This document shows positions 1 through 64,000 of a stretch of DNA of 64,000 nucleotides, in pieces; the first letter of the stretch is position 1; each line of letters opens with the position of its first letter. The notes below the pieces were generated by a model. The model was not told the DNA's origin. It did not search any database and worked only from the letters and a program-made list of their open reading frames with translations. This DNA is from Vicinamibacterales bacterium (lineage in GTDB: Bacteria > Acidobacteriota > Vicinamibacteria > Vicinamibacterales > Fen-181). Position numbers and translations under genes: made by a program. Where the stretch lies: contig DASXVO010000037.1 in NCBI GenBank assembly GCA_036504215.1, forward strand, positions 1 through 64,000. Reading direction: 5' to 3'.

Positions 1-259
1 CACGGGCCGAGCCGCAGCGACGACACGATACCATACACGGTTCAGATCCCGGTACCGCTCAGCGTGCAGGCTTGACAGATCGAGGAGGGCTGCGATAATC
101 GCTGGCACGGGCGCACTTGCAGCGCCACTGATGTTGGCAGCACACGTTCCACTCGCAGTGAGTGCCATGGCCTCGGCGCACGCGAACGGATGCCGCGCCG
201 TGAGGGTTCCCTTGGCGCGTTCACAGCGATGACATGCAGTTCTCGACGATCGGATCTCG
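1..259. other. Window-edge region, no assignable gene
   Basis: No convincing complete gene lies here. The + frame beginning at base 1 is open until a TGA at 73-75 and could be the last 24 codons of an upstream gene, but the residues match no family I recognise. From about 76 to 259 I see no terminator, no clear promoter and no credible reading frame. The ATP-grasp gene starts at 260, and its own frame has an upstream stop at 230-232. Confidence 0.3.
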
Positions 260-1369
260 ATGCTGGCTGAAGCACATCCCGCGGTTCGTCAGTTCTTGAG
301 GTTCTGCGCCCTGCCCTACTGCTACTTTGGCCAGATTGACTGGCGGGAGTGTCGGAAGAGCCGATTCGAGGTTGCTCTCGACCTCCTCCACATCTTCTTC
401 CGCCTTCGCTACTATCCCGACAACTACTGCCCATGTCGACTGTTCGAGAAGCCGAGGGCGGACTGGGTCTACTACTACGGCTCGAGCTACCACCCGTGGG
501 CGCGCCATCAACTGCGCAGGGTGGTGCAGCCGTTCGACTGGCTCGAGTTCTTTGCGGACAAAGCCACACTGGATGCCCACTTCAGGCAGCACGCGATCCC
601 GATGCCTCGGACCTACGCCGTGCTCGACCCGACGGGAGACTATCGCCAACTCGCACGAACTGCGCTGGCGGAGAGCGGCGCCGACCGCCTTATCATGAAA
701 CCGGTCTCTGGCGCCGCGGGACGTGGGATCTGTCTGCTGATCGCCCACCCCGAAGAGCCCCAGGTTCAGTCGCGGTCGGCGACGATGCCGCTGCCGGCGT
801 ATTCCTTGGGTGAGAGGTACCTCTTGCAGGAAGTGCTCACTCAGCATGAGAGCATTGCCCGTCTGTATCCCCACTCGATCAACACGGTCCGGACGCTCAC
901 TCTGCTGACCCGATCCGGTGAACCGATGATCATAAGCGCGGTGATGCGTTTCGGCGTCGGTGGCGCGTTCGTTGACAACTGGAGCGCCGGTGGCGTGGCC
1001 GTCGGAGTCGACCCTTCGGAGGGCACGCTGATGCGATGGGCGTACGACAAGCACGGCCGCCGGTTCGCCGCTCATCCCACAACGGGCGTGACGTTCGAAG
1101 GCACCCGCGTGCCGTTCTGGGGCGAGGTGATCGACCTTTCCGAACGGGTGCAGGTGACACTGCCGGATTACCGATTGGTGGGGTTGGATGTCGCGATCAC
1201 TCCGGCAGGTCCGAAGGTGATCGAGGTCAACGGAAACCCCGACCTCGTGTTTCAAGAACAGACGGCGGGCCCGCTGCTGCGCAACCGTCGGGTGCTCGAG
1301 GAGTTCGATCGCTACGGGCTTCTCACGAACCGGTATCAGAGAGCCCTGCTCACGCCTGGCGAAAGCTAG
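260..1369 (+). CDS. Sugar-transfer-associated ATP-grasp protein
   Basis: This 369-residue protein resembles the ATP-grasp proteins found in polysaccharide loci (ATPgrasp_ST type, alpha-L-glutamate ligase related). The ATP-binding core is visible: 'LIMKPVSGAAGRG' around 144-156 gives Lys147 and the glycine loop, 'LLQEVL' around 188-193 follows, and 'VIEVNGNPD' around 320-328 supplies the metal-binding Glu322 and Asn324. Such enzymes join a carboxylate to an amine or hydroxyl using ATP, and the substrate here is unknown. The ATG at 260 is the first start after an in-frame stop at 230-232. It is followed after 19 bp by a polysaccharide deacetylase on the same strand, so a role in decorating an exopolysaccharide is inferred. 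The family is fairly certain; the reaction is not. Confidence 0.8.
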   Translation: MLAEAHPAVRQFLRFCALPYCYFGQIDWRECRKSRFEVALDLLHIFFRLRYYPDNYCPCRLFEKPRADWVYYYGSSYHPWARHQLRRVVQPFDWLEFFADKATLDAHFRQHAIPMPRTYAVLDPTGDYRQLARTALAESGADRLIMKPVSGAAGRGICLLIAHPEEPQVQSRSATMPLPAYSLGERYLLQEVLTQHESIARLYPHSINTVRTLTLLTRSGEPMIISAVMRFGVGGAFVDNWSAGGVAVGVDPSEGTLMRWAYDKHGRRFAAHPTTGVTFEGTRVPFWGEVIDLSERVQVTLPDYRLVGLDVAITPAGPKVIEVNGNPDLVFQEQTAGPLLRNRRVLEEFDRYGLLTNRYQRALLTPGES

Positions 1370-1388
1370 AAAGCTCGGCCGAACTGCC

Positions 1389-2417
1389 ATGCCTTGGAAC
1401 TGGGGGATCCAAGCGAAGAGTGCCTTCGCCGCTGGTCTCTACCACACCCGCGCGCTACGCCTGGCCGACGCCGTGCGGCCGCAAGGTCCCATTGTCCTGG
1501 CGTACCATCGCGTGTTGCCAGAGGGACACGAACAGGCCGCGTTCATTCAACCCGGCATGTACGTGACGAGCGCCACGCTCGAGCGCCACATGGGTTACCT
1601 CCGCGAGTGGTACAACGTGGTCCCGCTCGACGAGATCTTCACGCAGCGAACGCCGGCTCGCACGTGCGCCGTGACGTTCGATGACGGGTGGGCGGACAAC
1701 TACGCCTGGGCGTTTCCTGTGCTGGCGACGTACGGGATTCCGGCGACGATCTTCCTGGCCACGAACCTGATTGGCACCACGCAATGGCCATGGCCGGATC
1801 GCCTCTGCCTCCACGTGCACACTCTGCCCGTCAGCGACGTCTTGAGCGTAGTCAACGAGGCCTTCCGGAAGATCGGGAGACCCCCAATGCGGCTGGGCGC
1901 CGTGTCAACTGACAGGTACGCCGCCGCGGACGCCATGGTAGCCGCTCTAAAACCTCTGCCACCTCCACTCGTAGACGCCGTCCTGGCAAAGCTGACTGGC
2001 ATGTCGACGGGGGCCGACGCTGGCCTGCGCGGGCAACGGCCGTGGTTGACGTGGGACGAGGTGTCCGAGATGTCCCAGGCGGGGATCGCGTTCGGGTCAC
2101 ATACCCACAACCACCGGATTCTCACTCAGGCGCCCGTCGGCGAAGCGCGCCGCGAGATTGAGGATTCGAGGGACATGCTGGCCGCGAAGATCGGCAAGCG
2201 CGTCACGACCTTCTGCTATCCGAATGGCAATTACAATTCGGAACTGATGCACTTGGTCGCCGACTCAGGCTTCCAGATCGCGGTGACAACAGAGCGCGGA
2301 CGCGTCGACTTGGCCGGAAGCCCGATGGCCGTCAACAGACTGATGATCCACGACGACATGACGAGCACAGTCCCAATGTTCGCGTGTGTCATCACTCGGA
2401 CGGTACCCTTCTTCTGA
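1389..2417 (+). CDS. Polysaccharide deacetylase family protein (NodB fold)
   Basis: A 342-residue protein with the NodB homology domain. 'TFDDGWADNY' at 96-105 carries the catalytic base and metal-binding Asp pair, and 'SHTHNH' at 237-242 is the His-x-x-x-His metal motif. 'AYHRVLPEG' near 39-47 is typical of the XrtA/EPS-associated deacetylases. The family removes N- or O-acetyl groups from polysaccharides or oligosaccharides. No signal peptide is evident, so a cytoplasmic or membrane-peripheral site acting on a lipid-linked precursor is possible. The insert between the two motifs (about 130-215) is longer than in minimal NodB enzymes. It lies between the ATP-grasp and CapA-like genes in a run of same-strand genes with short gaps. 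Confidence 0.88.
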   Translation: MPWNWGIQAKSAFAAGLYHTRALRLADAVRPQGPIVLAYHRVLPEGHEQAAFIQPGMYVTSATLERHMGYLREWYNVVPLDEIFTQRTPARTCAVTFDDGWADNYAWAFPVLATYGIPATIFLATNLIGTTQWPWPDRLCLHVHTLPVSDVLSVVNEAFRKIGRPPMRLGAVSTDRYAAADAMVAALKPLPPPLVDAVLAKLTGMSTGADAGLRGQRPWLTWDEVSEMSQAGIAFGSHTHNHRILTQAPVGEARREIEDSRDMLAAKIGKRVTTFCYPNGNYNSELMHLVADSGFQIAVTTERGRVDLAGSPMAVNRLMIHDDMTSTVPMFACVITRTVPFF

Positions 2418-2511
2418 GTCCATGTGGCTCCCCCTGATTCCTGGGTACGTGCGGGACATTCCCGCTCGATTGGGATCTGGCGTCAAGGCAGAACGGGTGT
2501 GAGAACAGCCG

Positions 2512-3744
2512 ATGGGTATGATGCACGAAGGCGATATTCTAAGCGGCCCTGGGAAACACAAGCCCCTGACCATACTGGCCGCCGGAGACATTTGTCCGGG
2601 CGACAAGGCGGTCATGGGATTGGGTGTCCGGTCGAAGACCCAGAGGCACGGCTCGGATTTCCCATTCGAGCACGTCAAGTCGCATCTCGCGCACGGGGAT
2701 ATCGTGCTCGCGAACCTGGAGGGGTACTTATCGTCCGAAGCGTCGTCGGGCGGCCAGAGGGCGCGGACCTTCTGCGGTCGTGAGGATTTTGCGGAAGCGA
2801 TGGTGCGGGCGGGATTCAACGTCGTATCGGTGGCCAACAATCACGTCCTCGAGCATGGAGAAGCGGCGTTTGTCGAGTCGGTCCGGATCCTCAAGAGGGC
2901 CGGCCTCAGGGTGTGCGGACTGAGGAGCAGGCTCGACAAGTACTACTCGGAGCCCGTATTCTTCGACGCCCAAGGGATTCGGACCGCTCTGGTGGGCTAC
3001 AACTGGATCAGCGTTGACAGACTGGGGAACGCGGACGAGCACATTGCGCAGTCGCTCGATTCCGCCGTCAACTACTCCTGGCACCGCGAGCACCCGGTAA
3101 CAGCGATCGAGCGAGCGAACGCCAACGTCATACGGGACCTTCGGACGCTGAAGAAGGAGGCGGACGTCGTGGCCCTCGTCGCCCATTGGGGCTACGAGTT
3201 CGTGACGGTTCCGCCGTACGGGGTCACCCGTGAGGCACGGACCTTCGTGGATGCCGGAGCGGATTTGATCATCGGGATCCACCCACATGTCATCCAGGGT
3301 GCCGAGTCGTACAAGAATGGTCTGATCCTGTACAGCTTGGGCAACTTCGTCTTCGACATGCGGCGGCGATTGACTCGCTACTCGATGATCGCTGAGATCC
3401 ACGTAGACGAGGCCAAGAAGACGGACGTGAAGTTCACCCCGTTCTTCATCAATCGGTCGTTCCAGCCCTCACCCGCGTCGGAGAAAGACGCCGCGAAGGT
3501 CCGGGCGATTATCGCCAACTCGGAGTTGAGGCTCGCGTCGCCAGTCAAAGAGCAAGTCCTTTGCGACGACGTTCTGTACCGGCTCCACGAAGACCGATAC
3601 AACCGTGGGAAGGCTCTGGCAATTCTCGATCACCTGGCGGGCGCCGCGAGAAGACCAGCCGTGGTCCTGACGATACTGAGAAAGCTGTGGGCAGCGGCGG
3701 GCGTCTTGGTGAACCGCTTGCGAGGCCGCCGGGTGCGGTGGTGA
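2512..3744 (+). CDS. CapA family protein (PgsA/CapA metallophosphoesterase-like fold)
   Basis: A 410-residue member of the CapA/PgsA family associated with capsule and poly-gamma-glutamate synthesis. The family landmarks appear in order: 'AAGDICPGD' with Asp26, 'NLEG' at 69-72, 'SVANNHVLEHG' at 106-116, 'HWGYE' at 225-229, 'GIHPHVIQG' at 255-263 and 'YSLGNFVFD' at 274-282. These residues form the calcineurin-like metal site. There is no clear N-terminal signal or membrane segment, unlike many anchored CapA proteins. The biochemical role of the family is still debated (export or ligation of anionic polymers). The start chosen is the first ATG of a cluster (2512, 2518, 2521). It lies in the + strand polysaccharide block. 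Confidence 0.88.
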   Translation: MGMMHEGDILSGPGKHKPLTILAAGDICPGDKAVMGLGVRSKTQRHGSDFPFEHVKSHLAHGDIVLANLEGYLSSEASSGGQRARTFCGREDFAEAMVRAGFNVVSVANNHVLEHGEAAFVESVRILKRAGLRVCGLRSRLDKYYSEPVFFDAQGIRTALVGYNWISVDRLGNADEHIAQSLDSAVNYSWHREHPVTAIERANANVIRDLRTLKKEADVVALVAHWGYEFVTVPPYGVTREARTFVDAGADLIIGIHPHVIQGAESYKNGLILYSLGNFVFDMRRRLTRYSMIAEIHVDEAKKTDVKFTPFFINRSFQPSPASEKDAAKVRAIIANSELRLASPVKEQVLCDDVLYRLHEDRYNRGKALAILDHLAGAARRPAVVLTILRKLWAAAGVLVNRLRGRRVRW

Positions 3745-3808
3745 AGAAGACAGCGCCGCTCGCCGTGACAAACGGCTACGGCCGGATGGACTCCGTCGGG
3801 GACCCAGT

Positions 3809-4690
3809 ATGACGAGTGCTCATGACTTGCAGGGAAGACGGCGGGCGGCCCGGGTCGCGCTGTGGGGTTTCGGGCTTGCGTTGCTTTCGCTGGCCAGCGT
3901 GGCGGTCGGGATGATCCAGGGGTTCCGCATCTCGTTGATTCCTGCGTACCAGCAGACCGCCTATCAGAAGTACGTCGTGAAGGGTAGCTACTACCTGGAT
4001 CGTCGTGAGAGCATCGACAGCCTGCCTGAGGACTTTGGCCGGCTCTGGCTCCCGATGATCAGAGAGTGGACCAGACACAACACGATAGGCGTCTACGTTG
4101 GCAACGGGATCAACGCAACGCCGTTCTTTCCCAATCAACTCGAGAGCCTCGGCTTCCGCGTTGTGCGCTTTGGCGACGACGATACCGGCGCAATTCGTGA
4201 ATGCCGCCTCATCATCTTTCCGGGCGGTCACTACGACGTCGGCAACATCCCGCAGGAGACGCGACGAACCCTTGGACGGTTTGTCGAGGGTGGCGGAGGG
4301 TTTATCGGCATCTGCCTCGGTTTGGTCGCGGCCAAAGAGATTGGACTTGTGGAGGGCGAGTTGGTGGAGTGGCCCGTGACGGGCCTTATCTCCGGCAGAA
4401 TCGTCGACCACACCGTATTCAAGCACGCGCCGGTCTCGACGGATGTCACTTTCCTCCACATGAACGGGCGTCTGCTTACGGGTGCCATCGCATTGAAACC
4501 ACTGGTGATGCTCGGAGACGAGGTGCTCGCTGGTGCGCGCGAGTTTGGGAAAGGCAAAGTAGTTCTATTCAGCAGCCATCCGGAGGGGGGGAAGATAGAG
4601 TACGGTAACGACTACGTTATCGCGGAAGGTACCTCGCTTCACACGATGGACCTCCTGTTGGATGCCATTTTCTATGTCTCCGGCCAGTAG
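3809..4690 (+). CDS. Membrane-anchored BPL_N / class I amidotransferase-like protein
   Basis: A 293-residue protein with one N-terminal membrane segment at about 16-36, followed by a flavodoxin-like domain resembling the BPL_N and class I glutamine amidotransferase families. 'LIIFPGGHYD' at 134-143 and 'GFIGICLG' at 164-171 form the nucleophile-elbow region with Cys169. 'SSHPEGG' near the C-terminus supplies a His in the position of the catalytic His. In this superfamily the fold hydrolyses glutamine or handles small peptides; here the substrate is unknown. 'GGGGDP'-like GGGG loops precede the elbow. Its end overlaps the following glycosyltransferase, indicating coupled translation. It could be catalytic or a sensor-like protein. 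Confidence 0.7.
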   Translation: MTSAHDLQGRRRAARVALWGFGLALLSLASVAVGMIQGFRISLIPAYQQTAYQKYVVKGSYYLDRRESIDSLPEDFGRLWLPMIREWTRHNTIGVYVGNGINATPFFPNQLESLGFRVVRFGDDDTGAIRECRLIIFPGGHYDVGNIPQETRRTLGRFVEGGGGFIGICLGLVAAKEIGLVEGELVEWPVTGLISGRIVDHTVFKHAPVSTDVTFLHMNGRLLTGAIALKPLVMLGDEVLAGAREFGKGKVVLFSSHPEGGKIEYGNDYVIAEGTSLHTMDLLLDAIFYVSGQ

Positions 4691-5873
4691 AACGCGCTCA
4701 GCGGCGGCTCTTTCTCGCGCCGGTGCAATCAGAGTACTCCACGTGATCTCCGGAGACATCTGGGCTGGCGCCGAGGCGCAGGTCTACCAGACCCTCCGCG
4801 CCCTGACAGCCCTGGAGACCGTTCAACTCTCATGTGTGCTCTTCAACGATGGATTGCTTGCCGAAAACCTGCTCGCGGTAGGTATCCCGCCCGTACTGCT
4901 CGACGAGCAACAGGTAGGAGCGGTCGAACTGATTGCCGGACTCCGGAAGGTCGTTGCGCGGTGCCAGCCGAACATCGTCCATGTCCATGCCGTGAAGGAG
5001 CACGTGACGAGCGTGCTGGCGTGTAGACACGGAAGGGGCGCCCCCGCGATCGTCCGGACGGTGCACGGGTCCCGCTCCGTGCCGATGGGGCTTGGGTTCG
5101 GGAAGCGGCTGCGATCATCCATAGTCGTACAGATCGACAATTTCTCCATTCGCCACCTCAGCGACGGTCTGGTGGCTGTGTCCGCGGACTTGGCGAGCCA
5201 ACTGGCGCGAATGAACCCCAGGGGTGTGGTTCGGCAGATTCACAATGGGGTGGACGTCGATGGGACGAGTACTTCGCCTCGAGACGCCGGGCGACGCCGA
5301 AGGTCCGGCGCCGAAGGGAAGTTCTGGATTGGTACGGCGGCCAGATTGGCTGAGCCGAAGAACCTGCCGATGCTAATCAGGGCAGCGGCTCGTCTCAAGG
5401 CCTCCCGTGCACCGTTCGTGATTTCGGTATTCGGCGAGGGGCCGCTCAGGCAGCGTCTGGTCGAGCTGATCGGGGCATGCGACGTCGCAGATGTCGTCCG
5501 ATTGGAAGGGTTCGAGCCCGACATCGGGTCGATCCTCCGTTCACTCGACGCGTTTGTCCTCTCGTCCTTTCATGAGGGAATGCCGATGGCGTTGCTCGAA
5601 GCGATGAGCGCATCCGTGCCCGTAGTGTGCACGGCCGTGGGAGGCATCCCCGAGGTCGTGACGGGCGGCGAGAATGGTCTGCTCGTGCCTTCTGATGACG
5701 ATCGAGCCCTTGCTCAAGCCTTGATGGAGCTGATGGCCAATCAGGAGATGGCACGACGGCTAGGGACCCGCGCACGGGCCAGCATCTCGAGCGGGTTCTC
5801 GGTCGAGGCGCGCACTCGGGAACTGATAGCGCTCTACTCGGACCTGAAGCCGATGGCGGGTGGGAGGGAGTAA
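4674..5873 (+). CDS. Glycosyltransferase family 4 (GT-B)
   Basis: A GT-B fold glycosyltransferase of about 399 residues. The N-terminal domain begins 'VLHVISGDIWAGAEAQ', the usual GT4 opening with a glycine-rich acceptor loop. The C-terminal nucleotide-sugar domain has 'IGTAARLAEPKN' and the E-x7-E segment 'FHEGMPMALLEAMS', followed by 'VVCTAVGGIPEVV'. It should transfer a sugar from an NDP- or GDP-sugar to a growing glycan at the cytoplasmic membrane face. Two in-frame ATGs exist, 4662 and 4674; neither has a strong ribosome-binding site, and both overlap the preceding gene. Residues 230-245 contain an Arg-rich linker. The next glycosyltransferase follows after 3 bases, so the two probably act in the same pathway. 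Confidence 0.87.
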   Translation: MSPASRTRSAAALSRAGAIRVLHVISGDIWAGAEAQVYQTLRALTALETVQLSCVLFNDGLLAENLLAVGIPPVLLDEQQVGAVELIAGLRKVVARCQPNIVHVHAVKEHVTSVLACRHGRGAPAIVRTVHGSRSVPMGLGFGKRLRSSIVVQIDNFSIRHLSDGLVAVSADLASQLARMNPRGVVRQIHNGVDVDGTSTSPRDAGRRRRSGAEGKFWIGTAARLAEPKNLPMLIRAAARLKASRAPFVISVFGEGPLRQRLVELIGACDVADVVRLEGFEPDIGSILRSLDAFVLSSFHEGMPMALLEAMSASVPVVCTAVGGIPEVVTGGENGLLVPSDDDRALAQALMELMANQEMARRLGTRARASISSGFSVEARTRELIALYSDLKPMAGGRE

Positions 5874-5876
5874 GGC

Positions 5877-6854
5877 GTGCAGAAGCGGTTGTTCATCGCC
5901 TGGGAGACACAGCGACGCTCTGGCGAGTTGGCGCGGCAGCTCCGCTGCGAGTTCCATGTCCTGGACGAGCGAGCGTGGCAGAGATACCCCAGATCCATCT
6001 GGGCGACGCTCAACCTCCTGAGACAGAGCAACCCGGACGTCCTGATCGTCCAGAATCCGTCCATGGTGCTGGCGGCCGTCGCTTGTGTCGTCAAGGTGCT
6101 CACGGGGCTTCCTGTCGTCGTTGATCGCCACACAACGTTTCTTCTGGATCGAAGATACCCGAACACACCGGCCATGCTGGTCTTTCGGTTGCTTCACAAG
6201 TTCACGATTCGGCTTGCGGACATCACGATAGTCACGAACGAATTCCTGGCGGGTCTGGTACGCGACGCGGGCGGGCGGCCTGTCGTATTGCCCGACAGGC
6301 TGCCGGAATTCCAACATCCGGGGTCAATGACGCTGGATGGGACTCGAAACGTCCTTCTGATCGCTTCGCATGGCATCGACGAGCCCATCGAGGAGGCGGT
6401 CAATGCGATGAGGAGTCTCACCCAAGCAGGGGTACGCCTGTACATCACCGGGAAGTCCTCCTCCGTGCGTGCCGCGCTGAGACGCACGGCACCTCCGAAC
6501 GTCGTTTTCACCGGGTTTCTCAGCGAGGAAGATTTCATCGGGATGCTCCACTCGGTCGACGCGGTCGTGGTGTTGACGACCGCCGAGGCGTGCATGTTGT
6601 GCGGTTGCTACGAGGCGGTCGCGGCCGGAGCGCCACTGGTAACGTCCAACAAGAAGGCTCTCCGCGACTATTTCACTGAGGCCATCTTCGTGGACAATAC
6701 TCCGGAGGGAATCGCCGCCGGTATAGGCGAAGCCCTGGCGAACGGCTCGCACTACCGGGAGCGGATAGGGCTCCTCAGGGACCGCTTGACGCGGGAGTGG
6801 AGCGGGCAGTATTCCCACCTCGAGTGCGCGGTGTCGGGATTGCGACGCAGTTAG
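5877..6854 (+). CDS. GT-B glycosyltransferase, short form
   Basis: A 325-residue GT-B-like glycosyltransferase. It starts at GTG 5877, 3 bases after the previous stop, with a GGAGG-type ribosome-binding site inside the end of the upstream gene. The N-terminal part ('LFIAWETQRRSGELARQL') matches the fold but lacks the usual glycine-rich loop. The C-terminal half shows 'VVFTGFLSEEDFIGMLHSVDAVVVLTT' (split here for length) and 'CGCYEAVAAGAPLV', the typical donor-binding region. It resembles the O-antigen or teichoic-acid type GT4 enzymes. Two Cys residues flank the E-containing motif ('CMLCGCYEA'), which is unusual. Sugar specificity cannot be read from sequence. Confidence 0.75.
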   Translation: MQKRLFIAWETQRRSGELARQLRCEFHVLDERAWQRYPRSIWATLNLLRQSNPDVLIVQNPSMVLAAVACVVKVLTGLPVVVDRHTTFLLDRRYPNTPAMLVFRLLHKFTIRLADITIVTNEFLAGLVRDAGGRPVVLPDRLPEFQHPGSMTLDGTRNVLLIASHGIDEPIEEAVNAMRSLTQAGVRLYITGKSSSVRAALRRTAPPNVVFTGFLSEEDFIGMLHSVDAVVVLTTAEACMLCGCYEAVAAGAPLVTSNKKALRDYFTEAIFVDNTPEGIAAGIGEALANGSHYRERIGLLRDRLTREWSGQYSHLECAVSGLRRS

Positions 6855-6963
6855 TCGCCGGACCGCATCAGGCGCCGGCTCCGTTCTTGTCATTGGCGAT
6901 CGAAAAGTGTAACTGACCGCTGGCGATTCCAAGCGACGGGCGTTTCTACAGGCCAAACCCTGG

Positions 6964-6979
6964 CGGCATTCGACTTGCA
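6964..6979 (+). promoter_or_regulatory. Candidate sigma-54 promoter for beta-helix gene
   Basis: CGGCATTCGACTTGCA fits the -24/-12 pattern: GG at 6965-6966, ten bases, GC at 6977-6978. The -12 half (TTGCA) is perfect and the -24 half differs from TGGCAC at two positions. It lies about 105 bp upstream of the ATG at 7084. GG-N10-GC occurs by chance in GC-rich DNA, so this single site is weak alone. Confidence 0.4.
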
Positions 6980-7083
6980 GCCCCTTCTTCAGTCTGACCA
7001 GGACCCCGTGCACCGTTCGCCGGGTGTCAGGGTCAGGAACTGGCCGGCGCGACAGCGACCTCTGGCAGCGGTAGGGAGCGGAC

Positions 7084-8760
7084 ATGAGAGCAAGAGCAAA
7101 GTATCTGGTGTATGCGATCGCATTCCTTTCGCTCTCGGCTGCGGCTTCAGCCGACGTCTTCATTGCGACCGACGGCGACGACACGAGCGGCAACGGGACG
7201 CTGGCACAGCCCTATGCCACACTACAGAAGGGCATCGCCGCCCTTAAGTCCCAGGGACCCGGAAATACGCTGTACCTGCGCGGCGGCGTCTACCGCACGC
7301 TGCCGCTCGGCGCGTTTATGCGCGATGGTAGCTACCAAGGCCGCGGCGTCCCGTTCTGGACGCTGAACAACGCCAGCTCATGGGACAAGGCCTACACGAT
7401 ACGTTCCTATCCGGGCGAGTGGGCGGTCATCGACGCAGCGGCCTATGCCGGCGAACAGGTGGTGTTCCCGCTCTACGGCGGGTCCGCGAATGGCGCCGTC
7501 GGGTATGTTGAGATCTCCTATCTTGAAATTCGTAACGTCTCGGCCACAGTGTACGGTGCGGGGATTTGTACTCGTGGAGGGCCGTACAAGTTCCACCATC
7601 TGAACATCCACGACTGCAACACGTTGACGAGTAGTAACAATCCCGGAGGGTTGCTGCTGGAGAACGGGACCGGCGACACGACCATTGAGTACTGCCATTT
7701 CAAGTCGAACGCCCATCTGGGCGGGACGGCGAACTCCGCGCAGATCGTGATCATGTCGGACTACAAGCAGACTGCGCCGCCCACTACCTTGCATAGCGCG
7801 ACAACGGGGTTCTCAACATCCCGCCACAATAACCAGATCCGCTACAATTTCTTTGATGGTGGAGATGGTGCCTTGAAGACGCCAAGTGCGATTCACTTCA
7901 AGGCGGTGCAGTACTTGGCGTCCAATACGAAGAGTGGCCAGCCTGTGGACACGAGTGGTTGGTCAGATCAAGGAGACGATGTCCACCACAACATCATCAT
8001 CAATCACTCGCGTTCCGGCGTCGGGCAGATGAGCACCGACTTCGGCCAGGTCCATCACAACGTCATCGTGATGCCATCCGGCGTGACTGAGGCGGGGATC
8101 GAAATTGGCGAACCATTCGTGGGGGCGAGCGGGCTTCGCGGCCCGTGGCGCGCGGTCGTCTACAACAATACGGTCATCGGTGGTGGCCCTGGCATCTACT
8201 TTGAGGACAAGTCGAACCAAGATACGGTCTGTCATGCGCAGTGGTGGGCGTACAACAACATTCTCGATGCGCCGACCGACAGCGATGGCCGCCAGGATCT
8301 CTCATTCAACCGCGATTACTCGGTCCTCGGGGCGACCTGGGACATCAATACGCTGCTCCGGGTACATGGGAACTACTTCTATCGCCCCGCCAATGCCAGC
8401 CTGAGTCGCATTCGCTTGACGGACTACACGTTGGCTCAGATCAATGCTGCCGCGTGGGGCGGGAGAGATTTCAGCAACGCCTACGATGCCCGGGATCTGC
8501 TCTACGCTGGAACGAGCGGGACCGACCAGTACAAGGCGCGCGGAGGACATGTCCTGAGCGGTAGCACCACGATTGCGAACGGCGGCATCGGTGGTCCGCA
8601 CCCCTACCTGCCGGGCGTGACCATCCCGTCCTACGTTGGCGCAACCGACCCGTCGGACAGCGCGTGGCTGGACACTGTGGTGTCCTTGCCCACGTCGCTG
8701 CCCACGATGGGGAGGAGTATACCGGCCCCAGCTGCGCCCACAGGAGTGCGGATCAAGTAG
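7084..8760 (+). CDS. Secreted right-handed beta-helix (pectate-lyase-like) protein
   Basis: A 558-residue secreted protein. An N-terminal signal peptide (about 1-23, ending 'SAAASA') is followed by 'DVFIATDGDDTSGNGTLAQP', the characteristic opening of DUF1565/parallel beta-helix proteins ('G(D/S)DxxGNGT..PxxTL'). Repeated Asn/His-rich rungs such as 'YKFHHLNIHDCN', 'IRYNFFDGGDG', 'VHHNIIINHS' and 'QVHHNVIVMP' continue to about residue 420. The fold is used by polysaccharide lyases, hydrolases and epimerases. No catalytic residues can be assigned confidently. GGGAG ten bases upstream supports the start. It lies in a polysaccharide cluster, so trimming or modification of the polymer is inferred. 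There is no PEP-CTERM tail. Confidence 0.8.
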   Translation: MRARAKYLVYAIAFLSLSAAASADVFIATDGDDTSGNGTLAQPYATLQKGIAALKSQGPGNTLYLRGGVYRTLPLGAFMRDGSYQGRGVPFWTLNNASSWDKAYTIRSYPGEWAVIDAAAYAGEQVVFPLYGGSANGAVGYVEISYLEIRNVSATVYGAGICTRGGPYKFHHLNIHDCNTLTSSNNPGGLLLENGTGDTTIEYCHFKSNAHLGGTANSAQIVIMSDYKQTAPPTTLHSATTGFSTSRHNNQIRYNFFDGGDGALKTPSAIHFKAVQYLASNTKSGQPVDTSGWSDQGDDVHHNIIINHSRSGVGQMSTDFGQVHHNVIVMPSGVTEAGIEIGEPFVGASGLRGPWRAVVYNNTVIGGGPGIYFEDKSNQDTVCHAQWWAYNNILDAPTDSDGRQDLSFNRDYSVLGATWDINTLLRVHGNYFYRPANASLSRIRLTDYTLAQINAAAWGGRDFSNAYDARDLLYAGTSGTDQYKARGGHVLSGSTTIANGGIGGPHPYLPGVTIPSYVGATDPSDSAWLDTVVSLPTSLPTMGRSIPAPAAPTGVRIK

Positions 8761-8991
8761 GCAGCGCCGCGTTGTCGAGACCTCTCACCACTGAAAGACG
8801 ATGCGGTCGATACCCGGGGTGTTGGCCGCGTCTTTCCTTCCTTCGAGCGGCATAAGAATCTCGGCCTCGTCGCATGCCCCCCACGCCGAGGCCGCGCAAC
8901 CCCTGCACCAGAAGATGACACTTCGGTGGCGCTGACTTGCGTCGCCGCTGCGGCTTGGTATAGAAAGGCGTCGGACACGGAGTCAGAAGAC

Positions 8992-10368
8992 ATGAACACT
9001 TGGATTGCCCGCAACCTGGTGTACTTTCCGGTGCAGCGTGTGAGGGGACAGGATCCACGACCCCACCTGCGGGAGGCGATCCGCGCGCAGTACCTGTGCC
9101 CTGACGAACTCGCGGCTCTTCGAGACGAGAAGGTACGCCGGCTCGTGGCGTACGCTTCCGAGGCTGTTCCCTACTATCGCGAGCTGTTCGGTCGCTGCGG
9201 TATTCGCGCGGACCGCATTCGAGACTGCCGAGCCCTGACTGGCGTCCCGGTCCTGACGAAGAGCGTCATCCTTGAGAATGAAGGGAGACTCCTGGCGGCA
9301 CCGTTTCGTAGCCGCGTGTTCCCGAGGAAAACGGGCGGGTCCACGGGGATGACACTGCATTTTACGAAGGACGGGAGCGCCCTCGCTGCCAACGACGCCG
9401 TGATGTACCGCTGCTACGCCTGGTACGGGATTGGGATCGGAGACCGCCAAGCGAGGTTCTGGGGCGTACCGGTCACCGCGGCACCGCGGTGGCGAGAGAA
9501 AGTGAAGGATGCCATCGGGAATCGAATCCGAATCTCCGCGTTCGACATCTCGGATTCAAGCTGCCGAACGACCTACCGGCGGATGCTGCGGTTCGCACCG
9601 GACTACATCTACGGCTACACGACGGCGATCTACGGGTTCTCCCTGACGGCAAAGAGGCTGGGATTCAATCTCGCCGCGCTTCCGCTCAAGGCAGTCATCT
9701 GCACGGCCGAGAAGATGTACCCGCACCACCGCACTCTGCTGGAGGATTCGTTCTCATGCCCGGTCGTGGATGAATACGGGTCGAGCGAGAACGGGGTCAT
9801 CGCTTTCCAGTGTGCCCGTGGAAGAATGCACATGATGAGCGACCACCTGGTGATCGAGTTCCTGGGGCGAGACGGAAAGCCGGTCGGGCCGGGAGAATTG
9901 GGGACGATTGTGATCACCGACCTCTCGGGTTATGCAATGCCACTCATCAGATACGAGATCGGTGATATGGGGCGGTACTCGGACGAGTCCTGCGGATGCG
10001 GGGTGAGCCTACCCATCATGGAGATCGTCGAAGGCCGCGTCGAGGACTTCATTCGCACGGAATCGGGGACGTTGATTCACGCCGCGTACCTCTGCTACAC
10101 CCTGAAGGATGACGCGATCCGGGAGTTCAAGATGCGCCAGAAGGCGCTTAACTCCTTCGTGATCCAGATCGTCCGTTCCCCCTCGTTCTCGGAGGGAACG
10201 GAAGCGCGTGTGGAGCGAAACGTTCGTTCCGCCCTCGGTCAGGCGGTCGATATCAAGTTCGACTACGTCGATAGGATCGAGCGGGAGGCTTCTGGAAAGC
10301 TCAGGTATTTCGTGTCGGAGACGAACGAATTGCCAGGCCCGCGGGGTTTCTCCGACAAGCCCGCATGA
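8992..10368 (+). CDS. CapK/PaaK-like adenylate-forming enzyme
   Basis: A 458-residue member of the phenylacetate-CoA ligase/CapK family of ANL adenylate-forming enzymes. Visible markers are 'RKTGGSTGMTLHFTKDG' (P-loop-like ATP motif at about 107-123), 'VDEYGSSENGVIAFQC' (adenine/acid-binding region, near 256) and 'YEIGDMGRYSDESCGCG' with the conserved Asp and Cys pair. Family members in capsule loci (CapK) are implicated in activating acyl or amino-acyl groups for polymer decoration. The ATG at 8992 gives the family's usual N-terminus; an upstream in-frame extension to 8926 has no family-like residues. It ends the + strand polysaccharide block, facing the convergent exosortase operon. Confidence 0.82.
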   Translation: MNTWIARNLVYFPVQRVRGQDPRPHLREAIRAQYLCPDELAALRDEKVRRLVAYASEAVPYYRELFGRCGIRADRIRDCRALTGVPVLTKSVILENEGRLLAAPFRSRVFPRKTGGSTGMTLHFTKDGSALAANDAVMYRCYAWYGIGIGDRQARFWGVPVTAAPRWREKVKDAIGNRIRISAFDISDSSCRTTYRRMLRFAPDYIYGYTTAIYGFSLTAKRLGFNLAALPLKAVICTAEKMYPHHRTLLEDSFSCPVVDEYGSSENGVIAFQCARGRMHMMSDHLVIEFLGRDGKPVGPGELGTIVITDLSGYAMPLIRYEIGDMGRYSDESCGCGVSLPIMEIVEGRVEDFIRTESGTLIHAAYLCYTLKDDAIREFKMRQKALNSFVIQIVRSPSFSEGTEARVERNVRSALGQAVDIKFDYVDRIEREASGKLRYFVSETNELPGPRGFSDKPA

Positions 10369-10471
10369 GCGTGTCCGGGCGGGCCGCTTGCTCGAGGCCA
10401 GCTTGAGCCTCTCTTCAGCCTCGCTCCGGCATCTTCAGCAGGCGCTCGAGCACTGAATTAGACCCTATCGA

Positions 10472-10491
10472 ACCGACCGACCGACCGACCG
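10472..10491. repeat. ACCG tetranucleotide tandem repeat (5 units)
   Basis: Five consecutive ACCG units lie in the spacer between the convergent CapK-like gene and the FkbM remnant. Such short tandem arrays can vary by slippage. No gene reads through it. Confidence 0.7.
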
Positions 10492-10513
10492 GAGTGGGAG
10501 ACGAGTCCCCCGC

Positions 10514-11139
10514 TCACGGGACAGGTTCCAATTCCGGTCGCAGCACATGGAAGACCCTGTTGGGGGAGCCTTGTGCCTGCACGAAGCGATAGCCCAAGCA
10601 GCGCAACTCGCGTTCGACGTTGGAGGCATCTCGTTCGGTGATCAGCGTCGGTTCGTCCTTCGCGAGGAGATGTCGCAGGCCCTTGAGCGCAGACAGTTCA
10701 TGCCAACGTCCAGCTCGACCAGCGCTATGGTGCGTGGCTGGTCGAGCGAGTTTACGGGAATCGACAGGGCGGAGATTTCGCCGTCTGCGTCTGACGATAT
10801 ACTCCCGGCGCAGTTGTTGTTGAGTCCTGACCTGGGTTTGGGCAGAGTCATCCTGACGATTCTTGTCGCATCCGAGGCGGCTACATTCACGAGCGTGACG
10901 TTCTTGTACCGGAATCTAGCTGTGTTCGCGGTGAGCAGTCCGAATGTATCAGGCACCGGTTCGAGCGCGATCACCCTGCCTCTCGGGCCGATGACCTCGG
11001 AGAGTCCGAACGTGGGGTGGCAGACGTTGACGCCGATGTTCAGTTCCCAGTCTCCGGGCTTGACCCAGTCCGCGAAGTGGAAGTGCTCGGGTTCTTCGGA
11101 GGCCAACGCTCCCCGACCAATCTCTCGCCTTACGTAGAG
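10514..11139 (-). pseudogene. FkbM family methyltransferase, frameshifted
   Basis: The - strand encodes a recognisable SAM-dependent FkbM methyltransferase broken by one frameshift. The 5' part has 'FADWVKPGDWELNIGVNV' and 'GPRGRVIALEPVPDTFG', the SAM-binding motifs. It then reaches 'VELDV', where the family continues E-G-x-E-L. The sequence there (near 10700-10706) lacks about four bases, and the first frame ends at 10642. The next frame restores 'ALKGLRHLLAKDEPTLITE' and runs to a TGA at 10514-10516 with a normal FkbM C-terminus ('YRFVQAQGSPNRVFHVL'). The SAM loop is also degenerate (IGVNVC rather than GANxG). No good ATG exists; a TTG at 11106 is the first plausible start. The intact gene would have methylated a sugar in the polysaccharide. 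Confidence 0.75.
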
Positions 11140-11275
11140 TCATCTGAGAGCTGCCAGCGGAGCGGAAGCGTGCTGGCCATCCACTTCAGTGCGTATCGCA
11201 TCGCCTATCCCTCCCAGTGCCACCTCGTTCCGCGATCTCGGTGCCTCAAGGCTACCGTGGGCGCTCTGCCGTGGC

Positions 11276-12406
11276 CTAGTTCCTTCGCGAGGGTTGCCAT
11301 GTTACCGCTCGCCTGCCCCGCAACAAGTCGATCCAGGCACCAAGGATCGACAGGTTCACCAGGACGAAAAACGGAAGCACCTTCCAGAGCCCGGTCACCC
11401 GTGCGCTCGTCGAGATCACGTATGCGGATGCGGCGTAGCAGAAGATCTGTGCCGCCGCGAACGCCGCGAAGAGACTCGAGCCCGGCGCGAGAATGACACT
11501 GCTCACCAGTGCGCCGATGAGCGCGAACGGCACCAGCCACCTACACAACTTGTGGCTCAAAACCTGCCACGCCGCGAGGCCGTGGTGTAGGGGGTTCAGC
11601 AGTTGCAGATTACGCTGGAGACTCCTCAGGCCCCGCGTCACCGTCCGCACTTTGCGCTGGTACTCAGCGGCCGGGCTCGAGAGGTCGCGATAGATCCCCA
11701 CGGCCGTGGCGTCCGACACGCCCCGCAGGCCCCGCTTAATCGTGTTGAGCAGCGTGTTGAAGTCGCTGGGCAGGTCGACCGGCCAGGGGTCACACACCTC
11801 CCGCCGGGCGGCGAAGAAGGAGCCGCTCAAGCCTACAACCGACCCGATTCGCGATTCGAGGCTTCGCAGGAACATCTCGTAGCGCACATACGCACCCTCA
11901 CCGGACGGGAGCCCATCAGCGTCGATCACACGATCCACGCTGCTCGCGCAGCCGACGCCAGGATCGGCGAAGTTCTGGACGATCCGTCGGACGCCCTCCG
12001 GTTCCAACTGCGTGGCCGCATCGGAGAACACGAGGATCTCGCCTCTCGCTGAACGTATTGCCTGGAACTGTGCGAATTCCTTCCCCTTGCGTTCGAGTGA
12101 CACGACCGTCCTCACGCCGCGCGGCTCGTACTCCCGCACGATCTCGTTCGTGCCATCGTCGGAGGCGTCGGAGGCAATGATGATCTCGAGGAGTTCGGTC
12201 GGATAGTCGAGACCCAGCGTGTTCTCGATCTTCGCGCGGATGCGCGATACCTCGTTGCGGGCGGCGACGATGAACGAAACCGACGGCGTCATCGGTGCCC
12301 GCCGGACAGGGCGCCCGAGCGAGCGGGCCAGCACGAAGAGCAGTGCTGGGTATCCAAAGTACGCGTAGAACACGAAGCCCACGCTGGACCAAAACAGGAA
12401 TGTCAT
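11276..12406 (-). CDS. Membrane glycosyltransferase family 2
   Basis: A 376-residue GT2 enzyme. It has an N-terminal membrane segment (about 3-28), then 'VSFIVAARNEVSRIRAKIEN', the opening of the GT-A domain. 'IIIASDASDDGT' near 97-108 and 'ILVFSDAATQLEP' carry the nucleotide-sugar and metal-binding Asp residues. 'VVGLSGSFFAARREV' precedes the acceptor region. Three or four hydrophobic segments end the protein (about 285-365). It should extend a polysaccharide at the inner membrane. Its ATG overlaps the stop of the DegT-like gene in a TGATG junction, so it is translationally coupled and is the last intact gene of the exosortase operon. Confidence 0.87.
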   Translation of the reverse strand: MTFLFWSSVGFVFYAYFGYPALLFVLARSLGRPVRRAPMTPSVSFIVAARNEVSRIRAKIENTLGLDYPTELLEIIIASDASDDGTNEIVREYEPRGVRTVVSLERKGKEFAQFQAIRSARGEILVFSDAATQLEPEGVRRIVQNFADPGVGCASSVDRVIDADGLPSGEGAYVRYEMFLRSLESRIGSVVGLSGSFFAARREVCDPWPVDLPSDFNTLLNTIKRGLRGVSDATAVGIYRDLSSPAAEYQRKVRTVTRGLRSLQRNLQLLNPLHHGLAAWQVLSHKLCRWLVPFALIGALVSSVILAPGSSLFAAFAAAQIFCYAASAYVISTSARVTGLWKVLPFFVLVNLSILGAWIDLLRGRRAVTWQPSRRN

Positions 12407-13590
12407 CAGTATCTCAACACGTCTGGCCTCGACAGAAGGCGCGCCATCGATTGCAGATCCGCATCAGAAACGAGTGGATGCACGGGCAGCGTGAGCAGCC
12501 GCTCTGCGACGGACTCGGCGACCGGATAGCGCGTTCGCCCCAGAGAGTCCCTCAGTTCGGGGATCTGGCTGACGGCGCCCGGGTACATCGGGCTGATCCC
12601 GAGTTCCGCCCCTACTCCTTTTCGGCACAACCCGTCCCGCTCCTCCCGTGATCTGCACACGACCGGAAGCCGCAGGCACACCTGAACCGCCACGCGCGGG
12701 CAGGAGACCAGGGGCACCAGCGCCGACACCGCCCGCGCACGCGCTTTGTTCATCCTGGCGATGCGATCCGGCCACCGCCGGAGAAGGCCCGCCTGGCCGC
12801 CTCCCAGACGGCCAATTGGAAAGGCCGTCGAATACGTGGTTTCACCGAGGCCGAGACACGGCAGGCGGGCGGGGAGACCGTACACGGACGGGTGTAGCAG
12901 CAGTGAGGTCACCGCGACTTCGGCCAATAGCCGGAGCCCCTTCAGCGCAGACTGCGGGCGTAACTGGGAGTACTTCCTCTCGATGGCATCGGCGATGTCT
13001 GGCCGATCGCAGACGATCGCGCCGCCTCCACCCGTGCTCAGCGTCTTGCCGCGTCCGAAGCTGAAGAAGCTGACGTCGCCGAGCGTGCCGAACCAACGTT
13101 CGCTGCACTTGAAGCCAAAGGCCTGCGCCGCGTCTTCGACGACGACGACGCAGTGGCTTTCGCAGAGTCGCCGGGTTCGCTCCACATCGGCGGGCACTCC
13201 GAAGAGGTGCGTGGCCACGACGCACAGGACCGGCCCCTCCTTCAGTCTCGCCTCCAGATCCTGAAACGCGAAGTCCAACGTGGTGGCGTCGATGTCGCAC
13301 GGGACCACGTCCAGGCCGGCCCTGACGATGGCCGCGGGCACCGAGTAGCACGTGTACGCCGGAATGACCACACGGGTGCGGTCGGACCTGGAGGCCAGCG
13401 CTTGGAGGATGAGCGTCAACGCGGCGCGGCCGCTCGAGACGAGCCAGGCGTGCTCGACGCCCAGGGTGGCGCGCAGCTCAGCGACCGTCGCCGCCAGTGC
13501 CCGCTGCGGCCGGACCAGTCCTGCAATTCCACGGCCGATGTCCGTGAGGGTGACGGGCGCCGCGACCGGGGGAAGCCAGCGGAGTGTCAC
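12406..13590 (-). CDS. DegT/DnrJ/EryC1-type PLP aminotransferase
   Basis: A 394-residue fold-type I PLP enzyme of the sugar aminotransferase family. 'VSSGRAALTLILQAL' (52-66) forms the phosphate-binding region. 'VVVEDAAQAFG' contains Asp153, which contacts the pyridine nitrogen. 'SFFSFGRGKTLSTGGGG' contains Lys182, the expected Schiff-base lysine. Typical substrates are NDP-keto-sugars aminated with glutamate, although a variant of this family is common in XrtA loci. GTG at 13590 is chosen because it overlaps the upstream stop in a GTGA junction (13587-13590); a longer frame to 13761 would run antisense-like residues inside the FemAB gene. The internal region 330-380 is rich in Cys and Arg. 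Confidence 0.85.
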   Translation of the reverse strand: MTLRWLPPVAAPVTLTDIGRGIAGLVRPQRALAATVAELRATLGVEHAWLVSSGRAALTLILQALASRSDRTRVVIPAYTCYSVPAAIVRAGLDVVPCDIDATTLDFAFQDLEARLKEGPVLCVVATHLFGVPADVERTRRLCESHCVVVVEDAAQAFGFKCSERWFGTLGDVSFFSFGRGKTLSTGGGGAIVCDRPDIADAIERKYSQLRPQSALKGLRLLAEVAVTSLLLHPSVYGLPARLPCLGLGETTYSTAFPIGRLGGGQAGLLRRWPDRIARMNKARARAVSALVPLVSCPRVAVQVCLRLPVVCRSREERDGLCRKGVGAELGISPMYPGAVSQIPELRDSLGRTRYPVAESVAERLLTLPVHPLVSDADLQSMARLLSRPDVLRY

Positions 13591-14618
13591 GGCAGACCCT
13601 TCACGATGGGCGGACCGATGATCTTCGTCACGGCCACCGGGAGATGCTGCCAGGCCCGGATCGCCAGCCGCATCCTTGGGTTTTTCGGCGAGAGGTCTGG
13701 CAGTGGACGCCCCTCCGGAGTCCAGTAGTGCCAATAGAGCGGCACCGGCTCGGCCCCCCACTGCGCCTTGAACCTGAAGGTGCCGCTGTCAGGGCTCGAC
13801 CGTCCGAAGTCGAAGACCTTGTAGCCGCGCTCGCACGCGAACTTCAGGACGTTCCAGTAGAGGAGCATGTTCGGGCTGAATCGGTTGAACCGTCGAAGCG
13901 ACGACGCCCAGGGAATCTCGAGCATGTCCTGAAAGCCCACCAGGAACCCGGCGGCCACCGGTTGCCGGCCGAGATGGACGCTGCAGATCCAAGAGGAGCC
14001 GGGCAACTCGCGGAGGATCGTCTCGAAGAACCGCTTCGCGTACACCGGCGTGCCGAGGTCGCGCATGTTCTCGGCGAACACCTCGTAGAAGGCCGACACG
14101 TGCGCCGCATCGCGTCCAATCGTGACAATGGGCAATTCCAGCTCCGACCGCCTGATCTGGCTGCGCAACTTGGCCGGGAACCGCTTCGACAGCGCATCGG
14201 CCGACTCCGGCAGCGGCAACCGCATCGATACCTTGGTGCTCCGCACCTTGAGTCCCAGGTCGGTGGGCGTTTCGGTCCGCACCTCGAGGTGTTGGACTCC
14301 CAGCCGGGCTGCCGTCCGGGCAGCCGCGTCGATCAGCTGACGTGCGACACCTGAGTTGCCACTGCACGGCCCACCGTAATTCAGGTACGGTACCGAGACA
14401 AGGTAGTCTCCGAACAGCCAGCTCCGAAGGCGAACGACCGGTAAGACACCATCGATCTGCCCACCGGCGTCTTCGGACAAGAGGTAGCAGGCCTCTCGGC
14501 CAAACGCGTGTTCAACCACGCGTTTCCAGGCTAGAAGGTGGCACGATCGCGCCCCGGCCTGCCTGGCGACGAAGTCGTCCCAAGCCGCTTCGTCGCCGGC
14601 TCTCCATTCGCGGATCAT
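13587..14618 (-). CDS. FemAB-like GNAT protein, PEP-CTERM/exosortase-associated
   Basis: A 343-residue FemAB/GNAT-fold protein like those marking exosortase A loci (TIGR03019 type). Recognisable parts are 'YLNYGGPCSGN', 'RFPAKLRSQIRRSELE' and 'FSPNMLLYWNVLKFACERGY' followed by 'FDFGRSSPDSGTFRFKAQWG', the conserved C-terminal block. FemAB relatives transfer aminoacyl groups from tRNA, but the substrate in exosortase systems is not established. The ATG at 14618 overlaps the exosortase stop as ATGA (14615-14618). It also overlaps the downstream aminotransferase by four bases. Both junctions imply coupled translation. Confidence 0.87.
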   Translation of the reverse strand: MIREWRAGDEAAWDDFVARQAGARSCHLLAWKRVVEHAFGREACYLLSEDAGGQIDGVLPVVRLRSWLFGDYLVSVPYLNYGGPCSGNSGVARQLIDAAARTAARLGVQHLEVRTETPTDLGLKVRSTKVSMRLPLPESADALSKRFPAKLRSQIRRSELELPIVTIGRDAAHVSAFYEVFAENMRDLGTPVYAKRFFETILRELPGSSWICSVHLGRQPVAAGFLVGFQDMLEIPWASSLRRFNRFSPNMLLYWNVLKFACERGYKVFDFGRSSPDSGTFRFKAQWGAEPVPLYWHYWTPEGRPLPDLSPKNPRMRLAIRAWQHLPVAVTKIIGPPIVKGLP

Positions 14619-16165
14619 CGCGGTCTGGCTCCGGCTCCAACGAAGTCGCGCGCCGCAGGCAGCAACTGCGACGCGAACGATTGCAGGAGCGCGCGGGCCT
14701 TGTCGGGGGGAGGAACCAGCGGGCCGTCGAGCGTCAGGGCGACGACCGCGCCGTTCGAGCGGCGATGGAACACCGAGTTCCACAGCGTGACGAGCTTCGC
14801 TCGGTACACGTCCCCCACGACGGTTCCGCCCAGGTCGTACCACCCGATAACGTACCGTTGGCCGCCCGTTGGGGAGGTCTCTTCATAGCCGCTGGCGTGC
14901 ACGCCGCCACCATCGGCGGTCTGCAGCACGACCCGGCGGGCAGAATCCGGCAGCGCGATCCCACCGAATCCCATGATCTTGCGACGCTCCTGCTGGACGG
15001 CGAAGTACGCAATGTACACCAGGATACGCCGCCCGGGCGCGCGGTACTCTCGGCAAAACTCGACGTCGGGCCTGGCCGCGCGAATCGGAGCGGCGTTCAG
15101 ATCTGCCTCGCCCAACCGCCACTCGCCGATCGCCTCCGGCCACCAACGGGCGTCAGCCAGCGCCACGGGCCGGGGATCGGCGTAGGGCACGAGGATCGCG
15201 GCAACTGAGAGCAGGCCGATGCCGAGGACAACGGGTGTCCAGCGAGGTGCTGCCGCGGCCACGGCGGGCAACCTCGTCACCCCTACATCCGGTGCGGGAG
15301 CATCCGGCTCACGCATGAGTCTGGCACCCACGAAGAGAGCGACGTACCCGGCCACGGCCACGAACATGCCCTGTAGGGTGTGATAGGGGCCATGCAGGTC
15401 CTCCGGGCCGGAGAGCTGGTAGTACTGGAGTGCGCCGATGAACGCGACGCGCGCGCCGTTGCTCAGGATCGCCACGACGACAGCGAAGGAGATGACGGCG
15501 ACACGGCGGGTCATGCGAGACAGCGAGAGGTACGAGTAAGGAATCGCGATTGCCACAACGGATATGAGATAGTTGACGCCGCTGCAGGCTCTGGCTACCT
15601 CGAGGGTGATGTTCGGCAATTGCAGTACCTTATCGTTGAGGTAGGCGGGGACGCCCATCGCGCCCATCAACGCCAGGCCGATTCGCGCCGAGATTTGCTG
15701 GAAGGGCTCGTGGAGACGGTCTGTGAAGATGTCCCACACTGGCACCGCGAGCGTCAGGTAGAGCAGCGGGAGCAGAACCGTCCGAAGCGCCCTTCGCCCG
15801 GCAGAGAGCGCGATGAGGCCGCCGAGCGCAGGGACGATCGACAGCGGCTGCAGGACGGCGAAGCTGCCAGCCTGGCCGACGAGCAGAGCTGAGAGGCTCA
15901 GGGCCAGCATCGGCAGGCCGAGCAGGTAATCCGGCGCACCCACGGACGCCACGACGCGTTTTCGCTCCATCCAGACGATATACACGGAGATGAACGGAAT
16001 CAGGAACCCGTACGAATAGAAGTCGTCCGTGTACCATCTACTCACGAGAATCCGAATCGCGCCACCATAGGCTGCAGAGAACGCGACGGCTGTCGCGAGG
16101 AGGCCCGCCGCGACGCGCAGGGGCAAAGGCCGCCAGGGGTTCTGGGTCACGACAACGGAGGTCAT
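14615..16165 (-). CDS. xrtA: Exosortase fused to EpsI-type domain
   Basis: A 516-residue membrane protein combining an exosortase with a C-terminal EpsI (DUF3485) domain, the architecture of exosortase A. Eight or so hydrophobic segments lie between 15 and 285. The catalytic residues are 'ARACSGVNYL' with Cys194, 'LSNGARVAFIGAL' with Arg239, and 'HGPYHTLQG' with His262. The EpsI part (about 320-510) contains 'WRLGEADLN', 'VEFCREY', 'GWYDLGGTVVGDVYRAKL'. Exosortases cleave PEP-CTERM proteins at the membrane and are thought to attach them to an exported polymer. Stop and start overlap both neighbours as ATGA. Seven PEP-CTERM substrates lie within the next 30 kb. Assignment to subgroup A rests on the EpsI fusion and neighbours. 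Confidence 0.92.
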   Translation of the reverse strand: MTSVVVTQNPWRPLPLRVAAGLLATAVAFSAAYGGAIRILVSRWYTDDFYSYGFLIPFISVYIVWMERKRVVASVGAPDYLLGLPMLALSLSALLVGQAGSFAVLQPLSIVPALGGLIALSAGRRALRTVLLPLLYLTLAVPVWDIFTDRLHEPFQQISARIGLALMGAMGVPAYLNDKVLQLPNITLEVARACSGVNYLISVVAIAIPYSYLSLSRMTRRVAVISFAVVVAILSNGARVAFIGALQYYQLSGPEDLHGPYHTLQGMFVAVAGYVALFVGARLMREPDAPAPDVGVTRLPAVAAAAPRWTPVVLGIGLLSVAAILVPYADPRPVALADARWWPEAIGEWRLGEADLNAAPIRAARPDVEFCREYRAPGRRILVYIAYFAVQQERRKIMGFGGIALPDSARRVVLQTADGGGVHASGYEETSPTGGQRYVIGWYDLGGTVVGDVYRAKLVTLWNSVFHRRSNGAVVALTLDGPLVPPPDKARALLQSFASQLLPAARDFVGAGARPR

Positions 16166-16776
16166 TTCTGGTTCTCCACCGCCTGACGGGACTTCCCGAA
16201 GATCTGCGCGCTATTGTCGTAGCCTCGCGACAGGATCTGCACGGGGTTTCCGATGGCCAGCGTCCGCGAGGGCAGGTTGCGGCCTACGAGGGTGAGAGGG
16301 CCGATTGTCACTCCCTCACCGATCCTGATGCCGCCAAATACCACCGCTCCGGTGCCGATCCAGACGCGGTCGCCGATCTTCGGCCTTCCGGAGCCGACGC
16401 CATCTGTTCGAACCCCAATCGTCACGTTGTGAGCCACGCAGCAGTCTCGGCCCATGACGATCGGTCCGATGACGATCCCTCCCTGATGGCCGAGGTACAG
16501 GCCGCCGGCGATCTCCGCGCGGGCGTCTATCGTGATTCCCCACATAATCACGGTGATCTTGTCGAGGACGAAATGGAGCAGGCCGAGCGGCTTGCTGACA
16601 ATCCTTGGCAGGCTCAGACGGCGCTCGTGGAGATAGGAGCCGAAGCGGAAGACCGCGATGGCCTGGAGGGACGGAGCGTCGGCCACGACCCGCAGTCGCT
16701 TGAGGAACCCTGGCAACGGATCGCCGGCGTCGATCACGCAGTAGTGGGCGAAGTCAGCGCGGAGTCGATCGAACAT
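16162..16776 (-). CDS. Serine O-acetyltransferase-like hexapeptide protein
   Basis: A 204-residue acyltransferase with left-handed beta-helix hexapeptide repeats from about 95 to 180 ('ARAEIAGGLYLGHQGGIVIG', 'IGDRVWIGTGAVVFGGIRIG'). The N-terminal part resembles the helical domain of serine acetyltransferase (CysE) and 'HNVTIG' carries the catalytic His. In EPS loci such proteins often acetylate sugars or serve as CysE paralogues. It overlaps the exosortase start by four bases (ATGA, 16162-16165) and follows the acyl carrier protein by 15 bases. An acyl donor supplied by that carrier protein is a reasonable but untested idea. Confidence 0.82.
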   Translation of the reverse strand: MFDRLRADFAHYCVIDAGDPLPGFLKRLRVVADAPSLQAIAVFRFGSYLHERRLSLPRIVSKPLGLLHFVLDKITVIMWGITIDARAEIAGGLYLGHQGGIVIGPIVMGRDCCVAHNVTIGVRTDGVGSGRPKIGDRVWIGTGAVVFGGIRIGEGVTIGPLTLVGRNLPSRTLAIGNPVQILSRGYDNSAQIFGKSRQAVENQK

Positions 16777-16791
16777 GGAGCCTCACGTGGA

Positions 16792-17100
16792 TCAGCCCAG
16801 CTGGGCAGACGAGGCGGCGAGCTTGCGAGCGACAAACCGAACCTGGCGGCCTATGGTCTCGAAGTTGTCCGGGGTCACCTCCGAATCCTCGACGTTCACG
16901 CCGAAATCGGTACGGAGGAACGCCAGGATCTCCAGAATCCCAGTCGAATCGACGATGCCGGCCTCCAGGAGCGACGTGTCGTCGAACAGATGGTCCACCT
17001 CTGGGACGTAGAACGTCGACAGCAGGAACTCCCGAAGGCGTTGCCGAATCGCCGCGTCGCGGTCCTGATCCGGGCTGGGGTCAGCCGAGCCAGTTCTCAT
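16792..17100 (-). CDS. Acyl carrier protein, stand-alone
   Basis: A 102-residue phosphopantetheine-binding carrier protein. The modification site is 'AGIVDSTGILEI', giving Ser52. Helices I to III match the acyl carrier fold ('IRQRLREFLLSTF', 'TDFGVNV.DSEVTPDNF'). The motif has D-S-T-G rather than the canonical D-S-L, as in carrier proteins paired with dedicated ligases. Its ATG overlaps the stop of the acyl-CoA ligase as ATGA (17097-17100), so the two are made together. The ligase probably loads it or its cognate acyl group. It lies in the exosortase operon, where XrtA-associated carrier proteins are known. The loaded acyl group is unknown. Confidence 0.88.
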   Translation of the reverse strand: MRTGSADPSPDQDRDAAIRQRLREFLLSTFYVPEVDHLFDDTSLLEAGIVDSTGILEILAFLRTDFGVNVEDSEVTPDNFETIGRQVRFVARKLAASSAQLG

Positions 17101-18677
17101 AGCAGTGCCTTCTTGTCCACCTTCATCGAGGTCGTCCGCGGCAACTCCGGCACGATCACCACCTGCGCCGGCACCATGTGCGGCTCGAGGCGCGCCTGGC
17201 ACTGAACGCGGATGTCGGCTGGCGTGAGGCGGCTCTCGGCCTCCAGCACCACGAATGCCTTCACTGCCACGCCGAGAATTGTATCCGGAATCCCCACGAC
17301 GGCGGCCTCCAGGATGCCGGGAATGTCCAGCAGCGCCGCCTCGACTTCCCGGGGCGCCACCTTCTCGCCCCTGCTCTTGATGATCTGGTCCATGCGGGCG
17401 ACGAAATACACGTGGCCGTCCTCGTCCGTCCGGCACAGGTCGCCCGTGAAGAGTACTTGTTCGCCGGACAGAGGCCCTGGGCGAAGACGGTGGGCTGTTG
17501 CCTCCGGCTTGTTCCAGTAGCCCTTCATGACGGTCGCGCCCCTGATCACCAACTGGCCAACGGCGTTTGGTCCAACGCGGTTTCCATCGTCGTCCACGAT
17601 CCACAGTTCGGTGTTGGGGATCGCGATCCCTACGCTGTCGGGTTTGCTGTCGAGGTCCTCTGGCGGCAAGTACGTGCAGCGCTTGCACTCGGTCAGGCCG
17701 TACATCGAGTAGAAGCGCGCAGACGAGAAAGTCCGACGAATGAACGAAACGTGCTTGGCCGCGATTGCCGCAGCGGTGTTTGTGACGTAGCGCACGCTCG
17801 AGAAATCGTACTGCTCCAGGCCAGTCATTCCGGCAAGCGTCGCAAACATCGTGGGAACCCCGGGGAACCCAGTGGCGCCCTCGGAAGCCAGATCCCTGAG
17901 CACCTGCGTAGGGTAGGCAAACGACCGTTCGAGGACGACGCGGGCTCCGACTCGGAAGGCCATGATGACCTGATACAGCCCGTAGTCGAAGGAGAGCGGC
18001 AGCGCGGAGAGGATGACGTCGTCTTCGCTGTTCTCGAGGTAGGCCGTGATTGACGTCGCGGCAGTCAGCATGTTCCGGTGCGTGAGCATGATGCCTTTCG
18101 GCGCACCGGTGCTGCCGGACGTGTAGATGATGCTTGCCAGGTCGACGTCGATGTTTGAACGCGAGGGCGCTGTACCTGCCCCCTCCAGCGCAGTCGCGTC
18201 GTTCCACGCCAGCACCTCGGGACCGGCCTCTGCGAGACGAGCCGCACCTTCAGGACCTGCGAGGACGACCGTGGCCGGTAGCGGGTGGTGTTCCGCAGCA
18301 GCCGTGAGGAGTGGGACGTGGATGGCCGCCCCGATGAGTGCGACAGGTGTGCAGTCTTCGATGAGCCCTGCAAGCTTCGGCGCCTTCATCAACGGGCTGA
18401 CCGGGCAGGCGACCGCATTCGCCTTCAGTGCCGCCCAGAAGGCAACGACGGTTTCTGCGGTATTGTCAGCCAGGATGAGAACACGGTCGCCGCGGCGTAC
18501 GCCCCGTCTGACGAACGCATTCGCGAGCTGATTGGATTCAGCCTCCAACTCCCCGTACGTCAGCCGTCCCCGTTGGCACACGAGCGCCACCTTGTCGGGC
18601 ACGCGCTGCGCCGAGTCCACGAGGTAGTCGTGGAGTTGGGGGATGGCGGCGGTGAAACGGTCAGGGGAGGAAGCCAT
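17097..18677 (-). CDS. AMP-forming acyl-CoA ligase, exosortase-associated
   Basis: A 526-residue ANL-superfamily ligase like the acyl-CoA ligases found in exosortase A loci (TIGR03098 type). The ATP-binding signature 'IIYTSGSTGAPKGIM' lies at 183-197, 'YSMYGLTECKRCTY' at about 318 gives the A5 motif, 'LFTGDLCRTDEDGHVYFVAR' the A7 motif, and the C-terminal 'TTSMKVDK' holds the adenylation Lys519. It activates a carboxylic acid as an acyl-AMP and passes it to CoA or to the coupled carrier protein. 12 bases separate it from the upstream amidotransferase gene. The substrate is not predictable. Confidence 0.9.
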   Translation of the reverse strand: MASSPDRFTAAIPQLHDYLVDSAQRVPDKVALVCQRGRLTYGELEAESNQLANAFVRRGVRRGDRVLILADNTAETVVAFWAALKANAVACPVSPLMKAPKLAGLIEDCTPVALIGAAIHVPLLTAAAEHHPLPATVVLAGPEGAARLAEAGPEVLAWNDATALEGAGTAPSRSNIDVDLASIIYTSGSTGAPKGIMLTHRNMLTAATSITAYLENSEDDVILSALPLSFDYGLYQVIMAFRVGARVVLERSFAYPTQVLRDLASEGATGFPGVPTMFATLAGMTGLEQYDFSSVRYVTNTAAAIAAKHVSFIRRTFSSARFYSMYGLTECKRCTYLPPEDLDSKPDSVGIAIPNTELWIVDDDGNRVGPNAVGQLVIRGATVMKGYWNKPEATAHRLRPGPLSGEQVLFTGDLCRTDEDGHVYFVARMDQIIKSRGEKVAPREVEAALLDIPGILEAAVVGIPDTILGVAVKAFVVLEAESRLTPADIRVQCQARLEPHMVPAQVVIVPELPRTTSMKVDKKALL

Positions 18678-18689
18678 CTGGGATCGGTC

Positions 18690-20678
18690 TCACGCCTCCA
18701 CAAGGATCGTCGGTGCGATGCTGGGGCCTGCTTCCGGCAGGCGGCGAACCAGGCGCTCGTGCAGAATCTGCGTCGAGAGCACGCCCACGAGCGCCATGTT
18801 GTCGGCGTTCGAGAGCGTCGCGTCGTTCGCACGTGTCGTACACTTGCGCCATAGCAAGTCCACCGCGGCCGGGTCGAAAACACCGGCTTCCCGAACCGCC
18901 GCTGGTGAAACCGCCTCCGCCACCCACGCCGGGGCGGCTGGGCCGGCGAACGACACGGCGTCTGGCGCACGGTACGGCTGCTTCTTTCGCGTCACGATCT
19001 CCGCTGGCACGAGGTCACGCGCCGCCCGCTTCACGACATGCTTTTCGTCGAGCACGCGCAGCTTGTGGCTGGCGGGCAGTGAATGCGCCAGAGCGACGAC
19101 GTCCTTGTCCAGGAACGGGAAGCGCCCCTCCACCGAGTGCGCCATCATCATGCGGTCGCCTTGCGACGGCAGGATGTAGCCGGCCAGAAGCGTCCGCATC
19201 TCGAGGTACTGGTCCTGCGCCAGGAAGGACCACCTGACGAATTCCGGCGGCAGCGTGCCGAGCAACTCCCCGACGGCATCGCGGCCTGCGAGCACCGAGC
19301 GCATGTCCGCGGAGAAGAGGCGCTTGAGCGCGGCCGCAGACCGCCAGCGCGGACCGTGACCGAAACCTGGAGACGCCCATTCTCCGAGGCCCAGACCGAA
19401 GAACTGCTGCGCCATCGCCGGACGGGCGACGGGGGAGCGCGCCATGTAAGGATACAGCCGGCCGAAAAGGAGCGGGCGCCACGATGACGCCGGCTGCCTC
19501 GCCCAGAATCGCCGGATCTTTGCCTCCCGAAACAGATCGTAGCCCGCGAACACCTCGTCGGCGCCCTCGCCGGTCACCACGACCTTGATGCCTGCATCGC
19601 GCACCAGGGCGGACAGCAGGAACAGCGGTGCGGGCGCGGCGCGAAGCACCGGGCGCTCGGCGTGGTAGACCACGTCCGGAAATACGCGGGCGATATCGGC
19701 CCGCGTGACCATCACGTCGTGGTGGTCGCTGCCAAGCCGCTCGACCATCAGCCGCTGGTACGCCGTTTCGTCGTACTCGGCCTCCGCGAACCGCAGCGAG
19801 AAGGTCTGCAGCCGGCCTTCAGTGGCACGGTAGGCGAGTGCGGCGACGAGCGAACTGTCGAGGCCGCCGGACAAGTAACTGCCGACGGGCACGTCAGCCC
19901 GCAGCATCCGCAGCCGCGTGGCCTTCTCGAGCGCAGCCCGCGTGGCATCCACGGCATCGTCCGGCGAACCCTGGAACTCATCGCCGGGACCTTCGGGAAA
20001 TTTCGGCGCTGAGAACGCGCGATCGGTTCGCACGCCGGCGCGGTAGACCGAGGCGTGCCCGGGTTCCAGTTCGGTGACGCCGGTGAAGACCGTGCGCGGG
20101 GGCACGGTGGACCAGAACGTGAACACCTGGTCGAGGCCCACCGCATCGAACGCGCGGTTGATTCCCGGCTCGGCGGCAAAGATCGCCTTCACCTCACTCG
20201 CGAAGTAGAGACGGCCGGCGTGCTCGCACGTGTAGATGGGCCTGACGCCCACCGGGTCGCGCGCGAGGACGAGCGTCTTGGTGACACTGTTCCACAGCGC
20301 GAGCGCGAACTGGCCGTTGAACCGCTCGAAGGCCGATTCCCCCCACGCCTCGTACGCGTGGACGATCACCTCGGTGTCGCTCTTCGTGCGGAAACGGTGG
20401 CCCAGTTCCTCGAGTTCAACTCGCAGCTCGACGTAATTGAAGATCTCGCCGTTGAACGTGATCCAGAGCGTCTGGTCCTCGTTGGCGAGCGGCTGCGACC
20501 CGGTCGCCAGGTCGATGATCGAGAGCCGCGCGTGCGCAAGGCCGGCTCGAGAATCCCGGTAGACGCCGAACTCCTCTGGCCCACGGTGCCGAAGCGCCGA
20601 CGCCATCGTCGCGAGTTGCTCCCGCGTCGGCGGCTCGAGGCCGTCGCGGAGCGCGACGATGCCGGCGATGCCGCACAT
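18690..20678 (-). CDS. asnB: Asparagine synthase-like glutamine amidotransferase, exosortase-associated
   Basis: A 662-residue class II glutamine amidotransferase. Cys2 follows the initiator Met ('MCGIAG') and becomes the nucleophile after processing. The ATP-pyrophosphatase motif 'LSGGLDSS' lies at 269-276, and 'EGADEVFAGYD' is near 365. It is the AsnB-like amidotransferase family always found with XrtA (TIGR03108 type). The ammonia released may amidate a sugar or peptide carboxylate rather than aspartate. The ATG 20678 is set by the Cys2; longer upstream residues would bury it. The start shares one base with the stop of the NAD synthase-like gene (TGATG). Confidence 0.9.
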   Translation of the reverse strand: MCGIAGIVALRDGLEPPTREQLATMASALRHRGPEEFGVYRDSRAGLAHARLSIIDLATGSQPLANEDQTLWITFNGEIFNYVELRVELEELGHRFRTKSDTEVIVHAYEAWGESAFERFNGQFALALWNSVTKTLVLARDPVGVRPIYTCEHAGRLYFASEVKAIFAAEPGINRAFDAVGLDQVFTFWSTVPPRTVFTGVTELEPGHASVYRAGVRTDRAFSAPKFPEGPGDEFQGSPDDAVDATRAALEKATRLRMLRADVPVGSYLSGGLDSSLVAALAYRATEGRLQTFSLRFAEAEYDETAYQRLMVERLGSDHHDVMVTRADIARVFPDVVYHAERPVLRAAPAPLFLLSALVRDAGIKVVVTGEGADEVFAGYDLFREAKIRRFWARQPASSWRPLLFGRLYPYMARSPVARPAMAQQFFGLGLGEWASPGFGHGPRWRSAAALKRLFSADMRSVLAGRDAVGELLGTLPPEFVRWSFLAQDQYLEMRTLLAGYILPSQGDRMMMAHSVEGRFPFLDKDVVALAHSLPASHKLRVLDEKHVVKRAARDLVPAEIVTRKKQPYRAPDAVSFAGPAAPAWVAEAVSPAAVREAGVFDPAAVDLLWRKCTTRANDATLSNADNMALVGVLSTQILHERLVRRLPEAGPSIAPTILVEA

Positions 20679-21658
20679 CAGCCAGCCACCTCCGGCACGG
20701 GCGCGGCGAGCAGTGGGCGGGCGTGCAAATACCGCGTGGATCTCCGCTTCTGATCGATGTCCGCGTAGACGCGCTCGACCTGCTCCGGCGTGAGACCGGC
20801 CGCGGCAGCCACCTCGGCGACAGGCACGCCGTTGTTGCGGCCGTAGAGGCACAGGTCCATCTGCTCGTAGGGCAGGCCGAAGTAGAACTCCTCCTGCGTC
20901 TGCGGCATCGAGTACGTGTCGGTCGTGGGCGGGCGCCGGAGGACCTCCTCGGGCACGCCGAGATGGCGCGCGAGTTGGTAGACCTGCGTCTTGTAGAGAT
21001 GCGCAATCGGCTTGATGTCCGCGGCGCCGTCGCCCTGCTTCACGAAGAAGCCCTGGTCGTACTCCAGCCGGTTCGGCGTCCCAGCTACCGCGTAGTGCAG
21101 CCGGTCGGCGTGGTAGTACTCCATCGTCTTACGCGTCCGCTGCTTGAAGTTCATCGCGGCGACGAGCTGCAGGTAGGCATCGAGCGGCATCCGCGCGCTT
21201 CTCGTCCCGCCACCGGGCAACTCGATCGTCAGCGTGGACACATTGAGTCGTGCTCCCTGCGTCGCGGACGGCAGAGTCACCTTGAAGCGCCAACCGGTGA
21301 CGAACTCCGGGAACACCATGCGGATCGCCGCGTCGTGACGCGCGTAGCAGCCGGACGCCTCGAGGACGGCGCCGATGGGCTCCTCGATCGCCTGGATGCC
21401 GAGGTGCTCGGCGACGAGGCGGCCGAGAGACAGTGCATCGCCGGAGCACTCGCGCTCGGGCATGAACAGCGCCAGCACTCTCTCCTTGCCCAAAGCCCGG
21501 GCACAAAGTGCGGCGACCACCGAACTGTCGACGCCTCCAGAGAGGCCGAGGACGGCGCCCCGTCGGCGCAACGTGCCGAGAACCTGCTCCCGGATGGCGG
21601 CCTCGATCTCTCCGGCCACTTCCTCGGCGTCGATGGTGAGCGCGTGTCTCGAGAACAT
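20678..21658 (-). CDS. NAD synthase-like N-type ATP pyrophosphatase
   Basis: A 326-residue NAD(+) synthase-like amide ligase without a glutaminase domain. The P-loop 'LGLSGGVDSSVVAAL' spans 38-52, and 'GTPNRLEYDQGFFVKQGDGAADIKP' contains the substrate and Mg-binding residues, split here as 'GTPNRLEYD' and 'KQGDGAADI'. The family adenylates nicotinate dinucleotide and amidates it with ammonia. It heads the exosortase operon and is coupled to an ammonia-generating AsnB-like gene, so a recruited amide synthetase is also possible. ATG 21658 gives the family's N-terminus; the frame extends to 21874 without family residues. No promoter could be identified between it and the divergent dehydrogenase. 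Confidence 0.85.
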   Translation of the reverse strand: MFSRHALTIDAEEVAGEIEAAIREQVLGTLRRRGAVLGLSGGVDSSVVAALCARALGKERVLALFMPERECSGDALSLGRLVAEHLGIQAIEEPIGAVLEASGCYARHDAAIRMVFPEFVTGWRFKVTLPSATQGARLNVSTLTIELPGGGTRSARMPLDAYLQLVAAMNFKQRTRKTMEYYHADRLHYAVAGTPNRLEYDQGFFVKQGDGAADIKPIAHLYKTQVYQLARHLGVPEEVLRRPPTTDTYSMPQTQEEFYFGLPYEQMDLCLYGRNNGVPVAEVAAAAGLTPEQVERVYADIDQKRRSTRYLHARPLLAAPVPEVAG

Positions 21659-21824
21659 TGGTGTCAGAACGGCACACCGGAGCCTTGCGGCGAGGGTGCC
21701 ATCCCTCGGGTTATCGGCAGGAAAGCCCTGTTTCTGCAGCCAGAACCCGTGGGCCGCATAGTATAGTATTCCGGCGCGCGATGGCCGCGCACGGTAACCT
21801 TTCGAGTATGAGGATTGCGCCCTT

Positions 21825-23138
21825 ATGTCCGATCTCCTCTCCCGCATCCACTCCCGCAAGGCGACCATCGGCATCGTCGGGCAGGGCTACGTCGGCCTGC
21901 CGCTCGCCCTGGTCTTCAACGAGGCCGGATTCTCAGTGATCGGCCTCGACTCCGACCCGGCCAAGGTCGGCGCCCTCAACGAGGGTGAGTCGTACATCAA
22001 GCACATCGGGGCCGATCGGGTCGCGGCCGCCGTGCGGAACGGGCGATTCAGGGCCTCCACGGATTTCGGTGAACTGAGCGGATGCGACGCCGTCCTCATC
22101 TGCGTGCCGACACCGCTCGGTCATCACCGCGAGCCCGACCTGTCATTCGTGATCAACAGCTCCCGCGACGTGGCCAGGCGCCTCCGCAAGGGCCAGCTCG
22201 TCGTCCTCGAGTCCACCACGTACCCGGGTACGACCGACGAGGACGTGCTCCCGATTCTCGAGGAGACCGGCCTGAAGACGCCGGATGACTTCCTCCTGGC
22301 CTTCTCGCCCGAGCGCGAGGATCCGGGCAACCCCGACTTCCATACCAGGACGATCCCCAAGGTCGTCGGTGGCGTGAACAAGGAATCGACAGATGCGGCC
22401 GTGGCGCTCTACGCGTCCGCGATCGATACCGTGGTTCCGGTGTCGTCGGCCAGGGTCGCGGAATCCTCCAAGCTCCTCGAGAACATCTTCCGCTCGATCA
22501 ACATCGCGCTCGTCAACGAGCTGAAGATGACCTTCGACCGGATGGGCATCGACGTCTGGGAGGTCATCGAGGCGGCGAAGACGAAGCCGTTCGGCTTCAA
22601 GCCGTTCTACCCCGGCCCCGGCCTCGGCGGTCACTGCATCCCGCTCGATCCCTTCTACCTGTCCTGGAAAGCCGCCGAGTACGGCATCTGGACGCGCTTC
22701 ATCGAGCTGGCCGGCGAGATCAACACCCACATGCCGCACTTCGTCGTCGACAAAACGGTGGCGGCGCTGAACCAGGATGGCCACAGCATCAACGGCGCCA
22801 AGGTCCTGGTGCTCGGCCTCTCCTACAAGGAAGACATAGACGACGACCGCGAGTCGCCGTCGTACGAGATCATCGAGCTGCTGCGCGAGCGGGGAGCCCG
22901 CGTGGAGTACTGCGACCCCTTCTTCCCGGTGGCGCGCCGCGGCCGCAAGCACGACATCCAGTTGAAGTCCGTGCCGTGTACCGCCGAGGCGTTCGGCGGC
23001 TACGACGCGGTGGTGCTCTCGACCGGCCACAAGCAGTTCAAGGATCCAGCGCTCTACGCGGACGCGCGGCTCGTGGTGGACACGCGGAACGCGGTGCGGC
23101 TGCCGGCGGGAGCGAAGGGACGGATCGTGAAGGCGTAG
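21825..23138 (+). CDS. Nucleotide-sugar 6-dehydrogenase (UDP-GlcNAc/ManNAc type)
   Basis: A 437-residue UDP-sugar dehydrogenase. The NAD-binding loop 'GQGYVGLP' is at 19-26, and 'FSPEREDPGN' at 160-169 points to the WbpA/WbpO/WecC group. 'GLGGHCIPLDPFYLS' carries the catalytic Cys271, and Lys215 lies in 'ESSKLLEN'. It oxidises C6 of a UDP-N-acetylhexosamine to a uronate in two NAD-dependent steps, supplying acidic sugar for the polysaccharide. It is transcribed away from the exosortase operon and ends before a strong bidirectional terminator. Confidence 0.9.
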   Translation: MSDLLSRIHSRKATIGIVGQGYVGLPLALVFNEAGFSVIGLDSDPAKVGALNEGESYIKHIGADRVAAAVRNGRFRASTDFGELSGCDAVLICVPTPLGHHREPDLSFVINSSRDVARRLRKGQLVVLESTTYPGTTDEDVLPILEETGLKTPDDFLLAFSPEREDPGNPDFHTRTIPKVVGGVNKESTDAAVALYASAIDTVVPVSSARVAESSKLLENIFRSINIALVNELKMTFDRMGIDVWEVIEAAKTKPFGFKPFYPGPGLGGHCIPLDPFYLSWKAAEYGIWTRFIELAGEINTHMPHFVVDKTVAALNQDGHSINGAKVLVLGLSYKEDIDDDRESPSYEIIELLRERGARVEYCDPFFPVARRGRKHDIQLKSVPCTAEAFGGYDAVVLSTGHKQFKDPALYADARLVVDTRNAVRLPAGAKGRIVKA

Positions 23139-23154
23139 GGGACTTGAAGAAGAA

Positions 23155-23185
23155 AAGGCCGCAGGATTGGACGTCCTGCGGCCTT
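23155..23185. terminator. Bidirectional terminator hairpin
   Basis: A 12-bp perfect stem (AAGGCCGCAGGA with TCCTGCGGCCTT) closes a 7-base loop between the ends of the convergent dehydrogenase and PEP-CTERM genes. On the - strand it is followed by a T-rich run (TTTTCTTCTT), and the + strand side is followed by CTTGTGTTT. Confidence 0.85.
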
Positions 23186-23212
23186 CTTGTGTTTCGAGCG
23201 ATCAAATCCGCG

Positions 23213-24031
23213 TTACCGGCGGCGGCGACGAACCGCAGCCGCGAGGCCGACGAGACCCGTGCCCAGCAGCACCATCGTCGCGGGCTCCGGCACCGGGTTC
23301 CCCTGAATCTCCAGCGCAAAATCGTTGTAGTCCCAGTCGGGCATCCAGCCGGCGCCCTTGGTGCCGTTCAGCCCACCTTGGAACATGTCCTCGACGCCAA
23401 ACATGTAGTGATCGGTGCCGGACATCTGGAAGACGGCAAAATGCGTGCGGCTGTCGCCCGTCCCGTTGGTCAGATACGTGCCGTCCGGCGACTTGAGGTA
23501 GAAACCGTAGACCCCGGACGGAACGAACGTGACGCTGCCGCCAATCAGCTTCGGCCCCGTCAGCAGCGACGTCAATTTCACCTGGTTAGGGTCGGTGGCG
23601 TCGTACCAACCAAGTTCGTCGGTCTCGTGATAGGCCGTGACCTGCAGATGCGTCGTCACGGTGACCGACTTGGTCGTCGGCGCCTTGTTCACGTTGAACC
23701 CCGTCGTGGCGTCTCCGAGAAACTTGGGCTCTACGAGCTTCGGGCTGCCGGCCAGGAAGCTGGCCCCGCACCCACCGGCGTTGCTCAACCAGTAGCCGAT
23801 ATTGCACTCGGCCTTGGCGTTGTCCCCCGGGTCCATGCTGTAATTGTTCCAGTACGCAGCCGAAGGGACCGAGGTCTGGTTCGAGCCCCACAATTTCGAC
23901 GCCGTGCTGGGCGTCTGGAAGTTGTTCCAGCCACCCGTCCCTCGAACGATATCGAGCGTGTCCGCCCAGACGGGAAGGGCAGCCGAGGTCAGAAGAAGGA
24001 TGACAGCCGCGGCAAACAATCGATGCTTCAC
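23213..24031 (-). CDS. PEP-CTERM sorted protein A
   Basis: A 272-residue exported protein. GTG 24031 follows a GGGAGAA ribosome-binding site. A signal peptide of about 25 residues ('HRLFAAAVILLLTSAALP') precedes the mature part, which is Gly/Asn/Thr-rich with no recognised enzyme domain. A DUF4114-like pattern may be present ('GTGDSRTHFAVFQ' and 'WDYNDFALEIQGNPVPEP', the 'DYND' acidic motif). The C-terminus has the tripartite exosortase signal 'VPEPATMVLLGTGLVG', a transmembrane stretch and the basic tail 'RRRRR'. It is preceded by a sigma-54-type promoter at 24096-24111. Confidence 0.85.
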   Translation of the reverse strand: MKHRLFAAAVILLLTSAALPVWADTLDIVRGTGGWNNFQTPSTASKLWGSNQTSVPSAAYWNNYSMDPGDNAKAECNIGYWLSNAGGCGASFLAGSPKLVEPKFLGDATTGFNVNKAPTTKSVTVTTHLQVTAYHETDELGWYDATDPNQVKLTSLLTGPKLIGGSVTFVPSGVYGFYLKSPDGTYLTNGTGDSRTHFAVFQMSGTDHYMFGVEDMFQGGLNGTKGAGWMPDWDYNDFALEIQGNPVPEPATMVLLGTGLVGLAAAVRRRRR

Positions 24032-24095
24032 AAGTTCTCCCTTATGGGAACCGACCGGTGTCCGAAAGCACAACGCCCCAGTCACCGGCTATAAA

Positions 24096-24111
24096 AGCAT
24101 AAGGTGTGCCG
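24096..24111 (-). promoter_or_regulatory. Sigma-54 -24/-12 promoter for PEP-CTERM gene A
   Basis: Read on the - strand: CGGCACACCTTATGCT, with GG, ten bases, then GC. It matches TGGCAC-N5-TTGCT at 9 of 11 fixed positions. Its downstream edge is about 65 bp from the GTG at 24031. Confidence 0.6.
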
Positions 24112-24283
24112 TTGGAATGGCTGATGGATATTACCCGTGCAGCAACCGTAACCTACACGCGGATATGTTGTTAGGTGGCGTCAGAACAGCGATTTAAGGG
24201 ACAGACATGGAGGACAAAGTCTGCCCCTGGAGAGAGAAAAGACCACATTCCACTAGGCCGCAGGTAATTCGCCGTGGGCACCG

Positions 24284-26557
24284 CTACTGGAGGGATGCCA
24301 GCGTCTTCCTGGCTTCCGCCGCGCCCTCGAAGTCGGCGCCGAGCTTCAGCGCCTGCTGCAGCGAGGCCCGGGCCAGCGTCCAGTTGTGCGCCCCAAGGTA
24401 GGCCATCCCGAGGTGGTAGTGATAGGCGGCCTTGCCGGGCGCCGCAGCCACAGCTTGTTCGAGAGGCCCCACGGCCAGGTCGCGCATCCCTTTCTTGTGG
24501 TAGATCCACCCCAACGTATCGTTCACTTCGGGCGAGTCGGGGAGTGCGGCCTTGGCGGCCTGTGCCAACTGCAGCGCCTGATCCAGGTTGCCACCGCCGT
24601 TCGCGTAGAGCCACGCCAGGTTGTTGGCCGCTGCTGCCGCGTGGGGATCGATCGACAGCGCTTTCTGGTAGCGTTGCTGCGCCTCGGCCGACCGACCTAG
24701 AACCTCCAGCAGGAACCCCGCCATGGTGTGCGCGGCGGCAGATGAAGGCTGCTGCTGAGACAGGCGCTCGGTCTCGGCGAGCGCCTTGTCGACGCGCTTC
24801 TGCTGGTAGTAGATCCGGCCGAGCGCCATGTAGCCCTCGAGGCCGCCAGGATCGGCGGCGATGAGCGCCCTCCACGTCTCTTCGGCCTTCGCCGTCGCGC
24901 CCACCGCGTCGTACACCCGCCCGGCCATTGCCAGGGCCGTGGCGTCCTGCGGTGTCGCGGTTAGCCTCACCTCCACGCGGCGCCGCGCCTCGGCCTGCCT
25001 GCCGGCCTCCATGTCGAGGCTGATGAGGCCCGAGAGCGCCTCGTCATCGCGTGGATTCAGCTTGAGCGCCTGCTCGAAGGCCTTGCGAGCCACGTCGCGC
25101 TCCTGCCCGGCGAGCGCCACCTGACCGGCAAGCGTCTGTACCCGCGGCACGCCGCCGTACTGGGCCAGAAGCGGCGTCAGCGCCACCCGGGCCCGCTCGC
25201 GATCGCCGCGGGCGATCAGCGTCCGCACCAGGACATACCGCGCGTCGGCGTTCTGGGGCATGCTCCTCACGGCTTCGTCCGCGAATTGCACGGCCCGCTC
25301 GGCCTGGCCCATGGCCAGATCGATCCGGGCGATTTCGAGCGACGCCGGGCCGAAGCGCGGGCTGAGGCGCAGCGCCTCCTGAAACGCCTGACGGGCCTCG
25401 TCCGGTGCCCGACGGGCCAGTTGGATGCTGCCGACGGCGAAATGCGCGCGGCCCAACCGCGGCGCCGCCTTGACGGCCGCCTGTGCCAGCGTCAGCGCCT
25501 GGTCGGCCTTGCCGTCGGTCAAAAGCAGCGCGGCCTTCACGAGCATCGGCTGCGGATTCCGCGCGTCTGCCGCAATCACCTTCTCGATCCGGGCGTAGGC
25601 GGCTGGCTGCTGGCCGTGCGAGTACTCGTACTGCACGAGGCGCAGCATGGCGGGCGTGTAGCCGTCCTTCTGCTGGGCGACGGTTTCGAGCAGTTTCAAC
25701 CCCTCGTCCGTTCGTTTCACGCCCAGGTAGTAATCGGCCAGGGCGAGGCGCGGGGCGATGATTGTCGGGTTGGCGTCGGCGACGGTCTTCAGCGGGGTCT
25801 CGGCTTCGGCCAGCCGGCCGGTCGCGACGAAAAGCGCAGCCAGCGTACGGTTGGCCAGCACGTGCCTGGCGTCGATCGCCACGGCTTCCTTCAGGAGTTT
25901 CTCGGCTTCCGGCATGCGCTGGAGCGACCAGTACATGTTCGCCAGCCCGATGCGTGCCTCGATCGACTGCGGTGCCACCGTCAGCGCGCTGCGGAACGCC
26001 TCTTCGGCCTTGGATATGTCGCCGTGCGCCAGTTCGAGGGCGGCGAGGTTCGAGTAGATCGCCGCGTTGGCCGGCTCGGCCCGGATGGTCGCCTCCACCT
26101 GGCTCGCGGCGGCATCGAACTGGTTCAGTCCGGCGAGCGCGTTGGCCAATACCAACTGCGCGTCCACGTTCCGCACGTTCTTGTCGAGCACGCGCTCGGC
26201 CGCGTGGCGCGCCTCGTCGAACTTGCCGGCAAACAGGAAGTACTGGCCGGCCTTCACCTGGATGTCCTTCCGGTCCGGCGCCATGTCCGACGCCAGGCTC
26301 AACTCGCGCAACGCGTCGGCGCGGTTGCCGATGGCCTCGTACGCGAGGCCGAGCCTGTAGTGCGCTTCGGCGAACCTGGAGTCGAACTGGAGCGCCTTGC
26401 GGTACTCGATGGTGGCCTCGGCGAACTTCTTCTGGCCCGCCCAGGCATTCCCGCGGTCGAGCGCCTTCTGCTTCTCGACCTCTGGATCCTGCCGGCACCC
26501 GGCCAGCAGCATGGCCGCGACGACGAGGGCCCATGAGACACGATGGCGATGGAGCAT
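24284..26557 (-). CDS. prsT: PrsT-like TPR lipoprotein, copy 1
   Basis: A 757-residue TPR protein with a lipobox 'AMLLAGC' and Cys21 as the lipidation site. About 20 tandem TPR motifs (34 residues each, e.g. 'AEAHYRLGLAYEAIGNRADA' and 'AAANNLAWLYANGGGNLDQA') fill the rest. It resembles the PEP-CTERM system TPR-repeat lipoprotein PrsT (TIGR02917 type), thought to act in envelope assembly or export of the polymer. It lies 28 bases downstream of a second copy in the same orientation. Its distal repeats are very close to those of the paralogue, suggesting tandem duplication. It is predicted to be outer-membrane anchored, but the retention signal was not tested. Confidence 0.85.
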   Translation of the reverse strand: MLHRHRVSWALVVAAMLLAGCRQDPEVEKQKALDRGNAWAGQKKFAEATIEYRKALQFDSRFAEAHYRLGLAYEAIGNRADALRELSLASDMAPDRKDIQVKAGQYFLFAGKFDEARHAAERVLDKNVRNVDAQLVLANALAGLNQFDAAASQVEATIRAEPANAAIYSNLAALELAHGDISKAEEAFRSALTVAPQSIEARIGLANMYWSLQRMPEAEKLLKEAVAIDARHVLANRTLAALFVATGRLAEAETPLKTVADANPTIIAPRLALADYYLGVKRTDEGLKLLETVAQQKDGYTPAMLRLVQYEYSHGQQPAAYARIEKVIAADARNPQPMLVKAALLLTDGKADQALTLAQAAVKAAPRLGRAHFAVGSIQLARRAPDEARQAFQEALRLSPRFGPASLEIARIDLAMGQAERAVQFADEAVRSMPQNADARYVLVRTLIARGDRERARVALTPLLAQYGGVPRVQTLAGQVALAGQERDVARKAFEQALKLNPRDDEALSGLISLDMEAGRQAEARRRVEVRLTATPQDATALAMAGRVYDAVGATAKAEETWRALIAADPGGLEGYMALGRIYYQQKRVDKALAETERLSQQQPSSAAAHTMAGFLLEVLGRSAEAQQRYQKALSIDPHAAAAANNLAWLYANGGGNLDQALQLAQAAKAALPDSPEVNDTLGWIYHKKGMRDLAVGPLEQAVAAAPGKAAYHYHLGMAYLGAHNWTLARASLQQALKLGADFEGAAEARKTLASLQ

Positions 26558-26585
26558 AGAGCGGTCCTCGAAATGCCTGCCTGGA

Positions 26586-28841
26586 CTACTTGAGCGTGGC
26601 CAGCGTCTTTTGCGCCTCGGCCGCGCCGTCGAAGTTCGGATCGATGGAGAGCGCCTTCTCGAGCGACTGTCTCGCCTTGGCCGAGTCGCCCGTCTTTACC
26701 AAAAGCATGCCCAGGTGGTAGTGGTACGAGGCGTTGGTCGGCGTCTTCTCGATCGCCTGTTGCAGCGGACCGAACGCGAGGCCGGGCAGGTTCTTCTTGT
26801 AGTAGATCCAGCCGAGCGTGTCGTTCACCTCCGGGGCGTCGGGGAGGCCGGCTTTCGCGGTCTGCGCGAGCTGCAGTGCCATCTCGAGGCTGCCGCCCGA
26901 TTCGGCGTACATCCAGGCCAGGTTGTTGGCCGCCACCGGGGCCCGCGCGTCGATGGTCATCACCTTCTCGTACTGCTTCTGCGCCTCGGCGCTCTTTCCC
27001 TGCATCTGCAGGATCATCCCCACCATCGTCTCGGCGGCGACGGGCTTCGGCTGGAGCCTGGCCAGCTCGGCGAACTTCTCCTTGGCCTGATCCAGCTTCT
27101 TCTGGGAGAGATAGAGCTGTGCGAGGACGCCGTAGGCCTGGAGGTTCTCGGGCGCGATCTCGAGCGCCTTGAGCAGCGTCTGCTCGGCCTTGGGCAGGTC
27201 GCCCCCGGTCGCGTAGGTGCGCGCCGCCAGGATTAGCACGTTCACATCGGCCGGCGTACGCGTCAAGCGCGCCTCGACACGGCCGCGGGCATCGGGAAGA
27301 CGCTTCGCCGCGACATCGAGCGTGACGAGGCCGACCAACGCCTCGAATGAATTCGGATCGAGCTTCAACGCCTGCTCGAACGACTTCCGGGCCCCGACCT
27401 GGTCCTTCTTCACCATCTGCAGCGAGCCGAGGCTGGCGACAACCGGCGCGGCCTGCGGGTACTTGGCCACGAGCGCCTTGATCTCCGTTTCGGCGCGCGT
27501 CAAGTCCCCCTTGACCATCAGCGCGCGCGCCAGCATCAGGCGCGCCAGCGGGTTCTCAGGACTCGTCGTGACGGCCTGCTCGGCGAACTGGAGCGCGGGA
27601 TCGGCGGAGCCCCTCGACATCTGGAGCCGAGAGAGTTGCAATTGGGCGGCCACGGCTCCCGGGTTCAGCTTCAGCACCTCGTTGAACGCCTTGATCGCCT
27701 CGTCCGTATTGTTCTTCTGCGCGTAGAGCTGTCCGAGGAGGTACTGGGCCGGCGCCGAGCGCGGGTCCGCGGCCGCGGCCGCCTTCACGCGCGCCAGCGC
27801 CTCGTCCACCTTCTTCTCCTGCAGGAGGAACCGGGCCTTGACGAGCATCGCGGGCGCGCTCTTCGGGTTGCTGGTCAGGACCTCGTCGATCGTCTTGTGC
27901 GCCTCGGTCTGCTTGTTCTGCGCGTACTGGATGCCGGCGAGCCGCGTCTTCGCGTCCACGTAGGCGTCCTTGTTGGACGCAACCTTGTTGAGGAGGGCAA
28001 CGGCCTCGTCCACGCGGTTGAGCCCGAGGTAGTAGTCGGCCAGCGACAGCGTTGGCCCCGGTTCCTTCGAGTTGTCGGAGATGGCCTTGAGGTACGGCTC
28101 CGCCTCGGGCGCGCGGTTCGACGCGATGTAGAAGGCGGCCAGTGCGCGGCCGGCGTTCGGATTCTTCGGGTCGATCTGGTGCGCCTGCTTGAACGAGGTT
28201 TCCGCCTCGGCCTGCCGGCCGGTGGTGAACAGGAAGTTGCCAAGCAGGAGATGGGCGATCGCGGACTTGGGGTCGATGTCCACGGCCTGCCGGAAGGCCT
28301 TTTCGGCGGCTTCGATGTTCCCTTTCTTCTGTTGCAGCGAGCCCAGGCTGGCGTAGGCGCCGCCGGATTTCGGGTCGAGCCGCAGCGCCTCCTCGAACTG
28401 CCCGATGGCCGTGTCCACGTCCTGCTTGGCGGCACTTACCGAGGCCAGCAGGAGCTGCGCCTGCAGGTTCTTCGGGTTCTTGGCGAGCACCTTGTCCGCG
28501 CGGGCCTTGGCGTCTTCGAGGCGCCTCGCCAACAGCAACAGGTCGCCGGCTCTCAATTGCGCGTCCAGGTTGTCGGGCAGGAGGTCCGCCGCGTTGACAT
28601 ATTCGCGAAGGGCGCAGCGGATGTCGCCGATGCGCACGCAGCTCTCGGCCAGCTTGAGGTGCGCCTCACCGAGCTTGGGGTCCTTCTGGATCGCGTTGCG
28701 GTACTCGATGGCGGCTTCCCGGAACTTCTGCTGGCCGAAGTAGGCGTTGCCGGAATCGACGTACTGCCGGGCGCTCTTCGAGCAGCCGGCCGCCAGGACG
28801 ACCACCAGTGCCGCGACCGCGACGAACTTGAGGCGATGCAT
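26586..28841 (-). CDS. prsT: PrsT-like TPR lipoprotein, copy 2
   Basis: A 751-residue paralogue of the downstream gene. The start at 28841 gives 'MHRLKFVAVAALVVVLAAGC', a lipoprotein signal with Cys20; the frame could extend to 28907 with non-signal residues. It has about 20 TPRs, including 'AYFGQQKFREAAIEYRNAIQ' and the conserved last pair 'NLAWMYAESGGSLEMALQLA' and 'NDTLGWIYYKKNLPGLAFGP'. It starts the two-gene PrsT unit; no sigma-54 element was seen directly upstream. The upstream neighbour is the GSDH-type lipoprotein gene, 76 bases away. Confidence 0.85.
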   Translation of the reverse strand: MHRLKFVAVAALVVVLAAGCSKSARQYVDSGNAYFGQQKFREAAIEYRNAIQKDPKLGEAHLKLAESCVRIGDIRCALREYVNAADLLPDNLDAQLRAGDLLLLARRLEDAKARADKVLAKNPKNLQAQLLLASVSAAKQDVDTAIGQFEEALRLDPKSGGAYASLGSLQQKKGNIEAAEKAFRQAVDIDPKSAIAHLLLGNFLFTTGRQAEAETSFKQAHQIDPKNPNAGRALAAFYIASNRAPEAEPYLKAISDNSKEPGPTLSLADYYLGLNRVDEAVALLNKVASNKDAYVDAKTRLAGIQYAQNKQTEAHKTIDEVLTSNPKSAPAMLVKARFLLQEKKVDEALARVKAAAAADPRSAPAQYLLGQLYAQKNNTDEAIKAFNEVLKLNPGAVAAQLQLSRLQMSRGSADPALQFAEQAVTTSPENPLARLMLARALMVKGDLTRAETEIKALVAKYPQAAPVVASLGSLQMVKKDQVGARKSFEQALKLDPNSFEALVGLVTLDVAAKRLPDARGRVEARLTRTPADVNVLILAARTYATGGDLPKAEQTLLKALEIAPENLQAYGVLAQLYLSQKKLDQAKEKFAELARLQPKPVAAETMVGMILQMQGKSAEAQKQYEKVMTIDARAPVAANNLAWMYAESGGSLEMALQLAQTAKAGLPDAPEVNDTLGWIYYKKNLPGLAFGPLQQAIEKTPTNASYHYHLGMLLVKTGDSAKARQSLEKALSIDPNFDGAAEAQKTLATLK

Positions 28842-28917
28842 TTCTGAACTCCTCGGTGCAGGCCGAAAATGGGAGCCCCGCGGCGCTCGGCGGGCAGAGC
28901 TCGACACACGTCCTCTC

Positions 28918-30369
28918 TTAATGTCGGCGCGAACGGGCGAGGGCTGCAGGCGGCGCGCTCACTGGGACGAGCCGCGCGAGGGTGTCCGTCGTTGCGAAGT
29001 AGATGGCGCCGTCCGTCCCAATGGCAACTGCCCGAATGCCACCGACGCGATCCGCCAGGAGTCGCTCGGTCGAAGCAATCGTCAGCGGATCGGCGGGGTC
29101 GAAGCGGACTCGCAGGATGGAGCGCCCCTCGTCGGCTGCGACGAAGAGGTCGCCGCGAAATTGCGGGACGAGCGCGGCACCGTAGGGCGCGATGCCGCGG
29201 ACCCCGACGGGCTCCGGAAAACGGTATGCCTGCCGCGACTGCGTCCGCATTGGGCGATCCCCGACGTTCACGAACGGCGTCAACTGCTCCTGGCCGGCCG
29301 GGGCGGCGTCCGCGACCCACATCATCCCGCCGGCCGCTGGCCAGGCGAGACCCCGGGGCGACCGGATACCTTGGGCGAAGACCGGGCTGGCCCCCGCCTG
29401 GTCTTCCGGTGTGCTCCCGTCAGGGTTCAAGCGCAGCACCTTCCCGTTGAACGACGCGACGTCGCCGGCAAGATGCTCGTTCCCACCATCGTCGAAGGCC
29501 GCGTAGAGCCTGCTGTCGGGACCGAACCGGAGGGCAGCCGCGGCGCGGCCGGAGGTGGCCGGGACCTCGGAGAGTAGCACGACCGGGTCTACGAGGGTTC
29601 CGCCAGTCTCAACGAATCGGGTGAGTGTGAAGCCGAGGGTGGTGCCGACGTCCCGCCGTGGCGCCGTCGTGTGGACCCCGTAGACCCGGTGGTTGCCACT
29701 GAACTGGGGGTCGACCGCGAGCGCAAGCAACTCGCCACCGGAACTGATGGTCTGGCTGAGCGTCGCGGCCGGCTCCGGCTGAAGACCGCCGTCTCGGTAG
29801 AGGCGAATCCGGCCCGCGCGTTCTGCCACGAAGATCCGGTCGCCGGGTGCCAGCGCCACATCGGTAACGTCGCTGAGGCCGTGCGCCAGCGGATCGAGGC
29901 GGAGCGTCACACCGTCGGAAGTGGTGATCGACGTGGTGGTCGTCGTGGACCCGCCTGCCGACACCCCCGCCGACGCAAGGGCGGTCGAGCCGGTGACGAC
30001 GATGACCGACAGCAGTGGTGAGGAGGGTTCACTTTCGAGAAGGCCGTTGAACGCGATCAACTGAATGGTGTGCGGTCCGACTGACATCGGCGGCAGCGGA
30101 CTCGAGCACGCGTAGCCCTCGGCGACAGGGACGGCGTCGCACGACACGCCCGCCAGTTCCCAACTCTTGCCATCGACCAACGCGAAGAACCGAAGCGACC
30201 CCAATTGATCGCGGCTCGCGACGGACTCGTTCCATGCGAGATGCTCGGTCCCGTTGATCCGCACCGGTTGGTTGGTTGCCGGCGCCGGCGTGGGCTGTGG
30301 GGACGATGGGCCGCAGGCGGGCAGACCGATGACCAGCAGGAGTGCGGCAAGCCTCTGGTGAGATCCCAT
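28918..30369 (-). CDS. GSDH-type six-bladed beta-propeller lipoprotein
   Basis: A 483-residue lipoprotein with a lipobox ending 'IGLPACG' (Cys19). Residues about 35-130 form an Ig-like/FN3-like segment, then a Thr/Ser-rich linker. From about 145 the six-bladed Glucose/Sorbosone dehydrogenase-like propeller begins ('GLSDVTDVALAPGDRIFVAE', 'LAVDPQFSGNHRVYG', 'LRFGPDSRLYAAFDDGG', 'GIRSPRGLAWPAAGG'). Such proteins may bind PQQ and oxidise sugars, but the PQQ ligands cannot be confirmed. Starts at 30384, 30381 and 30369 are all possible; 30369 gives the shortest N-region. It is upstream of the PrsT pair. Confidence 0.75.
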   Translation of the reverse strand: MGSHQRLAALLLVIGLPACGPSSPQPTPAPATNQPVRINGTEHLAWNESVASRDQLGSLRFFALVDGKSWELAGVSCDAVPVAEGYACSSPLPPMSVGPHTIQLIAFNGLLESEPSSPLLSVIVVTGSTALASAGVSAGGSTTTTTSITTSDGVTLRLDPLAHGLSDVTDVALAPGDRIFVAERAGRIRLYRDGGLQPEPAATLSQTISSGGELLALAVDPQFSGNHRVYGVHTTAPRRDVGTTLGFTLTRFVETGGTLVDPVVLLSEVPATSGRAAAALRFGPDSRLYAAFDDGGNEHLAGDVASFNGKVLRLNPDGSTPEDQAGASPVFAQGIRSPRGLAWPAAGGMMWVADAAPAGQEQLTPFVNVGDRPMRTQSRQAYRFPEPVGVRGIAPYGAALVPQFRGDLFVAADEGRSILRVRFDPADPLTIASTERLLADRVGGIRAVAIGTDGAIYFATTDTLARLVPVSAPPAALARSRRH

Positions 30370-30591
30370 CTCGGAGGCCATCATAGCGCGAGAGCGCTCT
30401 GGTTGAGTCCTTCGATGCACAAATGCGGCAACGTATTCGTGCCCTCAGGACTTGGTGCTGAGCGAGCAACACCGGCCGCGTGCGCCAATTGCGGATTGTG
30501 GCCGTAGTTGCGAGTCGAAGTGCTGAGGTTGTTGGCGACAGGAGCCGGCGGAGGCTGCGGAGCGGCGGAACGGAGAAGTTTGGCACGAAGA

Positions 30592-30626
30592 CAAAGAGGC
30601 ACGGGACAGAACCCCGTGCCTCTTTG
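30592..30626 (-). terminator. Terminator after PEP-CTERM gene B
   Basis: A 14-bp perfect stem (CAAAGAGGCACGGG with CCCGTGCCTCTTTG) with a seven-base loop lies just beyond the end of the gene. The U-tract is short. Similar GAGGCACGG/GAGGGCACGG stems follow the two neighbouring PEP-CTERM genes, suggesting a common origin. Confidence 0.7.
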
Positions 30627-30657
30627 CACAGTCAGTCGGCCTGACGGGTGTCGTCGG

Positions 30658-31314
30658 CTACTTCTTGGCGCGACGGCGAGCGGCGGCCGCGAGGCCGATC
30701 AGGCCCGTGCCGAGGAGCATCAGGGAGCCTGGCTCCGGGACCAGCGTCAGCATGTCCTGGACGCGGTTGGGATCGCCATATACGCTCGAATCGAAACCCA
30801 GGACCCGCACGTTGCCGATTCCGGACCACTTGCCGGCGGCGATCGCGGCGTCCGCATCTGTGACGAGAGAGTTGATTCCGCCGGGCGGGTTCTGCCCCTG
30901 GAAGTACCAGATGGCGTGCTGGTACGCATTCGCCGTGGCGTCATCCAATACGTTCCCGCTGCCCGGGTAATACAACTCCCGGAACTGCGTGTAAAGGAAC
31001 GCCGCCCCTGCCGACAGCGGAAGCGGACCGGCGAGCGTCGGGTACCCTGTATTCCCGTTGATGGAGACGGTGTCCAGCCGGGTGACGGTATACGGGCTGC
31101 CTGGATAGAAGACTTCCTTGTCCTCGATGCAGAACGTGAGGAACTCGTAGCCCGTCCCGACGACCAGGAACGACCCACCCTGATCCGCGCCGCCAGTCGA
31201 CTGGTAGACTCTGACGACGTCGCCTACCGAGATGGGATCGAGCAACGGCCCCGCGGTGGCGCTGGCCATCGGCAAGAGTGCCAGCAGCGCGAGGATGAGA
31301 ATGAGTTTCTTCAT
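30658..31314 (-). CDS. PEP-CTERM sorted protein B
   Basis: A 218-residue exported protein starting at ATG 31314 with GGAGGG 12 bases upstream. The signal peptide is about 1-20 ('MKKLILILALLALLPMASA'). The mature domain has 'YEFLTFCIEDKEVF' and 'NAYQHAIWYFQG', found in small acidobacterial PEP-CTERM proteins of unknown function. The tail has 'VPEPGSLMLLGTGLIGLAAA' followed by 'RRRAKK'. Its upstream leader and sigma-54 promoter (31420-31435) are shared with the next two genes. It may be a matrix or cell-surface structural protein; no catalytic signature is visible. Confidence 0.88.
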   Translation of the reverse strand: MKKLILILALLALLPMASATAGPLLDPISVGDVVRVYQSTGGADQGGSFLVVGTGYEFLTFCIEDKEVFYPGSPYTVTRLDTVSINGNTGYPTLAGPLPLSAGAAFLYTQFRELYYPGSGNVLDDATANAYQHAIWYFQGQNPPGGINSLVTDADAAIAAGKWSGIGNVRVLGFDSSVYGDPNRVQDMLTLVPEPGSLMLLGTGLIGLAAAARRRAKK

Positions 31315-31326
31315 GCGGAACCCTCC

Positions 31327-31342
31327 GTCGCCTTCCGGCGAC
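31327..31342 (-). promoter_or_regulatory. Conserved leader stem-loop before SD, gene B
   Basis: On the - strand GTCGCCGGAAGGCGAC forms a six-bp stem with a GGAA loop, immediately followed by the GGAGGG ribosome-binding site. The same element occurs before genes C and D. Confidence 0.55.
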
Positions 31343-31419
31343 TCGTTTGAGGAAAGCGAGAGGCGGCGGACTCCAATGAGTGCCAAGCCAGCCTGAAGAC
31401 CACCAGACACCAGCATTAC

Positions 31420-31435
31420 AGCAATTGATGTACCT
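31420..31435 (-). promoter_or_regulatory. Sigma-54 promoter for PEP-CTERM gene B
   Basis: AGGTACATCAATTGCT on the - strand: GG, ten bases, GC, with a perfect TTGCT -12 half and one mismatch in GGCAC. It lies 106 bp upstream of the ATG at 31314, in the same relative place as in genes C and D. Confidence 0.7.
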
Positions 31436-31606
31436 CTGCGTGAGCGGCCTCACGACCGGCACGGCTGCGCAGCTAAGACATTGCAAACTAACGTTTTGGA
31501 CCCGTAGTCCCACGCGCGGTGAGAGTAGCGAAGTCACTCTGCAGGATGACTTCTTTCGGCGTAAGCGGGAAGTAGGATGAATCGCAGGAGCGGGGATCGA
31601 GGAGCG

Positions 31607-31646
31607 GAAAAACAACGAGGGCACGGAGAAGGACCCCGTGCCCTCG
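31607..31646 (-). terminator. Terminator after PEP-CTERM gene C
   Basis: An 11-bp stem (CGAGGGCACGG with CCGTGCCCTCG, loop about 9 bases) followed on the - strand by TTGTTTTT. It sits 30 bases past the stop of gene C. Confidence 0.85.
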
Positions 31647-31675
31647 CGATGTCAGGCGGCTTGGCAGACGTCCAA

Positions 31676-32365
31676 CTACTTCTTGACGCGACGACGCACC
31701 GCGGCGGCCAGGCCGATCAGGCCGGTGCCGAGCAGCAGCATGGAACCCGGCTCAGGAACCTGTGGGCCCATGAAGCCCTGGACCTCGGTACCCGCCGTCG
31801 TGCCCGCTGCCGGATAGAAGAGCCTGAAGTAGGAGGCGTCCGCCGCGGCCACCGCGTTGGCATTGGTCAGCGCGAGCAAGTAGCTGTTTGCATGGTCCAC
31901 CAAGGCGCCGGAGCCGTTCACGTACACTGAGCCCGCGCCAGACGTGACGCTGGTGTCGGTGTCCCAAACGGCATTCCAAATTGCAATCCCAAGAGCGCCA
32001 CGATCGATCCCAGCATGGTTCGCGTAGGTGTTATAGAGGAGCGCAGCCCGTTTGCCCGCGTCCGCCGCGAAACCGAAATTGCTGGGGAACGTCGCCCAGT
32101 CGTTGGCCATGCTGAGCGGACCCTCGTAGCGGTACGTGTTGGGCAGGTTGTCGATGTTCAGATCGGACACGCAGTACGCGTCGAACTTCCAGCCGTTGAT
32201 GTCGAACGGTACGGCACCGATCCGAACGCCGCCATTGTAGAAACTAGCCAGGTGGACACTTGCAACTCCGTCGGTCCAGAAGCCGGCGTTCACAATGCCG
32301 TCGGCGCGGGCGCTCGCCGCAGGGACCAGCGCCAGCACGGCGAGGAGAATGAGAAGTCTCTTCAT
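31676..32365 (-). CDS. PEP-CTERM sorted protein C
   Basis: A 229-residue exported protein, ATG 32365 with GGAGGG 12 bases upstream. Signal peptide 'MKRLLILLAVLALVPAASARA' (cleavage near ARA). The mature part begins 'DGIVNAGFWTDG' and contains 'FDAYCVSDLNI', 'MANDWATFPSNFG', 'AIWNAVWDTD'. The C-terminus is 'VPEPGSMLLLGTGLIGLAAA' and 'RRRVKK'. It is a close paralogue of gene D (same length, same motif order), so the two are tandem duplicates. Function is unknown; it is probably surface-displayed after exosortase processing. Confidence 0.88.
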   Translation of the reverse strand: MKRLLILLAVLALVPAASARADGIVNAGFWTDGVASVHLASFYNGGVRIGAVPFDINGWKFDAYCVSDLNIDNLPNTYRYEGPLSMANDWATFPSNFGFAADAGKRAALLYNTYANHAGIDRGALGIAIWNAVWDTDTSVTSGAGSVYVNGSGALVDHANSYLLALTNANAVAAADASYFRLFYPAAGTTAGTEVQGFMGPQVPEPGSMLLLGTGLIGLAAAVRRRVKK

Positions 32366-32377
32366 GCGTAACCCTCC

Positions 32378-32393
32378 GTCGCCTTCTGGCGAC
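32378..32393 (-). promoter_or_regulatory. Conserved leader stem-loop before SD, gene C
   Basis: GTCGCCAGAAGGCGAC on the - strand; the loop changes GGAA to AGAA while the six-bp stem is preserved, followed by GGAGGG. Confidence 0.55.
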
Positions 32394-32472
32394 TCGAATT
32401 GAAATGAAGCGAGAGGCGGCGGACTCGAGTGAGTGCCAAGCCGGCCTGAGGACCACCAGACACCAGGAGCAA

Positions 32473-32488
32473 AGCAATTGATGTGCCT
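32473..32488 (-). promoter_or_regulatory. Sigma-54 promoter for PEP-CTERM gene C
   Basis: AGGCACATCAATTGCT on the - strand. It is identical to the consensus TGGCAC-N5-TTGCT except for the first base. 108 bp from the ATG at 32365. Confidence 0.75.
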
Positions 32489-32669
32489 CCTCGTGCGGGG
32501 CTTCACAACCGGTACGGTTGGGCAGTTAAGGCACTGCACAATAACGTCTTAAACCGGCTGCCCGAGGCGCGGCAGGGATTACGAAGTCAGTCTCCAGGGC
32601 GACTTCTGTCGGCGCAGGCTGGAAGTTAAGGTGAATCGCGGCCGCAGGGTTGAAGGACCGTGTGAACAC

Positions 32670-32701
32670 CGAGGGCACGAGGAGTTCTCCCCGTGCCCTC
32701 G
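32670..32701 (-). terminator. Hairpin after PEP-CTERM gene D
   Basis: A 10-bp stem (CGAGGGCACG with CGTGCCCTCG) past the stop of gene D. It lacks a U-tract on the - strand, so termination is less certain than for gene C. Confidence 0.55.
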
Positions 32702-32730
32702 TGAAGTCAGGCGGCTTGGCAGACGTTCAA

Positions 32731-33420
32731 CTACTTCTTGGCGCGACGACGCACTGCGGCGCCAAGCCCAATCAGGCCGGTGCCGAGCAGCAGCATGGAA
32801 CCCGGCTCGGGAACCTGGGGTCCCATGAAGCCCTGGTACTCGGTTCTCCTGTCGTTCAGGTTGTAGATCTGATAGTAGGCGGCGTCCGCCGAGAGGACGT
32901 CGTTCGCGCCGGCATTCTGAAGCGCCGTCAGATAGCCATTCGCGACGGCGATGCGGCCCGAGCCGGCGTTGCGGATGTAGACACTGCCTGCCAGATTGCT
33001 CACGCTGAAGTCGTTGTCGAATACCGCGTTCCAGATGGCGATCTGAAGGGCTTCCTTATTGACGCCAGGCATGGTCGCGAAGTTGTTGTAGAGCCATGCG
33101 CCCTGATGGCCCTGCAGGGCCGTTCCCGCGGGCACCTGGTGACCCGGCCAGTCCGTCGCCATGCTGCCTGGCCCCGTGTACCAGAAATCCGCGCCGCCGC
33201 CGAGCGAGATGTTCAGGTCGGAGACGCAGTACGCGTCGAAGGTCAACGTGCCGATCCGTGCGGGGACCGTGCCGACGTAGACGCCACCGGCATAGCCCGG
33301 CAACGCCATGTCTTCGACGCCACCGGGCGTCCATCCCCCGAGATGAATGATGCCGTCCGCCCGGGCACTGGCGGCCGGCACGAGCGCCAGGATCGCGAGA
33401 ATGAGAATGAGTTTCTTCAT
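32731..33420 (-). CDS. PEP-CTERM sorted protein D
   Basis: A 229-residue paralogue of gene C. ATG 33420 follows GGAGGG, and the signal peptide is 'MKKLILILAILALVPAASARA'. The mature part begins 'DGIIHLGGWTPGGVED' and contains 'FDAYCVSDLNISL', 'MATDWPGHQVPAG' and 'AIWNAVFDNDFSVS'. The tail is 'VPEPGSMLLLGTGLIGLGAA' then 'RRRAKK'. The conserved Cys in 'AYCVSDLN' is shared with gene C. Divergence is concentrated in the loop after 'AYCVSDLN'. No enzyme motif is evident. Confidence 0.88.
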   Translation of the reverse strand: MKKLILILAILALVPAASARADGIIHLGGWTPGGVEDMALPGYAGGVYVGTVPARIGTLTFDAYCVSDLNISLGGGADFWYTGPGSMATDWPGHQVPAGTALQGHQGAWLYNNFATMPGVNKEALQIAIWNAVFDNDFSVSNLAGSVYIRNAGSGRIAVANGYLTALQNAGANDVLSADAAYYQIYNLNDRRTEYQGFMGPQVPEPGSMLLLGTGLIGLGAAVRRRAKK

Positions 33421-33432
33421 CTGTAACCCTCC

Positions 33433-33448
33433 GTCGCCTTCCGGCGAC
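33433..33448 (-). promoter_or_regulatory. Conserved leader stem-loop before SD, gene D
   Basis: GTCGCCGGAAGGCGAC on the - strand, identical to the gene B element, directly followed by GGAGGG. Confidence 0.55.
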
Positions 33449-33527
33449 TCGTTGGAGTAAAGCGAGAGGCGGCGGACTCGAGAGCGAGTGCCAAGCCAGC
33501 CTGAACACCACCCGACGCCAGGACTTC

Positions 33528-33543
33528 AGCAATTGACGTGCCT
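33528..33543 (-). promoter_or_regulatory. Sigma-54 promoter for PEP-CTERM gene D
   Basis: AGGCACGTCAATTGCT on the - strand: GG, ten bases, GC, 108 bp upstream of the ATG at 33420. The spacing to the start equals that of gene C. Confidence 0.75.
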
Positions 33544-33756
33544 CGCTCGCGGCGCTCGACGACGAGGGTCATAATGGCTTCAAGACATTGTGTCTAAATG
33601 GTTTGTTAGGCGATCACGCGATTTGCATGGCGGAACAAGGTCGCCCATGGGGCAGACTTATATCGCCATGGTTCAATTATGGTTGACTCGTTGGGCCCGA
33701 TCCGCTGGCCACGGCTGGAAGTGAGCGGCCGCCAAAGGGTGCCGCGACCGTACACG

Positions 33757-33785
33757 AAAAACGGAGGACCCCGTGAGGTCCTCCG
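33757..33785 (-). terminator. Terminator after PEP-CTERM gene E
   Basis: Stem CGGAGGACC with GGTCCTCCG (nine bp, six-base loop), followed on the - strand by GTTTTTCG. It lies 40 bases past the gene's stop. Confidence 0.85.
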
Positions 33786-33825
33786 CCTTCAAAAGTCCAC
33801 GTTCGCGTGAGGCGCCGGGCGATTG

Positions 33826-34497
33826 CTACCGGCGTGTCCGACGCCGCACCGCTCCGGCGAGGCCGATCAGGCCGACGCCGAACAGCATCAGCGAGGCCGG
33901 CTCCGGAACCTGGCCCGGAATCACGAAGTCCTGGCCGCCGACGCCAGAGCCCGGAAAGTCGAGCCAGATTGCGTTTTCGTGCTGGTTGGCGCTCAGGCTG
34001 GCCCAGGTCGATGCGTTCGTCCTGATGTCGTTGCTCACCGAGAACCACGTCGGGTCCAGGCGGGGATAGAGAACCATCCACAGCGCCACCTGCAGCGTCG
34101 CCGCATCCTCGTTGGTCTGCACCAGCGGGGCGTAGTGATTCGCCAGCCACGCCGCGTGGGGGCCGGTGCCTGCGGCCACGTACGGCGGGTTCCCGGCCGT
34201 CGGGAGGTCCGACATGAAGCGGCGCTCGACGTTCCAGCCGGACGGCGCGTTGAAGTCGGTGAAGAGGTCCACGCAGTAGCCCAGGTACTCGTGGTTGTTC
34301 CAGTCGATCCGGATTTCGCCCACGTAGAAGTTGCCGTTGAGCGCCGGCAGCACGACCTGATCCCCGTCCTTGACCTGCGGGATGTTGATTCCGGCTACCA
34401 CGCGCCGCCCCATGCCCGGGACGTAGATTGAATCAGCTTTGGCGGCGACCGGCACCAGGCAGGCGACGATGGCAAGGATGAGAACCAGTTTCTTCAT
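33826..34497 (-). CDS. PEP-CTERM sorted protein E
   Basis: A 223-residue exported protein starting at 34497 after a GGAGG ribosome-binding site. The signal peptide is 'MKKLVLILAIVACLVPVAAKA'. The mature part has 'YLGYCVDLFTDFNAPSGWNV' and 'ATLQVALWMVLYPRLDPTWF', resembling the acidobacterial thioester-like or 'cysteine peptidase-like' surface proteins, but this is not conclusive. The tail is 'VPEPASLMLFGVGLIGLAGA' then 'RRRTRR'. The tandem neighbours share this motif order only loosely, so it is a distant relative. It has the best sigma-54 promoter of the window. Confidence 0.85.
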   Translation of the reverse strand: MKKLVLILAIVACLVPVAAKADSIYVPGMGRRVVAGINIPQVKDGDQVVLPALNGNFYVGEIRIDWNNHEYLGYCVDLFTDFNAPSGWNVERRFMSDLPTAGNPPYVAAGTGPHAAWLANHYAPLVQTNEDAATLQVALWMVLYPRLDPTWFSVSNDIRTNASTWASLSANQHENAIWLDFPGSGVGGQDFVIPGQVPEPASLMLFGVGLIGLAGAVRRRTRR

Positions 34498-34565
34498 GAC
34501 GTCGGGCCTCCAGGTCGTCTGTGACGACCAACAGCACATCCGCAACACCGAATGCTCATCCATAT

Positions 34566-34581
34566 AGCAACGGTTGTGCCA
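34566..34581 (-). promoter_or_regulatory. Sigma-54 promoter for PEP-CTERM gene E (consensus match)
   Basis: TGGCACAACCGTTGCT on the - strand matches TGGCAC-N5-TTGCT at every fixed position. It lies 69 bp upstream of the ATG at 34497. The region is locally AT-rich (34600-34650), as is common upstream of sigma-54 promoters. Confidence 0.85.
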
Positions 34582-34759
34582 GGCTGCAATGAAGGCGCTC
34601 GACTTAGAGTAAGCTATTGATAATGAGTATCTTATATCATTAGTGCATGTCGTGGATGGATCCAGGCGATGACAGAAGGCTGCGCGAGAGATACCTTTTG
34701 TCGCTGAAGTGAAAATATGGCGGACTTCTGAGGCCGCGGACGCGGCGTCTCGGCTGGAT

Positions 34760-36619
34760 CTACTTGAGCTTGGCCCTCAGCGCCTTCACCTCCTCACGCC
34801 CCTCGAGCGCCGCGTCGAGGCGCACCGCCTCCGCGAGCGCCGCCGCCGACCGGTCGAGCATCCCCAGCGCGCCAAACACGACCGCCGCATGGAACTGCAC
34901 CTCCGCGTGATCCGCCGCCTTCGGCAGCAACTGGGACAGTAGTCTCCCCGCATCCTCGTCGCGCCCGCAGAGATGCTGCACCCACGCGAGCGTATCGACC
35001 ACATTCAGATTCCCTGGCGCCAGCGCGTACGCCCGCTCGGCATACGCCAGTGCGTCGGCCGGCTGTTTCTTGCGCACCGCCAGGGCGAACGCGAGGTTGT
35101 TGAGCGAAATCGCCTCGTTGGGCCTGCCCGCCACCACCTTCCGGTAGGTCTCGATCGCCTTGTCGTACTCGCCGCCCTCGTCGTACAGCGTGCCAAGCAG
35201 GACCTGCGCCGTGACCAGGCGGGGATCGAGGACGGTCGCCTGTTCGAGCGCCATCCGCGCGCCCGGCTTGTCATCCTTGGCCAGCCGCACCTCCGCCCGG
35301 AGGAAGCTGCGGGCGGCGTCCGGCTTCACCGCCGATGCGGCAATAGTCTGCAGGCGGCGGGCCGAAAACAGGGCCGGCAGCTCGGTGGTCGCGTCGATGC
35401 CCTTGTCGATGTCCGTGGGCTGCAGGGCCTGGCGCGGGAAAGGCGTGCAGAGGGGGTCGCCAACGACGACCGTCTGCCAGCCGAGATACGGCATGGCCAG
35501 ATAGAACGATTCGGCCAGGTTGAACCCGGAGAAGTACGCGGGGAACAGGACGTTCGGCCGGATCGTCGCGTCGAGGTACGGTTCCGCCACGTGCCCCGCG
35601 ATGCCGGTCACGCCGTCGCGAATCAGATCGCCCGCCAGCGACTGGGGCGAGTCCGCGAAGAACGTCTTCCGATCGGTCCACGTGCCGATCTTCCACTCCG
35701 CGGGGGGCTCGCGAAATGTTCGCGCGTCCGTGCTGACAAACGTCGCAGCAATCGCGCCCGGGACGAACTCGATCCCAAGGTGCCGGGCCGTAATCGACGG
35801 GTCACCCGATCCCCACGAGTAGTACCCCAGCACGTCCTTCTCGCTCGTGAGCACGCGGCTCGTCGTCTCGAGCACGGTCCGATCGCCGAAGCCACGTGCG
35901 GCCATCCAGTCCGCTGTCGCGCGCAGCCACTGATTTCCGCCGGCGTCACCGAATCCGGCCTTCTGATCGAGGAGAACCCGGCCGGTGCTCACCGGCGCGA
36001 TCGCTCGATCGATCAACCCCTTGACGTCCTCGAACGTGTAGCCGTCGAGCCTGGTGACCAGGAAGATATCGAACGACTGGTGGCTGAAGAGCCTCGCCTG
36101 GGCGACCGGAGCGTCTCCCAGGTAATAGGGGTTGGCCACACGGCCCACCACTGGGACCAACGTGCCCGTCAGCTTCCGGTAGAGCAGCGCCAACTCGGAA
36201 TCAACGCTCGCCATCGTACCGTCGCGGCCCGCCGTGCCCTTGATTCGAAGCGGCACGCCCTTGGTGAGCACGATATAGAGGATGCGGTCGACGGCGCTGT
36301 TCCGCTGCAGCCATTTGGCCAGGGGTGTTTCGATCTGTGTCTCGAAGATGCCGCGCTCGACCTCGTCGGCGGCGTCGGTTCGAATGCGGCAGACCTGGCT
36401 CTGCGGCACATGTCGGCGCCCGGCGTAGTACTCGCCGACACGCACGGAATCTGGCGAGGACTCGTTGACGACCAGCAGCACGTTGTCCGCGGTCTGGGCC
36501 GCGGCGAGCCAGGGGAGCAGCAGCAGGACGATCGCAACAGCCCCCGTGCGGGCGTGTCGGCGAATTGAGGTTGGAGTGGGAAGCGGCCGGGGACGACGGG
36601 GCGAAGGGATGGGCGGCAT
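34760..36619 (-). CDS. TIGR03790-like protein with C-terminal TPRs
   Basis: A 619-residue protein. After a signal peptide or N-terminal anchor (about 20-45, 'AVAIVLLLLPWLAAAQ'), residues about 50-430 match the TIGR03790 family ('NVLLVVNESSPDSVRVGEYYAGRRHVPQ', here seen as 'NVLLVVNESSPDS' and 'VGEYYAGRRHVP', plus 'ILYIVLTKGVPLRIKGT' and 'GYYSWGSGDPSITARHLG'). The family is common in planctomycetes and acidobacteria and is of unknown function. Residues about 450-619 contain four TPRs ('VTAQVLLGTLYDEGGEYDKA', 'ISLNNLAFALAVRKKQPADA'). The TPR appendix is unusual for the family and may connect it to the PrsT proteins. The start at 36619 gives the signal; the frame extends to 36706. Confidence 0.75.
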   Translation of the reverse strand: MPPIPSPRRPRPLPTPTSIRRHARTGAVAIVLLLLPWLAAAQTADNVLLVVNESSPDSVRVGEYYAGRRHVPQSQVCRIRTDAADEVERGIFETQIETPLAKWLQRNSAVDRILYIVLTKGVPLRIKGTAGRDGTMASVDSELALLYRKLTGTLVPVVGRVANPYYLGDAPVAQARLFSHQSFDIFLVTRLDGYTFEDVKGLIDRAIAPVSTGRVLLDQKAGFGDAGGNQWLRATADWMAARGFGDRTVLETTSRVLTSEKDVLGYYSWGSGDPSITARHLGIEFVPGAIAATFVSTDARTFREPPAEWKIGTWTDRKTFFADSPQSLAGDLIRDGVTGIAGHVAEPYLDATIRPNVLFPAYFSGFNLAESFYLAMPYLGWQTVVVGDPLCTPFPRQALQPTDIDKGIDATTELPALFSARRLQTIAASAVKPDAARSFLRAEVRLAKDDKPGARMALEQATVLDPRLVTAQVLLGTLYDEGGEYDKAIETYRKVVAGRPNEAISLNNLAFALAVRKKQPADALAYAERAYALAPGNLNVVDTLAWVQHLCGRDEDAGRLLSQLLPKAADHAEVQFHAAVVFGALGMLDRSAAALAEAVRLDAALEGREEVKALRAKLK

Positions 36620-36633
36620 CGGGCCAATGATAG

Positions 36634-36660
36634 CAGCACCGACCGACGAGAGCGGTGCTG
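36634..36660. promoter_or_regulatory. Hairpin between small gene and TIGR03790-like gene
   Basis: CAGCACCG and CGGTGCTG form an eight-bp stem with an 11-base loop, in the leader of the TIGR03790-like gene and just after the small upstream gene. No U-tract, so a processing or attenuation site is as likely as a terminator. Confidence 0.4.
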
Positions 36661-36677
36661 TCGGCGTGAGGAGGAGA

Positions 36678-36908
36678 TCAGGCCTTCGGGAATCGCACCT
36701 CGGCAACCGGCCCCGCCACCGGTTCGTCGTCCGCGCCTGCGGCTGCGGCGGTGTGATGGTGCTGGATCGCGCTGCCCGCGGACATCTCGATGCGGACCGA
36801 GTACGACACCGGCAGCCGGGTCAGCACGTCGTTGATGGCCGTGAGCATGACCGGCGCCAACCGGCTTTCATCTTCTGGCGTCAGCGACGAGACCAGATGG
36901 ATTTCCAT
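36678..36908 (-). CDS. Small conserved-looking hypothetical protein
   Basis: A 76-residue protein of unknown family, 'MEIHLVSSLTPEDESRLAPV' at the start. An AGGAGA ribosome-binding site precedes ATG 36908. Residues 1-50 look like a small alpha/beta domain ('LTAINDVLTRLPVSYSVRIE'); the C-terminus is His/Ala/Gly-rich. The reading frame could extend upstream to 36986, but no ribosome-binding site supports that. It is 58 bases upstream of the TIGR03790-like gene on the same strand and may be co-transcribed. I do not recognise a function. Confidence 0.55.
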   Translation of the reverse strand: MEIHLVSSLTPEDESRLAPVMLTAINDVLTRLPVSYSVRIEMSAGSAIQHHHTAAAAGADDEPVAGPVAEVRFPKA

Positions 36909-36952
36909 GGCATTCTCCTGGCTTCCCCCGGACGAGTTACCACCTCCTGCAG

Positions 36953-36968
36953 AGCAAAGCCCGTTCCG
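36953..36968 (-). promoter_or_regulatory. Weak sigma-54-like site, small hypothetical gene
   Basis: CGGAACGGGCTTTGCT on the - strand: GG, ten bases, GC, with a perfect TTGCT -12 half but only GG and the final C of GGCAC. It lies 45 bp upstream of ATG 36908. Confidence 0.35.
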
Positions 36969-37184
36969 TCGCGGCCATTGCCGCACCTGTTGAAAGATGG
37001 AGCAAAATCGACTTTCGGTCTGTATGAGTCCGAAACAAGGTGCAAAATAGATACCCTATAGTCACGGTTTTCGCGGACTCCTCGTTCGTGAGACTAGCAG
37101 TCTTTAGGTGTACCTCGGGCAGACTTTATTCGCGGCAGGCATGCCGAACCCCCGTTTGGCGGCGCTCTGAGCCACGGCGGAGCT

Positions 37185-37200
37185 TGGCACGGAAGCTGCC
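37185..37200 (+). promoter_or_regulatory. Sigma-54 promoter candidate for diguanylate cyclase
   Basis: TGGCACGGAAGCTGCC: perfect TGGCAC, GC at the -12, ten bases between. It lies 78-93 bp upstream of the GTG at 37278. Confidence 0.5.
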
Positions 37201-37277
37201 TCCTCCTGGTCAATCGTGTTTCTGCTCGTGTCAATCATCGGCCACTGGCGTCAACCGCGTTCTTGTGCCGTCATCAC

Positions 37278-38426
37278 GTGCTGACTGTTGAACTCAACGA
37301 GACTGATCTTCGTCGGCTGGAGGACATCTGGCCAGACGTCGAGCGCGCCGCCGACGAAGGTGCCGCGGCCGCGGTCTTCGTGGACCGCGTCTCCCACGCG
37401 CTCGCCGGCCAGCGACGGTGTCAGCAGCTCGTGGCCGACCTCTACAACTTCTCCCGTCAACTCGCGCACGCCTCCGAGCCCGCCCGCCTCCACCAGCTCA
37501 TCGTGTCCACCATCGCCGATCACGTCGGCGCGCAGCAGGCGGGCCTCGCGTTGTTCGACGATGCGACCGGTCGGCTCAGGGTCGTGGCGACGCGTGGCTA
37601 CCCGTCGGTGTTGGTCGAGGATCTGCGGATTCCCCCGGGCACTGGCGTCATCGGTGAGGTATTCCTCACGCGAACCCCGCTGCTCGTGGTCGATGCCGCG
37701 CGTGAGCGGCGAGCACCGCGGCGGCTCCGGTATCGGACCGGATCGTTCATGGCCGTGCCGCTATTCGCCGATGCCGTGGGCCTCGGCGTCCTCACGCTGG
37801 CCGATCGCCAGGACCGCCAGCCGTTTACCCGTGGCGACCTGACCCTGGCGCGGGCGCTGGCCGCTCCGGTCGCGCTGAGTCTGGCCTCGGCACGGTATGC
37901 GGGCAAGGCACGCGAGATGGCGCACGCTGCCGCCGTGGACCCTCTCACGGCGCTCTTCAACCGGCGCTACTTCGAAACTCGTATCGACGAGGAAATCCAG
38001 CGCGCCCGCCGCTACGGCCTCGACCTGGCGCTGCTCGTGATCGACGCCGATGATTTCAAGGCGCTGAACGACCTGCTCGGGCACCTGGTGGGCGACCGGG
38101 TGCTGAAGGCAATGTCCGACACGCTGCGCCGATCGGTGCGTGCGTTCGACGTCTGCACGCGCTTTGGCGGCGAGGAGTTTGCGATCCTGATGCCCGGCAG
38201 CAACGGGGCCAGCGCCGTCCAGAGCGCCGAGCGCATCCGCCAGCGCATCGAGCAGTACCGATTCGATCCGCTCCTGGTTCCTCCCGACATCCATCCCACG
38301 ATCAGCGTCGGTGTCGCCGTGCTCGGCGCCGACGATTCCGTCCAGGAACTCATCGCCAACGCCGACCGTGCGCTCTACGCCGCCAAGGCGGCGGGGAAGA
38401 ACTGCGTCAAGCTGGCAAGCGAGTAG
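37278..38426 (+). CDS. GAF-GGDEF diguanylate cyclase
   Basis: A 382-residue protein with an N-terminal helical region, a GAF domain (about 70-205, 'RLHQLIVSTIADHVGAQQAG' and 'GSFMAVPLFADAVGLGVLTL') and a GGDEF domain from about 220. The signature is 'FGGEEF' with GGEEF at 297-301, and 'RAFD' at 288-291 five residues before it is an RxxD inhibitory site. The protein should make c-di-GMP, with product feedback. GTG 37278 is chosen because no ribosome-binding site is seen and an upstream TTG at 37263 adds five residues only. It sits divergently from the small hypothetical gene and possibly under sigma-54 control. Confidence 0.87.
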   Translation: MLTVELNETDLRRLEDIWPDVERAADEGAAAAVFVDRVSHALAGQRRCQQLVADLYNFSRQLAHASEPARLHQLIVSTIADHVGAQQAGLALFDDATGRLRVVATRGYPSVLVEDLRIPPGTGVIGEVFLTRTPLLVVDAARERRAPRRLRYRTGSFMAVPLFADAVGLGVLTLADRQDRQPFTRGDLTLARALAAPVALSLASARYAGKAREMAHAAAVDPLTALFNRRYFETRIDEEIQRARRYGLDLALLVIDADDFKALNDLLGHLVGDRVLKAMSDTLRRSVRAFDVCTRFGGEEFAILMPGSNGASAVQSAERIRQRIEQYRFDPLLVPPDIHPTISVGVAVLGADDSVQELIANADRALYAAKAAGKNCVKLASE

Positions 38427-38588
38427 TCGCTCGAATTCATCCGGAACTCTCTTCTTCAAGACAAAAGTCGCCCGGGGCCGAGACTTCCAGATTCATGCAA
38501 TTGGTCAGGATGCGACACGCATCGGCGGAAGTCCTTTCAGTTGCTTGTGTTGCCGCAGCTCATCTCAGAACCGTCTCCGGATGTGAAC

Positions 38589-38604
38589 CGGCACGGATAA
38601 CGCT
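38589..38604 (+). promoter_or_regulatory. Sigma-54 promoter for PEP-CTERM genes F and G
   Basis: CGGCACGGATAACGCT: GG, ten bases, GC. GGCAC and GCT match; the first base and two of the -12 bases (AC for TT) do not. It lies about 107 bp upstream of the ATG at 38711. Confidence 0.5.
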
Positions 38605-38710
38605 TAGTGGTTGGCCCACGCAGGGTCGGCACGACGGTCCGGCCACCGGCGCTCAACATATTGCTTAGGGTTCGCCACCGGCGGTGGTCGAGCCGAGGAG
38701 GAGATGGCTT

Positions 38711-39280
38711 ATGAGACTCGCGCTTCGGATCGCGTTGGGTTTGGCGCTGGTTGTGTGCATGGCACAGAGCAGCCAGGCCGCCCCGTTTACCTTCGGTTCC
38801 GGCACGTACTATGTTGACTACCTCGGAAACGACGCGCCGGCGCTTGGCAGCTGGGACATCCTGTCTGTCCACGGCCTGACCGGATCCTTCGTTCTGGTGC
38901 CGTTCACTCCACAGTTGGTGAAGGTCAACGAGTACACGTTCACTGCTGGTCCCAGTTCGTACGGAACTCCGTCTTTCCTCGGTGATGCGAAGTGGAGCTT
39001 CGACTTGGGTTTCGGGCCCTCCCAAATCACCCACCCGTACGCAGGACAAATCGGCTCCTCCGATACCTTCTACTTTCTGCAGGGGAATCAGTTTGCCTTT
39101 AGTACTCCCTATGGAACCGTGCTGGTGACGCCAATGGCAACGGCGCCGATCACGAACGGGGGAGGCGACATGAGGGGCGATATCTATGCCTCCGTCGAAC
39201 TTGTCCCCGAACCGGCTACTCTCTCCCTGCTCGGCCTCGGCCTGGTGGGTCTGGCGCGCGCGGCGCGTCGCCGGAAGTAG
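38711..39280 (+). CDS. PEP-CTERM sorted protein F
   Basis: A 189-residue exported protein. ATG 38711 follows GAGGAGGAGA, a strong ribosome-binding site; the frame extends 9 codons upstream without a signal. The signal peptide is 'MRLALRIALGLALVVCMAQS' (cleavage after about residue 22). No enzyme domain is seen in the Gly/Ser/Thr/Tyr-rich mature part. The tail is 'VPEPATLSLLGLGLVGLARA' then 'ARRRK'. Gene G follows 18 bases after the stop with the same C-terminal tail, so the pair is one operon. Confidence 0.85.
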   Translation: MRLALRIALGLALVVCMAQSSQAAPFTFGSGTYYVDYLGNDAPALGSWDILSVHGLTGSFVLVPFTPQLVKVNEYTFTAGPSSYGTPSFLGDAKWSFDLGFGPSQITHPYAGQIGSSDTFYFLQGNQFAFSTPYGTVLVTPMATAPITNGGGDMRGDIYASVELVPEPATLSLLGLGLVGLARAARRRK

Positions 39281-39298
39281 GAACGAGAGGAACTCGTC

Positions 39299-39910
39299 AT
39301 GCCCAGCCTCCTTCGGCGACTCACGTTCGCCGTGCTCATCCTGATTTTCGCCGGCGCTGGCGTGGCCAGCGCTGACACGTTCAAGTTCGAGCCCAAGCCC
39401 GGCCAACTCACTGTGTTTCCGCACGGCTACTGGTGGGTGTGGGGCATTGAGTGGACGCTCCCTGCCGGGCAGAAGATCGCGTCGGCAGAGTTGACGTACA
39501 CGAACATCTACGACTTGACCGGCGGGGCGAACACGCTGTATTCGCATGTTCTCGACACGCCGCTCGTGTCCGGACCGGGGACCACCGGGGGGAAGGTGAC
39601 GTCGGGCTACCACAGCGACGGCAACGACTACTTTGTCTCCCACTACCTTGCCGGGAACCTCCTCCTCGGTACGGACAGTCTGGGGCACGTTCCCCCGGGC
39701 CAGATAGTCCATCACGTTGTCCCGGCTGCGGAATACGCCTGGCTCGCCGACGGCAAGTTCGGGATTGGAATTGATGCGGAGTGTTTCTACCTGAACAAGG
39801 TTGTCAGCCTTGAGATCGCCACGATTCCCGTCCCGGAGCCGGCCACCCTCTCCCTCCTCGGCCTCGGCCTGGTGGGTCTGGCGCGCGCGGCACGTCGCCG
39901 GAAGCAGTAG
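39299..39910 (+). CDS. PEP-CTERM sorted protein G
   Basis: A 203-residue exported protein. Signal peptide 'MPSLLRRLTFAVLILIFAGA' followed by 'GVASA'. The mature part includes 'WVWGIEWTLPAGQKIASAEL' and 'YTNIYDLTGGANTLYSHVLD', which look like a small beta-sandwich (a lectin-like or jelly-roll region). The tail 'VPEPATLSLLGLGLVGLARA' and 'ARRRKQ' is nearly identical to that of protein F, at DNA level as well. It has no independent promoter in its 18-base spacer. A strong terminator follows. Confidence 0.85.
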   Translation: MPSLLRRLTFAVLILIFAGAGVASADTFKFEPKPGQLTVFPHGYWWVWGIEWTLPAGQKIASAELTYTNIYDLTGGANTLYSHVLDTPLVSGPGTTGGKVTSGYHSDGNDYFVSHYLAGNLLLGTDSLGHVPPGQIVHHVVPAAEYAWLADGKFGIGIDAECFYLNKVVSLEIATIPVPEPATLSLLGLGLVGLARAARRRKQ

Positions 39911-39943
39911 CTCCTCAACTCTTCTTCGCTCGTTCGCGACCTG

Positions 39944-39969
39944 GGGCCACCACCGCGGTGGCCCTTTTT
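39944..39969 (+). terminator. Terminator after PEP-CTERM gene G
   Basis: Eight-bp stem GGGCCACC with GGTGGCCC, five-base loop, then TTTTT. Confidence 0.9.
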
Positions 39970-40100
39970 CTATTGAGGTCCCGTAGGCCTTCCAGCCCGC
40001 GCCCTCGGTTCCGTTGACGTGGGATTCCCTCGGCGGTACACTGAATGGCTCTATTAGGCTGACTATTTTCGACCGATACGTGGAATAAGACGCTGGCGCG

Positions 40101-41267
40101 GTGGGAGAGACCCCTGCCCAGTCCAATTACCAGATGGCAACAGAGGGCGAGCAGCTTATCGGGTCCAGTTCGGCGATTGGCGAACTGCGTGCGGAGCTCG
40201 AGTACGCGGCCCGTTCCGACGCGAAGATCCTGATCACCGGCGAGAGTGGCGTCGGCAAGGAAGTCCTCGCCCGTCTGATTCACAAGCACAGCAACCGGGC
40301 GCGCGCGCAGCTCGTGACGATCAACTGCGCGGGCCTGCCCGATTCCCTCCTCGAGTCGGAGCTGTTCGGTCACGTTCGCGGGTCGTTCACCGGCGCATAC
40401 CGCGACAAGCCAGGACTCCTCGAGACGGCCAACGGCGGCACGATCTTCATGGACGAAGTGGGGGAGATGAGCCTGCGGATGCAGGCGCTCCTCCTGCGCT
40501 TCCTCGAGAGCGGAGAAATCCAGCGCGTGGGCGCCGAGCGCGCCCAGGCCCGCACGAACGTCCGCGTCGTCGCCGCCACGAACCGCAACCTCACCGAGCG
40601 CATCGCGTCGAAGGACTTTCGCGAAGATCTCTACTACCGGCTGAACGTCATCCACCTGACGATGCCGCCGCTCAGGGAACGCCGCGAGGACGTGCCGGAG
40701 CTTCTCGACTACTTCATCGACTTCTACAGCACGCGCCACACGCTGCCGGTGCCGCGCCTCGCGCCCGAAGCGCTGGCGCAGCTCGTCGCTTACAACTGGC
40801 CGGGCAACGTGCGCGAGCTGAAGAACTTCGTCGAACGCCTCGTGCTCCGCGCCCGCAGCGGTCTCATCACGCCCGCCGACCTGCCGATGGAGATCATGCC
40901 GCCGCCCCAGGTGGCCATCCGCGAGCCGGTGCGCGGCGCCGCGATCGAACGCATGTACGACCGCATGATCAACGGCCACGAGTCGTTCTGGGGTGTCGTC
41001 TACGAGCCGTTCATGGCCCGCGACATGACGCGCGACGATCTGCGCGCGATTGTCAGCCGGGGCCTGGAACAGACGCGAGGCAGCTACCGAATCCTGGTCC
41101 AGATGTTCAACATGCCGGAAGGCGACTACAAGCGCTTCCTCAACTTCCTGCGCAAGCACGACTGCCAGATGCCGTTCCAGCGGTTCAGGAGCGTCACGGT
41201 GCGGCGTGACCACGGGAATGGCGAGGATACGGTCGCCGCAAACGAGCGACGAGGGGCCGGCGTATGA
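40101..41267 (+). CDS. Sigma-54 activator AAA+ protein without receiver domain
   Basis: A 388-residue bacterial enhancer-binding protein. The AAA+ core is clear: Walker A 'GESGVGKE' (47-54), 'GSFTGA' at 94-99 in place of GAFTGA, Walker B 'FMDEVGE' (116-122), '[24 protein letters not shown]' with the sensor and Arg finger (split as 'TNRNLTERI' and '[10 protein letters not shown]'). No REC, PAS or GAF domain precedes it. The C-terminus (about 285-365, '[20 protein letters not shown]' and '[14 protein letters not shown]') is a helical DNA-binding-like segment, not a canonical Fis HTH. It would activate transcription by RpoN. GTG 40101 is the first start; ATG 40134 is an alternative. A separate receiver gene follows, overlapping by four bases. 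Confidence 0.87.
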
Positions 41268-41644
41268 CAGAGTCCAAGAAGATCCTCGTCGTCGATGACG
41301 ATCGCCAGGTCCTGCGGTATCTGACGGAAGTGCTGACCGAGGCGGGCTACGACACGACGGCCTGCGATCGGTTCCAGGATGCGAAGACGCTGCTCGCGAC
41401 GACGCGCCCCAGCCTGCTCCTGACCGACATCCGGCTCGGGGCCTACAACGGCCTGCAACTCGCCATCTTCGGACGCGACCGCCACCCGAACATCCCGATC
41501 ATCGTCCTCACCGGGTACGAGGATCCCACGCTCAGAGAAGAAGCCGCCCACTCGGGCGCGCTGTTCCTCGTGAAGCCGGTCAAGCGCGCCATTTTGCTCG
41601 CGTCCATCGAGCAGGTCCTCGGCGAAAAGCCGCCGCAGACATAA
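41264..41644 (+). CDS. Stand-alone receiver (REC) domain protein
   Basis: A 126-residue CheY-like receiver. The acidic pair 'DDD' at 11-13, phosphoacceptor Asp55 in 'LLTDIRLG', Thr83 in 'VLTGY' and Lys104 in 'LVKPV' are in place. There is no output domain. Its ATG overlaps the sigma-54 activator stop as ATGA, so both are produced together and may form a phosphorylation-regulated pair, the receiver acting in trans. No histidine kinase is in the window. Confidence 0.9.
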
Positions 41645-41687
41645 GCCACAACGATTAGGAAGCGCGTCGGGCGCCCGCTGGGGCTTC

Positions 41688-42117
41688 CGCCGACGGAGCG
41701 GGGCGGGCCTCGCACCGCTCGGCGCTGTCCTGGCGAAGCCTCCCGGCGGCGGCTCTCCGTCCCCTGATAGGCCGCGGGGGGAGAGGACGGGGTGGAGCCC
41801 CCATACCCCCACGGCCAGATCACCAGGCCACCGCCGTCCGGCTCGGGGCCCTGACGAACGTGGGCGGTCTACGCCGTGCTTTGCGAGACCCGGCCCGCTC
41901 CGTCGGCGGCCGTCGCGCGCCTGTTCGTGTTCGTCCTACTGCATCGCGGCCAGCGCGTCGAACGACGGGTCCGGAGGATCGGCGGAGCCGACGATCGAAG
42001 ACGAGCGATTCGGGGCCGGCTCGACGTCCCAGAGATCCAGGTCGTACGCCAGATCGAACCGACCGGGTAGATTCCCATCAACTGGACGAATCGGCGCACC
42101 AGGTTCTGTTCGAACTC
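41688..42117 (-). repeat. Direct repeat copy 1 (HD-GYP tail and 3' flank)
   Basis: About 430 bases of the 539-base segment at 43357-43895 recur here in the same orientation, with about a dozen mismatches by eye and a 109-base internal deletion at the motif CGAACCG (here 42055-42061). In the intact copy this motif occurs at 43724-43730 and 43833-43839. Confidence 0.85.
41936..42117 (-). pseudogene. HD-GYP C-terminal fragment (duplicated)
   Basis: The - strand encodes the last 40 residues of the HD-GYP protein ('FDLAYDLDLWDVEP' to 'FDALAAMQ'), ending at the TAG 41936-41938, then runs out of homology. The preceding residues are lost with the deletion and frame change at 42055. It has no start or promoter of its own. 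The parent gene is 43605-44981. Confidence 0.8.
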
Positions 42118-42330
42118 CGCCTGGCGCGGGCCATGTGTCGCGCCACGACCAGCCCAAGATTCCAACGTCCCGACGAGGCCGAGAACAAAAGGTACCCAAG
42201 GGCGAGACTTGTCGTGCGCAATCGGTGGGCCCGCCTGGCGTCGTCTCTCTCAGACCGTGTGACCATAAGCCTCCTATTTAACTAGATTTAGTTGGATGAG
42301 AGACCGTTCCGCGTGGTCCCACTGCTCAGG

Positions 42331-42346
42331 TGGCACGACACTGGCT
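42331..42346 (+). promoter_or_regulatory. Sigma-54 promoter for PEP-CTERM gene H
   Basis: TGGCACGACACTGGCT: perfect TGGCAC, ten bases between GG and GC, GCT at the -12. It lies 59-77 bp upstream of the start codons at 42405/42408. Confidence 0.75.
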
Positions 42347-42407
42347 TGAGGACAGAAGGCGCCCTCGTCTTGTTCGCCACCCTTGGTCTCAATCGTGAGG
42401 ATTAATG

Positions 42408-43202
42408 ATGAAGAGACTGTTCGCGTTGCTCGTCGCAATAGGACTCGCGTCCCTGTGCGGGACGGCTGAGGCCGCCACGATTACCCTCAACGGCACGGTT
42501 GCGGTCAGCATCGGTGCGATCGGCTCATCGGCTCAGGCAAGCGTCGGCTCAGGTTCCTGGGTGGCCAACGGGACGAATAAGTCTGAGCTCTACATGACCC
42601 CAGCCATGCTCTTTGGGGCCGGGTCGAACTTCAAGATCAGTGACATCGCTGGCTTCAGCTGGAGCACGTTCAAAGCCACGACGGGAGGCTCTGCCCCGGA
42701 CTGGTACCTGACCCTCTACACGACAACCGACACTGTCGGCGACGACGCCACTTGGTACGGCCGCAGGCTCACCTTCGAGGGGCTCTACGCGAACAACTTC
42801 AGCACGCCTGCCAACACGTGGAACACGTATCAGTCTGGCGCCGGCACGAACCAGGTCACGATGTACGACGGTAAGCGCGGCGGAAATCTGGGCTTCTACG
42901 GCGGTCCGACGCTCGCCGCAGTGCAGGCCGGTATCATCGACTGGGGTGCCTACCAGAACAGCGGCACCACGCAGCAGGTCGACTACAGCGGCGAGTACGT
43001 GAAGTACATCGTCCTGTCCACCGGCAATCCTTGGGCGAATGGCTTCACGGGCTATCTCGATGATTTCAACATCTCGCTGAATGGTGGCGCGTCCGCCCGA
43101 GTCGATCTCGAGCCCAACCCCGTTCCCGAGCCGGCGAGTCTCACACTCCTTGGCGTCGGTCTGGCCGGTGTGGCGCGTTTGGCTCGGCGGCGAAAGAGGT
43201 AG
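42408..43202 (+). CDS. PEP-CTERM sorted protein H
   Basis: A 264-residue exported protein. Two ATGs, 42405 and 42408, follow GAGG; the second has the better spacing (7 bases). The signal peptide is 'MKRLFALLVAIGLASLCGTA' (cleavage near AEA). The mature part is Gly/Ser/Thr/Asn/Tyr-rich with 'WYLTLYTTTDTVGDDATWYG' and 'FTGYLDDFNISLNGG', no enzyme motif. The tail is 'VPEPASLTLLGVGLAGVARL' then 'ARRRKR'. It lies between two direct repeats (41688-42117 and 43357-43895). A strong terminator follows. Confidence 0.87.
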   Translation: MKRLFALLVAIGLASLCGTAEAATITLNGTVAVSIGAIGSSAQASVGSGSWVANGTNKSELYMTPAMLFGAGSNFKISDIAGFSWSTFKATTGGSAPDWYLTLYTTTDTVGDDATWYGRRLTFEGLYANNFSTPANTWNTYQSGAGTNQVTMYDGKRGGNLGFYGGPTLAAVQAGIIDWGAYQNSGTTQQVDYSGEYVKYIVLSTGNPWANGFTGYLDDFNISLNGGASARVDLEPNPVPEPASLTLLGVGLAGVARLARRRKR

Positions 43203-43604
43203 GCTGCAACGCGCGATTGCTGCCGTTCATATTCAAGCCGTGTTCGACGATGGCCGCCTGGATCATTGGGCGGCCATTTTTCTGGGCTGTGCCTCGAGTT
43301 GCCGATCAGGCAAGGTTTGGTGCGAGCACCTCGTTGGTCGCGGGTGTGGGCGCCGACGCCGACGGAGTGGGGCGGGTCTCGCGCCGCTCGGCGCTGTCCT
43401 GGCGAAGCCTCCCGGCGGCGGCTCTCCGTCCCCTGATAGGCCGCGGGCGGAGAGGACGGGGTGGAGCCCCCATACCCCCACGGCCAGATCACCAGGCCGC
43501 CGCCGTCCGGCTCGGGGCCCTGACGAACGTGGGCGGTCTACGCCGTGCTTTGCGAGACCCGCCCCGCTCCGTCGGCGGCCGTCGCGCGCCTGTGCCAGTT
43601 CGTC
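43203..43604. other. Intergenic: terminator and repeat copy 2
   Basis: No intact gene. It contains the terminator of gene H at 43250-43281, then, from 43357, the second copy of the long direct repeat. The part outside the HD-GYP tail carries no recognised motif; the - strand reading frame there has no start. Confidence 0.75.
43250..43281 (+). terminator. Terminator after PEP-CTERM gene H
   Basis: Nine-bp stem ATGGCCGCC with GGCGGCCAT, 10-base loop, then TTTTT. Confidence 0.88.
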
Positions 43605-43895
43605 CTACTGCATCGCGGCCAGCGCGTCGAACGACGGGTCTGGAGGATCGGCGGAGCCGACGATCGAAGACGAGCGGTTCGGGGCCGGCTCGACGTCCCA
43701 GAGATCCAGGTCGTACGCCAGATCGAACCGGTGGCCGTCGGCGGCGAAGAGCACCCGCACGCGCGGCCGGTGCGGATCGGGGGGGTAGGGCTTGAGCACG
43801 ACGCCGATGGCGCCGGTGTTGAGACGCACGACCGAACCGACCGGGTAGATTCCCATCAACTGGACGAATCGGCGCACCAGGTTCTGTTCGAACTC
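43357..43895 (-). repeat. Direct repeat copy 2 (parent, end of HD-GYP gene)
   Basis: This segment spans the last part of the HD-GYP gene (stop at 43605) and about 250 bases beyond. Copy 1 lies 1.2 kb away at 41688-42117 in the same orientation. Copy 2 is the likely parent, since it is continuous with an intact gene. Confidence 0.85.
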
Positions 43896-44981
43896 GGCGC
43901 CCTCGTTGCGCTCGAGCACGGCCAGGATGCGATCGTGCGGGTAGGCCTGCTGGTAATTGCGCTTCGATCGCATGGCGTCGTAGACATCCGCGATCGTGCA
44001 CAGCATCGTGCACAGGTTGAGGCCGTTGCGCGTGACGCCCTCGGGGTAGCCGGTGCCGTTCAGACGCAGGTGGTGCTCGAACGCGACGATCGCGGCCAGC
44101 GGCGCGATGTCCGCGGACCGGCGGAGGATCTCGGCCCCGTCGATGGGGTGGCGCCGCATGATCGCCAGCTCGCGGTCGTCGAGCGCGGTCGTCTTCGTGA
44201 GGATCTCCGCGGGCGTTCGCACCTTGCCGATGTCGTGCATCAACCCGGCGACGCCGAATTCCCGCAGCAGCGTCCCGTCGATGCCGAGCCCGCGCGCCTG
44301 CGCCATCACGAGCACGGACACGTTCACCATGTGTGTGAACGTGTAGCGGTCGGCGCTGCGGACCGCGGTGAGCGCCAGCAGCGCGCTGCGGTTCTGCGTG
44401 ACGGCCTGCGCGAGGTCTCGGACCACGGGCTGGATCTCGGCGCAGCCGGACGCGGCGTCGCGCCCGGCGGCCTCCCAGGCCGCCTGCGCGGCAGTGGTCG
44501 CCTGCGCGTACAGGCGCCGGATCGTGACCATGTCCGCCAGGCTGGTCTCCACGTCCTGCTCGACGCGCACGAGGCCCACGCGGACGTGAGGCAGGTCGGC
44601 CCACGGCGCCTCGTCGGACGCATTGATCTGCAGGCGCTGACAGATCCCGTTGACCGCGGCTACCAACTCCTCGGGCGTCGCGCCGCGCTCGACCGTGATC
44701 CGCTCGATCCCGCGAGCCTTCAGCCGCTCGAACAGTTCGCCCAGGATCTTCGCGCCGTCGGGGAGCGGCAGGTCGTCCACGACCAGCTCGTCTGCCACCA
44801 GTGCCAGCGACACGGCCGGCAGGTCGGTCAGCAATCGGGCGACCACGTCCGCGAATGCGTTGATGTTTCGGACGACGAGGGGATGCCCGGGAGCATAGAG
44901 CTGCGCGCCCCGCAGCGCGGCGGCGAAGCGGCGCACCAGTTCGTCGATCAAGGCGTGGCGGCGTGTCAGTTGGTCGGCCAT
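43605..44981 (-). CDS. HD-GYP domain phosphodiesterase-like protein
   Basis: A 458-residue protein. Residues about 1-150 are an uncharacterised N-terminal domain shared by many acidobacterial HD-GYP proteins ('YAPGHPLVVRNINAFADVVA'). The HD-GYP domain spans about 200-400: 'MHDIGK' with HD at 249-250, 'HHLRLNGTGYP' at 303-313 including the GYP. The first residues of the classic motif, HHE, are replaced by HHL, so the metal site is slightly changed. The family degrades c-di-GMP. It ends at 43605; its last part and flank are duplicated elsewhere. The HEAT-repeat gene ends 19 bases upstream and is presumably co-transcribed. Confidence 0.87.
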   Translation of the reverse strand: MADQLTRRHALIDELVRRFAAALRGAQLYAPGHPLVVRNINAFADVVARLLTDLPAVSLALVADELVVDDLPLPDGAKILGELFERLKARGIERITVERGATPEELVAAVNGICQRLQINASDEAPWADLPHVRVGLVRVEQDVETSLADMVTIRRLYAQATTAAQAAWEAAGRDAASGCAEIQPVVRDLAQAVTQNRSALLALTAVRSADRYTFTHMVNVSVLVMAQARGLGIDGTLLREFGVAGLMHDIGKVRTPAEILTKTTALDDRELAIMRRHPIDGAEILRRSADIAPLAAIVAFEHHLRLNGTGYPEGVTRNGLNLCTMLCTIADVYDAMRSKRNYQQAYPHDRILAVLERNEGAEFEQNLVRRFVQLMGIYPVGSVVRLNTGAIGVVLKPYPPDPHRPRVRVLFAADGHRFDLAYDLDLWDVEPAPNRSSSIVGSADPPDPSFDALAAMQ

Positions 44982-44999
44982 GACGCTTCGTGTCCGGAA

Positions 45000-47189
45000 C
45001 TACTCCTTCAAATAGGCCCTGGCGATGCGGCGCACACCAAACCCGCCGCTCGTCGCCGCTTCCCTCAGGGCGTCGAGCGCGGCGGCCGTCTTCATGCGTC
45101 CAAGGGCGGCGGCGGCCGCCGTCCGCACCTCGCGGGTGGCGAACGGGGTCCACCAGCGACCCATGTGGAGCGCCTCGGTGAGGACCGCCACGGCGTCAGG
45201 TCCGCCTAGCGCGCCAAGCCGGGACAGCGCGCTCAAATACACCTCGCGGAGCGGGCCACGCGCGTCGCAGGTGCGCACGATGTGGCAGAAGAGCGGCGTG
45301 GCGCGATGGTCGCGCGTGGAGTCCATTTCCTGCGCCACGGCAGCCCGCACCCGCCCGGTATCCGATAGCAGCACGCGCTCGAGCAGACCGAACGCCTCGT
45401 CGCTGGCGATGGCGATGAGCGCCCGCACCGCGTCGCGCTGAACGGTCGGGTCCGCGTCGTTCAGCATCTCCTCGAGCACGACGGTGGCCTCGTGGCCGCC
45501 GAACGAGCGAAGCAACTGGACCGCCGTCCGGCGCACGCTCGGCAGCGGTGACTGCCGCAGTTGGTCCACGGAGTGCCGGCCGTCGGCGCCGAATGCCAGG
45601 AGGAGATCCGTCATGCGCTGGCGCGCGCGGGCCCGGCCGTCGGCCGACAGCGTCTCGGCCAGGCGCGGGATCAGCGACGGGCCAATCGCGGTACACATCG
45701 CCATGATCTCGGTGAACTCGTCGTCGCGCGCGGTGTTGAGGTGGAACGCGAGCTGCGGCATCATCTGGCCCGCCACGAGCGTCTCGATGGCGGCGGCGGC
45801 GGGCTGGGCGCGCGGCGAGGCGTCGCGGGCGTGCGCGGACAGCGCCTCGGCGAGCTGTCGGGCTCCGGCGAAGTCGCCGATGGCCACCAGGTCGTCGGTG
45901 CCCGTGACGACGATCGCGGCCAGTTCCCGCCAGCGATCGAGGTCGGTTTCGACGGCCAGCAGATCGAGCAGGAGCCGCAAGTCGAGCCTTCGGACGGCAA
46001 CGTCGCTGACGCTCTTGAGCCAGGCCGAGATCCGTTCCGGCGGATCGTCCCTCACGTGCTCGAGCTCGAGCGCACGGGCTCGCGCCGCGGTCATCTCCTG
46101 GTCGTAGGAGTCCGACACCCACGCGGCGTCGTTGTACGACACCAGCATCTCTTCGACGTGGGACCACATCTGGTCGAAGTCGGGCTCGGATCCGAGCGCC
46201 GAGGCCTCGAGCTCCACGCGTGCGCGCCGGGCGACGCTCTCGCGCCGCTGTGCGTCGGGCACGAGCGCCCGGAAGGCGTCGGCCAGCCGGGCGGTGCCTC
46301 CGTGCTCGGCGGCGACGGTTCGGGCGACCAGGCGGGCCACGGTCGATTCGGTGATCCTGTCGGTGACTTGCGCCGCGAACTGGGCCTCTTCTTCGTTGGT
46401 CGCACCGCGCGCCGCCAGCAGGTCGAGCACGAATGCCGGGGAGAGGCGGCTGGTGGCGCCAGCCATGTTGTCGAGCGCCTTGTCGAGGCCACCGGGATCG
46501 TGGCGCATGAAGAACCCCTTGACGCCCCGCATCGCGCGCAGGAGGCCGCTGGTGCGCGCGCGCAGGTCGTGATCGGGATGGGCCTGTTCGGACTGCGCGA
46601 AGAACTCGCCGAGCCGGTCCGGATCGCCCGCAATCTCGGTCAGCGCGCGGAGCGTCTCCTCGTCGAGGTCGAGCGCGTCCGATCGCAGGCAGCGCGCGAT
46701 GATGACGTCCCAGGACGCCCGCTCGCCCGACAGGCGCTCGCGGACGATGCTGCTGTAGTCCAGCTCGGTCAGCTCGAGCCCGTACCCGCCGGCCGTCGTC
46801 CAGGCTCGGACGATGCCGCCCTTGGTTCGCAACTCGAGCGGATCGCGTCCGACCAGGCCGAGGAAGATCCGCCACGATCCGGCGTCCACGTCCGCGCCGA
46901 CGACCAGTTCGCCGACGAGGTGGCCGTGGAGGAGCCGGGCAAACTCGGCAATGGCGGAATCGGGGCGTGCGGGCGCGCGGCCGCCGACCAGCAGGTTGTC
47001 GGGCAGCACCACCATCGAGAAGACCCCGTGCTCGGTGATGGAGGTCGCCACGCGGGCCAGGCGGCCGAGCGACTCCTCGATGGCCGGGTGCTCGGGCGGA
47101 TAGAGGGCGAAAACCCGCGCCGCAGCTTTGCAGGCGCGGGCGAAGGCCGTCAGCTGGGCAGCGACGTCCGGGGCGAGAGCAGACTCCAT
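45000..47189 (-). CDS. Large HEAT-repeat protein, function unknown
   Basis: A 729-residue protein. The first 150 residues resemble the N-terminus of the adjacent HD-GYP protein in overall shape ('FALYPPEHPAIEESLGRLAR', 'VLPDNLLVGG'), suggesting a common domain. From about 230 onward the protein is alpha-helical, with HEAT-like repeats in the last 250 residues ('VRRTAVQLLRSFGGHEATVV', 'VQRDAVRALIAIASDEAFGL', 'VRAAVAQEMDSTRDHRATPL'). There is no signal peptide or catalytic motif. It may scaffold or regulate the HD-GYP protein, with which it is coupled (18 bases between). I do not recognise a characterised family member. Confidence 0.7.
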   Translation of the reverse strand: MESALAPDVAAQLTAFARACKAAARVFALYPPEHPAIEESLGRLARVATSITEHGVFSMVVLPDNLLVGGRAPARPDSAIAEFARLLHGHLVGELVVGADVDAGSWRIFLGLVGRDPLELRTKGGIVRAWTTAGGYGLELTELDYSSIVRERLSGERASWDVIIARCLRSDALDLDEETLRALTEIAGDPDRLGEFFAQSEQAHPDHDLRARTSGLLRAMRGVKGFFMRHDPGGLDKALDNMAGATSRLSPAFVLDLLAARGATNEEEAQFAAQVTDRITESTVARLVARTVAAEHGGTARLADAFRALVPDAQRRESVARRARVELEASALGSEPDFDQMWSHVEEMLVSYNDAAWVSDSYDQEMTAARARALELEHVRDDPPERISAWLKSVSDVAVRRLDLRLLLDLLAVETDLDRWRELAAIVVTGTDDLVAIGDFAGARQLAEALSAHARDASPRAQPAAAAIETLVAGQMMPQLAFHLNTARDDEFTEIMAMCTAIGPSLIPRLAETLSADGRARARQRMTDLLLAFGADGRHSVDQLRQSPLPSVRRTAVQLLRSFGGHEATVVLEEMLNDADPTVQRDAVRALIAIASDEAFGLLERVLLSDTGRVRAAVAQEMDSTRDHRATPLFCHIVRTCDARGPLREVYLSALSRLGALGGPDAVAVLTEALHMGRWWTPFATREVRTAAAAALGRMKTAAALDALREAATSGGFGVRRIARAYLKE

Positions 47190-47247
47190 CCTACCGGATT
47201 ATCGGCGTGGGCCGGCCGAAGCTTGATATCGACTATACTTCCGCCCT

Positions 47248-48552
47248 ATGCGTGTGACCGACATCATCCGGACCAAACGGGACGGCGGAGCGCTTTGCCG
47301 GGAGGAAATCGAGTTCTTCGTCGCCGGCGTCACCGACGGATCGCTGCCCGATTACCAGGCCTCGGCGCTGCTCATGGCCGTCGTCTTGCGGGGGATGACG
47401 CCGGAGGAGACCTCGTGGCTGACCGATGCGATGGTCCGGTCCGGAATCAAGGTCGATCTGTCGAGAATCCCGGGCATCAAGGTCGACAAGCACAGCACTG
47501 GTGGCGTGGGCGACAAGGCGTCGCTCATCCTCGCGCCGCTCGCGGCGGCATGCGGGGTGAAAGTGCCGATGATGTCCGGCCGGGGGCTGGGTCACACCGG
47601 CGGCACGCTCGACAAGCTGCAGTCGATTGCCGGGTTCCGGGTGGACCTGTCGCTCGAGGAGTTCACCGCGGCGCTCGAGCAGACTGGCGTGGCGATGATC
47701 GGGCAGACCGGGCAGATTGCGCCCGCGGACAAGAAGCTGTACGCCCTGCGCGACGTGACGGCGACGGTCGAGAGCATCCCGCTCATCACGGCGTCGATCA
47801 TGAGCAAGAAGATCGCCGAAGGGATCGACGCGCTCGTGCTCGACGTGAAGACCGGCCGCGGCGCCTTCATGAAGACGGTGGATGATTCGCGGCGGCTGGC
47901 GCGGTCGCTGGTGGACATCGGCAACCGCTCGGGCGTGCGCACCGAGGCGTTCATCACCGCGATGGACGCGCCGCTCGGCGCGGCCGTTGGCAATGCGCTC
48001 GAGGTGATCGAGTGCGTGGAGACGCTCAAGGGACGCGGCCCGAAGGACCTCGAGGATCTGTCGGTTCTTCTCGCGGCGCGCATGGTGCTGTTCGCCGGGA
48101 TTGCCACGACGCCCGAGGAGGCCGAGCGGCGGGTGCGTGCCGCGCTGACGTCGGGCGCGGGAGTCGAGAAGTGGCGGGAGATCGTGGCGCAGCAGGGCGG
48201 CGACCCGCGGACGGTGGACGACTACTCGCGCATGCCGTCTGTGACGACGCGCCGGATGGTGACCGCGGACCGCGCGGGCTTCCTGTCGGTGCTCGACGCG
48301 GAACTGGTCGGACGCGCGGGGCTCGCGCTCGGTGCCGGCCGGAGCAGGGTGGACGACCAGGTGGATCCGGCGGTCGGTGCCGTCGTCTTCGCACATCCGG
48401 GTGACCGGCTGGCCAAGGGCGACCCCATTCTCGAGCTGCACTATCGCCGGGAACGCGACCTGCCGGCGGCGCTCGACCTGGTCGGGCGGGCGATTGAAAT
48501 CAGCGAGGCAGCGCCGACGGTGCTGCCGCTGGTCATCGAAGAGGTGAAGTAG
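47248..48552 (+). CDS. deoA: Thymidine/pyrimidine-nucleoside phosphorylase
   Basis: A 434-residue pyrimidine nucleoside phosphorylase. The family signature 'SGRGLGHTGGTLDKLQSI' lies at 110-127, and 'KVDKHSTGGVGDKASL' provides the phosphate-binding Ser/Lys residues (about 79-94). 'LDVKTGRGAF' and 'VDDQVDPAVG' in the C-terminal domain are present. It splits thymidine or uridine and phosphate to base and (deoxy)ribose-1-phosphate. DeoA and Pdp subtypes cannot be separated by eye. It begins a + strand nucleoside salvage run. Confidence 0.92.
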   Translation: MRVTDIIRTKRDGGALCREEIEFFVAGVTDGSLPDYQASALLMAVVLRGMTPEETSWLTDAMVRSGIKVDLSRIPGIKVDKHSTGGVGDKASLILAPLAAACGVKVPMMSGRGLGHTGGTLDKLQSIAGFRVDLSLEEFTAALEQTGVAMIGQTGQIAPADKKLYALRDVTATVESIPLITASIMSKKIAEGIDALVLDVKTGRGAFMKTVDDSRRLARSLVDIGNRSGVRTEAFITAMDAPLGAAVGNALEVIECVETLKGRGPKDLEDLSVLLAARMVLFAGIATTPEEAERRVRAALTSGAGVEKWREIVAQQGGDPRTVDDYSRMPSVTTRRMVTADRAGFLSVLDAELVGRAGLALGAGRSRVDDQVDPAVGAVVFAHPGDRLAKGDPILELHYRRERDLPAALDLVGRAIEISEAAPTVLPLVIEEVK

Positions 48553-48780
48553 GAAGCGCCGAGCGGAGACCTGTGCCGATTGCCGGGGAAGCTGGGCGAT
48601 CTGGCAAAGCGCAACTGCGGGGCCCACGGCTCGGCGGCGGAGCCGGCTCGGGAGGAGATACGCACACGGCTCGGGGTCATAAGCCGAGCCGGGAGGCGTG
48701 TCGCCGAGCGAGCGCAGTGAGTCGAGGGATGCGGCCGGTTGTCGTCGAAGCAGTGCGTTGACCGAGTTCAAGGAGTCATC
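48553..48780. other. Intergenic before the CNT transporter gene
   Basis: No gene. A seven-bp stem GGCTCGG/CCGAGCC occurs at 48668-48690 without a U-tract. The rest is GC-rich with no recognised signal. Confidence 0.5.
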
Positions 48781-50217
48781 GTGAGCAGAGCCAAATCCAA
48801 GCCGGTCGCGCCACCAAAGTCCCGCCGGACCGAATTCCTGATCGTCGCCGCGGCCGTCCTCATCGCCGTGCTCGCGGCGCTGGCGGCGCAGTTCGGCGGC
48901 ATGCCACGGGCCCAGGCCGTGGTCGGGCTGGTCGTCATCCTCGGGATTGCGTACCTGGCCTCGACCGACCGGCGGGCGATTGACATCAAGACCGTAGCCT
49001 GGGGCCTTGGCCTTCAGATCGTGTTCGCGCTGCTCGTGCTGAAAACCGAGGCGGGGCAGGCTGTCTTCCAGAAGCTGAGCGAGGGCATCACCGCGCTGCT
49101 CGAGTTTGCCAGCGTCGGGTCGTCGTTCGTGTTCGGCCCGCTCGGCAACAAGCAGGCCTGGCCGAAGATCATGACGACGGTGCTCGGTCCCGAAGGGGCG
49201 CAGTACTCGACGATCTTCGCGTTCCAGGTGCTGCCGACGATCATCTTCATCGCGGCGTTGTTCGCGATCCTCTACTACTTCGGCGTGATGCAGTTCGTCG
49301 TTCGCATCTTCGCATGGGGCATGCGCCGGGTGATGAAGGCGAGCGGCGCGGAGTCGCTGAACGTCGCCGCCAGCATCTTCATGGGGCAGACCGAGGCGCC
49401 GCTGACGATCCGGCCGTACCTGCCGGAGATGACCGAGTCCGAGCTGATGACCGTGATGACGTCGGGGATGGCGCACATCTCGGGTGGCATCATGGCGGCC
49501 TACGTGCTGTTCGGCATCGATGCCAAGCACCTGCTGACCGCCGTCATCATGACGGCGCCGGGCACGCTGATGATGGCGAAGATGTTCGTGCCCGAGACCG
49601 ACTCGCCGAAGACGATGGGCACGGTGAAGCTCGATGTGCCGAGGACGGACGTGAACGTGATCGACGCCGCCGGCCGGGGTACCGGGGAGGGCCTGCACCT
49701 GGCGCTCAACGTCGGGGCGATGCTCATCTCGTTCCTCGCGCTCGTGGCGCTCGTCAACGCGCTGCTCGGCGTCGTCGGCGGCTTCGCGGCGACGCAGTTC
49801 GGCATGACGTCGATCGCCAACCTGAGCCTGCAGCAGGTGCTGGGCTGGGCGTTCGCGCCGGTCGCATGGGCGATGGGCGTGACGTGGAAGGACTCGCAGA
49901 TCATCGGGAACCTGCTCGGCACGCGCATGGTGCTGAACGAGTTCGTGGCGTATGCGAGCCTCGGGCAGTACGCCGGGGCGACCGCCATCCACGCGGCCGG
50001 ACCGCTGTTCGGGCAGCTCGATGCGAAGTCGTTCACGATTGCGACGTTCGCGCTGTGCGGCTTCGCGAACTTCAGCTCGATTGGCATCCAGATCGGCGGC
50101 ATCGGGGCGCTGGCGCCGAACCGGCGTCACGACCTGGCCCGCCTGGGACTGCGTGCGATGCTGGCCGGCACCCTGGCGAACTTCGTGACCGCGACCATCG
50201 CCGGGTTCCTGCTGTGA
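48781..50217 (+). CDS. nupC: Concentrative nucleoside transporter (CNT)
   Basis: A 478-residue membrane transporter starting at GTG 48781 with AGGAG upstream; the frame extends to 48739 without signal-like residues. The CNT core is clear: 'LQIVFALLVLKTEAG', 'VGSSFVFGPLGNK', 'LPTIIFIAALFAILYYFGVM', 'ESLNVAASIFMGQTEAPLTI', 'ELMTVMTSGMAHISGGIMAA'. It has about ten membrane segments. It should import nucleosides with Na+ or H+. Its neighbours are the phosphorylases that split the imported nucleosides. Confidence 0.92.
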   Translation: MSRAKSKPVAPPKSRRTEFLIVAAAVLIAVLAALAAQFGGMPRAQAVVGLVVILGIAYLASTDRRAIDIKTVAWGLGLQIVFALLVLKTEAGQAVFQKLSEGITALLEFASVGSSFVFGPLGNKQAWPKIMTTVLGPEGAQYSTIFAFQVLPTIIFIAALFAILYYFGVMQFVVRIFAWGMRRVMKASGAESLNVAASIFMGQTEAPLTIRPYLPEMTESELMTVMTSGMAHISGGIMAAYVLFGIDAKHLLTAVIMTAPGTLMMAKMFVPETDSPKTMGTVKLDVPRTDVNVIDAAGRGTGEGLHLALNVGAMLISFLALVALVNALLGVVGGFAATQFGMTSIANLSLQQVLGWAFAPVAWAMGVTWKDSQIIGNLLGTRMVLNEFVAYASLGQYAGATAIHAAGPLFGQLDAKSFTIATFALCGFANFSSIGIQIGGIGALAPNRRHDLARLGLRAMLAGTLANFVTATIAGFLL

Positions 50218-50265
50218 GAGCGGGCTCCTGAATTCTGACTCCTGGCTCCTTCTGAGAGGCAGCAC

Positions 50266-51108
50266 ATGGCCTACTACGAGCAGGCGGCGGACGCAGCGGC
50301 GTTCGTGAAGGGCAAGGCTGGCGCCATGCCAGACGTGGCGGTGGTCCTCGGTTCCGGCCTCGGCGATTTCGTCGAGCGGGTGAGGCACGCGGTGATCCTG
50401 CCGTACGGCCAGATCCCCAATTGGCCGCCGTCGGGCGTCGTCGGTCATGCCGGCCAGTTGGTGCTCGGTGAGTTGTGCGGGAAACGTGTGGCGGTGCTCG
50501 CCGGCCGCGCCCACTACTACGAGGGCCACGACCTGAAGCGTTCGACGTTTCCAATCCGAGTGCTCGGGTTGCTCGGCGTCAAGACGGTGATCCTGACGAA
50601 CGCGGCGGGCGGAATCAACACGGCCTTCGAATCGGGCGCGCTGATGGTGATCGACGATCACATCAACCTGATGGGCACCAACCCTCTCGTGGGGCCGAAC
50701 GACGACAGGTTCGGTCCCCGGTTCCCGGACATGACCGACGCGTATTCGAAGCGCCTGCGGGCGATTGCGGATGCGGCGGCGCGGGCGCGCGGCGTGACAG
50801 TGGCCCACGGGGTGTACGCGGCGCTGCACGGCCCGAGCTACGAGACGCCGGCCGAGATCCGGTATCTGCGGGCGATCGGGGCCGACGCGGTCGGGATGTC
50901 CACGGCGCCCGAGACGATCGTGGCCCGCCACATGGGCATCGAGGTCCTGGCGATCTCCTGCATCACCAACATGGCGGCCGGCGTGCTCGACGCGCCGCTG
51001 AACCACGCCGAGGTGATGGCGACCGCGGCGCGCGTGAAGGACCAGTTCATCGCGCTGCTCGAAGGAGTGATTGAAGGAGTCGGGGCTGACGCAGTCAGTC
51101 TGGGCTGA
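50266..51108 (+). CDS. Purine-nucleoside phosphorylase
   Basis: A 280-residue trimeric-type PNP (PunA-like). 'VVLGSGLGDFVERV' at about 26-39 is the phosphate-binding loop, 'GRAHYYEGHD' at about 78-87 contains the conserved His, 'LTNAAGGIN' at about 110 is typical, and 'GPSYETPAEI' and 'MSTAPETIVARHMG' complete the active site. It phosphorolyses inosine or guanosine. It follows the transporter by 48 bases. Its ribosome-binding site is GAGAGG. Confidence 0.93.
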   Translation: MAYYEQAADAAAFVKGKAGAMPDVAVVLGSGLGDFVERVRHAVILPYGQIPNWPPSGVVGHAGQLVLGELCGKRVAVLAGRAHYYEGHDLKRSTFPIRVLGLLGVKTVILTNAAGGINTAFESGALMVIDDHINLMGTNPLVGPNDDRFGPRFPDMTDAYSKRLRAIADAAARARGVTVAHGVYAALHGPSYETPAEIRYLRAIGADAVGMSTAPETIVARHMGIEVLAISCITNMAAGVLDAPLNHAEVMATAARVKDQFIALLEGVIEGVGADAVSLG

Positions 51109-51203
51109 CGGGGGTCAGTCGAAGATCCAAGTCAGTCGATGACACTTGTCGGTCGGAGGACGGGCGGATCAGTCGGGGCTGGGCTGGGCCGCGAGGAGAG
51201 AAC

Positions 51204-51602
51204 GTGGATATGGTTGATCCTCTGGTGAGAGCGGCGCGTGAGGCGCGGGAGCGTGCCCGCGCGACGTTCTCGCACTTCAAGGTCGGGGCCGCGCTCGAGA
51301 CCGCGGACGGCCAGATCATCACCGGCTGCAACATCGAGAACGCCACGTACGGGCTGACGCTCTGCGCGGAACGCGTCGCCATGTTCAAGGCCCTCTCGGA
51401 GGGTCACGACACCTTCCGCCGCGTGGCCGTCGTCGCCGACACCGGTCAGCCGACGCCGCCGTGCGGCCCATGCCGCCAGATCCTCTGGGAGTTCGCAGGC
51501 GACATCGAGGTCGTCCTCGCCAACCTCACCGAAGAGAAGGGCCGCTACCGGCTCAAGGATCTGCTGCCGATGCCGTTCGATGCCAGGAGCCTGGAAACGT
51601 AG
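51204..51602 (+). CDS. cdd: Cytidine deaminase
   Basis: A 132-residue homodimer/tetramer-type cytidine deaminase. 'TLCAERVAM' gives Cys53 or 54 and Glu56, and '[13 protein letters not shown]' gives Cys87 and Cys90, the zinc ligands. GTG 51204 is supported by GGAGAGAAC upstream. It deaminates cytidine to uridine, feeding the thymidine/uridine phosphorylase upstream. Confidence 0.95.
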
Positions 51603-51649
51603 CGGAAGAAGGCGCTCAGTGCTCAGTACTTTTCAGTATCATTGGTTCT

Positions 51650-52696
51650 ATGCTTCCAACCGTCGCGTGGCAGGACGATGTCGTGGTCATGATCGATCAG
51701 CGCAAGTTGCCGGGCGCTGAGGTGTACGTGAAATGCCGGACCGCGGCCGAGGTGGCCCGCGCGATCAAGACGATGGTCATTCGCGGGGCTCCGGCAATCG
51801 GCGTGTCGGCGGCGATGGGCATCGCGCTCGGCATGCGGAAGAGCAAGGCCACGGGCACGGGCCGCTTCACGGCGGAGTTCCAGAAGACGTGCGACCTGCT
51901 GGCGGCGACCCGGCCGACCGCCGTCAACCTCTTCTGGGCGATCGACCGGATGAAGAAGTGCTTCGCCTCGGCGGCGCAGGCTGGCGCCTCGGTGGACGAG
52001 ATCAAGTTGAAGCTCGCCGCGGAGGCCCGCGCCATCCACGACGAGGACATCGAGTTCTGCCGCGCGATGGGGCGGTTCGGCGCCGACCTGGTCCCCGCCA
52101 CGGCGCGTATCCTGACGCACTGCAACGCCGGCGCGCTCGCGACCGCCGGCTACGGCACGGCGCTCGGCGTCATCCGCGGGGCCGTGGAGCAGGGCAAGAC
52201 GATCAGCGTGTTCGCGGACGAAACGCGGCCGTTCCTCCAGGGCGCGCGGCTGACGGCCTGGGAACTCACGCACGACGGCATCGACACGACGGTCATCACC
52301 GACAACATGGCGGCCACCTTCATGCGCCAGGGTCTCCTCGACCTGGTCGTCGTCGGCGCCGACCGCATCGCGGCCAACGGTGACGTGGCGAACAAGGTGG
52401 GAACATACGGCGTGGCCGTGCTGGCGCACGTGCACGGCATCCCGTTCTACGTGGCGGCGCCGAGCTCGACGATCGACCTCGCCACGGCCGATGGGTCCGG
52501 CATTCCGATCGAGGAGCGCCCCATCCGCGAGGTGACCCACGTAGGCACGACCCGGCTGACACCGGAACAGGCGAAGGTCCGGAACCCGGCCTTCGATGTG
52601 ACACCGAACACATACGTGACGGCGATCATCACGGAGCGCGGCGTGTGGCGCGCCCCGTACGACGAAACGCTGAGGCAGGCGATGGTCGGTCGGTGA
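51650..52696 (+). CDS. mtnA: S-methyl-5-thioribose-1-phosphate isomerase
   Basis: A 348-residue aldose-ketose isomerase of the eIF2B-like family. 'IRGAPAIG' (44-51), '[13 protein letters not shown]' with catalytic Cys158, and '[20 protein letters not shown]' with Asp238 and the conserved Asn-Gly are present. It converts MTR-1-P to MTRu-1-P in methionine salvage, taking the product of a MTA phosphorylase. The ATG 51650 gives the family N-terminus ('LPTVAW'); the frame extends to 51461 inside the deaminase gene. Confidence 0.94.
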
Positions 52697-52768
52697 TACT
52701 GGTCAGGCGAAGGCGCGGGTCGGTCGAAGATGCCGCTCCGGCTGAGAAGCGTCGGTTCCGACTTCCCA

Positions 52769-53836
52769 ATGTTGATCCTTGGTATCGAGAGTTCGTGCGA
52801 CGAGACGGCGGCCGCGGTCGTGGAGGAAACCGACGACGTGGCGCGGCCGTGGGTGATCCGGTCGAGCGCGGTCGCCTCGCAGGTGGACATCCATCGCGAG
52901 TGGGGCGGCGTCGTTCCCGAGATCGCGTCGCGCCAGCACGTGCGCGACATCTGCGGCGTGGTCGAACGCGCCATGTCGGACGCGCGGATCGCGCTGACGG
53001 ATCTCGATGCGGTGGCGGTCACGCAAGGCCCGGGCCTCGTCGGCTCGCTGCTCGTCGGCGTGTCGTTCGCCAAGTCGCTCGCGGCGACGATCGAGCGCCC
53101 GCTGATCCCGGTCCACCACCTGGCCGGCCACATCGAGTCGCTCTTCCTCGACAACGGTCCGCTGCCGCTCCCGGCCGTCGTTCTCGTGGTCTCCGGCGGC
53201 CACACCAGCCTGTACCTGGTTCCCGCGCCCGGCGTCTACCGCCGGCTCGCGCGCACCCGTGACGATGCGGCGGGGGAGGCCTACGACAAGGTCGCCAGGT
53301 TGCTGGGCCTCGGGTATCCGGGTGGGCCGATTATCGACGCGCTGGCGCGCGAGGGCGACGACCGCGCGATCCCGTTCCCGGCGACGCGCATCACCCATCG
53401 CGATCGCAACGCGCCCGAGGCCGCGGGCCGGTTCGACTTCAGTTTCAGCGGGATCAAGACCGCGGTGCTGCGGCACGTGAGAGGGCGGGCGGGGGATGCG
53501 ACCGACATCGCGTCGGTCTTCTCGCCGAAGGAGCGCGCCGACATCTGCGCCAGCTTCCAGCGGGTGGTCGTCGAGGCGCTGCTCGATCGGTTGTTCGAGG
53601 CCGCCTGGAGGTCCGGCGCGCGGAGCGTGGGAATCGCAGGCGGCGTGTCGGCGAACAGCCGGCTCAGGAAGGACGCCGCCACCCGCGGCGAGGAACTCGC
53701 CTTGCCGGTCTACCTGCCGACGCTCGCGCTCTCGACCGACAACGCCGCGATGATTGCCGCGGCCGGCCTGCGCCGTTTCCACGAAGGCGTTCGCGCGGGC
53801 TGGGACCTCAACGCGGACCCCGCGCTGGCACTATAG
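52769..53836 (+). CDS. tsaD: tRNA N6-adenosine threonylcarbamoyltransferase
   Basis: A 355-residue Kae1/TsaD protein. It begins 'MLILGIESSCDETAAAVV', the family start; ATG 52730 would add 13 unrelated residues. The iron-binding His pair is in 'PVHHLAGHIES', and 'SGGHTSLYLV', 'GEAYDKVARLLGLGYPGGP' and 'GGVSANSRLR' match. It transfers threonylcarbamoyl to A37 of tRNAs. Possibly coupled to mtnA, 72 bases upstream. Essential in most bacteria. Confidence 0.96.
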   Translation: MLILGIESSCDETAAAVVEETDDVARPWVIRSSAVASQVDIHREWGGVVPEIASRQHVRDICGVVERAMSDARIALTDLDAVAVTQGPGLVGSLLVGVSFAKSLAATIERPLIPVHHLAGHIESLFLDNGPLPLPAVVLVVSGGHTSLYLVPAPGVYRRLARTRDDAAGEAYDKVARLLGLGYPGGPIIDALAREGDDRAIPFPATRITHRDRNAPEAAGRFDFSFSGIKTAVLRHVRGRAGDATDIASVFSPKERADICASFQRVVVEALLDRLFEAAWRSGARSVGIAGGVSANSRLRKDAATRGEELALPVYLPTLALSTDNAAMIAAAGLRRFHEGVRAGWDLNADPALAL

Positions 53837-53850
53837 GCGACCGACCAGCG

Positions 53851-54273
53851 TCAGCTCCGACTTTCCCCCATCACCTTCACGACGACCCGCTTCTTCCGCC
53901 GGCCGTCGAATTCCGCGTAGAAGACCTGCTCCCACGGGCCGAGGTCGAGCTTGCCGTTCGTGATCGGCAGCATCACCTGGTGGCCCATCAGCGTCCGCTT
54001 CAGGTGCGCGTCCGCGTTGGTCTCCCCGGTCTGGTGATGCCGGTAGTTGCGCCCCGAGGGCGCCAGCTTCTCGAGCCACTCGCCGAAGTCGGCAATCAGG
54101 CCGTCCTCCCAGTCGTTCACGTAGACGCCCGACGTGATGTGCATCGCCGACACGAGCACCATGCCCTCGCCGACCCCGCTCCGCCGGACGATGTCCGCCA
54201 CCTCGTCGGTGATGCGCACCATCTCCCGCTCCTCGCGGGTGTTGAAGAAGAGGTAGTCGGTGAAGACCTTCAT
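53851..54273 (-). CDS. yjbQ: YjbQ family protein (UPF0047)
   Basis: A 140-residue YjbQ/UPF0047 protein. '[19 protein letters not shown]' and '[20 protein letters not shown]' show the conserved His and Asp residues, and '[14 protein letters not shown]' ends the fold. Members have thiamine-phosphate synthase-like activity in some species, although the physiological role is not fixed. Its ATG shares one base with the stop of the APC permease gene (TGATG), so they are coupled. Confidence 0.9.
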
Positions 54274-55766
54274 CACACCTCCCGACGGCGCCAAAGGAAA
54301 TACACCGGCACGCCGAGCAGCACGATGACGAGGCCCGGCCAGGTCGTGGACGTGCGGTACGCGAACAGCACCACCAGCAGCGTCGTCGCTCCGACGATGT
54401 AGAGGGCCGGCACCACCGGGTAGCCGAACGCCTTGTACGGCCGGTCGGCGTCCGGGCGCGTCGCCCGGAGGCGGAAGATCCCGCCGATCGTCAGGATGTA
54501 GAAGATGAACGCCGCCGAGATCACGTAGTCGAGCAGATCGTTGTAGAGGCTGCCGTACGTCTTGGTCGCCGGGTTGTACGTGCGCGGCAGCACCAGGAGC
54601 GCCGCCCAGATTCCCTGCAGCAGCAGCCCCCAGGCCGGCACCTTCGCCTGGTTGAGCCGCCCCGCCGCCTTGAAGAACACGCCGTCACGCGCCATCGCGA
54701 AGTACGCCCGCGCGCCGGCGAGGATCAGGCCGTTGTTGCAGCCGAACGTCGAGATGACGATGGCGATGGCCATGATCATGACGCCCAGGCCCGGGAACAC
54801 GGTCTCGAGGCCTGCCGTGGCCACGCGGTCGGCCGGGGCGTGTTGAATGGCGCCGAGCGGCAGCATCACGAGGTAGGCGAGATTCGCGAGCAGGTAGAGC
54901 CCGATGACGACCGACGTGCCGATCGCCAGCGACAGCGGGATGTTGCGTCGCGGGTTCTTGACCTCGCCCGCGGTGAACGTGATGTTGTTCCAGGCGTCCG
55001 ACGAGAAGAGCGACCCGGTCTGGACGACGCAGACGGCCACGAACAGGCCGAAGACGCTCGTGGCATCGAGGCCCGGCACGATGGGCTCGAAGCCGCGTGG
55101 CGTCCAGAAATTGCCGAAGTTCTCGGCCACCGCACTCGCGTGCCATCCGATCAGCAGGCCGATGCCGATGAGCAGCGCGAGCGCCAGCGTCTTCGCGCTC
55201 GTGAAGACGTTCTGGATGATCCGGCCGTAGTCGAGGCCACGCGTATTCGTCCAGGTGAGCACGCCGATCAGGACCACGCCGACCAGTTGGGCCCGCGAGA
55301 GCGAGATCGCATAGCCGGTTGACACGTGCACGACGGGGATGATGAACACGTCATCGGAGATCCACGGGAACAGCACACCGAGGTACTTGGCGAACCCGAC
55401 GGCGACCGCGGCGATCGTGCCGGTCTGGATCACCATGAACAGCGTCCAGCCGTAGAGGAACCCCCAGAGCGGAGAGAAGGCCTCCCGCAGGTAGACGTAC
55501 TGTCCGCCGGCCCGCGGCATCATCGCCGCCAGCTCGCCGTACGAGAGGGCTGCAGTGATCGTCAGGACGCCTGTGACCAGCCAGGCCACGAGCAGCCACC
55601 CCGGGCTGCCGACGCGCCTCGCCATGTCAGCCGACACGATGAAGATGCCCGAGCCGATCATCGAGCCGACGACGACCATCGTCGAATCGAAGAGGCCCAG
55701 CCCACGTTTGAATTCGGTGTCGAGCGTCGTCGCCGTCGTCTGCTGCGCCTGAGGCGTACTGGCCAT
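54273..55766 (-). CDS. APC family amino acid permease
   Basis: A 497-residue permease with about 12 membrane segments. '[20 protein letters not shown]' (about 30-49) is the APC signature with the substrate loop, followed by '[20 protein letters not shown]' and '[16 protein letters not shown]'-like '[19 protein letters not shown]'. It should exchange or import an amino acid or amine. ATG 55766 is preferred; a GTG at 55772 lies closer to the AGGAG. No cue to the substrate is visible. Confidence 0.9.
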
Positions 55767-55855
55767 GGTCACCCGCTCCTTCGAGATAGCTCACCGCCGG
55801 TGTCCGGTCGCCGTGGTTGTCACCTGTCGGGGGGCGAATATATCATGGCGGGACC

Positions 55856-56428
55856 ATGAACACTCCGACACGCGATGCGGCCTGGGCCCTGTTGACCGAA
55901 TACACGCAGAACGAGGCGTTGCGCAAGCACGCGCTGGCGGTGGAGGCGGCCGTCCGCTACTACGCCCGGTCGTTCGGCGAGAACGAGGAGGAATGGGGCG
56001 CCGTGGCGCTCCTCCACGACTTCGACTACGAGCGGTATCCGACGCTCGAGGACCACCCGTTTCGCGGCGCCGAGGTCCTGCGCGAGAAGGGATACCCCGA
56101 GTGGGTCGTCCGTGCCGTGTTGTCGCATGCCGACCACACCAATACCCCGCGAGCATCGCGCCTCGAGCACACGCTGTTCGCGTGCGACGAGATGGCGGGT
56201 TTCGTCACCGCGGCCTCCCTCGTGCGGCCGTCGAAGAGTGTCCTCGATCTCGAGGCCTCGTCGGTCGTCAAGCGGATGAAGGACAAGGCGTTCGCCCGTG
56301 CCGTGAAGCGAGAGGATCTGAAGAAGGGTGCGGAAGAGCTCGGTCTGCCGCTCGCGGACCACATCACCAACGTCATCGCCGGGATGCGGGAGCACGCGGA
56401 CGCGCTCGGCCTCAGGGGCAGCCTGTGA
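55856..56428 (+). CDS. HD domain hydrolase-like protein
   Basis: A 190-residue HDIG-type protein. 'NEALRKHALAVEAAVRYYAR' starts the HD fold, and 'VALLHDFDYERYP' carries the His-Asp pair, with 'VLSHADHTNTPRASRLEHTL' providing the later metal His and Asp. The family includes phosphohydrolases of nucleotides. ATG 55856 is chosen because the frame extends to 55817 with no family residues. It is divergent from the APC permease and just upstream of the ABC transporter genes. Confidence 0.85.
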   Translation: MNTPTRDAAWALLTEYTQNEALRKHALAVEAAVRYYARSFGENEEEWGAVALLHDFDYERYPTLEDHPFRGAEVLREKGYPEWVVRAVLSHADHTNTPRASRLEHTLFACDEMAGFVTAASLVRPSKSVLDLEASSVVKRMKDKAFARAVKREDLKKGAEELGLPLADHITNVIAGMREHADALGLRGSL

Positions 56429-56488
56429 CCTCCGGCGGCCCGCGTGGCCAGAACCAATACGCTTCACGCTTCGTATCTGGTAAGTGAC

Positions 56489-57421
56489 ATGGCCGAGCCG
56501 TATCTCAACACCGTTGTCGAACTGAAGAACGTGAGCGTGGCGTACGGGAAGAACGCCGCGCTGCGCGAGGTGACCGCGTCGTTCCCGGCCGGGGCCATCG
56601 GCCTGCTTGGGCCGAACGGCGCCGGCAAGAGCACGATGCTCAAGGCCCTCCTCGGGTTCCTCGTGCCGACCGAGGGCGACATGACGGTGCTCGGCCTGAA
56701 CGTCGCCCGGGCGCCCCTCGAAATCCGCTCCCGCCTCGGGTACATGCCCGAGACCGACGGACACATCCCCGGCATGAACGCCGTGTCATTCGTGGCCTAC
56801 TGCGGCCAGTTGGCCGGTCTGCCCGCCGTCGACGCGATGCAGCGCGCGCACGAGGTGCTCTACTACGTGGGCCTCGGCGAGGCCCGGTACCGCAACGTCG
56901 AGACGTATTCGACCGGGATGAAGCAGCGCATCAAGCTCGCGCAGGCGTTGGTGCACGATCCGGACCTGCTCTTCCTCGACGAGCCGACCAACGGCATGGA
57001 TCCGAAGGGGCGCGACGAGATGCTCGAGCTCGTGCGCGACCTCGCACACGAGAAGCAGATCAACCTGATCCTGTCGTCGCACCTGCTTCCCGATGTCGAG
57101 TTCACGTGCGACCGCGTGGTCGTGCTCGACAAGGGACGCGTCGTCGCGCAGGGCCCGATCGACGACCTGAAGGGGCCGCGCGGGCAGGTCTTCGAGATGC
57201 GCATCAAGGGCGACCGGCACGCGTTCGCGGCGACGCTGGCCGCCGCGGGCCTCGAGTGCCACGAGACGGACGAAGACGTGATGCGCGTGTTCGCGCCGGC
57301 AGAAGAGGCCGCGCGCGACCTGTTCGCGCTGGCGGCCCGGGAGAAGGTCCAGGTGCGCCACCTGCGCCCGAGCCTGCCGACGCTCGAGGACGTCTTCGCG
57401 AAGGCGGTCGGGGAAGAATGA
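56489..57421 (+). CDS. ABC transporter ATPase (ABC-2 exporter type)
   Basis: A 310-residue ABC ATPase. Walker A 'GPNGAGKST', signature 'YSTGMKQR' and Walker B 'LLFLDEPTNGMDP' are complete, and the C-terminal domain (about 225-310) is typical of the CcmA/DrrA type. ATG 56489 starts 'MAEPYLNTVVELKNVS'. It should pair with the permease at 57488. A palindrome separates them. Confidence 0.92.
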   Translation: MAEPYLNTVVELKNVSVAYGKNAALREVTASFPAGAIGLLGPNGAGKSTMLKALLGFLVPTEGDMTVLGLNVARAPLEIRSRLGYMPETDGHIPGMNAVSFVAYCGQLAGLPAVDAMQRAHEVLYYVGLGEARYRNVETYSTGMKQRIKLAQALVHDPDLLFLDEPTNGMDPKGRDEMLELVRDLAHEKQINLILSSHLLPDVEFTCDRVVVLDKGRVVAQGPIDDLKGPRGQVFEMRIKGDRHAFAATLAAAGLECHETDEDVMRVFAPAEEAARDLFALAAREKVQVRHLRPSLPTLEDVFAKAVGEE

Positions 57422-57451
57422 CGCAGGGGCGGTTTGAATACCGCCCCTGCG
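57422..57451. promoter_or_regulatory. Perfect 12-bp palindrome between ATPase and permease
   Basis: CGCAGGGGCGGT and ACCGCCCCTGCG form a perfect 12-bp stem with a 6-base loop directly after the ATPase stop. No U-tract follows, so it may be an RNA processing or stability element, not a terminator. Confidence 0.6.
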
Positions 57452-57487
57452 ATCCGTGTTGATCGAAGGACGTGAGGGCTGCGAACC

Positions 57488-58327
57488 GTGCCCATACATG
57501 ATCAAACCTATCGGCGCTACGCGGGCCAGCGCGAGCAGGCGGGCCAGGCGTGGATGGTCATCGCCATCAGCGGCATCCGCACCATTATCCAGAAGCGCCT
57601 GTTTTTGGGCCTGCTGCTGCTGGCCTGGATTCCGTTCGTCGTCGGCGCGGTGATGGTGTACCTCAACGCGAACTTCCCGCAGTTCACCCTGCTGTCGATG
57701 ACCGCCCAGCGGTTCCGCGATTTCCTCGGAACCCAGGACTTCTTCGTCTTCGTGATCACCGTCTGGGTGGGGGCCGGGCTGATTGCGAACGACAAGCGCG
57801 CCAACGCCCTGCAGATCTACCTGTCGAAGCCGCTGACGCGAATCGAGTACATCGTCGGCAAGCTGGTGATCCTCGCCGCATTTCTGTTGCTGGTGACGTG
57901 GGTGCCCGCGCTGCTGCTGCTCATCCTCCAGGTGGCCTTCACGGGGAGCTTCTCGTTCCTGCGCCAGAACCTGTATCTGTTCCCGGCCGTCACCCTGTTC
58001 GCGTTCCTGCAGGTTCTGCTGGCCGCGTTCACGATGCTGGCGCTCTCCTCGCTCAGCAAGAGCAGCCGCTACGTGGCCATCCTCTACGCCGGGGCGTTCT
58101 GGTTCAGCCACGCCGTGTTCGGCGTGATTTACGCCATCACCGGCAGCACGAAGCTCTCGTGGCTGTCGCTGCCGGGCAATCTGAATCAACTGGGCGACAT
58201 CATCTTCCGTCTGCAGCCGCGCTACTCGACGCCTGGCGCCATCTCGCTCCTGGTCCTGCTGGTCACCGTCGGGGTCGCCATCTGGGTGCTCGAACGCCGG
58301 GTGCGCGGCGTGGAGGTGGTGTCATGA
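57488..58327 (+). CDS. ABC-2 type permease
   Basis: A 279-residue permease starting at GTG 57488. Six membrane segments appear ('GLLLLAWIPFVVGAVMVYL', 'FFVFVITVWVGAGLIA', 'ILAAFLLLVTWVPALLLLIL', 'FPAVTLFAFLQVLLAAFTML' and two later). 'ANDKRANALQIYLSKPLTRI' is the usual cytoplasmic ABC-2 coupling loop. It overlaps the next ATPase by four bases. Confidence 0.87.
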   Translation: MPIHDQTYRRYAGQREQAGQAWMVIAISGIRTIIQKRLFLGLLLLAWIPFVVGAVMVYLNANFPQFTLLSMTAQRFRDFLGTQDFFVFVITVWVGAGLIANDKRANALQIYLSKPLTRIEYIVGKLVILAAFLLLVTWVPALLLLILQVAFTGSFSFLRQNLYLFPAVTLFAFLQVLLAAFTMLALSSLSKSSRYVAILYAGAFWFSHAVFGVIYAITGSTKLSWLSLPGNLNQLGDIIFRLQPRYSTPGAISLLVLLVTVGVAIWVLERRVRGVEVVS

Positions 58328-59262
58328 CGGTGGCCGCCGCACCGCGCCCGGTCGTCGAGACGACCGCGCTGTCGAAATGGTACGGGCAGGTCATCGGCCT
58401 GAACGACGTCACGGTCAAGGTACCGAGCGGCATCACCGGCCTGCTCGGGCCGAACGGCGCCGGGAAGTCCACGTTGATGAAGCTGATGACCGGCCAGCTC
58501 AAGCCCAGCAAAGGTTCGCTGACCGTGCTCGGCCAGCCGATGTGGGGCAACCCGTCGGTCTACTTCCGCGTCGGGTTCTGCCCCGACCAGGATGCGTTCT
58601 ACGACCGGATGACAGGCCTCGAGTGGGTGACGGCGCTCGTCCGCCTGAACGGCTACAGCGAGTCGCAGGCCGCCGAGGCCGCCCACCGGGCGCTCGAGAC
58701 GGTGGACCTGCTCGATGCCGCCGGCAAGAAGATCGGCAGCTACAGCAAGGGCATGCGCCAGCGCGTCAAGATGGCCCAGGCGATCGTTCACGATCCGGAC
58801 CTGCTCATCCTCGACGAACCGCTGTCGGGCATGGATCCGATTGGCCGCCGGAAGACGATCCGCCTGGTCAAGGAATGGGCGCGGGCCGGCAAGAGCATCA
58901 TCGTCTCGAGCCACATCCTGCACGAGATCGAGGCGATGACCTCGAACATCCTCCTGATCAACAACGGACGGATCCTCGCGGAGGGTGACGTCCACCAGAT
59001 CCGGGATCTGATCGACACGCACCCTCATACGGTCTTCGTCCGTGCGGCCGACCCGCGGCGTCTCGCGCGGCAGTTCCTGGCGCACGACGATGTGATCAGC
59101 CTGAGATTCGAGGAGGGAGCCGTGGTCGTGCAGACGGCGGCGCCGGATGGGTTCTACGCGCGGCTCACCGAGCTGGCCGCGTCGGGCGAAGCGGGCGAGA
59201 TCACCGAGGTGACATCGCCGGATGACAACCTGCAGGCCGTTTTCCAGTATCTGGTGAAGTAA
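58324..59262 (+). CDS. ABC transporter ATPase, second
   Basis: A 312-residue ABC ATPase with 'GPNGAGKST', 'YSKGMRQR' and 'LLILDEPLSGMDP'. Its ATG overlaps the permease stop as ATGA, so it is coupled to the first permease and followed after one base by a second permease. Two ATPase/permease pairs in one operon suggest a heterodimeric or duplicated exporter; cargo unknown. Confidence 0.92.
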   Translation: MTVAAAPRPVVETTALSKWYGQVIGLNDVTVKVPSGITGLLGPNGAGKSTLMKLMTGQLKPSKGSLTVLGQPMWGNPSVYFRVGFCPDQDAFYDRMTGLEWVTALVRLNGYSESQAAEAAHRALETVDLLDAAGKKIGSYSKGMRQRVKMAQAIVHDPDLLILDEPLSGMDPIGRRKTIRLVKEWARAGKSIIVSSHILHEIEAMTSNILLINNGRILAEGDVHQIRDLIDTHPHTVFVRAADPRRLARQFLAHDDVISLRFEEGAVVVQTAAPDGFYARLTELAASGEAGEITEVTSPDDNLQAVFQYLVK

Positions 59263-59263
59263 C

Positions 59264-60142
59264 GTGGCTGCCGAATCCCAACCCGCCGTTGCCGATGTGC
59301 CGCGTCACGCCGAACGTCCGCCCTCGTTCGCCACCGCGGCGTTCCGGGTGTTCGACCTCAGCCTCGGGCAGATGCTGTGGTCGCGCCGCACCATCTTCCT
59401 GGCGCTCGTCGTCAGCGCGCCGGTCGCGCTCGGGATCATCGTCCGCATCCTGATGTCGGCTGGCATCGGGGGGGCGGTGCGCCTGGGTGGGACAGCCGTG
59501 GTTTCCGGGCCGTCGATCTTCGGCCTGTTCGTCTGGCTGCTGTATCTGCGGTTCATCATCCCGGTGCTCGGTGTGTTCTACGGCACGGCGCTCATCGCCG
59601 ACGAAGTCGAGGACAGGACGATTACGTACCTCTTCACGCGTCCAATCTCGCGAGGGGCTGTGCTCGTCGGCAAATACCTGGCGTACCTGGTCGCGACGGT
59701 GCTCGTCGTCCTGCCGTCGGTGATGCTGCTGTACTTCCTGCTCGTCCCCACCGGAGGCGGATCGCTGGCGGCGGCGTTTCCGGCCCTCGTGAAGGACCTC
59801 GGCCTGCTCGGGCTGGGCCTGGCGGCCTACGGCGCCCTGTTTGCGTGGGTTGGCGCCCAGTTCAAGTACCCGCTGGTGACCGGCCTGGTGTTCGCGTTCG
59901 GTTGGGAGCAGGGCATCTTGCTCATCCCTGGCTACCTCAAGCGTTTCACGATCGCGTACTACATCCAGGGTCTCGTGCCTCACGCCATGCCGCAGGATAG
60001 TGCCCTCAGCCTCCTCCAGGCGGTCGTGACGGGCTCGCTGTCGGCGCTGGAATCGCTGATGTGGCTGGGCATCATCTGGCTGGGATTCCTCGCCCTGGCC
60101 GCCCGAACGGTTGAGCGGCGCGAGTACATCCTCGAGCAATAG
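59264..60142 (+). CDS. ABC-2 type permease, second
   Basis: A 292-residue permease starting at GTG 59264, one base after the ATPase stop. It has six membrane segments, and 'DEVEDRTITYLFTRPISRGA' is the ABC-2 coupling loop. The N-terminal 40 residues are hydrophilic. It completes the ABC-2 exporter block. Confidence 0.87.
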   Translation: MAAESQPAVADVPRHAERPPSFATAAFRVFDLSLGQMLWSRRTIFLALVVSAPVALGIIVRILMSAGIGGAVRLGGTAVVSGPSIFGLFVWLLYLRFIIPVLGVFYGTALIADEVEDRTITYLFTRPISRGAVLVGKYLAYLVATVLVVLPSVMLLYFLLVPTGGGSLAAAFPALVKDLGLLGLGLAAYGALFAWVGAQFKYPLVTGLVFAFGWEQGILLIPGYLKRFTIAYYIQGLVPHAMPQDSALSLLQAVVTGSLSALESLMWLGIIWLGFLALAARTVERREYILEQ

Positions 60143-60245
60143 GTCGATCAACAGAAAACCTACCGTCCGGTCATGGGATCGACGGAAGCCCGCGGGAACT
60201 TTTGCAAAAGCCGGAGCGTATAATCAGGCAAAGGCGGGGGGGTAT

Positions 60246-61283
60246 ATGACCAAACGCACACGGTATTTCATGCTCGGGTCAGCGACGTTCCTCACGGTGG
60301 GGTTGACGGTTGGCCTCGCAGCCTACTACGGCGGCATTCCGGGGTTTGCCCAGCCGGCAGGCCCGGAGGAACTCAACTACGTTCCGAACGATGCGGCTGT
60401 GGTGGCATATGCCAACGTCCGCCAGTTGATGGACTCGAAGTTCCGTCAGCAGGTGAAGGGGCTGGAACCGGCCGACCGCCAGAAGGGGCAGGACGAGTTC
60501 CGGGCCGAGACGGGCATCAACATCGAGACGGACATCGACTACGTGGTGGCGTGCATGCTCCCCGGTGCGCCAGCCGACACGCCGAAGGACAAGAAGAACG
60601 GGTTCGTGCTCGCGCACGGCAACTTCGACCAGGCGAGGATCGAGGCCCTGATTCGCGAGAAGGGCGGCGTCGAGGAGCGTTACAAGGATTTGACGCTCTT
60701 CACGCATGCGGCCGGTCCGAAGCATGCGGACGCCGAGACGATGGACTTGCCGGATCCGACCGTTGAGCACGAGATGGCCATCGGCTTCCTCGAGCCGAAG
60801 GTCGTCGTCCTGGGCACGCCGGCCGCGCTTCACCGGGTGATCGACCTGAAGCACGGTCAGTCCAGCGTCCGGGCGAACGACAAGATGATGGACCTGATCA
60901 AGGGCGTGGCGGGTGGCAACGCGTGGGCCGTGGGACGATTCGACATGCTGAAGACCCAGGCGCACCTCCCCGAACAGGTCGCGAGCCAATTGCCCGCGGT
61001 GACCTGGTTCACCGCCACCGGCCACGTGAACGGCGGCTTGTCGGGCACGGTGAGCGTCGAGGCGAAGGACCCCGAGGCGGCGAACAACCTCCGGCAGGTC
61101 ATCACCGGGTTCATGGCGCTCGGCAGGCTGCAGGCCGATTCCAAGCCGGAGTTGAAGGGGATGCTGAACTCCATCCGGCTCGAAGGCACCGGCACGACGG
61201 TGGCGGTCTCGTTCGAACTCCCGGACGGAGCGCTCGATGCGCTGAAGGCCGCCGGGATGCAGCGGCACCACCGAACCGAGTAG
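60246..61283 (+). CDS. Exported or anchored protein of unknown function
   Basis: A 345-residue protein. Start ATG 60246 has a GGGGGG-type ribosome-binding site, and a hydrophobic segment at about 9-30 follows. The remainder looks soluble ('LNYVPNDAAVVAYANVRQLM', 'DYVVACMLPGAPADTPKDKK', 'EHEMAIGFLEPKVVVLGTPA') and resembles the acidobacterial DUF3352-like proteins. No catalytic motif is visible. It has a clear terminator. Possibly surface-exposed. Confidence 0.7.
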   Translation: MTKRTRYFMLGSATFLTVGLTVGLAAYYGGIPGFAQPAGPEELNYVPNDAAVVAYANVRQLMDSKFRQQVKGLEPADRQKGQDEFRAETGINIETDIDYVVACMLPGAPADTPKDKKNGFVLAHGNFDQARIEALIREKGGVEERYKDLTLFTHAAGPKHADAETMDLPDPTVEHEMAIGFLEPKVVVLGTPAALHRVIDLKHGQSSVRANDKMMDLIKGVAGGNAWAVGRFDMLKTQAHLPEQVASQLPAVTWFTATGHVNGGLSGTVSVEAKDPEAANNLRQVITGFMALGRLQADSKPELKGMLNSIRLEGTGTTVAVSFELPDGALDALKAAGMQRHHRTE

Positions 61284-61345
61284 GGTGGCGCCGGCCCGCA
61301 GCGTGCAGGGTGAAGGCGGGCGCGACGGGGCAGGAATTGGACAGG

Positions 61346-61377
61346 AAGGGGCGCATTCAATGCGCCCCTTTTTTTCG
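61346..61377 (+). terminator. Terminator after the unknown-function gene
   Basis: Eleven-bp perfect stem AAGGGGCGCAT with ATGCGCCCCTT, three-base loop, then TTTTTTT. Confidence 0.92.
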
Positions 61378-61484
61378 CGTACGGCGTCCGTACTGCGCTT
61401 GACTATCCTGCCCGGCTCCCCTAGACTCACGGGCATACATAAAGTCGGTCGACGTTCCGAGATTTCGAGTTGTCCAACTGTGTC

Positions 61485-62093
61485 ATGCAGGACCCGTTGC
61501 CTGTCCTGATGGGTAGTCGTGTGGTACTCCGCGAGCCGCGGGAAGACGACGTGGCCGCGTTGTTTGCGTTCACGTCGGACCCAGAGGTGACCCGGTTCCT
61601 GGCGATTACTCCTCCGGTCACTCCCGACGACACGCTCTACTTCATCGCGAAATGTCGCGAGCACCGGACGCAGGATCGTGAGTACGTGTTCACGATCGCG
61701 GGGATGGGAGACGACCGCGCGATCGGAATCATCGGGCTTCGTCACCTCGACCCACCGATGCGCACGGCCCAGGTCGGGACGTGGCTTGGCCGCCAGCACT
61801 GGGGCACGGGGGTGAACGTCGAGGCCAAGTCGCTGTTGCTCGATTTTGCGTTCGACACGCTGTCACTCCACCGTGTCGAAGCGCGAATAGCAGTCGACAA
61901 CGCCCGTTCCCGCCGTGCATTCGAACGGCTCGGCGCGACATGCGAGGGGCTGCTGCGAGAGTCGTTCTACAAGGACGGCGCCTACTACGACCAGCAGCTC
62001 TACGTCGTGCTCGCGCAGGACTGGCAGCGCGCGCGCCGCATGGGCGGAGGACGCCGGCTCCGATCCGCCGGCAAGGATGGTTCGCATGACTGA
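61485..62093 (+). CDS. GNAT N-acetyltransferase (RimJ/RimL type)
   Basis: A GNAT acetyltransferase of about 202 residues. 'VVLREPREDDVAALFAFTSD' opens the fold, 'VGTWLGRQHWGTGVNVEAKS' is the acetyl-CoA loop, and 'HRVEARIAVDNARSRRAFER' is the C-terminal motif. ATG 61485 is chosen; a TTG at 61470 is possible. Substrate unknown (protein N-terminus or small amine). Its end overlaps the next gene by eight bases. Confidence 0.88.
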   Translation: MQDPLPVLMGSRVVLREPREDDVAALFAFTSDPEVTRFLAITPPVTPDDTLYFIAKCREHRTQDREYVFTIAGMGDDRAIGIIGLRHLDPPMRTAQVGTWLGRQHWGTGVNVEAKSLLLDFAFDTLSLHRVEARIAVDNARSRRAFERLGATCEGLLRESFYKDGAYYDQQLYVVLAQDWQRARRMGGGRRLRSAGKDGSHD

Positions 62094-62487
62094 TCGGGTG
62101 TTCTTCTACGGCACGCTGATGACCGGTTTCGATCGCCGTCGCCGCGCGGGAATCGACCCGCTGTTGAGCTATGTCGGGCGCGGCCACGTCAAGGCGGCGC
62201 TCTTCGATCTCGGCATCTATCCCGCTGCGATTCCCGATCCCGACGGCGCCGTGTGGGGCGAGGTCTACGCGGCCAAGGACCTGGATCGCGCGCTCGTCGG
62301 GCTGGACGAAATCGAGGGCTACTGCCCGTCGATGCCGGAAACCAGCCTCTATAATCGCGTGGAAGTGCCGGTCGTCTACGAGGACGGAACCACCGACACG
62401 GTGTGGGTGTATTTCTACAACGCGCCCCTCGGACGCGCCGAGCGGATTGCCTCGGGCGACTATCTCGAGCACCTGAAGGTTCGCTAG
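62086..62487 (+). CDS. Gamma-glutamylcyclotransferase-like (AIG2) protein
   Basis: A 133-residue GGCT/AIG2-like protein. 'VFFYGTLMTGFDRR' is the family's substrate-binding 'YGTLM' motif, and 'GLDEIEGYCPSMPETSLYNR' carries the catalytic Glu. The family forms 5-oxoproline from gamma-glutamyl compounds. It overlaps the GNAT stop by eight bases. Confidence 0.85.
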   Translation: MTDRVFFYGTLMTGFDRRRRAGIDPLLSYVGRGHVKAALFDLGIYPAAIPDPDGAVWGEVYAAKDLDRALVGLDEIEGYCPSMPETSLYNRVEVPVVYEDGTTDTVWVYFYNAPLGRAERIASGDYLEHLKVR

Positions 62488-62572
62488 CCCCCTCCAGTTC
62501 GACAAGCTCCCCCCGAGCGGTGTATCGTCCCCGATGCCGCCGCCCCGTCGGCGCGGCCGGCGCGGCGTCAAG

Positions 62573-62595
62573 CCACACACACGCACACACACACT
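62573..62595. repeat. CA-rich microsatellite before peptidase gene
   Basis: A run of CA dinucleotides with one CG interruption, ending in CACT, lies just upstream of the M28 peptidase start codons. Length variation would move the start region and could affect expression. Confidence 0.75.
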
Positions 62596-62597
62596 GA

Positions 62598-63995
62598 GTG
62601 TCCATGACCACCATGACCACTATGTCCCGATGCGCTTGTCGGCGGGCGATCCTCGCCGGAGTCTTCGTGCTTGGCGCCGCCGCGCTCTCCGTGGCCTCGC
62701 CCGAGTCGGTTCAGCGCGACCCGCGAGTCGAGAAGCTGCTGTCGCAGATTTCGGAGCAGAGGCTCGTCGCGACGCTCCAGAAGCTGGGGTCGTTCGGCAC
62801 GAGGAACACGCTCTCGTCCACCGACTCCGCCACGGCTGGCATCGGCGCCGCGCGGCAGTGGATCTTCGACGAGATGAAGAAGTCGAGCCCGCGCCTCCAG
62901 GTGAATTTCGACTCGTTCCAGGTGCCGAAGAGCGGGCGCATCACCCGCGACATCGAGCTGCGCAACGTGATGGCCGTGCTGCCGGGCAAGACGGCCCGCC
63001 GGGTCTATGTCAGCGCGCACTACGACAGCTTCGCGCGCCGGCCCGTGCCGGCCTCGTCTCCCCAGCCGGCTGGTGCACCGCAGGCCGCCGGGACGCCGCC
63101 ACCGGCCGCGGCCGCAGCGGATACGGCGCCCGTGGACAATCCGGCTCCGGGCGTGAACGACGATGGAAGCGGGACGGCGCTGGTCATGGAACTGGCGCGC
63201 GTCTTCGCGGAGAGCGGCATCGAGTTCGATGCCACGCTCGTCTTCATCGCCCTGGCTGGTGAGGAGCAAGGGCTGATCGGTGCACAGAAGCACGCGGAGA
63301 AAGCGCTCGCCGAGAAGGTGGCGATCGAGGGTGTGCTCAACAACGACATGGTGGGCAACGTGCAGGCGGGCGACGGGCTCCAGGATTCCACGCGGGTTCG
63401 CGTCTTCTCAGAGGCGCCCGAGGATTCTCCGTCGCGCCAGCTCGCGCGGTACGTGGCCTCGGCCGCGGCCCGCTACGTGCCGACCCAGCAGGTCACGCTC
63501 GTCGCGCGCCACGATCGATTTGGACGCGGTGGTGATCACACGGCGTTCAACCAGAAGGGGTTCACCGCCGTCCGCATCACCGAGGCCCTCGAGAACTTCG
63601 AGCGGCAGCACACGGCCGCCGACACCATCGAGGGCGTCAACGTTCCGTACTTCCTCCGCAACGTTCGCATCAACGCCGCAGCCGCCGCATCGATCGCCCT
63701 GGCGCCGCCAGCGCCCGTCGTCGCGGACGGCCGCGGCCAGCCGACGCTCGGGCGCCAGCCGAGCGGCTACGACTCCAACTTGAAATGGAAGGCCTCGCCC
63801 GGGGCGGCAGGCTACAAGGTGTACTGGCGCGAGGCGTGGACGCCCAACTGGCAGCACGTCCTGGCGGTCGGCAACGTGACCGAGTTCGTGCTGCCCAGCG
63901 TGTCGATCGACGACTACGTCTTTGGCGTGGCGGCGGTGGGGAGCGACGGCAGCGAGAGCCTGGTGGCGGTGTACGTCAATCCGCCGCGCCGCTGA
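62598..63995 (+). CDS. Secreted M28 family metallopeptidase
   Basis: A 465-residue exported peptidase. A signal peptide follows a clustered N-terminus with several possible starts (GTG 62598, ATG 62604, 62613, 62622) and includes 'CRRAILAG', a weak Tat-like pair. The M28 zinc site is intact: His141 in 'SAHYDS', Asp188 in 'NDDGSG', Glu222-Glu223 in 'GEEQG', Asp250 in 'NNDMVGN', His314 in 'GGDHTAF'. An Ala/Pro-rich insertion (about 150-182) splits the core. Residues about 385-465 form a fibronectin type III-like domain. It should release amino acids from peptides outside the cell. The gene ends at 63995, five bases before the window edge. Confidence 0.9.
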   Translation: MSMTTMTTMSRCACRRAILAGVFVLGAAALSVASPESVQRDPRVEKLLSQISEQRLVATLQKLGSFGTRNTLSSTDSATAGIGAARQWIFDEMKKSSPRLQVNFDSFQVPKSGRITRDIELRNVMAVLPGKTARRVYVSAHYDSFARRPVPASSPQPAGAPQAAGTPPPAAAAADTAPVDNPAPGVNDDGSGTALVMELARVFAESGIEFDATLVFIALAGEEQGLIGAQKHAEKALAEKVAIEGVLNNDMVGNVQAGDGLQDSTRVRVFSEAPEDSPSRQLARYVASAAARYVPTQQVTLVARHDRFGRGGDHTAFNQKGFTAVRITEALENFERQHTAADTIEGVNVPYFLRNVRINAAAAASIALAPPAPVVADGRGQPTLGRQPSGYDSNLKWKASPGAAGYKVYWREAWTPNWQHVLAVGNVTEFVLPSVSIDDYVFGVAAVGSDGSESLVAVYVNPPRR

Positions 63996-64000
63996 CCGGT

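Follow-up and report, generated by a model that had tools for sequence, protein, structure and literature searches.

Control of PEP-CTERM genes by sigma-54 is already known from Proteobacteria (PMC1569441; PMC9850573). In particular, Haft et al. 2006 (PMC1569441) described, for Proteobacteria only, a sigma-54 site together with an upstream activator motif at PEP-CTERM genes, inferred PrsK, PrsR and PrsT for the Proteobacterial PEP-CTERM system, and left the control of other PEP-CTERM genes open. RpoN dependence (RpoN1) and a mapped start were reported in 2023 for pepA of Aquincola tertiaricarbonis (PMC9850573), and the regulator DVUA0057 has been found to bind its five predicted PEP-CTERM targets (PMC3333781). 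Our literature search found no publication describing sigma-54 control of PEP-CTERM genes for Acidobacteriota.

Here we analysed a stretch of 64,000 nucleotides (the window) that is part of the 5.92-Mb, 90-contig genome of a member of the Vicinamibacterales, a soil acidobacterium with one copy of rpoN (PF04552, one match, 221 bits). The locus within the window encodes exosortase W, FemAB, two PrsT-family TPR proteins, with which the PrsT feature of the Proteobacterial system is present here, and eight PEP-CTERM genes (A to H); the whole genome has 12 believable PEP-CTERM genes, the other four being remote. The features first needed are the following.

14615-16165, minus strand: exosortase W (NF038142, 428.9 bits, cut-off 425)
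24284-28907, minus strand: two PrsT-family TPR proteins (TIGR02917, both over cut-off)
30658-31314, minus strand: PEP-CTERM gene B (TIGR02595 and PF07589 over cut-off)
31676-32365, minus strand: PEP-CTERM gene C (TIGR02595 over cut-off)
32731-33420, minus strand: PEP-CTERM gene D (TIGR02595 and PF07589 over cut-off)
33826-34497, minus strand: PEP-CTERM gene E (TIGR02595 and PF07589 over cut-off)

Because a strong hairpin lies 3' of the stop codon at each of B, C, D and E, the four genes checked for this, each of them probably forms a transcription unit of its own. The PEP-CTERM genes of the locus in general appear to be transcribed separately, with G and H as a pair in which H follows G and is likely the second gene.

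Sigma-54 promoter sites at PEP-CTERM genes

A sequence-only reading of the window had proposed GG-N10-GC sites upstream of genes B to E. All four sites lie where that reading placed them, on the minus strand and in the sense orientation.

31420-31435, minus strand: sigma-54 promoter of gene B, AGGTACATCAATTGCT, 2 mismatches
32473-32488, minus strand: sigma-54 promoter of gene C, AGGCACATCAATTGCT, 1 mismatch
33528-33543, minus strand: sigma-54 promoter of gene D, AGGCACGTCAATTGCT, 1 mismatch
34566-34581, minus strand: sigma-54 promoter of gene E, TGGCACAACCGTTGCT, exact TGGCAC-N5-TTGCT

The description of the -24 and -12 halves as near-perfect suits E, which does match the consensus exactly, as had been claimed, and C and D with one mismatch each, and was generous for B with two. 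The distance to the ATG, given as 106-108 bp for the first three sites, came to 105, 107 and 107 nt for B, C and D, respectively, and is 68 nt for E. Further sites, absent from the earlier reading, precede A, F and the G-H pair.

24096-24111, minus strand: sigma-54 promoter of PEP-CTERM gene A, CGGCACACCTTATGCT, 2 mismatches, 65 nt before the start
42331-42346, plus strand: sigma-54 promoter of PEP-CTERM gene F, TGGCACGACACTGGCT, 1 mismatch, ~59 nt before the start
38589-38604, plus strand: degenerate sigma-54-like site of the gene pair G-H, CGGCACGGATAACGCT, 3 mismatches, ~107 nt before the start

A search of both strands of the 64 kb gave just four GG-N10-GC sites with no mismatch or one: those of C, D and E and the site at 42331-42346 (+), which likewise precedes a PEP-CTERM gene (F). 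The pattern DGGCAC-N5-TTGCW has 14 exact occurrences in the 5.92-Mb genome, three of which are the sites of C, D and E.

The earlier reading had also proposed a genome-wide scan for enrichment at PEP-CTERM genes. With the chance background drawn from pattern counts, relatives and shuffles, sense-strand sigma-54 sites proved to be strongly enriched upstream of PEP-CTERM genes, both in this genome and in its relatives. In this genome, six of the 12 PEP-CTERM genes have a sense site with at most two mismatches, all six at this locus, and no sigma-54 site was found upstream of the four remote genes. Across 60 genomes of the order, upstream regions of at most 250 bp were taken from starts picked by signal-peptide features, blind to the motif; at the same threshold a site was found at 68 of 129 PEP-CTERM genes, the 68 coming from 22 of the 28 genomes in which usable genes were present. 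The 129 regions held 69 sense sites versus 2 antisense sites, and the coding-body control held 1 site in 75.8 kb. When the PrsK-bearing genomes were left out, sites remained at 54 of 106 PEP-CTERM genes. Among the relatives, 61 of the 129 genes had no site, and two genomes (G012 and G042) had sites at 0 of 6 genes each.

B, C and D share 72-78% identity in the DNA upstream of them and look like tandem duplicates, so that these genes do not amount to three independent observations. The same identity is what would be expected if one gene had been duplicated in tandem along with its upstream DNA, leaving the sites as functionless by-products. We regard this as extremely improbable and reject a duplication artefact on the evidence of genes that have diverged and of the relatives: the sites of E, A and F offer greater independence than those of B to D, belong to diverged genes and lie on both strands, and the 68 site-bearing genes come from 22 genomes and have their sites nearly always in the sense orientation. 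Judged by their sequence, the four sites upstream of B to E are -24/-12 sigma-54 promoters, far above chance. The proposal that the sorted proteins form an RpoN regulon holds up for the PEP-CTERM genes around the exosortase locus (A to F, and probably G-H), for which RpoN dependence is supported by these sites, and does not extend to the four remote genes.

An enhancer dyad upstream of the promoters

The regions upstream of the 68 sites have in common a half-site, GNCRRAAGTCDNCC, from which a dyad, AAGTC-N12-GACTT, is built. The enhancer was discovered in the same 68 regions that describe it, and testing used held-out genomes; in this leave-one-genome-out design the half-site was found in 46 of the 68 sequences, as compared with 12.0 in Markov shuffles. 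Among convergent half-site neighbours, the spacing between centres was exactly 17 in 17 of 25 cases. The window was scored with a model trained without this genome, and the five top dyads belong to the PEP-CTERM promoters B, C, D, G and E; the best dyad values in four shuffled windows were 8.7-13.1. No strand is assigned to the following elements.

31525-31558: enhancer dyad of gene B, dyad score 26.6
32578-32611: enhancer dyad of gene C, dyad score 25.7
33632-33665: enhancer dyad of gene D, dyad score 22.8
34670-34703: enhancer dyad of gene E, dyad score 15.3
38459-38492: enhancer dyad of gene G, dyad score 20.5
24211-24226: enhancer half-site of gene A, half-site score 13.3, with no good second half
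42183-42216: weak enhancer-like dyad of gene F, dyad score 10.5, inside the shuffled range

The distance from the dyad centre to the -24 element is 105-106 bp for B to E, 114-116 bp for A and G, and 132 bp for the weak dyad of F, and the window contains seven pairs of promoter and enhancer, as compared with 0.3 in shuffles. Because a strong dyad lies at a fitting distance from its -24 element, G looks like a member of the regulon whose -12 half is degraded. On this sequence evidence, the sites are very probably functional sigma-54 promoters that work with the enhancer described here. The palindrome also has exact matches elsewhere in the genome (C1:9989 and C90:21430); these fall within coding context, have no fitting promoter and were put down to chance.

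A receiver-less candidate activator

Approximately 37 proteins with a sigma-54 activator domain were counted in the genome by profile search. A candidate activator gene sits near the array, between the PEP-CTERM genes H and F, and has an enhancer half-site just upstream.

40101-41267, plus strand: candidate activator, an AAA+ enhancer-binding protein (PF00158, 221 bits) that has no receiver and ends in a divergent, possibly Fis-like domain
40056-40071, minus strand: enhancer half-site immediately 5' of the activator gene, score 15.7

The loop of its AAA+ sigma-54 interaction domain reads GSFTGA, which we count as a GAFTGA loop. The C-terminal domain, of ~80 residues, is strongly conserved in relatives; it has no Pfam HTH match, and Foldseek and PDB sequence searches with it returned nothing significant. 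AlphaFold2 gave a poor model when the whole activator was predicted from its sequence with no alignment (pLDDT 41.8), and the usable model is that of the C-terminal domain with an alignment (pLDDT 83.7), in which six short helices, five of them before a C-terminal turn, are compatible with a Fis-type domain. Profile-profile alignment with the Fis-type HTH of this genome's other activators gave an E value of 1.9e-5 and a probability of 78. A single-domain receiver adjoining the activator was considered as an input partner and rejected, since no homologue was found next to the activator in relatives.

Named relatives of the activator family come nearly all from metagenome-assembled genomes of Acidobacteria or Vicinamibacterales. 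The family is found in 32 and PEP-CTERM genes in 31 of the 60 genomes; 28 genomes have both, four the family only, three PEP-CTERM genes only and 25 neither (p = 1.7e-9, not corrected for kinship), and the presence or absence of the two agrees fully within the families f2, f6, f11 and f15. Because a PEP-CTERM ORF beside the activator is uncommon in relatives (5 of 75 loci, by a strict pattern), adjacency alone was not taken as proof. The main link between enhancer and protein, and an indirect one, is that the half-site occurs upstream of 29 of 57 activator-family genes, where ~6 hits would be expected, as compared with 3 of 30 among the genome's other activators, a proportion no higher than chance gives. 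Moreover, the 1.03 Mb surrounding activator-family genes contained 12 dyads versus none in shuffled sequence, and the half-site at 40056-40071 recurs as the same site in the same place in L252 and L253. This pattern looks like autoregulation.

These controls also bear on whether the regulon might be real and yet be driven by a conventional two-component, PrsR-like regulator, with the receiver-less protein serving other promoters. In Proteobacteria this role falls to PrsR (PMC1569441), DVUA0057 was reported to bind its PEP-CTERM targets (PMC3333781), and the best match to the PrsR model in this genome (G000:C5:67414) scores 442 bits. However, this score falls short of the curated 502.6-bit cut-off, and the best candidate for a PrsK partner scores 99 bits where 300 are required, so that PrsR and PrsK were rejected as the regulator here; when the best candidates per genome were scored, PrsK reached the cut-off in 4 of the 60 genomes. 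In addition, the protein at C5:67414 is among the 30 other activators at which the enhancer occurs at the chance rate only, and TTTACA, the six-base end of Haft motif 1 rather than its full logo, is not enriched, being found in 1 of the 68 upstream regions as compared with 0.92 in shuffles. We consider a PrsR-like activator unlikely. The receiver-less family is, with moderate confidence, the activator of the PEP-CTERM regulon, the most likely candidates being the protein encoded at 40101-41267 and/or its close paralogue at G000:C70 (two or three members of the family were found in this genome).

The same activator and enhancer might serve a wider exopolysaccharide or biofilm programme, comprising the activator genes, a TIGR03790/TPR gene and a diguanylate cyclase, of which the PEP-CTERM genes are one part. 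Enhancers paired with sigma-54-like sites also precede the 102-aa ORF/TIGR03790 gene (36953, minus strand) and a GGDEF protein (37185, plus strand), dyads with promoters occur around activator genes, and the activator family is also present in four genomes in which PEP-CTERM genes were not detected. However, the regions sampled systematically were those upstream of PEP-CTERM genes, and a wider programme fits in with the receiver-less activator and its enhancer, mainly lengthening the list of targets; we raise it tentatively.

Computation shows the sites and how strongly they are enriched, the dyad with its characteristic spacing, the co-occurrence of the activator family with PEP-CTERM genes, and a genome with neither PrsK nor PrsR over cut-off; RpoN dependence, binding of the protein to the dyad, and looping are inferred. 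In this mechanism, RNA polymerase-sigma-54 would occupy the -24/-12 promoter, which precedes the start codon by 59-107 nt. An enhancer-binding ATPase would bind the dyad, whose centre is ~105-132 bp farther upstream as measured from the -24 element, and would reach the polymerase by looping, upon which the promoter would open. Such a shared switch would allow exosortase substrates to be made together, and the receiver-less AAA+ family would fill the place held by PrsR in Proteobacteria. We hold this explanation as a whole, in which sigma-54 promoters, the dyad and a receiver-less activator operate at the locus, to be likely. We lean only slightly towards its extended form, a PEP-CTERM/exosortase sigma-54 regulon of the Vicinamibacterales that is separate from PrsK/PrsR, acts through a lineage-specific, autoregulated, receiver-less family with a divergent Fis-like domain binding AAGTC-N12-GACTT, and may reach non-PEP targets such as a diguanylate cyclase.

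Comparison with known systems

What is new here, as read from sequence, is the AAGTC-N12-GACTT dyad as a putative enhancer, which is unlike Haft motif 1, a receiver-less candidate activator beside the array, and a genome in which neither PrsK nor PrsR exceeds its cut-off. The surface-protein genes at this locus appear to be under the enhancer-plus-sigma-54 kind of switch known for such genes in Proteobacteria, although the enhancer sequence differs and the activator protein probably does too. For one soil lineage, these findings provide a specific and testable answer to the question left by Haft et al., in which the promoters are of the sigma-54 type, the enhancer has a defined sequence and a candidate for the activator is named.

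PspF is a receiver-less sigma-54 activator made up of an AAA+ sigma-54 domain and a DNA-binding domain. The protein encoded at 40101-41267 resembles it in having an AAA+ sigma-54 domain and no N-terminal receiver, but differs in that its ~80 C-terminal residues make up a conserved variant of five helices without a Pfam match and in that its family is almost confined to Acidobacteriota records. With pepA of Aquincola tertiaricarbonis the locus shares a PEP-CTERM gene that has TGGCAC as the -24 element; that organism, however, is a Proteobacterium with prsK-prsR, in which RpoN dependence has been shown, whereas here it is inferred.

The system of Haft et al. is matched in its single-gene PEP-CTERM units, long upstream regions, -24/-12 site, activator motif farther upstream and PrsT-family proteins, and the share of genes with a site is similar (99 of 167 in Proteobacteria, 68 of 129 here). 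The host, however, is an acidobacterium rather than a Proteobacterium, and the enhancer is a different one that lies farther out, the dyad centre and the -24 element being separated by 105-132 bp in this window as compared with a mean spacer of 62.8 nt. The mode of action would be the same, but because two of the features tested, the TTTACA end and PrsK with PrsR, do not hold here, we do not class the locus as of the PrsK/PrsR type. The comparison suggests a recurring arrangement in which exosortase substrates are under sigma-54 control through different activators.

Divergent sigma-54-like sites and a diguanylate cyclase gene

Between positions 36953 and 37200 of the window, two sigma-54-like sites pointing away from each other flank a single enhancer half-site (half of the dyad AAGTC-N12-GACTT).

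36953-36968 (-), sigma-54-like site preceding a 102-aa ORF and the TIGR03790/TPR gene
37117-37132, enhancer half-site, score 15.5
37185-37200 (+), sigma-54-like site preceding a GAF-GGDEF (diguanylate cyclase) gene

This arrangement suggests a link to c-di-GMP. A weak sigma-54-like site is found ~105 bp upstream of a secreted 558-aa protein (7084-8760).

6964-6979 (+), weak sigma-54-like site, CGGCATTCGACTTGCA, three mismatches

TIGR03790- and PrsT-family proteins

24284-28907 (-), two PrsT-family TPR proteins, side by side, both exceeding the curated cut-off
34760-36706 (-), TIGR03790-family protein whose C-terminal stretch matches the PrsT model

The TIGR03790-family protein is apparently a fusion with a PrsT-like C-terminal stretch.

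The activator gene and its family

41265-41642 (+), stand-alone receiver-domain protein, overlapping the activator gene at that gene's end

A search in relatives found no homologue of this receiver-domain protein next to the activator.

The acidobacterial activator family is also present on contig JAIEMQ010000048 (L304), which is titled as a cyanobacterial MAG. That label is probably wrong, since JAIEMQ010000048 and contig C52 of G030, a genome of the same order, are equal in length (33,002 bases each).
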